NCBI GenBank assembly: GCA_022842905.1
Contig: JALHOS010000035.1
Coordinates: 1 to 32,839, forward strand
Length of the DNA stretch: 32,839 nt
DNA from: Myxococcaceae bacterium
GTDB taxonomy: Bacteria > Myxococcota > Myxococcia > Myxococcales > Myxococcaceae
Direction of reading: 5' to 3'
Shown here one piece after another: positions 1 through 32,839 of this stretch (positions are counted from its first letter, which is position 1; the number at the start of each line of letters is the position of its first letter). A program made the translations under genes and the position numbers. The notes beneath the pieces were generated by a model, which worked only from the letters and a program-made list of their open reading frames with translations, ran no database searches and had not been told where the DNA came from.

Positions 1-1
1 G

Positions 2-652
2 TACGCGGCCAGATCTCAACAACTTGAGCAGTCGTTTCCACGCAGATTTCTACAGCCTGCACGACAGGCAACGCCAGCCCCGGTACTGGAACTCGCTGGC
101 CGCCTCAAGACTCTAAATGAACGCCGAGAGAAGCTCAGGCTGCTCGGACTCCTGGCCGAGCCGCTCGACCTCGTGAAGGAACCGTCGCTCGACAAGATCG
201 ATGACGTTCAGTTGCGGGTCCTCGCTGAGTACATCAAGGACGCCGAGGAGAAACTAGAGACGCTTGCGGAGATTGCCGAGCGCCTCGACCTTCTGCTGCA
301 CAAACTGAACGAGAAGTTTGCACACAAGACGCTACGAGCATCTGGCACATCAGGGCTAGTCGCCCAGGCACAAAGCCCATCCCAGACGCTTGAACTGGCT
401 GCCCTCTCTTCAGGAGAACAGCACCTTGTCGTAATGCTGTATGATCTCTTGTTCAACGTACGGCCGAACACGCTCGTCCTTATCGACGAGCCGGAACTTT
501 CCCTCCACGTGACCTGGCAGAAACACTTCATCACAGATCTGATTGAGGTCTCCAAGCTCTCCAGCTTCGATGCACTTATCGCAACACACTCTCCGTTTAT
601 CGTTGGCGATCATCCTGAGTTGATGGTCGCGCTTGGCGAGCTTGAACAATGA
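2..652 (+). CDS. AAA/ABC-type ATPase, C-terminal part (candidate PARIS AriA-like), 5' truncated
   Basis: The frame is open from base 2 to the stop at 650-652, so the gene begins outside the window. About 216 residues are visible. A charged helical, probably coiled-coil stretch (roughly bases 90-320) comes first. It is followed by an ABC-ATPase C-terminal half: signature LSSGEQ (about 408-425), Walker B LVLIDEPELSLH (about 475-510) and a switch-histidine motif ATHSP (about 580-596). The P-loop must lie upstream. This layout fits the AAA_15/AAA_21 (OLD/SMC-like) ATPases that act as sensor partners in phage defence. The stop overlaps the next gene by 4 bases (ATGA), so the two are almost certainly co-translated. 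G+C is low for the window: 29 of 60 bases in 541-600 against 43 of 60 in 1921-1980, which suggests horizontal acquisition. The ATPase call is firm. The AriA assignment is inferred from the partner gene. Confidence 0.85.
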   Translation, partial: YAARSQQLEQSFPRRFLQPARQATPAPVLELAGRLKTLNERREKLRLLGLLAEPLDLVKEPSLDKIDDVQLRVLAEYIKDAEEKLETLAEIAERLDLLLHKLNEKFAHKTLRASGTSGLVAQAQSPSQTLELAALSSGEQHLVVMLYDLLFNVRPNTLVLIDEPELSLHVTWQKHFITDLIEVSKLSSFDALIATHSPFIVGDHPELMVALGELEQ

Positions 653-1494
653 GTCTCGCAAGAGCAATGACGCCTTACAGCGTTCTTGCAGAGGCCAAAT
701 TGACGCGCGCTGCCCGTCCAGGCGCGAGCATTCTCCTTGTCGAAGGCTCGGACGATGCGCGCTTCTGGAGACGTCATTCGATTCTCGGAACTGAAATCGT
801 TACGACCGGGGGACACATGACCGCGACCTCCGCACTCGCACTGATTCGCACAGATCGCGACTTTGCCAATCCGCCACATCACGGTTGCCTTGTTTCGATT
901 GACCGAGACTATCGGCCGCCGACCAGTGACCTCGACACTATTGAGACTGATTTTCACAGCCTCGAGGTTGTCCTTCTGGCTAGTCCCGCGCTGGAGGTGG
1001 TCTTGCGCGAGTTTGGCAACACCAAGAAGATCGCCAGACACTCTGCTGCCGAACAGAGCGTTTTCGAGAGCCTTGTGCGGCGGTGTGTAGTGTTGGGGGC
1101 CATCCGATGGTACTGCGCAGCGATGCATGTCGACTTTGCGAGCTTGCGACTATCGGTGAGGCGACTGCTGTCATGCTCGGACTGGACGCTCAACGAGAGC
1201 GAGTTGTGGCAGATCGCAGGAGCAGGCGGCGTGTCTGAGGCGAGTGTGCGCTCTTTCTTGACGGCGTCGCCGAGAGAGAGTCGTACTGAAATCCAGATAT
1301 GCCATGGCCATGACATGATGGACTGCCTTTCGGTGGGTCTTTCAAGCCATCTCGGCGATGCGCCAGTCAGCGCCGAACAACTCACAAGCAGCCTTCGGCT
1401 TGCCTTCGTTGCTTTGGATTTTGCTGCGACAAACATGTACGCAGCCACTAGAGCATGGGAACGTCGTGCCCAGCCATTTCGGATTCTGCCATGA
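649..1494 (+). CDS. DUF4435 (Toprim-like) protein, candidate PARIS AriB-like effector
   Basis: This is a 281-residue protein starting at an ATG that overlaps the ATPase stop. It has the Toprim-like layout of DUF4435: ILLVEGSDD near the N-terminus with the key acidic residue Glu32, then a strand ending in Ser-Ile-Asp-Arg-Asp, giving Asp85 and Asp87 as a DxD pair. No signal peptide or membrane segment is seen, so it should be cytoplasmic. In PARIS systems the DUF4435 subunit (AriB) is a Toprim nuclease held by the ATPase AriA and released when a phage anti-restriction protein is sensed. Length and gene order match that pair. Base composition resembles the upstream gene rather than kdsA. The stop overlaps the kdsA start (ATGA at 1491-1494). 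Other AAA/DUF4435 pairs exist, so the family call is firmer than the specific system. Confidence 0.75.
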   Translation: MSLARAMTPYSVLAEAKLTRAARPGASILLVEGSDDARFWRRHSILGTEIVTTGGHMTATSALALIRTDRDFANPPHHGCLVSIDRDYRPPTSDLDTIETDFHSLEVVLLASPALEVVLREFGNTKKIARHSAAEQSVFESLVRRCVVLGAIRWYCAAMHVDFASLRLSVRRLLSCSDWTLNESELWQIAGAGGVSEASVRSFLTASPRESRTEIQICHGHDMMDCLSVGLSSHLGDAPVSAEQLTSSLRLAFVALDFAATNMYAATRAWERRAQPFRILP

Positions 1495-2321
1495 GCGCTC
1501 CGTTCATCACCCTCGCCGGCCACCCCGTCGGCGCTGGGCAGCCCCTGCTCGTCATCGCCGGGCCCGACGTCATCGAAGGGGAAGACTTCGCGCTGCGCCA
1601 CGCCCAGCGGCTCAAGGCCACCTGCGCCGCGCTCGGCGTGCCCTTCGTCTTCAAGTGCAGCTACGACAAGGCCAACCGCACCAGCGCGACGGCGTACCGC
1701 GGGCCGGGGCTGACCGAAGGGCTGCGCGTGCTGGCGCGCGTCAAGCGTGAGGTCGGCGTGCCGGTGCTCACCGACGTCCACGGCGTGGAAGACGTCGTCA
1801 AGGTCGCCGAGGTGGCCGACGTGATTCAGGTGCCCGCCTTCCTGTGCCGGCAGACGGACCTGGTGGTCGCGGTCGCGAAGACGGGCAAGGGCGTCAACCT
1901 GAAGAAGGGCCAGTTCGTCGCGCCCAGGGACATCGCCCACCAGGCGAAGAAGGCGTTCGCCGCCGGGAACCCCAACGTGCTCGTCACCGAGCGCGGCTTC
2001 ACGTTCGGCTACAACAACCTGGTCGTGGACATGCGCGGCTTCGGGCTCATGCGCGAAGCGGGGCTGGTGACCTGCTTCGACGCGACCCACTCGGTGCAGC
2101 TGCCCAGCGCCGGCGACGGGGAGACGGCCGGCGAGCGGAAGTTCGTGCAGCTGCTCGCGCGGTCGGCCGCCGCGGCGGGCATCGACGCGCTGTTCACCGA
2201 GGTGCATGAAGATCCAGACCACGCCAAGTGTGACGGCCCCTGCTCGCTTTCGTTCGAGCTGTTCGAGGCGACGCTGAAGGACGTGCTCGCGATTCGCCGG
2301 GCGCTGGGGCACCAGCGGTGA
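1491..2321 (+). CDS. kdsA: 3-deoxy-8-phosphooctulonate (Kdo-8-phosphate) synthase
   Basis: This cytoplasmic enzyme condenses phosphoenolpyruvate with arabinose 5-phosphate to make Kdo-8-phosphate for the lipopolysaccharide inner core. The 276 residues are the usual KdsA length. Recognisable blocks are IAGPDVIE (about 22-29), FKCSYDKANRTS, IQVPAFLCRQTDL, NLKKGQF, FDATHSVQLP and FTEVHEDPDHAKCDGP. The ATG at 1491 is preferred to one 36 bases upstream because homologues begin near here and it forms an ATGA overlap with the preceding stop. No clear Shine-Dalgarno is visible, so it may depend on translational coupling. The residue equivalent to the metal-binding Cys (Asn26 in E. coli) is Asp26, while the Cys-Asp-Gly motif of metal-dependent enzymes is kept (247-249). 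kdsC follows with a GTGA overlap. Confidence 0.95.
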   Translation: MSAPFITLAGHPVGAGQPLLVIAGPDVIEGEDFALRHAQRLKATCAALGVPFVFKCSYDKANRTSATAYRGPGLTEGLRVLARVKREVGVPVLTDVHGVEDVVKVAEVADVIQVPAFLCRQTDLVVAVAKTGKGVNLKKGQFVAPRDIAHQAKKAFAAGNPNVLVTERGFTFGYNNLVVDMRGFGLMREAGLVTCFDATHSVQLPSAGDGETAGERKFVQLLARSAAAAGIDALFTEVHEDPDHAKCDGPCSLSFELFEATLKDVLAIRRALGHQR

Positions 2322-2860
2322 CGCCCGAAGCCGACGCCCGCGCCGCGCTCAAGGAGCGAGCCGCCAAGATCCGCGCGGTCGTCTTCGACGTGGACGGCGT
2401 GCTGACCGACGGCGGGCTCTGGTACGGGCCGCAGGGCGAGGCGCTCAAGCGCTTCGACGTGAAGGACGGCCACGCGATCGTCCTGGCGCGGTTGACGCAG
2501 CTGCCCGTGGCGATCCTCACCGCCCGCAGCTCGCCCATGGTCGACGTCCGCGCCAAGGAGCTCAAGCTGCAGCACGTCTTCCAGGGCCGCATTCACAAGG
2601 GCGAGGGTCTGGCGGAGGTCGCCCAGGCGCTCGGCGTGGCCCCCGACGAGTGTGCGTACATGGGCGACGACGTGAACGATCTGCCGGCCATGGCGCGCTG
2701 TGGGCTGTCGGCCTGTCCGGCGGACGCGGTCGAAGAAGTGCGCCAGCGGGTGCACTTCGTGTCCACGCGGCCCGGCGGACGCGGCGCGGCGCGGGAGCTG
2801 CTCGAGCTGGTGCTGGAGGCGACGGGGCGCTGGGCGCAGGCCGTCGCACTCATGAAGTAG
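2318..2860 (+). CDS. kdsC: Kdo-8-phosphate phosphatase, HAD family
   Basis: This is a 180-residue C0-type HAD phosphatase without a cap domain, the expected KdsC size. It removes phosphate from Kdo-8-phosphate, the step after KdsA. Motif I is FDVDGVLTDGG (about residues 22-32, with the nucleophile and acid/base Asp pair), motif II is the Thr in ILTARSS, motif III is the Lys in RIHKGEG, and motif IV is GDDVNDLPAM. The VKDGHAI segment after motif I is also typical of the family. Translation starts at GTG 2318, overlapping the kdsA stop, so the two are coupled. kdsB, kdsD and waaA are not in the window. The N-terminus carries about 18 extra residues before the HAD fold. Confidence 0.93.
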   Translation: MTPEADARAALKERAAKIRAVVFDVDGVLTDGGLWYGPQGEALKRFDVKDGHAIVLARLTQLPVAILTARSSPMVDVRAKELKLQHVFQGRIHKGEGLAEVAQALGVAPDECAYMGDDVNDLPAMARCGLSACPADAVEEVRQRVHFVSTRPGGRGAARELLELVLEATGRWAQAVALMK

Positions 2861-2879
2861 CCAGGCGCCCCTGGGCCGG

Positions 2880-2885
2880 TAGGAT
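2880..2885 (+). promoter_or_regulatory. possible -10 element (TAGGAT) close to a start codon
   Basis: TAGGAT lies 11 bases before the ATG at 2897 in the short gap after kdsC. If used, the transcript would have almost no leader. No convincing -35 element is seen, and read-through from kdsAC is equally possible. Confidence 0.25.
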
Positions 2886-2896
2886 GTGCGCCGTTC

Positions 2897-3643
2897 ATGG
2901 CCACGGCACGCGCGTCGCGACTCCGCGACATCATTCTGAAGGCGGGCTTGGTCGACGAGCTGCAAATGCGCTCCGCCGCGGCGCACCAGGAGCAGTGGGG
3001 AGGCCGGCTGATCCCCGTGCTGTGTGAGCTGGGCTTCGTCGACGAAGACGCGGCCACCCAAGCGCTCAGCGAAGGGCTCCGCCTGCCAGTGGTCCACCTG
3101 GGCACCGTGCCCAAAGACGCGGCCGCGCTGGCGAAGATCGACGTGCAGTTCTGCGACGAGCGCGGCGTGTTCCCGGTGAGCTTCAAGGACCGCGTGCTGA
3201 CGGTGGCCATGGCGGACCCGACGGACATCGTCACCATCGACGCGATCCAAGCCAAGGCCGGCGTCCGCGTCAGCGGCGTGCTGTCCGCCGAGAGTGAGAT
3301 CCAGGCGGCGATCTCCAAGCACTACCGCGGCGAGTCGGGCTTCCAGTCCCGGCCCTCTCGAGCGCGGCAGATCGTCACCGGTGAGGTGGCGCCCCCGCCG
3401 ACCGACGCGTACTCCGAGCTGGACTTGGGGCCGCCGCCGCCACGGCCGTCGCGCCAGGACATGCCACGGGTCGGCGCGAACACGCTGCTCGACGAGATCA
3501 TGGAAGTGCCGAAGTCCGTCGCGGGCTTCAGCGAAGAAGAGCTGGCTCGCCTCGAGGCCGCGCGGGTGGCCCAGGAGAAGACGGGGTCCATCATTCGGGC
3601 CGTCGTCGAGCTGCTGCGCCGCAAGGGCTACATGCAGGGCTGA
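2897..3643 (+). CDS. stand-alone MshEN/GspE N-terminal-domain protein
   Basis: This is a 248-residue cytoplasmic protein with no signal peptide. Residues about 6-140 match the N-terminal domain of type II secretion and type IV pilus ATPases (T2SSE_N/MshEN). Two back-to-back motif copies are visible: RLRDIILKAGLVDE followed by Gln, then GRLIPVLCELGFVDE followed by LRLPVV. The family pattern is RLGxxL..xG..., and in some members it binds cyclic di-GMP. Here both copies have altered Gly positions (RLR, RLI). A Pro-rich linker (about 165-200) leads to a short helical C-terminus (about 215-248). The RecA-like ATPase domain is absent, so it is not a secretion motor. A regulatory or adaptor role is inferred. 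It lies 36 bases after kdsC and may be co-transcribed, but no functional link is evident. Confidence 0.8.
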   Translation: MATARASRLRDIILKAGLVDELQMRSAAAHQEQWGGRLIPVLCELGFVDEDAATQALSEGLRLPVVHLGTVPKDAAALAKIDVQFCDERGVFPVSFKDRVLTVAMADPTDIVTIDAIQAKAGVRVSGVLSAESEIQAAISKHYRGESGFQSRPSRARQIVTGEVAPPPTDAYSELDLGPPPPRPSRQDMPRVGANTLLDEIMEVPKSVAGFSEEELARLEAARVAQEKTGSIIRAVVELLRRKGYMQG

Positions 3644-3668
3644 AGCGGCCCCGGTCGACCGAGTCGCT

Positions 3669-3703
3669 CGCCAGGTCCGCGGGCTGGCGTGCGTTGCCAA
3701 CGC
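3669..3703. terminator. two small hairpins between convergent genes
   Basis: The 75-base gap between two convergent genes holds CGCCAG/CTGGCG (3669-3689, 9-base loop) and GCGTT/AACGC (3691-3703, 3-base loop). There is also a perfect 10-base palindrome, CGGTCGACCG, at about 3652-3661. There is no T-tract, so this is at best a weak or factor-assisted bidirectional terminator. Confidence 0.3.
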
Positions 3704-3718
3704 CGCCGCCGTCGACCC

Positions 3719-4186
3719 TCACCGACGACGACGGGCCGAGGCCGAGCCGGCCTTGCCCTTCGTGGACCGCGGCGCCCCGTTCAACCCTTCGAGCACCGCG
3801 CGCTGCGCCAGCGCCGCCTTCACCGCCGCCTTCGCGTACGGCACCTTGCGCGCCTGCGCCTGCGCCTCCGTCGCCCCGGGGCCGATGACGCCCAGCCCCA
3901 CCGGCTTGCCGTGCGCCAGCGACAGCTCCACCGCCGCGCGGTGCACCACGTGGCCCATGACCTCGCCGTGGAGCGTCTGACCCCGCTCGATGTACCCGAG
4001 CACCACCGCCACGCTGACGTCCTTGCGGCGCAGCACCGCCTGCAGCACCAGCGGCACCTCGTAGCAGCCTGGCACGGCCGCCTCGCACACCACGTCCACG
4101 CCGGCTTCCCGTGCCGCGTCGTGCGCCGCCTGGCGCATGGCGCTCATGACGTCGGCGTTGAACTGGGCGAGGACGAGGGCGAGCAT
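3719..4186 (-). CDS. ribH: 6,7-dimethyl-8-ribityllumazine synthase
   Basis: This is a 155-residue riboflavin pathway enzyme that condenses ribulose-derived dihydroxybutanone phosphate with the pyrimidine precursor to give lumazine. It normally assembles as a pentamer or icosahedron in the cytoplasm. Visible family blocks are the substrate-binding AQFN (about 7-10), VPGCYEVPL, the RGQTLHGE loop with the general-acid His, and the C-terminal ATEAQAQARK with the phosphate-binding Arg. The usual PGAFE is PGCYE, and the usual LT.TxEQA is IGPGATEAQA, so it is a divergent member. The C-terminal tail (SARRRR) is basic and non-conserved. It starts 18 bases after the stop of the giant repeat gene on the same strand. 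No other rib gene is nearby. Confidence 0.85.
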   Translation of the reverse strand: MLALVLAQFNADVMSAMRQAAHDAAREAGVDVVCEAAVPGCYEVPLVLQAVLRRKDVSVAVVLGYIERGQTLHGEVMGHVVHRAAVELSLAHGKPVGLGVIGPGATEAQAQARKVPYAKAAVKAALAQRAVLEGLNGAPRSTKGKAGSASARRRR

Positions 4187-4204
4187 GCCCGCCCGTCTAT
4201 TCCG

Positions 4205-7200
4205 CTACTGGATGTACTGGAAGTACGCGTACGCGGCGTCGAACATGGACCCCGTCGCCGGCAGCGCGCCGAAGAAGAGAATGGTGTTGCCCCGCGGGTC
4301 GTAGTCGAAGCCGCTGCTGCGGGCGCGCACCAGCTGCATCGTCGTCCGCACCGCGAGCGAGCCAGAGACCGGCCGGCGCATGAGCTCACTTCCGCTCGAC
4401 GCGCCGAGGGCCCCGAAGAGCACTTCTTCGATCACCTCGGTGAGGTTGGGGTTGCAGATGCTGCCCGAGCTGCCCCCGGTGAGTGTCGCCAGGTCGATGT
4501 ACTCCGTGCCCGCCACCGCGCTGCCGCGGCCGACGCGCTGGCAGCCCAGCGGCCGCGGGCCGACGATCGCGAAGGCCACCGCTTCTTCGCGCACGTACTC
4601 CTGCGCGTACCCAGCCAACGGCCGCAGCCCCGCGTTCTCTTCATCGGACACGAACACCACCACCAACCCAGCGTCGTCGCGCAGCTTGAAGGCCGGCGCC
4701 GTCGAAGCCATGCGCGAGCGCAGAATCGCGCGCAGCCCGAACTCGATTCCCATTTCGAAGCTGTTGCCGTTGATGCCGACGCGCACGTCGGACTTGAACT
4801 GGTTCAAGTCACTCGTGAAGCCGGTGCCGCGCAGCACGTCGCTGTCGGTGGTGATCACGCCAATGCGGAAGTCGAGCCCCGCCTGGGCGAAGGCGTCGAA
4901 CAGCCCTTCGGCGGCGTCGGACAGCGCGGCCTGCTCTTCACGCATGGACCCCGACGAGTCGACCACGAAGATGAAGTCCGTCTTCAGGGCCGGGGCGCTG
5001 CGGCTCTCACACGCGTAGGTGAACGTGGCCCCTTCGCCGGACAAGTGCGAGCCGTTGGTCAGGTCCGAGAGCGCCGGCTGGTTCTGCCGGAACTTGCTCA
5101 GCGGGGTCACGGCGGCGCCCACGAAGAGCTGGGTCTGCGTCAGCCGAAACAGCAGGTACACCACGACGCGATCTTCCACCCGCGCGCCCGGCACGAGCGG
5201 CAGCGTGCCCAGCTGGTCCGCCGTGCGCCCCGAGAGCGCCGTCACCAGCCGGTTGCGCAGCGCGAACGCGTTGGTCGGCCCCGAGAGCTCGAGCGTCATC
5301 GCGGCCGAGTACGTCTTGGCGCCGCGGTCGTTCTGGAACACGCGGGAGAAGCGCTCGAAGCGATCGCGCACCAGCGGTGAGCCCTGCAGTGCGCTGAGCG
5401 CGGCGACCTCACGAGCGGCGACGGTGGTGAGCGCCGAGTCCATGAGCGGGTCCACGTCCATGGGCACCGGCCGTACCGCGAGGAACGCCGCCACGTCGGC
5501 CTGGGCGTCGTCCAGCAGCAGCAGCTGCGCCGGCTCGTTGCGCGTCACCGCGTAGCGCCGGCTGCTGGCGAAGAGCGACGCGGTGCCGGGCACCGTGACG
5601 CCCACCATCTCCACCGGAGACAGGCCGGGGCAGGGCCAGCTGGCCACGGGCGGCACGAAGCCGCCGTCGGCCGAGCCTCCGTCTTCCAGCCCAGGGCCGC
5701 CGTCGCCGCCGACCTCACCGCCGTCACCCTCACCCGGCAGCGGAATCGAGATGGCGCTGGGGCAGGCGGTCAGGCTCAGCGCCAGCAGCAGCGCCGCGCC
5801 AGCCTTCTTCCGGCGCCGCGCGCCCCAGAGCAGCCCGAGCGCCGCCAGCAGCGCCAAGCCCCCACCGCCCGACGGGCCACAGCCGCAGCCGGTGACGACG
5901 ACGGGGCGACCACCGACGCCGCCGTCTTCGAGTACGACGCCGCCGTCCTCACCGGGCAGCTCGCCGCCGTCCACCATGGGGCCGGTGCCGCCGTCGTCAA
6001 CGCCGCCGCCGTCGACGCCGCCGTCGAACACGCAGATGCGGCGGCCCGTCACGGGGTCCAGGTCGGCTTCGGTGTCGCAGTCGTTGTCCTTGCCGTCACA
6101 GACCTCGGCCGCGCCTCGGTAGACGTCGCGATCGGCGTCGTTGCAGTCGCCGTCGCAGTTGGTCTGGCCGTCGCCGTCGGCGTCGAAGCACACCGCGCAC
6201 AGATCGAAGCGCCCGGGGGCCGAGTCCACGTACGCGTCGCAGTTGTTGTCGACGCGATCGCACACCTCGGTCGCCCTGGGGTTCACCGAGCGGTCGCGAT
6301 CGTTGCAGTCGCCGCAGATGGGGCTGAAGCCGTCGCCGTCGCTGTCGGTGCCACCTTCGTCCACCTGCCCGTCGCAGTCGTCGTCGATCATGTTCCCGAC
6401 CAGCTCGGACCGCCGCGGGTTCACGTTCGGGTTCGTGTCGTTGCAGTCGCCGAAGCAGGTGGCGAAGAAGTCGCCGTCCACGTCGAAGCCTTCGTCGACG
6501 CGGCCGTTGCAGTCGTTGTCCTGCCCGTCACACACCTCGGGGGACACGGGCACGCTGGCCGTCGCGGGGTGCACCGACGCGTTGAAGTCGTTGCAGTCGT
6601 TCTGGCAGGTGGTGACGCCGTCGCCGTCGGCGTCCGAGTCTTCGTCGACGCGGCCGTCACAGTTGTCGTCGAGCATGTTGCCGCAGACCTCGCGGCGGAA
6701 CGGCGACTTGTTGGGGTTGGCGTCGTCGCAGTCGCCGCCGCACGTCGTCGCGAAGTCGTTGTCCGTGTCGAAGCCTTCGTCGACGCGGCCGTTGCAGTTG
6801 TTGTCGAAGCCGTCGCACACCTCGACGGCGTTGGGGCGGATCGCCGCGAAGCGGTCGTCGCAGTCCCCCTGCGCGGTGGTGACGCCGTCGCCGTCTTCGT
6901 CGGTGTTCTCGTCGATCGCCCCGTCGCAGTCGTCGTCGACGCCGTTGCCCACCGCTTCACTCCGGAACGGTCCGATCGACGCCACCCGGTCGTTACAGTC
7001 GCCCTGGCAGTTCGTGTACCCGTCGCTGTCGAAGTCGTGGCAGGGCGCGCCCTCACACGCGTTCCCTTCGTCGGCGGTGCCGTCGCAGTCGTTGTCGCGG
7101 CAGTCGCAGATCTCCCCGCCGTCGGGCTTGTTGAACGGGTCCATGTCGTTGCAGTCGCCGGCGCAGGTGGCGACGCCGTCCATGTCCGCGTCGAAGTCTT

Positions 7201-10200
7201 CGTCGATCTTCCCGTCGCAGTCGTCGTCGATGCCGTTGCACGTCTCGGCGATGGGGCCGATCTCACCCGCGCAGGTGCCCGCCGGCATGCCGTTCATGCA
7301 GACGGCCATGCCCGGCCGGCAGCGCCCGACACCCGGGCGACCGGCGTCCGACGTGAAGCACGCGGTGTTGGTGCCGTCGACGGTGTTGTCGCAGTTGTTG
7401 TCGACGCCGTCGCACACCTCGAGCGCGCCGGGCCGCACCCGCGCGCCGCCGTCGGGGTCGTCGTTGCAGTCACCCTGGCAGGACTTGGTGCCGTCCATGT
7501 CGCGGTCGAACGGGCCGTCGTCCACCGTGCCGTCGCAGTCGTCGTCCAGCGAATTGCAGAGCTGCTCGTCCGCGGTCGGCAGGTTGGTCGGCAGCACCTG
7601 GCCGGCGCAGGGGCCCCACTGCGCCATGGCGCCGTTGGCGACGCACATCTGCGTGCCGGAGCGGCAGGCGCCCTTGGGTACACACTGCGGTCCCGGGCAG
7701 GTGCCGGTGAACGTGTCCGGCGTGACGTTGGGGCCGGCGAAGCAGGTGCGGGCCATGACGTCGTCGAGCCGGCCGTCGCAGTTCTGATCGACGTCGTCGC
7801 ACAGCTCCACCGCGCCGGGGCGCACCGTGGCGTCGTTGTCGTTGCAGTCGCAGGCCGTGGCCAGCCCACAGGCCATGCAGCTGCGCGAGCCGTCGCCGTC
7901 CACGTCGAAGCCTTCGTCCGTCTGGCCGTCGCAGTCGTCGTCGCGCGTGTTGCAGGTCTCGGTGCTGGGGACGACTTCGTTGAGGCACATGCCCCAGGCC
8001 GCCGGTACGGGCATGCCGTTCGGCGAGATCGCGCTGCAGACCTGGGTGCCCTGCACGCAGACCCCCCGGCCTGCGGTGCCCGTCGGCCCCGAATAGCAGT
8101 TCTGGCTGATCTTCCCGCCGGGGCCCGACCCTTCGTCGACGCTGCCGTTGCAGTTGTCGTCGACGCCGTTGCACCCTTCCTGGCGGTTGGGGCGAATGGT
8201 GGCGTTCATGTCGTTGCAGTCGCACAGGCCCGCATCGAGGGCGCCGCAGCTGCCGCAGGCGCGCACGCTGTCCATGTCGACGTCGACGATGACGCCGTTG
8301 TCCACCTGGCCGTTGCAGTCGTTGTCCAGGTTGTCGCAGACCTCGGCCGACGGGAGCACCTGAGGGCCCGCGTCCGCCGCCGAGCCACACGGGTTCCAGC
8401 CGCCGGCGCCGTCGCAGGTCTGAGCGCTGGCGCGGCAGACGCCGCGAGGGAAGCAGTTGGTCCCCGGGCAGGTGCCGGAGAACGTGCCCGCGCCTCCTTC
8501 GAAGCAGCGCCGCACCGCCACGTCGTCGTCCACCACGCCGTCGCAGTCGTCGTCCTGGTTGTTGCAGGCTTCGACGACGCTGCCCGGAGCCGTGTTCGGC
8601 TGGCACACCAGGCCGCCAGCGTCGGGCAGGCAGCGCTCGGTCCCCATGGCGCAGATGCCGGGCAGGCCCGTGCCGCACATGGCGCCGGCGATCCCGTCGT
8701 CGACGACGGTGTCGCAGTCGTTGTCCAGGCCGTCGCACATCTCCGCGGAAGGGAAGATCTGCCCCGGCGTCGACAGATCGCACGTGGGGAACGCGCCCAT
8801 GCTGCAAGCCTGGCTCACGCCACGACAGACGCCGCGGTTGTGCGCCCCGGCGTCCGACGCGTAGCAGATGCGGTTGACGTTCTCGTCGGTGCTGCCGTTG
8901 CAGTTGTCGTCCACGTTGTTGCACGTCTCGGCCACCGGCCCCTGGTTGCGCACACAGCGCAGACCCCAGCCGCCGTCGGCCACCACGTTGTTGCAGCGCA
9001 CGGCGCCGGGGGCGCAGCGGCCCGGCTCGGTGGTGGTGCACATGTCTCCGAGCGTGGGAATGAGGTTGTCGACGGTGCCGTCGCAGTTGTCGTCGAGGCC
9101 GTTGCAGACCTCGGTCTGCGCCGCGGCGGGCATGCAGCTGCCCACGCCGCTCGTGCAGACCTGCGTGCCGTTGCGGCAAATGCCCTGCGCGCCGGTGGCC
9201 GTGCAGGCGCCGCCGTTGAGCCCTTCGTCGGTGGAGCCGTTGCAGTTGTCGTCCAGGTTGTTGCACGTCTCGGTGCGCGGGGCGCTCGTGCGCGTACAGC
9301 GAATGCCCCAGCCTCCGTCGGCCGGAATGTTGGCGCACACCTGGGTGCCCGCCGCGCAGATGCCCTGCTCGCCCGTCGAGCAGCTGGCGCCGGTGCCGAG
9401 CATGTTGTCGGCGGTGCCGTCGCAGTTGTCGTCGAGGCCGTTGCACGTCTCGGTCTGCGCGGCGGCGGGGGTACAGCTGAGCATGACGCCGTTACACGCC
9501 GACGTGCCGTTCCGGCAGATGCCCTGGGCGGTCGTCGCCGTGCAGGCGTTGCCCGTCAGCCCTTCGTCGGTGCTGCCGTTGCAGTTGTCGTCGCGGTTGT
9601 TGCAGGTCTCGGTGCTGGGCATGACCGTCTGGGTGCAGACCAGCCCGCCGTTGGTGCAGACGAAGGCGCCCGTCGCGCAGACGCCCTGTTGTCCGGGCAC
9701 CGGGCACATGGCCCCGCCGTCGGGGTTCCCGTTGTCGCGCACGCCGTTGCAGTCGTCGTCGACGTTGTTGCAGGCCTCGGGCAGCGGGAGCACCTGGCCC
9801 ATGCAGGCGCCGAACACGCCCGCGGCGCAGGCCTGCGTTCCCCCGCGGCAGATGCCGGCGTCCATGGTGCCGTTCGGGCCGGTGTAGCAGCCGCGCGTCA
9901 CGCTCTCGTCCGTCTGCATGTTGCAGTTGTCGTCCTGGTTGTTGCAGGTCTCCGCGCTCGGGAGCACCTGCGTCATGCAGCTGGTCCCGGAAGGGCAGCT
10001 CCCGCAGGTCGACCAGGCCGCGACGCCGCTGCCCACGGTGGCCGTGCAGGCCTGCTCGCCGCCGCGGCACACGCCGACGCCCTGCGTGCCGCCCGGGCCG
10101 GTGTAGCAGGCGCGCTTGAGCTTGCCGGCGCCGCTGCCTTCGTCGATCTGGTTGCCGTTGTCGCAGTTGTTGTTGCGCCCGTCGCAGATCTCCGGCGCGC

Positions 10201-10453
10201 CAGGCTTCGACAGGTACCCGACACGCTGACCGCACTCACACCCGAAAGCGTACGGCCCGCCGGCTGGATCGCAGTTGGGCATGGCGGGACACAGCGCGCC
10301 GTCGTCGTTGCAGTCACCCTGGTTGACGCGGACGCCGTCCAGGTCGCAGTCGTTCTCACCGGTCGGGTCCGGCTGGTTGCACACCGCGAGGGCGGCGGAC
10401 GGGAAAAGCCCGACAGCGACGACGACGAGGATCCGAAGCAAGCGCGCGCGCAT
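4205..10453 (-). CDS. giant MopE-like repeat protein with internal MYXO-CTERM signal fused to a vWA lipoprotein
   Basis: This is one open frame of 2082 residues. The ATG at 10453 is chosen because it is followed by a signal peptide (MRARLLRILVVVAVG..ALA) and overlaps the previous stop as TAATG. Residues about 25-1480 carry about 25 copies of C[ND]xxD[DN]xC[DN]GxxDE. The first part alternates them with Cys-rich GICRGGTQAC-type segments. The later part has the DxDGD..C.GDCND.nP..EVCDG layout of MopE-like putative metal-binding repeats. A Gly/Asp-rich linker leads to a MYXO-CTERM signal: Thr-Gly-Cys-Gly-Cys, a hydrophobic helix and Arg-rich end, about 1521-1551. A lipobox LTAC (Cys1564) follows directly, then a lipoprotein body with a vWA domain: MIDAS DSSGSM near 4955 and SDEEN near 4650. 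Secretion and surface attachment are expected. The join may be a gene fusion or an indel, and as two genes the split would lie near 5809. Confidence 0.85.
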   Translation of the reverse strand: MRARLLRILVVVAVGLFPSAALAVCNQPDPTGENDCDLDGVRVNQGDCNDDGALCPAMPNCDPAGGPYAFGCECGQRVGYLSKPGAPEICDGRNNNCDNGNQIDEGSGAGKLKRACYTGPGGTQGVGVCRGGEQACTATVGSGVAAWSTCGSCPSGTSCMTQVLPSAETCNNQDDNCNMQTDESVTRGCYTGPNGTMDAGICRGGTQACAAGVFGACMGQVLPLPEACNNVDDDCNGVRDNGNPDGGAMCPVPGQQGVCATGAFVCTNGGLVCTQTVMPSTETCNNRDDNCNGSTDEGLTGNACTATTAQGICRNGTSACNGVMLSCTPAAAQTETCNGLDDNCDGTADNMLGTGASCSTGEQGICAAGTQVCANIPADGGWGIRCTRTSAPRTETCNNLDDNCNGSTDEGLNGGACTATGAQGICRNGTQVCTSGVGSCMPAAAQTEVCNGLDDNCDGTVDNLIPTLGDMCTTTEPGRCAPGAVRCNNVVADGGWGLRCVRNQGPVAETCNNVDDNCNGSTDENVNRICYASDAGAHNRGVCRGVSQACSMGAFPTCDLSTPGQIFPSAEMCDGLDNDCDTVVDDGIAGAMCGTGLPGICAMGTERCLPDAGGLVCQPNTAPGSVVEACNNQDDDCDGVVDDDVAVRRCFEGGAGTFSGTCPGTNCFPRGVCRASAQTCDGAGGWNPCGSAADAGPQVLPSAEVCDNLDNDCNGQVDNGVIVDVDMDSVRACGSCGALDAGLCDCNDMNATIRPNRQEGCNGVDDNCNGSVDEGSGPGGKISQNCYSGPTGTAGRGVCVQGTQVCSAISPNGMPVPAAWGMCLNEVVPSTETCNTRDDDCDGQTDEGFDVDGDGSRSCMACGLATACDCNDNDATVRPGAVELCDDVDQNCDGRLDDVMARTCFAGPNVTPDTFTGTCPGPQCVPKGACRSGTQMCVANGAMAQWGPCAGQVLPTNLPTADEQLCNSLDDDCDGTVDDGPFDRDMDGTKSCQGDCNDDPDGGARVRPGALEVCDGVDNNCDNTVDGTNTACFTSDAGRPGVGRCRPGMAVCMNGMPAGTCAGEIGPIAETCNGIDDDCDGKIDEDFDADMDGVATCAGDCNDMDPFNKPDGGEICDCRDNDCDGTADEGNACEGAPCHDFDSDGYTNCQGDCNDRVASIGPFRSEAVGNGVDDDCDGAIDENTDEDGDGVTTAQGDCDDRFAAIRPNAVEVCDGFDNNCNGRVDEGFDTDNDFATTCGGDCDDANPNKSPFRREVCGNMLDDNCDGRVDEDSDADGDGVTTCQNDCNDFNASVHPATASVPVSPEVCDGQDNDCNGRVDEGFDVDGDFFATCFGDCNDTNPNVNPRRSELVGNMIDDDCDGQVDEGGTDSDGDGFSPICGDCNDRDRSVNPRATEVCDRVDNNCDAYVDSAPGRFDLCAVCFDADGDGQTNCDGDCNDADRDVYRGAAEVCDGKDNDCDTEADLDPVTGRRICVFDGGVDGGGVDDGGTGPMVDGGELPGEDGGVVLEDGGVGGRPVVVTGCGCGPSGGGGLALLAALGLLWGARRRKKAGAALLLALSLTACPSAISIPLPGEGDGGEVGGDGGPGLEDGGSADGGFVPPVASWPCPGLSPVEMVGVTVPGTASLFASSRRYAVTRNEPAQLLLLDDAQADVAAFLAVRPVPMDVDPLMDSALTTVAAREVAALSALQGSPLVRDRFERFSRVFQNDRGAKTYSAAMTLELSGPTNAFALRNRLVTALSGRTADQLGTLPLVPGARVEDRVVVYLLFRLTQTQLFVGAAVTPLSKFRQNQPALSDLTNGSHLSGEGATFTYACESRSAPALKTDFIFVVDSSGSMREEQAALSDAAEGLFDAFAQAGLDFRIGVITTDSDVLRGTGFTSDLNQFKSDVRVGINGNSFEMGIEFGLRAILRSRMASTAPAFKLRDDAGLVVVFVSDEENAGLRPLAGYAQEYVREEAVAFAIVGPRPLGCQRVGRGSAVAGTEYIDLATLTGGSSGSICNPNLTEVIEEVLFGALGASSGSELMRRPVSGSLAVRTTMQLVRARSSGFDYDPRGNTILFFGALPATGSMFDAAYAYFQYIQ
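5762..5893 (-). other. MYXO-CTERM sorting signal directly followed by a lipoprotein signal sequence
   Basis: Reading on the minus strand, Thr-Gly-Cys-Gly-Cys (5893-5879) is followed by a Gly-rich turn, a hydrophobic helix (LALLAALGLL) and ARRRKK (ending at 5804). That is the complete tripartite C-terminal signal. With no stop codon the frame runs into AGAALLLALSLTAC, the hydrophobic core and lipobox of a lipoprotein signal peptide, with Cys at 5764-5762. No ATG or GTG in frame separates them. Only a TTG inside the hydrophobic helix is available. Confidence 0.8.
6040..10360 (-). repeat. about 25 tandem MopE-like Cys/Asp repeats
   Basis: Within the giant gene, a short motif of the form CDGxDNDCDGxVDE recurs about 25 times by my count. 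Spacing is about 55-65 residues in the N-terminal half and about 40-45 in the second half. In two of the later copies the first Cys is replaced (VGNGVDDDCDG and VGNMIDDDCDG). At DNA level this gives recurring GTCGTCGCAGTTGTTGTCG-like strings on the plus strand. Such acidic loops resemble calcium-binding repeats, and related MopE repeats are annotated as putative metal-binding. Confidence 0.9.
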
Positions 10454-11871
10454 TAGAAGAACACTCCCAGCTCGAGGCCGACGAAGGTGCGGGTATCGAC
10501 GAGGCTGGCGACCTCGTTGGCGGCGACGAGCCGAGACACTCGGACCCCGGCTCGCCCAAAGAACACGGACACTGGCTTGAGCTCGGCCCACAGCTCGCCA
10601 GAAAGGCTGAAGCCGGGGGTCAGGCCCGGCGCGCTCAACAGAAAGCGCGGCCCCACGCTGCCTTCGAGCGCGAGCTTTCCGGGGACGATCGGCTGGCGCA
10701 CCCGGAGCTGCGCGTCGATGCCGCGCAAGCTCGTCGACGGGAGCGGCAGGCTGCACGCGAAGACGGTGCTCTCCTGCGAGAAGCCACCGCCCACGCCGAT
10801 CCACGGCGCGTGGGGCTTGGGGGCGACCTGAAATCGGTACGTGCCGCGCACCATGAGGTCGTCGTCCGTCATCTGGCAGACGGTGCCGACGCCGGGGCCT
10901 TCGGTCACCTTCGCCTGGACGATCGCCCGGCGGTAATGCACGTCGACCTGCAGGTCGCCGAAGCGGCTCTTCGCGGTCTTGTCGAACCACTGAAACGGCT
11001 GGAGGTTGGCGTACACGGCGAGGCCCGTCGTGGGCGTGTTCCGGAGCTCCGCGAGGCGGCCCGCGTTGTCACCTCCGACCTCGAGGCCACGAAAGGTGAC
11101 GCCCGGACCGACGGCGATCGCGACGCGCGTGCGGTCGGGGTCCGCCTTGAACGCCTTGCGCTCGGCTTCGGCCCTGCGCTTGAGCCGCGCGGCTTCATCG
11201 GGGTCGACGAAGTCGTCGGCCTTCGTTTCGGGCGGTGGCGGCGTCTTGGGCAGCTCGGCGAGGCGCGCGGCTTCCGCGGCGGCGTTCGCCTTGGCCCGCG
11301 CGTCGGCGACGGCGATGAGCTGCTTGGCGACGAAGCCCGCCACGTCGTCGGCGTTCTTCTGGGAAATGGCGGCGGCGTTCGTCACGTAGCTGGGCTCACC
11401 GGCCTGGTTGCCCTGCGCGTCGTAGAGCGTGCCCACCAGCGCCCCCGTTCGGTTGAATTCGAACGTGACGAGCCACGCGACGTTGGTCGCCTGCGCGAGC
11501 TTCTCGCGCCCAGCTTGGGTGCGCAGCGTCGCCGGCGTCGCCCCAGCCTTGGCGACGGCGCCGAAGGCCGCCTCGGCGGGGATCACCTTGCCTTCGAGCT
11601 CTTTGGAGAACGCCGCGACCAGTCGCTGGTGCGCCGCCGCGTCGAACTTCTCGACGGTCTTGGCGGTGTTGAGGCCGGCGAAGGCTCCGCCCTGCTTCGT
11701 CGTCACCTTGACGATCGGCGGCACCACCAGCAGCGACTGCACGGCCGAGGTCTCGGACAGGTCGAGCCCCGTCGAGGCCACGCCCGCATCGGCGGCGCTC
11801 GGGCCGGCAGCGACCACGGAGGACAGCAGCGCAGTGGACAGCAGCGCAGTGCACAGCAGCGAACGAATCAC
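10453..11871 (-). CDS. predicted secreted/outer-membrane beta-barrel protein, function unknown
   Basis: This protein has 472 residues if started at GTG 11871. That start has a GAGGGAG Shine-Dalgarno about 6 bases upstream and is followed at once by a signal peptide (MIRSLLCTALLSTALLSSVVAAG). The longer frame upstream lacks such features. Residues about 35-185 form an uncharacterised periplasmic domain (segments LLVVPPIVKVTTKQGG and WLVTFEFNRTGALVGTLYD). A charged Ala/Glu/Lys helix with a Pro-rich break (about 190-245) follows. From about 248 to the end, alternating amphipathic strands finish in GVFF, the aromatic C-terminus typical of outer-membrane barrels. The stop overlaps the start of the giant repeat gene (TAATG), so the two are probably translated together and may act together at the cell surface. 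I do not recognise a named family. Confidence 0.7.
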   Translation of the reverse strand: MIRSLLCTALLSTALLSSVVAAGPSAADAGVASTGLDLSETSAVQSLLVVPPIVKVTTKQGGAFAGLNTAKTVEKFDAAAHQRLVAAFSKELEGKVIPAEAAFGAVAKAGATPATLRTQAGREKLAQATNVAWLVTFEFNRTGALVGTLYDAQGNQAGEPSYVTNAAAISQKNADDVAGFVAKQLIAVADARAKANAAAEAARLAELPKTPPPPETKADDFVDPDEAARLKRRAEAERKAFKADPDRTRVAIAVGPGVTFRGLEVGGDNAGRLAELRNTPTTGLAVYANLQPFQWFDKTAKSRFGDLQVDVHYRRAIVQAKVTEGPGVGTVCQMTDDDLMVRGTYRFQVAPKPHAPWIGVGGGFSQESTVFACSLPLPSTSLRGIDAQLRVRQPIVPGKLALEGSVGPRFLLSAPGLTPGFSLSGELWAELKPVSVFFGRAGVRVSRLVAANEVASLVDTRTFVGLELGVFF

Positions 11872-12016
11872 GATCGACTCCCTCGGACGTACCCTCGCAA
11901 GGCCTGCGACGGAGCAGTCAGTTGCGGGACTGTAGCAACGGACGCGGCCACAAGCCGCCCTGCACGCGCGCACTCAGTCGTACACCGGCGACACGTCACG
12001 AGCGGGTGACGGACCA

Positions 12017-12064
12017 GACGCGGAAGGTCCACGACGCAGAAGGGCCACGACGCGGAGCGCCCAG
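12017..12064. repeat. three 16-base imperfect tandem repeats in an intergenic gap
   Basis: The units are GACGCGGAAGGTCCAC (12017-12032), GACGCAGAAGGGCCAC (12033-12048) and GACGCGGAGCGCCCAG (12049-12064). They sit just downstream of the kinase-like gene, in the 202-base gap before the barrel-protein gene. This gap is the largest intergenic space in the window. Otherwise I see only a possible -10 hexamer (TACAGT, minus strand, near 11930) without a good -35. Confidence 0.8.
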
Positions 12065-12073
12065 ACGCGCGCG

Positions 12074-13501
12074 TCAGGACACCAGGTCGCTGGACAGGAT
12101 CAGATCGCCGCGCACCAGGTACTCCTTGTCCCCGAACGCCTTGTAGAAGTCGTCGAAGACGGCGTCGAAGTCCGGGTAGCGCTGCTCTTTTCGGTCCTGC
12201 GTCATCTTGTCGAAGATGCCGTCGAGCTTGGCGGGGCAGTCCTTGTTGATCTCGCTGGGCAGGGCCGAGCGCCGACCGGGGATCTGCCCGGTCATCATCT
12301 CGTAGAGGAGAATGCCCAGGCCGTACACGTCGCTCGACGGGCCGCTGTCCTTCGCGCGCGCCATGAGCTCGGGCGACATGTACCCCATGCCGCCGGTCCC
12401 GACGAACACCTGCGGCATGCCCTTGCTCTGGTCGACCTCGATGACCCGCGACAGGCCGAAGTCGCCCAGCTTCGCGTTGCCGTAGTGATCGAACAGCACG
12501 TTCTCGGGCTTGATGTTGTGGTGCGTCAGCCCGGAGTGGTGCGCGGCCTTGAGCGCGTAGCCCAGCTGCAGGAACCAGCGAATGGCGGCCTTGACGTCGA
12601 CGCCCTTGCCCTGCCCCGCATCGAGCTTCTCGCGCAGCGAACCCTTCATCAGCTCCATGACGAAGTACGGCCGCGCCACGTCGGTGTTCTGGTCGAGGAT
12701 CTGCACGATGTTCGGGTGGCGCACCTGCGCCTGGGCGCACAGCTCCTTCTTGAGCCGCTTGATGACCTCGCCGCGCTGCAGGAACGAGAAGTACCCGAAG
12801 ATGTCCTTGAGCTCCTTGACGGAGATGTCGAGGCCCAGCGCGTTGTGCTTGCCCTTGAACACGGTGCCCAGCGGCCCCGAGCCGAGCTGGTCGTACTTCA
12901 CGTAGCGCAGGTCCAGGTCCTGGCCCTTGGCCGAGCTCGACGGGGCCTGCTGCGCGACGGCGGTCAACGGCAGCGGCGCGAAGCCCCCGCCCGGCGGCGC
13001 CGGGAAGGTCCCTGAGCCCGACGACTGCGAAGGCTGCTCGTCGGACACCGGCTGCGTCGGCCTGCGACCACGGGACGGGGGTTGCACGGGAGGAGCCTCC
13101 AAAATCAGGTCGGTGGGGGGCAGCTGGCGCTTGGCGGCGGGTTGGGCGGGCGGCGGTGGCGGGCGGTTGGTGGGCTCTTCGCCACCTTCGTCCTCTTCCT
13201 CGCCGTCGGCCTCGGTGATCTGGTCGGCGAAGAACTCCGCCACCTCGGTGGTGAACTTCTCGAGCGCCTCGCCGTCCACCACGCGATCGCCAGCATCGGT
13301 GAGCTTGAGCTGCGCTTCCCGATCCATGGCGATGTAGTGGAACTTGCGCAGGAAGAAGAAGTAGCTGTCGAAGTCCAGCGACACGCTGTTCTCGAGCGCC
13401 GCCTTCACGTCGGCCAGGCGGTTCGACCGCCCCTGCCGAGCGTTGTCCTTGAGGTTCTTGAGAATGAAGAGCGCGTCACCGCTCACTTTGTCGCGTGTCA
13501 T
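12074..13501 (-). CDS. Ser/Thr protein kinase-like protein with degenerate catalytic loop (probable pseudokinase)
   Basis: This is a 475-residue soluble protein. Residues 1-95 form an uncharacterised helical domain. A long Glu-rich then Pro/Ser-rich linker (about 95-195) leads to a protein-kinase fold (about 198-455). Most signature elements are present: glycine loop LGSGPLGTVFKG, the ATP-anchoring Lys229 in ISVKEL, DFG at 347-349 (KLGDFGLSR), APE-like GYMSPEL, and DVYGLGILLYEMMTG. The catalytic loop reads HHNIKPENVLF instead of HRDxKPEN: the HRD Arg is His and the catalytic Asp is Asn329. The codon is AAC, so this is not a translation ambiguity. Phosphotransfer should be strongly impaired while ATP binding may persist. 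No membrane helix is seen. It lies 33 bases downstream of the response regulator gene, suggesting a joint signalling unit. Confidence 0.85.
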   Translation of the reverse strand: MTRDKVSGDALFILKNLKDNARQGRSNRLADVKAALENSVSLDFDSYFFFLRKFHYIAMDREAQLKLTDAGDRVVDGEALEKFTTEVAEFFADQITEADGEEEDEGGEEPTNRPPPPPAQPAAKRQLPPTDLILEAPPVQPPSRGRRPTQPVSDEQPSQSSGSGTFPAPPGGGFAPLPLTAVAQQAPSSSAKGQDLDLRYVKYDQLGSGPLGTVFKGKHNALGLDISVKELKDIFGYFSFLQRGEVIKRLKKELCAQAQVRHPNIVQILDQNTDVARPYFVMELMKGSLREKLDAGQGKGVDVKAAIRWFLQLGYALKAAHHSGLTHHNIKPENVLFDHYGNAKLGDFGLSRVIEVDQSKGMPQVFVGTGGMGYMSPELMARAKDSGPSSDVYGLGILLYEMMTGQIPGRRSALPSEINKDCPAKLDGIFDKMTQDRKEQRYPDFDAVFDDFYKAFGDKEYLVRGDLILSSDLVS

Positions 13502-13534
13502 GTGGTGTTCCGGTCCCGAGGGGAGAACGCAGCG

Positions 13535-13972
13535 CTACGCAATCTTCAGCAACTGCTTCACCGTGTCCATGACTTCCGCGAAGCGCACGGGCTTCTTCAT
13601 GAACATGTTCACGCCCAGCTTCAGGGCCCGCGCCTTGGCGTCTTCGCCGCCGGCGGAGATCGCGACCACCGGCAGCGCGGACAGCGCTCCGTCGGCGCGA
13701 ATGCTCTCGATCAGCTGGAACCCGTCCATGACCGGCATGTAGAGGTCCGTCATGACGAGCGCGAAGGGCTGGCTGCGCAGCATGGTCAGCGCGGCGTGCC
13801 CGTCGGCGGCGAAGTGCACTTCGAGCTGCGAGCTGCCTTTGAGCGTGGTCGCCGCCAGCTTCTTCAGCACGTAGCTGTACATCTCGATGATGTGGGGGTT
13901 GTCCTCGACGATCAGCACGCGCAGCGCCGCCGCCGCCGCACCGCTCGCGTTCTGTGCCTGATCGGGAGCCAC
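13535..13972 (-). CDS. single-domain response regulator (CheY-like receiver)
   Basis: This is a 145-residue receiver domain with no output domain. It has the acidic pocket in LIVEDN, the phospho-acceptor Asp in MTDLYMPVMDG, the switch Ser in AISAGG and the conserved Lys in MKKPV. Between the first strands there is a longer segment than usual (KKLAATTLKGSSQLEVHFAADG). The GTG at 13972 is the first plausible start before the domain. The frame extends further upstream, but that part would overlap the divergent nuoE start and reads as non-coding. No strong Shine-Dalgarno is visible. It precedes the kinase-like gene on the same strand, so co-transcription is likely. Its cognate histidine kinase is not adjacent. 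Confidence 0.88.
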   Translation of the reverse strand: MAPDQAQNASGAAAAALRVLIVEDNPHIIEMYSYVLKKLAATTLKGSSQLEVHFAADGHAALTMLRSQPFALVMTDLYMPVMDGFQLIESIRADGALSALPVVAISAGGEDAKARALKLGVNMFMKKPVRFAEVMDTVKQLLKIA

Positions 13973-14051
13973 GCTTGAGGGTCGATCATGTACGCCACAA
14001 ACAGGGGTTGGGAAAGAACTTGGACGGGCGCGGCTGATCCAACTGTTTTGA

Positions 14052-14080
14052 TTGACGCGGCAGGAGCGGACCTCTACGAA
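14052..14080 (+). promoter_or_regulatory. candidate sigma-70-type promoter for the nuo operon
   Basis: TTGACG (14052-14057) and TACGAA (14075-14080) are separated by exactly 17 bases in the divergent gap between the response regulator and nuoE. The predicted start of transcription (about 14087) is only a few bases before the nuoE ATG at 14090. This agrees with the lack of a nearby Shine-Dalgarno and suggests a leaderless or nearly leaderless mRNA. Confidence 0.45.
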
Positions 14081-14089
14081 CCCGCCGCC

Positions 14090-14596
14090 ATGTCGGAGCC
14101 CCACGCGTCATCGGAAGCGCTCTTCACCGCGTCGGAACAGCAGCAGTTCGACAAGGGAATCGCGGAGCTGCTGAGCCACTACCCACCGGACCGCAAGAGC
14201 GCGGCCATGCTGCCGGCGCTGCGCCTGCTGCAGACGCTCAAGGGCTGGCTGCCGCCCGAGGGCATGAAGCAGGTCGCGCAGAAGCTGCACACGACGGTCG
14301 AGAAGGCCTACGAGGTCGCGACCTTCTACGTGATGTTCCACACCTCGCCGCCCGGCAAGTACACGATCGACGTGTGCACGAACCTGTCCTGCGCGCTGCG
14401 CGGCGCCGAGGGGCTGCTCAGCTACCTCGAGGAGAAGCTCGGGCTGCGCGCCGGCACCAAGAACGAGCGCTACTTCCTGCGCGAGACCGAGTGCTTGGCC
14501 AGCTGTGGGACGGCGCCCTGCTTCCAGGTCAATGAGGACCACCACGAGAACCTGACCAAGGCCAAGGTCGACCAGATCCTGGAGAAGCTGGCATGA
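14090..14596 (+). CDS. nuoE: NADH-quinone oxidoreductase subunit E (24 kDa, 2Fe-2S)
   Basis: This is a 168-residue peripheral-arm subunit of respiratory complex I carrying the N1a [2Fe-2S] cluster. The thioredoxin-like fold shows the cluster ligands Cys96-x4-Cys101 (VCTNLSC) and Cys135-x3-Cys139 (ECLASC). The helical N-terminal half (LLSHYPPDRKSAAMLPALRLLQ) and the EVATFYVMF segment are family hallmarks. The ATG at 14090 is chosen over an in-frame ATG 102 bases upstream, because the added residues are not conserved and would cover the candidate promoter. It is the first gene of the nuo cluster here and overlaps nuoF by 4 bases. Confidence 0.94.
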   Translation: MSEPHASSEALFTASEQQQFDKGIAELLSHYPPDRKSAAMLPALRLLQTLKGWLPPEGMKQVAQKLHTTVEKAYEVATFYVMFHTSPPGKYTIDVCTNLSCALRGAEGLLSYLEEKLGLRAGTKNERYFLRETECLASCGTAPCFQVNEDHHENLTKAKVDQILEKLA

Positions 14597-15930
14597 GCGT
14601 GCTGACCGAGAAGGTGATGATGCGCGACTGGGCGCGGGCCGGCCAGAACACGCTGAGCGTGTACAAGCAGCACGGCGGCTACGCGCAGGCGAAGAAGGCG
14701 CTCGAGCTCAGCCCGCCCCAGATCATCGACGAAGTGAAGAAGTCGCAGCTGCGCGGCCGCGGCGGCGCCGGGTTCCCGACGGGCCTGAAGTGGAGCTTCG
14801 TGCCGTCGATCGACAAGAACCCCAAGCCTCGCTACCTGGCGATCAACGCCGACGAATCGGAGCCGGGCACCGCGAAGGACCGCTTCATTCTCGAGAACGA
14901 TCCGCACCTGCTGCTCGAAGGCATCGCGATCGCCTGCTACGCGCTCAACGCGCACACCTGCTACATCTACTCCCGCGGCGAGTTCAAATACCCGTCGAGC
15001 GTGCTCGACAAGGCGATCGCCGACGCGTACGCCGACGGCATCTTCGGCAAGAAGCTGCTCGGCAAGGACTTCGAGCTGAACGTCTACCAGGTGCGCGGCG
15101 CTGGCGCGTACATCTGCGGGGAAGAGACGGCGCTGCTCGAGTCCCTCGAAGGCAAGAAGGGCTGGCCCCGCCTCAAGCCGCCCTTCCCCGCCGTGGTCGG
15201 CCTCTTCGGCTGCCCGACGGTGGTGAACAACGTGGAGACGATCGCCGCGCTGCCCCGCATCTTCGAAAAGGGCGCGCAGTGGTTCAGCGACCTGGGCCTG
15301 GGCAAGTCGGGTGGCACGCGCCTGGTCACGTTGTCCGGCACGGTGAACCAGCCGGGCACGTACGAAGTGGCGATGAACACCACCATGAAGGAGCTCATCT
15401 TCGAGAAGGAATACGGGAACGGGCTCCCCGAAGGCCGCAGCGTGAAGGCCGTCATTCCCGGTGGCAGCTCGGCGCCGGTGCTGACCGCCGACGAGCTCGA
15501 CGTGAAGCTCGAGTTCGACGCCTTCAAGCCGCTGCAGTCCATGGCCGGGTCCGGCGGCATCATCGTCATGGACGACACCACCTGCATGGTGCGCTGCCTG
15601 TGGCGCGTGGCGCGGTTCTACGCCGAAGAGAGCTGCGGCCAGTGCACGCCCTGCCGCGAAGGCCAGCCGTGGATGACGCGGCTGTTGCGCAAGATCGAAG
15701 AAGGGCGAGGCACCGAAGAGGACCTCGAGACCCTGACGAACGTCGCGCAGGCGATCGCCCCGTGGCCGCCGATCGGCCTGGGCAACACGATCTGCGCGCT
15801 GGGCGACGCTGGCGCCTTGCCGGTGCAGAGCTTCGTGCAGAAGTTCAAGAAGGACTTCCTGGACCACATCAGCCTCAAGCGCTGCCCGTACGGCGACAAG
15901 CCGTGGGGCGCCCTCGGAGAGTTCCGGTGA
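14593..15930 (+). CDS. nuoF: NADH-quinone oxidoreductase subunit F (51 kDa, FMN/NADH, 4Fe-4S)
   Basis: This is a 445-residue subunit that oxidises NADH at FMN and passes electrons to cluster N3. The glycine-rich nucleotide motif RGRGGAGFPTGLKW (about 54-67), AINADESEPGTAKDR and ICGEETALLES (about 174-184) are the expected FMN/NADH elements. Cluster ligands are Cys348, Cys351 and Cys354 (CGQCTPC) plus Cys401 (TICALGD). The last spacing is about six residues longer than in the Thermus protein because of a PPIGLGN segment. The start overlaps nuoE (ATGA), and nuoJ begins inside its stop (GTGA). In many bacteria nuoG, nuoH and nuoI come between nuoF and nuoJ. Here they do not. Confidence 0.96.
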   Translation: MSVLTEKVMMRDWARAGQNTLSVYKQHGGYAQAKKALELSPPQIIDEVKKSQLRGRGGAGFPTGLKWSFVPSIDKNPKPRYLAINADESEPGTAKDRFILENDPHLLLEGIAIACYALNAHTCYIYSRGEFKYPSSVLDKAIADAYADGIFGKKLLGKDFELNVYQVRGAGAYICGEETALLESLEGKKGWPRLKPPFPAVVGLFGCPTVVNNVETIAALPRIFEKGAQWFSDLGLGKSGGTRLVTLSGTVNQPGTYEVAMNTTMKELIFEKEYGNGLPEGRSVKAVIPGGSSAPVLTADELDVKLEFDAFKPLQSMAGSGGIIVMDDTTCMVRCLWRVARFYAEESCGQCTPCREGQPWMTRLLRKIEEGRGTEEDLETLTNVAQAIAPWPPIGLGNTICALGDAGALPVQSFVQKFKKDFLDHISLKRCPYGDKPWGALGEFR

Positions 15931-16439
15931 GCATCGAGCAAGTCCTCTTCTACGTGTTCGCGGTGGCGATCGTCGCCTCGGCGTCGGCGGTCGTCTTCCT
16001 TCGCAACCCCGTGGGCAGCGCGATGTCGCTGGTCGCCTGCTTCTTCTTCTTGGCCGGGGTGTACGTGCTGCTCTGGGCGCACACGATCGCCGCGCTGCAG
16101 GTGCTCGTCTACGCCGGCGCCATCATGGTGCTCTTCCTCTTCGTCATCATGCTGCTGTCGCTGACGGACACGGGGCCGTTGGTGCAGCTGACCCCGTCCC
16201 GCGCGGCCGGTGCGCTCGCGGCGGTGGCGGTGTTCTCGGCGCTCATCGTCGCGCTCAAGAAGCTGCCGGACGTCGCGCCGGGGTGGACCGCGGACCCCAG
16301 CCAGGTCGCGCGCTTCGGGACGATTCAGTACCTGGGCGAAGTGCTCTACACGAAGTGGCTCTTCCCGTTCGAAGCGGTGTCGCTGCTGCTGCTGGTGGCG
16401 ATCGTGGGCGCGGTGGTGGTGGCCAAGCCGCGCATCTGA
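15927..16439 (+). CDS. nuoJ: NADH-quinone oxidoreductase subunit J
   Basis: This is a 170-residue integral membrane subunit of the complex I membrane arm. Five hydrophobic helices are evident. The third contains the conserved VLVYAGAIMVLFLFVIMLL stretch that forms the pi-bulge helix near the quinone/proton path. The start is GTG 15927, overlapping the nuoF stop. The frame is open far upstream, but that part lies antiphase inside nuoF and is not coding. The last helix ends in AVVVAKPRI, as in other NuoJ proteins. A 55-base gap separates it from nuoK. Confidence 0.93.
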   Translation: MSIEQVLFYVFAVAIVASASAVVFLRNPVGSAMSLVACFFFLAGVYVLLWAHTIAALQVLVYAGAIMVLFLFVIMLLSLTDTGPLVQLTPSRAAGALAAVAVFSALIVALKKLPDVAPGWTADPSQVARFGTIQYLGEVLYTKWLFPFEAVSLLLLVAIVGAVVVAKPRI

Positions 16440-16494
16440 CGGCGGCCGCCGGTTCTCATTTGAAAAAGCGACGCGACAAGGAAGCGAGAAGGCC

Positions 16495-16797
16495 GTGATC
16501 CCCACTTCACACTCGTTGATTCTGGCGGCGGCGCTGTTCGCGATCGGCATGCTCGGCGTGCTGGTGCGGCGCAACGCGCTGGTGGCGTTCATGTGCGTGG
16601 AGCTCATGCTCAACGCCGCGAACCTCACGTTCCTCGCGTTCGCCCGCGAGCGCGGCGACGTGACCGGCCACCTGTCTGCCTTCTTCATCATCGCGGTCGC
16701 GGCGGCGGAAGCGGCGGTGGGCCTGGCGATCGTCATCGCGGTCTTCCGCGCGCGCGGCACGGTCAACATCGAAGAAATCCAGAGCATGAAGCACTGA
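16495..16797 (+). CDS. nuoK: NADH-quinone oxidoreductase subunit K
   Basis: This 100-residue protein has three transmembrane helices, exactly the usual NuoK length. It keeps the functionally important membrane glutamates: one in FMCVELMLNAANL (helix 2) and one in AAAEAAVGLAIVIA (helix 3). The start is GTG 16495, preceded by a purine-rich AAGGAAGCGAGAAGG region serving as ribosome binding site. The C-terminus (NIEEIQSMKH) is typical. It is followed after 24 bases by nuoL. Confidence 0.94.
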   Translation: MIPTSHSLILAAALFAIGMLGVLVRRNALVAFMCVELMLNAANLTFLAFARERGDVTGHLSAFFIIAVAAAEAAVGLAIVIAVFRARGTVNIEEIQSMKH

Positions 16798-16821
16798 CGC
16801 GCCTTTGGGGCCCCAACGCTT

Positions 16822-18996
<2,175 letters not shown>

Positions 18997-19014
18997 AGCG
19001 AGCGAACCAAAGCC

Positions 19015-20796
19015 ATGAACGAGCTCTACGAGTCCCGCATTCTGAACCTGGTCATCTGGTCGCCGATGCTGTTCGCGCTCCTGGTGGCCTTCCTGCCCAA
19101 GGGTGAAAAAGGGCAGATCCGCACCGCCACCTTCGTCGGCATGCTCGTCAACCTCTGGGCCTGCGCCTGGGCGTGGTCGCGCTTCGAGCTGCACAACGCC
19201 GACGAGTTCCAGCTCGAGTACCGCATGCGGTGGATCGACGCGGCGGGCATCAGCTACCACGTGGGGGTCGACGGGCTGGCGATCGCCCTGGTGCTGCTGA
19301 CCGGCGTGCTGGCGCCGCTGGTGGTGCTCGCGTCGTGGACCTACGTCGACGAGCGCGTGAAGGAGTTCCACATCGCCCTGCTGGTGCTGCAGACGGCCAT
19401 GCTCGGCGCGCTGTGCAGCGTGGACACCCTGCTCTTCTACGTCTTCTTCGAGGCCATGCTGATCCCCATGTACCTGCTGATCGGCGTGTGGGGCGCCGAA
19501 GAGCGGCAAATGGCCGCGATGAAGTTCTTCCTCTACACGTTGGTCGGCTCGCTGCTCATGTTGGTGGCCTTGCTGGGCGTGTACTTCATCGCCGCGCCGG
19601 CCGGGCAGCGGAGCTTCGACTACGCCACGCTCTACAACGGGCTCATGGCCGCCAACCGCGAGCTGAGCGCGTGCCTGGCGAACAACCCGACCGGCCCGTG
19701 TGAAGGGCTGAGCGGCCCGGCGCAGGCGCTGTTCACCTGGGGCCCGTGGATGTTCCTGGCCTTCAGCCTGGCCTTCGCGATCAAGGTGCCCATGTGGCCG
19801 GTGCACACCTGGTTGCCCGACGCGCACGTGCAGGCGCCGGTGGCCGGGTCGATGGTGCTGGCCGGCGTGATGCTGAAGATGGGCACGTTCGGGTTCTGGC
19901 GCTTCGCGATCCCCCTCTTCCCGACGGCGGCGCGGCAGTACCAACACCTGCTCGCGCTCCTGGCCGTCATCGGCATCGTCTACGGCGCGTTCATGTGTCT
20001 GGCGCAGCGGGACATCAAGAAGCTCATCGCCTACTCGTCGGTCTCGCACCTGGGCTACTGCATGCTGGGCATGCTGGCTTTCACGGCGGAAGGCGCCACC
20101 GGCAGCGCGTACCAAATGCTGAACCACGGCGTGTCCACGGGCGCGCTCTTCATGCTCTTCGGCTTCCTGTACGAGCGGCGGCACGCGCGGCTCATGAGCG
20201 ACTACGGCGGGATCGCCAAGGTGATGCCGGTCTTCACGGCGTTCTTCGTGATCGTCACGTTCTCGAGCATCGCCGTGCCGGGGACGAACGGCTTCGTCGG
20301 TGAGTTCCTGGTGCTGCTGGGCAGCTTCAAGTCGAACCTGCCCCTGGCCTACTCGGTGGCGGCCACCACCTGCGTGGTGTTCGGCGCGGCGTACATGTTG
20401 TGGATGGTGCAGAAGGTCTTCTTCGGCAAGCTGGTGCACCAGGACAACCTGGGGCTGTCGGACCTCAACCGCCGCGAGACGCTGGCGGCGCTGCCCTTCA
20501 TCGCCCTCATCGTGCTCATGGGGCTCAAGCCCCAGCCGATTCTCGACGTGCTCGAGACGTCGACGACGCGCTACCTGGCCCGCGCCGGGTACGGCACGCC
20601 GGACAGCAACGACGACGCGGTGCGCGTCAAGGTGCAGCCGCTGCCCCGCCCTGCCCTCGTCGAGCTGGCCCCTGGAGCGCCGGTTGGGCTCGAGCCCGTC
20701 GGCCAGGTGGCCAACGCCCAGCCGCAACCCCGCATCCTGCGACCGCGTACGCCGGTGCCGTCGGCGGTCCAACCCATCCACCCGGTGATGCCGTGA
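19015..20796 (+). CDS. nuoM: NADH-quinone oxidoreductase subunit M, antiporter-like
   Basis: This is a 593-residue proton-pumping membrane subunit. Diagnostic segments are FYVFFEAMLIPMYLLIGVWG (with the conserved Glu), WLPDAHVQAPVAGSMVLAG, KKLIAYSSVSHLGYCMLG and GEFLVLLGSF. A loop with AGQRSFDYATLYNG and Cys-containing ANNPTGPCEG is inserted between helices. After the last helix, about 75 residues of Pro/Arg-rich tail (from about TTRYLARAGYG to PVMP) extend beyond typical homologues. They are of unknown role and probably disordered. The stop overlaps the nuoN GTG start. Confidence 0.95.
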   Translation: MNELYESRILNLVIWSPMLFALLVAFLPKGEKGQIRTATFVGMLVNLWACAWAWSRFELHNADEFQLEYRMRWIDAAGISYHVGVDGLAIALVLLTGVLAPLVVLASWTYVDERVKEFHIALLVLQTAMLGALCSVDTLLFYVFFEAMLIPMYLLIGVWGAEERQMAAMKFFLYTLVGSLLMLVALLGVYFIAAPAGQRSFDYATLYNGLMAANRELSACLANNPTGPCEGLSGPAQALFTWGPWMFLAFSLAFAIKVPMWPVHTWLPDAHVQAPVAGSMVLAGVMLKMGTFGFWRFAIPLFPTAARQYQHLLALLAVIGIVYGAFMCLAQRDIKKLIAYSSVSHLGYCMLGMLAFTAEGATGSAYQMLNHGVSTGALFMLFGFLYERRHARLMSDYGGIAKVMPVFTAFFVIVTFSSIAVPGTNGFVGEFLVLLGSFKSNLPLAYSVAATTCVVFGAAYMLWMVQKVFFGKLVHQDNLGLSDLNRRETLAALPFIALIVLMGLKPQPILDVLETSTTRYLARAGYGTPDSNDDAVRVKVQPLPRPALVELAPGAPVGLEPVGQVANAQPQPRILRPRTPVPSAVQPIHPVMP

Positions 20797-22349
20797 ACAC
20801 GCCTACCTTCACGATGAACGACTTCCTGCCGCTGATTCCGGCGGCCACGCTCGTGGTGGGGGCGATCGTCCTCATGCTCAGCGAGGTGTTCCTCGCCAGC
20901 GCGAACCGCGGCTACATGGTGATCGTCGCGACGCTGACGAGCGTCGTCGCGGCGGTGGCGGCGTTCTGGAACGCGTTCGAGCCGGCGCGCAGCGTGCTGC
21001 AGGGCTACGCAGTGCTCGACCCCTTCAGCAGCTTCATGACGTGCATGGTCTGCGTGGGCACGGCGCTCTCGGGCCTGGTGGCGTCGAGCTTCCTCAAGCA
21101 CCGCAACGCCGAGCGCGGGGAATTCTACGCGCTGGTGCTCTTCGCCGCGGCGGGCATGAGCCTGCTCGCGCTGTCCAACGAGTTCATCACCATCTTCATC
21201 AACCTCGAGGTGCTGTCGGTGGCGACGTACTCGCTGACCGCGTACCTGCGGCGCGGCGGGCGCCCGGCTGAAGCCGGCTTCAAGTACTTCATCTTGGGCG
21301 CGTTCTCGGCGTCGCTGCTGCTCTACGGCGCGGCGCTGCTGTACGGGGCGACCGGCGTGACGAAGCTCGACGAGCTCGAGCGCGCGCTGCCGCTGGCCGC
21401 CGCCACCCAGCCCGCGTTGGTCTACGTGGGCTTTGGGCTGGTACTGGCAGGCTTCGCGTTCAAGGTCGCGGCGGTGCCGTTCCACATGTGGACGCCAGAC
21501 GTCTACGAAGGTGCGCCCACGCCGGTGACGGCGCTGATGAGCGCGGGCGTGAAGTCGGCGGCCTTCGTGTCGCTGGTGCGCGTGTTCCTGGCCATGAAGG
21601 GCGCGCTGCCTCCCGAAGTGCCCTACCTGCTGTTCGCCGCGCTGGCGCTGGTCACCATGGTGGCGGGCAACCTGCTGGCCATGCCGCAGCGGAACGTGAA
21701 GCGCATGCTGGCGTACTCGTCGATCGCCCACGCGGGCTACCTGCTGCTCGGCGTCGCGGCCCTGTTCGCCCCGGCGGGCGCGTCGGCCAAGGCCGGCGTG
21801 CTGGCGGTCACCCCGCTGCTCGGCGGCACGGCGGTGGCGGCGGGTGACGTCTACAAGGGCCTGCTCTTCTACCTGCTGGGCTACACGGTGACGACGGTGG
21901 GCGCCTTCGGCTGCGTGGCGGCGATCGAGCGGCGCGAAGACGAGACGCGCACCAACACCTGGGACCTGGAGCGGTTCGCGGGCCTCGCGCAGCGCCAGCC
22001 TGGCTGGGCGGTGGCCATGGCGGCGTTCATGTTGTCGCTGGCGGGCGTGCCTCCGACGGCGGGCTTCATCGGCAAGCTGTTCGTCTTCTCGGCGGCGGTG
22101 GACGCCGGCCTCATCGGCCTGGCGGTGGCGGGCGTGCTCGCGAGCGTAGCGGGCACCTACTATTACCTGCGCGTCGTCGTTTACATGTTCATGCGGCCGT
22201 CGCCCGACGAGGCCACCGCGCCGTTCCGTCACTGGACCATGGACGTCGCGCTGGTCACCTCGGCCGTCGCGGTGGTGGCCTTGGGCCTGCTGCCCGGCCC
22301 GGTGGCCCAGTGGCTGTCCCGCGCGGGGATGATGTTCGGCCACTTCTAA
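20793..22349 (+). CDS. nuoN: NADH-quinone oxidoreductase subunit N, antiporter-like
   Basis: This is a 518-residue antiporter-like membrane subunit of complex I. Recognisable segments are NLEVLSVATYSLTAYLRR, FHMWTPDVYEGAPTPVTAL, VKRMLAYSSIAHAGYLLLG and LAGVPPTAGFIGKLFVF. The start is taken as GTG 20793 in a GTGA overlap with nuoM. An ATG at 20814 is the alternative and would remove seven residues (start VNTPTFT). It is the last nuo gene of the cluster. A 78-base gap with short inverted repeats follows. Confidence 0.95.
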   Translation: MNTPTFTMNDFLPLIPAATLVVGAIVLMLSEVFLASANRGYMVIVATLTSVVAAVAAFWNAFEPARSVLQGYAVLDPFSSFMTCMVCVGTALSGLVASSFLKHRNAERGEFYALVLFAAAGMSLLALSNEFITIFINLEVLSVATYSLTAYLRRGGRPAEAGFKYFILGAFSASLLLYGAALLYGATGVTKLDELERALPLAAATQPALVYVGFGLVLAGFAFKVAAVPFHMWTPDVYEGAPTPVTALMSAGVKSAAFVSLVRVFLAMKGALPPEVPYLLFAALALVTMVAGNLLAMPQRNVKRMLAYSSIAHAGYLLLGVAALFAPAGASAKAGVLAVTPLLGGTAVAAGDVYKGLLFYLLGYTVTTVGAFGCVAAIERREDETRTNTWDLERFAGLAQRQPGWAVAMAAFMLSLAGVPPTAGFIGKLFVFSAAVDAGLIGLAVAGVLASVAGTYYYLRVVVYMFMRPSPDEATAPFRHWTMDVALVTSAVAVVALGLLPGPVAQWLSRAGMMFGHF

Positions 22350-22369
22350 GAGCCGTCGCACCGGTCCGA

Positions 22370-22400
22370 CTGCCTCAGGCGGCAGGGTTGTGCCCGGGCA
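22370..22400. promoter_or_regulatory. inverted repeats after nuoN, including a perfect 10-base palindrome
   Basis: CTGCC/GGCAG (22370-22374 with 22381-22385) can form a small hairpin downstream of nuoN. TGCCCGGGCA (22391-22400) is a perfect palindrome 27 bases before the next start codon. The first could be a weak terminator and the second an operator. Neither has a T-tract or a recognised consensus. Confidence 0.3.
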
Positions 22401-22427
22401 CCCGTTCGTGGTTTGCCCCGGCCCCCC

Positions 22428-23783
22428 ATGCGCCCTGCTCTGCTCCCGACCCTCGCGCTGGCCTTCGTGGCCTGCGGCTCCCCTCTGGCGAAGGACTTGT
22501 TTGGTGACGGGCTGAAGGCCGAGACCACGCTCGCGCCGGATCCGGCCGTCACCTACGAGCGCGACGTGCGGCCGATCATGGAGGCTTCCTGCACGGCCTG
22601 CCACGCGTCGGGCGGCATCGCTCCGTTCCAGCTGACGACGTACGACGAAGTCTTCGCCATGCGCAGCGCGGTGAAGTCGGCCGTGGAAGCGCGGCGCATG
22701 CCGCCGTACCTGGCCGGCCCCGGCTGCAACACCTACGCGGCGGATCCCCGCCTGAGCGACGCGCAGATCGCCACCATCAGCCAGTGGGTGGGGCTGGGCG
22801 CGCCCAAGGGACGGTCGGTGGGCGACGCGGGGACGCCCATGGCCCGCATCGCCAGCCTGCCGCGGGTCGATCACCGCCTGGCCGCGCCGGCCGCGTACAC
22901 GCCGCTGCAGGCGCCCGACGACTACCACTGCTTCGTCATGGACTGGCCGGCGACGACCGACTCATTCGTCACGGGCTTCCACGTCACGCCGGGCAACGAG
23001 CGCGTGGTGCACCACGTCATCGCGTACATCGTCGGGCCGGGTGACGTGACGCGGGTGCGGCAGCTCGACGACGCCGAGCCGGGGCCCGGGTACACCTGCT
23101 TCGGGGGCTCCGGCATCAACGGGAATCAGAACTGGCTGGGATCGTGGGCGCCCGGCGGCTCGGCGGTCATGTACCCCGACGGCACCGGGCTGCTCGTGCG
23201 CGCTGGGTCGAAGATCGTCATGCAGGTCCACTACAACACCAACGCCGCGCCCGAAGGGCAGCGCGCCGATCTGACGACGCTGCAAGTTGCGACCGCCGCG
23301 TCGGTGGCCAAGCGCGCGTACCTCATGCCCTGGACGAACCCGACCTGGCTGTCGGGGAACATGCCGATCCCCGCTGGGGCCGCGGCCGCGACCCACGCGT
23401 TCCAGCGCGATCCGACGAGCGTGCTGGGCTTCATCACCCAGCAGCAGATTCCGTCCGGCGCGTTCCGCCTGCACGCGGCGTCGCTCCACGAGCACCTGCT
23501 GGGCAAGAAGGGGCGCGTGGAGATCGTCCGCGCCGGCGGCGCGCCAGCCACCTGTCTGCTGGACGTGCCCCGCTGGGACTTCCACTGGCAGCGCAGCTAC
23601 CGGCTGGCGACCCCGGTCGTCTTCAACCCCGGCGATCAGCTCAAAGTGTCGTGTGAGTGGGACAACAGCCCAGCGAACCAGCCGGTGGTGAACGGCGCGC
23701 AGCAGGCGCCTCGCGACGTCAACTGGGGCGAAGGCACCGGCGACGAGATGTGTCTGGGCGTGGTCTACATCTCCGAGCTGTAG
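22428..23783 (+). CDS. lipoprotein: cytochrome c domain plus copper type II (PHM-like) monooxygenase domain
   Basis: This is a 451-residue exported lipoprotein. The ATG at 22428 gives a short signal peptide ending in the lipobox FVAC, with Gly-Ser next, which supports this start over an upstream TTG. An N-terminal c-type haem site, Cys55-x2-Cys58-His59 (CTACH), lies in a domain with RRMPPYLAG, typical of haem-binding pre-domains. The rest matches the C-terminal copper type II ascorbate-dependent monooxygenase fold. All six copper ligands expected from peptidylglycine monooxygenase can be proposed: His195-His196 (VVHHVI) with His268 (QVHYN), and His354-x-His356 (LHEHLLG) with Met441 (DEMC). 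A linked electron-transfer/oxygenase role is plausible. The substrate is unknown. It is not part of the nuo operon in any obvious functional sense. Confidence 0.87.
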   Translation: MRPALLPTLALAFVACGSPLAKDLFGDGLKAETTLAPDPAVTYERDVRPIMEASCTACHASGGIAPFQLTTYDEVFAMRSAVKSAVEARRMPPYLAGPGCNTYAADPRLSDAQIATISQWVGLGAPKGRSVGDAGTPMARIASLPRVDHRLAAPAAYTPLQAPDDYHCFVMDWPATTDSFVTGFHVTPGNERVVHHVIAYIVGPGDVTRVRQLDDAEPGPGYTCFGGSGINGNQNWLGSWAPGGSAVMYPDGTGLLVRAGSKIVMQVHYNTNAAPEGQRADLTTLQVATAASVAKRAYLMPWTNPTWLSGNMPIPAGAAAATHAFQRDPTSVLGFITQQQIPSGAFRLHAASLHEHLLGKKGRVEIVRAGGAPATCLLDVPRWDFHWQRSYRLATPVVFNPGDQLKVSCEWDNSPANQPVVNGAQQAPRDVNWGEGTGDEMCLGVVYISEL

Positions 23784-23786
23784 GCG

Positions 23787-23808
23787 CGTCAGAGCGTTGA
23801 CGCTGACG
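23787..23808 (+). terminator. possible hairpin after the copper monooxygenase gene
   Basis: CGTCAG (23787-23792) pairs with CTGACG (23803-23808) around a loop that can itself pair partly (AGCGT/ACGCT). The hairpin begins 4 bases after the stop. No T-tract follows. Confidence 0.3.
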
Positions 23809-23851
23809 GGCGCCCGTGGCGCGCGCGCCGCGGGTTGAGCAAGAGTCCCGC

Positions 23852-25906
23852 ATGCTCGCGCCACCGCCCCACGGCCTCGAAGAAGATCGGCTGGCGGTGC
23901 TGCGGGCCTGCGAAGTGCTCGACACACCGGCGGAGCCCCAGTTCGACGCGCTGGTGAAGCTGGCCGCCGTGCTGACGGGGAAAGGCATTGCCCTGGTGAG
24001 CCTGGTCGACGAGGCGCGCCAGTGGTTCAAGGCGCGGCACGGGCTCGACGCCGAACAGACGAGTCGGGCCGTGAGCTTCTGCGGGCACGCCGTCGTCTCG
24101 AGCGACCCCGTCTTCGTGGTGGAAGACGCCACCCGAGATCCCCGCTTCAGCGACAACCCGCTGGTGACGGGGGCCCCGCACGTGACGTTCTACGCGGGCG
24201 TGAAGCTGCGGGTGGGGCCCGAGCAGCTGCCGGTGGGCACGCTCTGTGTCATCGACCCACGGCCAGGCGCGCTCGATGGGGCTCAAAGAGAGACGCTGCT
24301 CGCGCTGGCCCAGCAGGTCGAAGCGCTGCTCGAGCTGAGGCTTGCGAATCACACGCTGCGCAGCACCTTGGAGCAGCTGCGCGCGACGGACGATCGGCTC
24401 AACGCGATCGTGCGCGCCATGCACGACGGCGTGGTCATGCAGGAGCCGAGCGGCGCCATCACCTGGTGCAACCCCGCGGCGGAGCGGATCCTGGGGCTGT
24501 CGAGCGACCAGCTGCGGGGGCTCACGTCGGTGCACCCGGGCTGGAGGGCGGTGCGGCGCGACGGCACGCCGTTCCCCGGCGAAGAGCACCCGGCGATGGA
24601 AGCGCTGCGCACGGGGCGCGCCGTCCACGACGTGGTGATGGGCGTCGGCATCGGCGACGCGCTGCGGTGGATCAACATCAGCTCCCAGCCGCTCCTTCGA
24701 AGCCCGGGCGCGCGGCCCCACGCCGTCGTGACGTCGTTCTCCGACGTCACCGAGCTGCGCGCGCAGCACGTGGAGCTCGAGCACGCGAAGGACGCCGCCG
24801 AGTCCGCCGCCCGGGCCAAGGCGGAGTTCCTCGCCACCATGAGCCACGAGCTGCGCACGCCGATGAATGGCGTCGTCGGCATGGCCGAGCTGCTCCTGCT
24901 CGACACCCTGACGCAGAGCCAGCGCGACATGGTGGCCACCATGCGCGACAGCGGGCAGGCGCTGGTGGCGTTGGTCAACGACATCTTGGACTATTCGAAG
25001 ATCGAAGCCGGAGGGCGCCCCCTGCGGCTCGAGCCCGTCGACGTGAGCGCGTCGCTGCGCGACGTCCTCGCCGTGTTGGCCCACGAGGCCCGCCGCAAAG
25101 GGCTCGAGGTGCGGCTGCACGACACGCCGGTGCACGCGCAGGCCGACGCAGACGCCCTGCGGCAGGTGCTCTTCAACCTGGTCGGCAACGCGGTGAAGTT
25201 CACGGCCCACGGAGAGATCGACCTGCGCGTCGTGGCATTCGAAGGGCGCTGTGTGGTCCGCGTCCGCGACACCGGGGTGGGGATCCCGCTCGACGCCGTG
25301 CCCCAGCTCTTTCGCCGCTTCGCCCAAGCCGGCGCCGGCACGCAGCAAGGCAAGGCGGGCACCGGGCTGGGCCTGGCGATCAGCAAGAAGCTCGTCGAGA
25401 GCATGAACGGCCAGCTCGGGGTGGAGCGCGTCGAAGGCCCAGGCAGCTGCTTCGTCGTCAGCCTCCCGCTGGCCGACGGCGCGCCGGTCGCCGTGAAGGA
25501 CGGCGCCCCGGCGCCGGCGCCCGTCGCCCCGCTGCGGATCCTGGTGGCTGAGGACAACCCCATCAACCAGCGCGTGTCGGTAGGCCTGCTGGAGCGGCTG
25601 GGGCACACCGCCTGCGTCGCGAAGGACGGGGTCGAAGCGGTGAAGCTGGCGTCGGCGTCCACGTTCGACCTCATCCTCATGGACGTGCAAATGCCCAACC
25701 TGGACGGGCTGGCGGCGACCCGCCGCATTCGGGACGAGGAAGCGCAGCGTGGCGTCCCGCCGACCCGCATCGTCGCCCTCACCGCGAGCGTCATGCAGGA
25801 CGAGCGCGCCGCCTACACCGCCGCCGGCATCGACGGCGTGTTGGCCAAGCCGTTGACGCTGACGGCCCTGCTCGACCACCTCCGAGCCAGCACGGCAAAG
25901 CCCTGA
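23852..25906 (+). CDS. hybrid sensor histidine kinase (GAF-PAS-HisKA-HATPase-REC)
   Basis: This is a 684-residue cytoplasmic sensor kinase with no membrane helices. A GAF domain (about 15-160) shows the VSLVD, RQWFKARHGL and FYAGVKL family blocks. A PAS domain (about 178-300) includes ITWCNPAAERILG. The dimerisation/phospho-acceptor helix has His332 in FLATMSHELRTPMNG. The ATPase domain has an N box (NLVGNAVKFT), DTGVGIP, RFAQ and GTGLGLAISKKL. A C-terminal receiver (about 556-675) has Asp611 in LMDVQMPNLDG and the Lys in LAKPL. All catalytic residues are present. The ATG at 23852 has a weak AGAG upstream. The GTG at 23816 would add 12 residues and is the alternative start. No partner regulator is adjacent, and the next gene is a giant lipoprotein. 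Confidence 0.92.
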   Translation: MLAPPPHGLEEDRLAVLRACEVLDTPAEPQFDALVKLAAVLTGKGIALVSLVDEARQWFKARHGLDAEQTSRAVSFCGHAVVSSDPVFVVEDATRDPRFSDNPLVTGAPHVTFYAGVKLRVGPEQLPVGTLCVIDPRPGALDGAQRETLLALAQQVEALLELRLANHTLRSTLEQLRATDDRLNAIVRAMHDGVVMQEPSGAITWCNPAAERILGLSSDQLRGLTSVHPGWRAVRRDGTPFPGEEHPAMEALRTGRAVHDVVMGVGIGDALRWINISSQPLLRSPGARPHAVVTSFSDVTELRAQHVELEHAKDAAESAARAKAEFLATMSHELRTPMNGVVGMAELLLLDTLTQSQRDMVATMRDSGQALVALVNDILDYSKIEAGGRPLRLEPVDVSASLRDVLAVLAHEARRKGLEVRLHDTPVHAQADADALRQVLFNLVGNAVKFTAHGEIDLRVVAFEGRCVVRVRDTGVGIPLDAVPQLFRRFAQAGAGTQQGKAGTGLGLAISKKLVESMNGQLGVERVEGPGSCFVVSLPLADGAPVAVKDGAPAPAPVAPLRILVAEDNPINQRVSVGLLERLGHTACVAKDGVEAVKLASASTFDLILMDVQMPNLDGLAATRRIRDEEAQRGVPPTRIVALTASVMQDERAAYTAAGIDGVLAKPLTLTALLDHLRASTAKP

Positions 25907-26020
25907 CCGAACGCAGCACGCCCAGCCACAGCGCCCCATCGGGCACGCGGCGTCGCTCGCTCCGCTCCAGCTGCAACTTTCCTGGTCTTCCGGCGCTGGC
26001 ACGCGGCCAATGCGCGCGGC

Positions 26021-26026
26021 TATAGG
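26021..26026 (+). promoter_or_regulatory. possible -10 element upstream of the giant lipoprotein
   Basis: TATAGG lies 37 bases before the GTG at 26064, in a 157-base gap after the histidine kinase gene. No good -35 is visible. A Shine-Dalgarno-like AAGGGG (about 26053-26058) lies before the GTG. Confidence 0.3.
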
Positions 26027-26063
26027 GTTCACGCTGCCAGGTCGAACGAAGAAGGGGTCTACC

Positions 26064-29000
26064 GTGTCTCAACGTCATCCGTCTCGCACGTCCATTGCTG
26101 GGGTCGCCTGGCTGTGTCTGGTGGCGTCCGCCTGCTTCGACCTGAACGTGCCACCGGCGCCGCAAGCTGGCGGCGTCACCGGCCGGGTCGACACCCAAGG
26201 GAAGATCTCCCCCGCAAGCCTCGACGTGACGCTCGTGGACGACAGCAGCCAGCGCCGCACGGTGAAGACCGGCAGCGACGGCACGTTCCGCTTCGAGGAC
26301 CTCAAGCCACAGCTGTACGCGCTCGAGCTCAAGGCGCCCGGCTTCGCGCCGCTGGTGGTTCCTTCGGTGCGCGTGCGCTCCGGTCAGCCGACGGACGTGG
26401 GCGTGCTCGAGCCAGTGTGGTTGCAAGGCACGGCCGCCGCCGCGAGGGTGTTCGGGAAGGTCACCGCCATGAGCAACGGCGAGGTGACGGGCGCGACGGT
26501 GGAGTTCCGGCTCCAGCCCGCGGGCGATCTGGTGGCCACGTCCGTCGTCGGGTTCGACGGCGCGTTCGAGACGAGACTGCCGCCCGGCACGTACGATCTG
26601 CGCGCCCAGCACCCGCACTACGTCGCCGCGGAGCTCCGTGACGTCGTCGTCCAGGAAGGCCTGGCGAAAGATCTGACCGCGACGCCGCTGCTGCTGGCGA
26701 TCAACCCGGCGACGGTCAGCGGCCTCGTCTTCACCCGCCGGGAGCTGATGGAGACGGTGCCCGCGAGCGGGGCGAACGTCACCGTGCAGTCCGGCAGCGC
26801 CAGCACCACCACCGACATGAGCGGGCGGTACACCGTGACTGGCCTCGCCGCGGGTGAGGTCGAGCTCCGCGTGTCGACGCCCGGCTACGCGCCGGCGAGC
26901 GTGCGGGTGACCTTGCGGCCTGGCCAGACGACCATGGCCCCGGACGTCACGCTGGACCTGCTGCGCGGCTCCATCACCGGGACCGTCGAGCTGAGCGATC
27001 GCCAGCCGGTGGACGGCACGACGGTCACCGTGCAGCCGTACGGCTACTCGGCCGTGGTGTCCGCGGGCGCTGCTGAGCCGTTCCGAGGCACCTTCGTCAT
27101 TCCGGCGGTGCCGTACCGCGACTACGTGCTGACGGCCTTCAAGCAGCGCTACCTGCGGGCGACGGCCAACGTCACCGTCAACGCTCAGACCGTCTCCGCC
27201 GGCAACCTGGTGCTGGCGCCACAGACCGGAGACTTCGTCATCGACGACGGCGACGCCAGCAACACGCCGGGCTTCGCCAAGTCGACGGGCGTCACGCTGC
27301 GCTTCACGACGCCCGGCGCCGCCCCCGCCGCGTACCGCGCCAGCGAGGCTTCCAACTTCGTCAACGTCGACGGAGGCACGGCAGCCTTCGTGCCCTACAC
27401 CAGCGACACGCAGCCCTTCACGCTCTCGTCCGCTGACGGGAACAAGACGGTCTTCGTGCAGATGCGGGACACCATGATGGTGGAGGGCCCGGTGCTGACC
27501 GCGTCGATCACCCTCGACACCACGCCGCCGTCGGCGCCCGCCGTGCAGCTCCCTGCGACCGGCAGCAACGGCAGCACCCGCTTCAGCAACCAGCCGGGCA
27601 ACACGCTCACCGTGCAAGTCACCGCGACGGATCTCAACGGCGTCATTGGCCTGCGACTGGCGTCCGCTCCGCCCGACGGCGGAACGACACTGCCGGGTCC
27701 CACGCGGGCCTACGTGCCGACGTCCAGCTTCGACCGCCCGGCGGTGACGTTGCCCGACGGCGGGGTGCAGCTCGCCGGCGACGGGCCGCAGCAAGTCTGC
27801 GCGCAGGTGTTCGACAACGCGGGCAACGCGAGCGCGGTGGGGTGCGACACCATCGTGGTGGACCGCGGCGTGCCCAGCGGCAGCGTCACGGTGCTGCGAG
27901 GCCCCAAGGCGACGGCGGACGGCGTCACTAACCAGGTGCTGGTGGACCTGCAGACGACGAGCGCGACGGAGCCCCACGGCGGCGCCGTCTTCGTGCGCCT
28001 GGCGAACAGCAACACCGACTTGGGCAACGCGGTGCTGACGCCGCTGCGGCCGCGCATGGCCTGGTTCCTGGACTCGGTGGGTGAAGGCCTCAAGTCGGTG
28101 CACTACCAGCTGGTGGACGCGGCGGGGAACGCGGCGCCGGCGACGAGCGCCACCATCACCTACGACGTCACCGCGCCGACGGGCGTGGGGCTTTCGGTGC
28201 CGTCGGCCTCGCGCAGCAACACGGTTTCGGTGGGCCTCACCATTCCCGGGACGGTGACGGACTTGTCGACGGTGGACGGCGTGACGGTGTCCGAAAGCCA
28301 GGCCTTCACGGCGGCCGGCACGGTGGGCCCGCAGGGCCCCGGCACCAACCCCGTCATGCTGACGCTGTCGAGCGGCGACGGGCCGAAGGTGGTGTACGGG
28401 CGCTTCCGAGACAGGGCGGGCAACGAGACCATCACCTCCGCCAACGTCACCGTGGACAGCACCCCGCCCACCGGCACCTTCGTGCTGACGGGCACGCTGG
28501 CAGACGGCACGCCGTCGGCCACCCTCAGCACCACGACGGCGGTGACGGCGGAGTCCCGCGTCAGCGGCGCCACCGAGTACCTCTTCATGGACAGCTCTTC
28601 GGGCAGCTGCCCGTCGACGGGTTACCAGCCCCTGCCTCCCAGCGGGCTGCTGTCGCTGACGTTGCCCGGAGGCGCGGCGCCCGGCGCCAAGGAAGTGCGC
28701 GGCTGCTTCCGCGACGCGGCGGGCAACGTGCTGGGAAGTTTGGTGGGCAGCACCTGGGCGCCGCGCGGCGTCCTCACGCTGGACAGCAGCGCGCCGACGG
28801 GCTGCACGTTGGCGCTGGCGGGCAGCCTGCGCGACGGCGGCGTGGCGACGGGCGGCGTGACGGCGAGTGCGGGGCTGACGGTGACGACGACGGGCTGCGC
28901 CGAGGTGCCGGTGGAGATGGCGCTGGTGACGGGCCCCGCGTCGTGCACGACGACGGCGCCGCTGGACTGGAAGCCCTACGCGCCCAGCACCAGCTTCTCG

Positions 29001-32000
29001 CTGCCGGGCTTGGACGGCCTCACCGTCGTCGACGGGTGCTTCCGCGACGCGGCCCGAAACGTGGGCGCCGCGGCCAACCTGCCCAAGGCCAGCATCACCC
29101 TGGACACGACGCCGCCCATCGACGCGACGCTGGTGCTGGCCAACACCAACGGCTTCACGCGCAGCCTGACGGTGCAGGCGACGCCGACGGCGCTTGGGGC
29201 CACCGAGTACGCGCTGGCGCAGGCGTCGAGTGGGCCCTTCACCTTCGCGCCGTACCCGCCGGCGACGACGCCGACGGTGGCCTTCACCGGGGCCGACGGC
29301 CCGCGCACGGTGTACGCGGCGTTTCGCGACGCGGTAGGCAACACCAGCGCGGTGGTGTCGGCGAGCGTGACGGTGGACAGCACGCCCCCGACGGCGCCGG
29401 TGCTGTCGCTGGAGGCAGCCGGCACGGTGGGCAGCACCAAGTACACCAAGCAGGCTTCGGCGCTGCCCTTCACGCTGACGTCGTCCGACGCCACCAGCGG
29501 GCTGGCCTTCATGAAGCTGTCGGCCAGCAACACGCTGCTGGCCGACGGCGGCCTGCCCAGCCCCGTCGTCTTCGCGTACGCGCAGTCCGGCAGCTTCACG
29601 CGGCCCACGACGGCAGACGGCCCGCAGCCCGTCTACGTGCAGGTGCTGGACAACGCCGGCAACGTCAGCGCGGTGGGCACGGACAGCGTCGTCGTCGACA
29701 CCCTTGCGCCCACCGGTACCCTCAGCCTGCCCCGAGGCCCCCGCGCCACCGTCAACGGCTTCACCAACCAGGCGCTCGTCGACGTGCTGCTGGCCAGCAC
29801 CTACGACGGCGGCGTCGACGTGAATGGCAGCGTGGTGACGGTGAAGCTGGCCAACTCGTCTGGCGCGGAGCTGGACGGCGCGCAGTACCAGGCCGTGCGG
29901 CCCAGCACGCCGTGGTTTCTGTCCGCGGGTGAAGGCCTCAAGACGGTGTACGCGCAGCTCAAGGACACCGCGGGCAACGTGTCGTCGCCCTTCTCCGCTA
30001 CCATCACCTACGACGTGACGGCGCCGGGTGGGCTGGCCGTGTCCATTCTCGAAGGCAGCGCGGTGCGGGCCCCCGCCGTCACGGTGCAGACGGCGACGTC
30101 GGCGACGGACTTGTCGCCCACGCAGGGCGTGACGCTGGGTGAAGAGACGAGCTTCAGCGCGCCCACCACCGTCGGCCCCATGGCGCGGCCGGGCACGGGG
30201 CAGGTGCCGTACACGTTGAGTGCGGGAGACGACCGGAAGACAGTCTTCGTGCGCTTCCGCGACGGCGCGGGCAATGACTCGGTCGCCAGCGTCAACGTCA
30301 CGCTCGACACGCAGGCGCCGACGGGCAGCTTCACCGTCGAGGGCGCGCTGGCGGACGGAACGCCGTCGTCGAGCCTCACCTTCACCACGAGCGTCACGGT
30401 GCGCTTCAACGTCCAGGACGCGACGGAGTACGTGCTGGGCAACGAGACGCTCACCACCTGCCCGACGTCTGGCTACACCGCGCTGCCGACGAGCGCCCAG
30501 GTAGCAACGACGCTGTCCGGCGCGGCGACACCCCGTCGGGTGCGCGCGTGCTTCCGCGATGGCGCGGGCAACGCGCTGGGGCCGCTGGAGCAGAGCATCT
30601 CCCTCGACTCGAGCGCGCCGACGGGCTGTGCGTTGACGCTCACTGGGCGGAAGAAGGACAGCACCGTCGCGCCGGCGGGCCGCACCGCCCTCACCACCAT
30701 CACCGTCGCCGTCAGCGGCTGTGGTGAGACGCCGAGCCAGATTGCGCTGGTGAATGGCGCCGTCAGCTGTAGCCAAGCGCAGGCCTGGCAGTCCTACTCG
30801 ACGCCGCTGTCCTTCACGCTGTCTGGCACAGAGGGCCTCAGCACCGTCAGCGGCTGCGTGCGGGACTCGGCGCGGAACGTCGGCACGACGGCGACGGCCA
30901 ACATCACGCTCGATACGACGCCGCCGGACGGCGTCGACCTGACGCTCCAAAACACCAACGGCTACGCGCAGCAGCTGACCGTCAACCTCACCGGGACGGC
31001 GAGCGGCGCGACGGAATGGGCCTACAGCACGCTCAATGGGTCCGGCCCGTGGTCATTTGAAGCCTTCCCTCCGGGCGTCCAGCGCAGCGTCACCTTCACC
31101 GGCGGTGACGGCACGAAGAAGGCGTGGGCCGTCTTCCGCGACGACGTCGGCAACCAGAGCATCGTCGCGAGCGCGGCCGTCATCGTCGACACGGTGTCGC
31201 CTCCGGCTCCGCGGCTGTTGTCGGTCGAGACCACCAACCGCTCCGCCCACCTCTTCTGGGACGTCGTCACCGACACCAACGGCATCGCCCGGTACGAGCT
31301 GTGGTGCGGCGTGACGAGCCCGAGCACGCTGTGCGCCACGGCGCCCGGCACGAGCCCCGACGGCTGGGTGCGCAACCTGGCCAACAAGCGCGACCAGGCC
31401 TTCGCGGTGCGCGCGGTGGACAACGCAGGCCGTCAGTCCCCGTTCAGCGCGACGTTGTCCGGCAGCATCGGCTGGAAGCGCATCGCCGTGCCGGTGCTCT
31501 CGCCGTACGCGGTCCGCCCGCTCGACATCGCCACGCAGGGCAACGACATCTACGTGACGTACATGGAGACCGATGCCGAGTGGACCGTCGCGACGGGCAC
31601 GCTGAAGGTCGCCGTGTCGAACGATCGAGGCCAGTCCTGGCGCTCGGTCACGCTGGACCCCGCGTTCGGCTGGGACCGGCAGTTCGGCCACATCGGCTTC
31701 AGCGACTCGGCCGTCGTCGTCGCCACCATCGGCTCGGACCAGAACGCCAATGACGTCTTTGCGGGGACGGCCTGGGCAGACCGGGGCCAGGTGCGCATCT
31801 GGTCGTCGCAGGACAACGGCGCGACGTGGGTCGACCAGTCGACCTTCACCTTCCCGTCGACGACCTATTGGGCGAAGACGAGCGGCCTGGGGCTGTGGAC
31901 CAGCGGAAACTCGGTGGGCGTGACGTACCTGTCCGGCAACGACAGCGCGACGAACACGCTCTACCTCGGGCGCTCGACGTCCGGCGCGACGTCGAGCTTC

Positions 32001-32839
32001 TCGCTCTTCACCCACAACAACACTGCCTTCGGGGCGACTTACGCCAACGTCTCTGGCCTGCGGTCCTGCGCGGGGAACTTCGCCACGACGCACGTCTGGA
32101 AAGAGAGCAACGGCCTGCGCAGCCTGACCGGTCACTTCCTGAACGACACCTTCGTCGACACGGGAATCTCCGAAGGCACCGTGCAGATCATCTTGAGCGG
32201 AAGCGGGGTGGGCAACGAGGCGCTGCACTTCGACCTGGCGTGTACGTCAGTGCCGGAGGCGATGCAGGCCTACGTCCTCTACGGAGGCACGGGTAGCGCG
32301 GGGCCCACCAACCTGTACCTGCGCCGCAAGCTCGGGACGACCTCGGGCTTCAACTGGAGCAGCGCCGCGCTCCTGCGGACGGACAACGCGCTTTCCGTGC
32401 CGCCGCGCATCTACGCAGGCGGCCGCAACGTCTACGTCCTCTACAAGAACACCGCCAATGAGCTGATGCTGGGCGAGTCCACCGACGAAGGCGCCACGTT
32501 CCTGTCCAACGCGTGGACGAAGCTCGAGACGGGCGACCTGCGCGGCCGCTTCCCGGTCATGAGCGGCGAAGGGTCGACGGACATCGCCCTGGCCTTCACG
32601 GACTCGACGGGCAGCACGCTGACGGCCATGGTGCCCGCGCTGAGGTCCGTCAACGTGACCGCGGCGACTGGCGTCGGCGCCTCCACGGTCAACTGGGCGT
32701 CCGTCGGCGGCGTCAGCCGGTACCAGATCGACTCCGACGCTGGGAGTCTCGTCGACACCAACTTCACGTCGGTCTTCCAGTTCGACGTGCTGGGCTACAC
32801 GGACGGCGGCCGGGCGCAGGCGCACCAGGTGCGGGCGGT
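26064..32839 (+). CDS. giant multidomain surface lipoprotein, 3' end outside the window
   Basis: One frame is open from GTG 26064 to the last base: at least 2258 residues with no stop. I read it codon by codon. The start is supported by an AAGGGG site and a lipoprotein signal peptide ending in VASAC. Four carboxypeptidase-regulatory-like domains follow (about 38-110, 130-205, 216-300, 302-385; for example GVTGRV, VFGKVT, VSGLVF, SITGTV). Thirteen Ig-like units, each opened by a hinge such as ITLDTTPPSAP, run from about 482 to 1800. The first twelve are a duplicated six-unit block. Three Asp boxes (SNDRGQSW about 1852, SQDNGATW about 1915, STDEGATF about 2139) indicate a BNR-type beta-propeller region. 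An Fn3-like domain begins near 2190. Expected role: exported, surface-anchored adhesion or glycan-interacting protein. The substrate is unknown. Confidence 0.92.
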   Translation, partial: MSQRHPSRTSIAGVAWLCLVASACFDLNVPPAPQAGGVTGRVDTQGKISPASLDVTLVDDSSQRRTVKTGSDGTFRFEDLKPQLYALELKAPGFAPLVVPSVRVRSGQPTDVGVLEPVWLQGTAAAARVFGKVTAMSNGEVTGATVEFRLQPAGDLVATSVVGFDGAFETRLPPGTYDLRAQHPHYVAAELRDVVVQEGLAKDLTATPLLLAINPATVSGLVFTRRELMETVPASGANVTVQSGSASTTTDMSGRYTVTGLAAGEVELRVSTPGYAPASVRVTLRPGQTTMAPDVTLDLLRGSITGTVELSDRQPVDGTTVTVQPYGYSAVVSAGAAEPFRGTFVIPAVPYRDYVLTAFKQRYLRATANVTVNAQTVSAGNLVLAPQTGDFVIDDGDASNTPGFAKSTGVTLRFTTPGAAPAAYRASEASNFVNVDGGTAAFVPYTSDTQPFTLSSADGNKTVFVQMRDTMMVEGPVLTASITLDTTPPSAPAVQLPATGSNGSTRFSNQPGNTLTVQVTATDLNGVIGLRLASAPPDGGTTLPGPTRAYVPTSSFDRPAVTLPDGGVQLAGDGPQQVCAQVFDNAGNASAVGCDTIVVDRGVPSGSVTVLRGPKATADGVTNQVLVDLQTTSATEPHGGAVFVRLANSNTDLGNAVLTPLRPRMAWFLDSVGEGLKSVHYQLVDAAGNAAPATSATITYDVTAPTGVGLSVPSASRSNTVSVGLTIPGTVTDLSTVDGVTVSESQAFTAAGTVGPQGPGTNPVMLTLSSGDGPKVVYGRFRDRAGNETITSANVTVDSTPPTGTFVLTGTLADGTPSATLSTTTAVTAESRVSGATEYLFMDSSSGSCPSTGYQPLPPSGLLSLTLPGGAAPGAKEVRGCFRDAAGNVLGSLVGSTWAPRGVLTLDSSAPTGCTLALAGSLRDGGVATGGVTASAGLTVTTTGCAEVPVEMALVTGPASCTTTAPLDWKPYAPSTSFSLPGLDGLTVVDGCFRDAARNVGAAANLPKASITLDTTPPIDATLVLANTNGFTRSLTVQATPTALGATEYALAQASSGPFTFAPYPPATTPTVAFTGADGPRTVYAAFRDAVGNTSAVVSASVTVDSTPPTAPVLSLEAAGTVGSTKYTKQASALPFTLTSSDATSGLAFMKLSASNTLLADGGLPSPVVFAYAQSGSFTRPTTADGPQPVYVQVLDNAGNVSAVGTDSVVVDTLAPTGTLSLPRGPRATVNGFTNQALVDVLLASTYDGGVDVNGSVVTVKLANSSGAELDGAQYQAVRPSTPWFLSAGEGLKTVYAQLKDTAGNVSSPFSATITYDVTAPGGLAVSILEGSAVRAPAVTVQTATSATDLSPTQGVTLGEETSFSAPTTVGPMARPGTGQVPYTLSAGDDRKTVFVRFRDGAGNDSVASVNVTLDTQAPTGSFTVEGALADGTPSSSLTFTTSVTVRFNVQDATEYVLGNETLTTCPTSGYTALPTSAQVATTLSGAATPRRVRACFRDGAGNALGPLEQSISLDSSAPTGCALTLTGRKKDSTVAPAGRTALTTITVAVSGCGETPSQIALVNGAVSCSQAQAWQSYSTPLSFTLSGTEGLSTVSGCVRDSARNVGTTATANITLDTTPPDGVDLTLQNTNGYAQQLTVNLTGTASGATEWAYSTLNGSGPWSFEAFPPGVQRSVTFTGGDGTKKAWAVFRDDVGNQSIVASAAVIVDTVSPPAPRLLSVETTNRSAHLFWDVVTDTNGIARYELWCGVTSPSTLCATAPGTSPDGWVRNLANKRDQAFAVRAVDNAGRQSPFSATLSGSIGWKRIAVPVLSPYAVRPLDIATQGNDIYVTYMETDAEWTVATGTLKVAVSNDRGQSWRSVTLDPAFGWDRQFGHIGFSDSAVVVATIGSDQNANDVFAGTAWADRGQVRIWSSQDNGATWVDQSTFTFPSTTYWAKTSGLGLWTSGNSVGVTYLSGNDSATNTLYLGRSTSGATSSFSLFTHNNTAFGATYANVSGLRSCAGNFATTHVWKESNGLRSLTGHFLNDTFVDTGISEGTVQIILSGSGVGNEALHFDLACTSVPEAMQAYVLYGGTGSAGPTNLYLRRKLGTTSGFNWSSAALLRTDNALSVPPRIYAGGRNVYVLYKNTANELMLGESTDEGATFLSNAWTKLETGDLRGRFPVMSGEGSTDIALAFTDSTGSTLTAMVPALRSVNVTAATGVGASTVNWASVGGVSRYQIDSDAGSLVDTNFTSVFQFDVLGYTDGGRAQAHQVRA
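27511..31184 (+). repeat. duplicated block of six Ig-like domains
   Basis: Hinge motifs occur near 27511, 27858, 28161, 28452, 28779 and 29099, and again near 29372, 29693, 30009, 30303, 30603 and 30908. Unit 1 of the second set resembles unit 1 of the first, and so on: both unit-2 copies have LRGP/PRGP followed by TNQ.LVD, both unit-3 copies open with ITYDVTAP, both unit-4 copies have LADGTPS, both unit-5 copies open with LDSSAPTGC, and both unit-6 copies have NTNG. The period is about 1810-1860 bases (about 605-620 residues). Confidence 0.85.

Follow-up and report, generated by a model that had tools for sequence, protein, structure and literature searches.

A doubled block of six Ig-like domains in a giant putative surface protein of a Myxococcaceae bacterium, from a family whose stalks grow almost only by three or six domains

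The gene and its tandem array

The window, a stretch of 32,839 nucleotides of contig JALHOS010000035.1 from a Myxococcaceae bacterium, ends within the gene for a giant putative surface protein, whose host is a soil bacterium of predatory type. The gene continues past the contig end onto contig C445 of the same assembly (overlap of about 145 bases, one mismatch); the full protein is therefore about 2,690 amino acids long. Its Ig-like array consists of twelve units at 27504-31175, arranged as two blocks of six (620 amino acids in block 1, 604 in block 2), and is directly preceded by a thirteenth unit, Z, which is closest to U6 among the array units and did not figure in the original prediction for this locus. 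Unit borders were set at the conserved motif [I/V]xxDxxxP (Table 1).

Table 1. Parts of the putative surface protein gene within the window
Part	Coordinates	Strand	Evidence
N-terminal part: signal with lipobox-like VASA|C and CarboxypepD_reg (prealbumin-like) domains	26010..27230	+	translation; Pfam; Cys context across 16 genes
Z, diverged Ig-like unit ahead of array	27231..27503	+	Z HMM 106 bits, next type 23
U1, type A, block 1	27504..27848	+	unit identity, type HMM
U2, type B, block 1	27849..28151	+	unit identity, type HMM
U3, type C, block 1	28152..28442	+	unit identity, type HMM
U4, type D, block 1, 2 Cys	28443..28769	+	unit identity, type HMM, Cys count
U5, type E, block 1, 4 Cys	28770..29090	+	unit identity, type HMM, Cys count
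U6, type F, block 1	29091..29363	+	unit identity, type HMM
U7, type A, block 2	29364..29684	+	unit identity, type HMM
U8, type B, block 2	29685..29999	+	unit identity, type HMM
U9, type C, block 2	30000..30293	+	unit identity, type HMM
U10, type D, block 2	30294..30593	+	unit identity, type HMM
U11, type E, block 2	30594..30899	+	unit identity, type HMM
U12, type F, block 2	30900..31175	+	unit identity, type HMM
C-terminal part: connector of about 90 residues, then putative head; frame open at contig end	31176..32837	+	

The CarboxypepD_reg match (PF13620, E=2.9e-30) covers four stretches of the N-terminal part. Lipobox-like cysteine contexts were also found by eye in the relatives (LLAGC, VFSGC, LMASC, AATGC and similar), and judging from its sequence the product is probably an outer-membrane lipoprotein. 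The head gives a weak BNR/Asp-box signal (Pfam BNR, E=0.0064, under the cut-off), and apart from this sub-threshold match Pfam recognised no adhesive domain in the window protein; the head is related to those of G000_C74, G091_C17 and G000_C252. An AF2 model of the C-terminal part alone, incomplete at the contig end, had a pLDDT of 32.5 and was discarded. The NF047446 model (OmpL47-type domain proteins) matched the whole protein with 51.2 bits against a curated cut-off of 40, in one stretch located in U7; of ten pieces searched separately (Z, U1-U3, U8-U12 and the C-terminal part), it matched U1 alone, at a sub-cut-off 15.8 bits.

The twelve units are not equivalent. As originally predicted, unit n pairs with unit n+6: all six pairs are reciprocal best matches with 47-53% identity, against means of 27-37% at other lags, and the signature motifs on which the pairing had been based lie in the right units. 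Mean identities among U1-U12 at lags 1 to 8 are 34.9%, 33.5%, 33.0%, 30.3%, 34.6%, 48.9%, 34.0% and 36.0%, respectively; an identity matrix had been proposed as the check on the prediction, and in it neighbours are less alike than units six apart. Alignment scores are 188-246 for the six pairs and at most 112 for every other pair. The observed lag-6 score was matched by 23 of 200,000 shuffles of unit order, which is the rate of the one perfect pairing, and a separate permutation test gave z=7.4 for lag 6, with 0 of 2000 shuffles equal or higher. DNA repeat spacings of 1836, 1848 and 1824 fit the same period. The array is a super-repeat, an ordered multi-domain block with a similarity peak at one lag above 1.

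Unit types and the origin of the two blocks

Sixteen related genes could be typed: nine are ZABCDEF, one (the window gene, the only one with two ABCDEF blocks) is Z(ABCDEF)2, three are ZABC(DEF)n (n=11, 5, and at least 3 full copies in a gene at a contig end) and three are ZAB(CDE)nF (n=2, 2 and 3). One-block genes of other genera share the six types and their order, and cysteine counts follow type, with none in 70 of 70 Z, C and F domains, exactly two in 38 of 38 D domains and exactly four in 37 of 37 E domains. Types A-F are old, and the single ZABCDEF block, the more frequent form, is most simply taken as ancestral. Five such genes occur in one genome, and the number of typed Ig domains per gene ranges from 7 to 37. 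When nine window proteins were compared by tblastn with eight flanking or homologous loci, no match was found at 1e-10; none of the relatives tested, G091_C17 included, showed conserved neighbours, and therefore orthology rests on trees.

The most similar types are D and E, C and F, and A and B, a pattern pointing to duplications of single domains at an older stage. An origin of the hexamer as an ancient doubled trimer (A with D, B with E, C with F) was rejected, same-phase pairs being no more alike than others: with family HMMs and with profile-profile scores, 76 and 78 of 210 label arrangements scored as high. Crossing-over within C/F or Z/F domains was also rejected, as the hybrid domains that it should leave were absent from the new junctions when these were scored quarter by quarter.

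A tree of blocks separates the DEF group, the CDE group and the window blocks from one another and places the two window blocks as sisters, with support (90/87) below the 95/80 mark; they are also nearest to each other by identity (48% over 595 columns). A complete, already diversified block was doubled in the lineage of the window gene and the copies then diverged to 49% identity; that the duplication came after the diversification follows from the sister position of the blocks. The original prediction of a duplicated, already diversified block of about 1.85 kb is thus borne out by this position and by the type order of one-block genes in other genera. A mosaic assembled from two different genes, instead of a tandem duplication in place, is very unlikely: the branch of block 1 is longer than that of block 2 (0.67 against 0.42), and paralogue exchange seems to occur in G018_C293 and G021_C132, where heads and stalks have different closest relatives, but the two window blocks remain mutually nearest in both tree and identity.

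Forms with one or three blocks had been suggested as worth seeking. The former make up nine of the 16 typed genes, whereas the genomes searched yielded no gene with three ABCDEF blocks, and the longer relatives are extended by DEF or CDE triplets. The further suggestion that recombination between the blocks could alter stalk length is not supported for the present-day gene, in which the blocks share 60.0% of their DNA sequence (with 62% agreement at third positions of conserved residues) and no exact run longer than 17 nt, compared with 12-15 nt in codon shuffles. Active switching of the periscope type, in which the blocks would recombine to give one- and three-block forms within a population, is accordingly extremely unlikely. 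One-block relatives are known in other genera, but the three-block form is missing from the genomes searched (one assembly of the species, plus other genera), and periscope arrays, as far as the cited passages describe them, carry long, highly identical repeats unlike the window blocks (PMC8201768, PMC9704523). Long, highly identical DNA repeats of that kind are not found in the window array, where neighbouring units are 35% alike on average.

Stalk growth by three or six domains

Arrays of this family with at least eight consecutive units were surveyed across the phylum (35 arrays, 478 units), which excluded G091_C17 (seven units) and other short arrays. For 83 of the 478 units the closest relative lies in the same gene, and in 76 of these 83 it lies at a multiple of three domains (chance 0.283), a rule behind which there are only about ten independent gene groups. 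The closest pairs number none at lags 1 and 2, 49 at lag 3, one at lag 4, two at lag 5 and 17 at lag 6, with seven of 83 off register; all 34 own-gene pairs of at least 60% identity lie at a multiple of three. For comparison, 17 stretches with Big_9 Ig arrays were fetched from the same phylum, and the nine that gave arrays of at least eight units entered the counts (206 units); there, 21 of 91 lie at a multiple of three (chance 30%). Fisher's test on units, which are not independent, gives 2.8e-21. Big_9 is the sole control family, since at the chosen thresholds HYR (PF02494) gave no genomes and Big_6 (PF17936) one. By permutation, ten arrays had 0 of 2000 shuffles as high, with the peak at lag 3 in nine and at lag 6 in one, the window array. 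Peaks at lag 1 or 2 with p<0.05 occur in G025_C181 (0.043), G144_C341 (0.0185) and G056_C227 (0.027), and a lag-3 peak also occurs in two of the nine Big_9 arrays. Stalks of the family gain three or six domains, cut near domain borders, in the registers ABCDEF, DEF and CDE. That the six of the window are two threes in a family growing by threes was likewise not foreseen.

No adjacent pair among 163 reaches 50% identity (mean 31.2%; weak extra units past F of G000_C24 were removed from this count), and stalk growth does not set a copy next to itself. This pattern would be expected if block growth were selected only for keeping identical domains apart, with avoidance of misfolding as the benefit and three as an incidental number, and large multidomain proteins usually have less than 50% (or 30-40%) identity between neighbours, according to the cited passages (PMC8201768, PMC9704523). 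Such selection would exclude lag 1, yet lags 2, 4 and 5, which it would permit, are nearly absent too, and neighbours with mean identities of 53-75% are tolerated in Big_9 arrays from this phylum; as the sole cause it is unlikely.

Growth almost only by three or six hints at a structural rule for stalk lengthening. The step might also be set by recombination, if a first duplication of three domains arose by chance and misaligned crossing-over of in-phase copies then added multiples of three. In-phase crossing-over would predict the later growth seen within DEF and CDE arrays; the DEF copies of C74 correspond by position to those of C252 at both ends of the array (first and last), whereas several copies in the middle differ, stretches of 46-47 nt repeat at domain borders, and C and F are the most alike of the non-neighbouring types. 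However, the founding steps of separate groups (ABCDEF, DEF, CDE, and the arrays of G055, G056, G152, G165 and G184) are all of three or six, which recombination leaves unexplained, and Big_9 arrays, with neighbours far more alike, lack steps of three. Similarity at lag 3 is not significant by permutation in any one-block array, and types three apart are unlike (A-D and B-E rank with the less similar pairs) with the sole exception of C-F; therefore, older homology does not force the step. Recombination as the determinant of step size is thus somewhat unlikely, and a structural rule is the preferred reading.

A structural reading and known systems

The AF2 model of block 2 consists of all-beta domains (pLDDT 83.7; pTM 0.50, domain orientation uncertain), and its best PDB matches are long Ig rods. 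The top fold match is the grappling hook protein GhpA of the predatory bacterium Aureispira (chain 9fls_A; VIA Z 11.6, rmsd 5.8 over 315 residues, compared with 9-11 for other Ig/Fn rods), by PDB entry titles a very large protein with extended rods of tandem beta domains. Searches of PDB sequences for homology to GhpA gave no matches with phmmer for the window protein and 18, none of them GhpA, for the block profile; resemblance between Ig rods is by itself evidence of neither kinship nor function.

In the putative lipoprotein, the Ig-like stalk would keep the head at a distance from the cell. Three successive Ig domains may form one structural repeat of the rod, approximately one turn or one repeat of lateral contacts, and only insertions of 3n domains would preserve the fit of junctions and the orientation of the head. 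Steps of whole blocks would also separate near-identical domains and so reduce misfolding. At about 4 nm per domain, as in titin (PMC7427331), six domains would add about 24 nm, and the protein might function in making contact, at a fixed distance, with other cells or with surfaces. That family stalks are quantised in this way, with a rod period of three domains (set by a turn or by lateral contacts, possibly within a rope of several chains), selection that accepts only 3n insertions in any register, and two quanta in the six of the window, is proposed tentatively, at a little under an even chance. The whole explanation, from Z and the doubled ABCDEF stalk through block duplication in the lineage, growth by 3n and the three-domain rod period to contact at a set distance, is evenly balanced between right and wrong. 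Should stalk length prove to be quantised by a structural period, sequence alone would reveal the pitch of such a surface rod in bacteria, and structural work could test the rule directly. The genome with five such genes suggests that one cell may show heads at several set heights.

A literature search on segmental duplication or grouped growth of bacterial Ig stalks, with most subscription journals outside its coverage, found no paper on the window family. Domain repeats commonly expand several at once (Bjorklund, Ekman, Elofsson 2006, PMC1553488), with steps of seven in nebulin and of six in a zinc-finger protein, and in that study, as in the present family, domain similarity peaks at one lag; the Ig repeats there are reported to grow mostly by one, perhaps two, whereas the bacterial family grows by three or six. 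Fibrillar adhesins (PMC8286594) are, like the window protein, long surface proteins with tandem stalk domains (here 13 consecutive Ig-like units, with block 2 modelled as all-beta) and a further part at the end, but they carry an adhesive domain of a kind not recognised by Pfam in the window protein. The C-zone and D-zone of titin (PMC7427331) resemble the window array in having ordered Ig/Fn types in a fixed block, there of 11 or 7 domains; titin is eukaryotic, intracellular and mixed in Ig and Fn, unlike the window stalk, and its block length is matched to a known structural period, whereas the matching period here is a proposed one. The window family would be a bacterial counterpart to titin-like super-repeats. 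Periscope Proteins (PMC8201768, PMC9704523) likewise have a stalk of tandem domains on the bacterial surface, in which the number of domains sets the reach of a distal domain, but the window repeats have diverged: DNA identity is 60% for the two blocks, and neighbouring units share about 31%. Rapid periscope-like switching is therefore not expected; in contrast to periscope proteins, length shifts at the scale of genera and paralogues, between unlike neighbours and without quick switching.

Layout of the stalk gene and its two-block array

The stalk protein begins with a lipobox-like cysteine followed by CarboxypepD_reg domains, carries its Ig-like array centrally and ends in a head, for which the sole match in the window is BNR, below threshold. 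The window contig (C35) belongs to a 7.85-Mb assembly in 667 contigs; about 145 bases at its end overlap the start of contig C445 with one mismatch, and C445 adds about 418 further residues. The contig break there resembles the assembly-graph break expected at a strain variant. Named relatives found in a second collection comprise two Myxococcaceae MAGs (SSF41, SSF57) and one uncultured Archangium, so the host probably belongs to the Myxococcaceae.

Features of the window
Feature	Position	Strand	Basis or content
Second giant repetitive gene	4205-10990	-	2261 aa from first start; 22 stretches of Cu-binding_MopE 'putative metal-binding motif' (E=5.7e-131), VWA domain near C-terminus
Complex I genes (Nuo51-type and three Proton_antipo_M subunits)	14593-22346	+	Pfam
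Copper type II monooxygenase-like gene, after the complex I genes	22413-23783		
Stalk gene	26010, open at contig end	+	Translation
Overlap with C445	32695-32839		

The complex I and monooxygenase-like genes were sought near the relatives of the stalk gene without a match.

When units were delimited at the conserved domain border, the array resolved into a diverged unit Z and twelve Ig-like units in two blocks of six. The pairing of unit n with unit n+6 made in the original prediction was borne out by reciprocal best matches in six of six pairs; mean identity was 48.9% at a lag of six domains versus 30-36% at the other lags having at least four pairs (z=7.4 in a permutation over lags, 0 of 2000 shuffles as high), and the DNA repeat spacing concurs.

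The further suggestion that recombination between the blocks could change stalk length was not supported for the present day: the blocks are 60.0% identical in DNA and share no exact run longer than 17 nt, against 12-15 nt in 30 codon shuffles. Copies of the three-domain unit DEF in the long paralogue on contig C74 of the same genome (G000_C74) have 54-66% DNA identity and exact runs of at most 29 nt, and the CDE copies of G018_C217 have a 39-nt run in common. Measured against periscope proteins, in which variation accompanies high DNA identity (PMC8201768, PMC9704523), the arrays of the window, G000_C74 and G018_C217 are slow.

Domain order and heads in homologous stalk genes

HMMs for six domain types (A-F), built first from the window and afterwards from its relatives, were applied to the stalks of 16 homologous genes (named by genome and contig). 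In the domains counted, the best type scores at least 25 bits above the next, except for the weak F of G091_C17. Nine of the 16 contain ZABCDEF once (G000_C24, G000_C48, G015_C225, G015_C108, G018_C293, G025_C181, G144_C341, G144_C105 and G091_C17), and the window gene contains ABCDEF twice. The order ABC(DEF)n occurs in G000_C74 (n=11), G000_C252 (n=5) and G089_C233 (at least three full copies, at a contig end), and AB(CDE)nF in G018_C217 and G021_C132 (n=2) and G090_C54 (n=3). G000_C74 (locus L040) encodes a 5553-residue protein with 37 typed Ig domains, Z-ABC-(DEF)x11. Cysteine counts match the types: all 70 Z, C and F domains lack cysteine, all 38 D domains have two and all 37 E domains have four.

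In the block tree, the two window blocks group together (90/87) and are then joined by G091_C17, while the DEF (100/99) and CDE (95/94) groups form clades. The block had thus diversified before it was duplicated, as originally predicted, the same types being present in single-block relatives. One block is most simply the ancestral state, which at least three lineages lengthened in different registers.

Two kinds of head follow F (loci L045, L047-L050 and others), one ending in LELE and the other BNR-like; the latter is found in the window, C74, C252 and G091_C17, and the one LELE-type head scanned (L090) matched LVIVD. In G018_C293 and G021_C132 the closest relatives of the head differ from those of the stalk, which suggests head exchange. 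Judged by eye, the C74 head seems to have an extra run of WAVG-type repeats relative to the window head.

A step of three domains across the family

The survey was extended to other families and classes of the phylum with relatives chosen for similarity to the window protein, periodicity playing no part, giving 35 arrays with at least eight consecutive units (478 units). Judged by the maximum over lags in 2000 shuffles, 17 arrays peak at p<0.05, at lag 3 in 13, lag 6 in one (the window), lag 1 in two and lag 2 in one; in ten arrays none of the 2000 shuffles scored as high, and all ten peak at lag 3 or 6. For 83 of the 478 units, the most closely related unit in the whole set belongs to the same gene, and 76 of these lie a multiple of three away (28% by chance), none at lag 1 or 2; the seven off-register cases are in G163_C16, G167_C89 and G184_C27. 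All 34 same-gene pairs at least 60% identical are in register. In nine control Big_9 Ig arrays of the same phylum, 21 of 91 are at a multiple of three (30% expected), and neighbours average 53-75% identity versus 31.2% in the 16 typed genes. Adjacent pairs at least 50% identical number 0 of 163 in the typed genes and 6 of 443 in all 35 arrays.

As units are not independent, gene groups were counted, and about ten have a main step of three or six: the window, the DEF clade, the CDE clade, G055, G056_C615, G152_C36a, G163_C8, G163_C16 with C40, G165_C218 and G184_C27. G163_C8 has a non-significant permutation peak at lag 1 (p=0.086) and three same-gene pairs at lag 6. A relative from another class, L101 (G152:C36:8500-20000), shows a recent expansion, with identity between its three-domain units reaching 94%.

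Avoidance of like neighbours explains the missing lag 1 but fails for the missing lags 2, 4 and 5. An older likeness of domains three apart could seed three-domain steps; among types three apart C and F alone are alike, and no significant lag-3 peak was found in single-block arrays, which are short and give low power. The new junctions (F-D, E-C and F-A) all preserve a three-position cycle {A,D}, {B,E}, {Z,C,F}. Of the reasons that remain, the simplest is structural, in that three Ig domains would form one structural repeat of the rod. An AF2 model of block 2 (five aligned homologous rows) has good beta domains (pLDDT 83.7) but uncertain relative placement (pTM 0.50), so this period is an inference.

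Comparison with known systems

The best solved matches of the AF2 model are extended beta-domain rods, with fragments of the grappling hook protein of Aureispira at the top (Z 11.6, rmsd 5.8 over 315 residues); sequence and profile searches found no kinship to that protein. Domain arrays that gain several domains in one step have been described (PMC1553488), and in titin fixed super-repeats of 7 and 11 domains are linked with a structural period of about 44 nm (PMC7427331). The window duplication alone is a good yet ordinary example of this known process; what seems new, and deserves pursuit, is that the step stays constant within one bacterial stalk family, unlike in the control arrays of that phylum, and is used in different registers.
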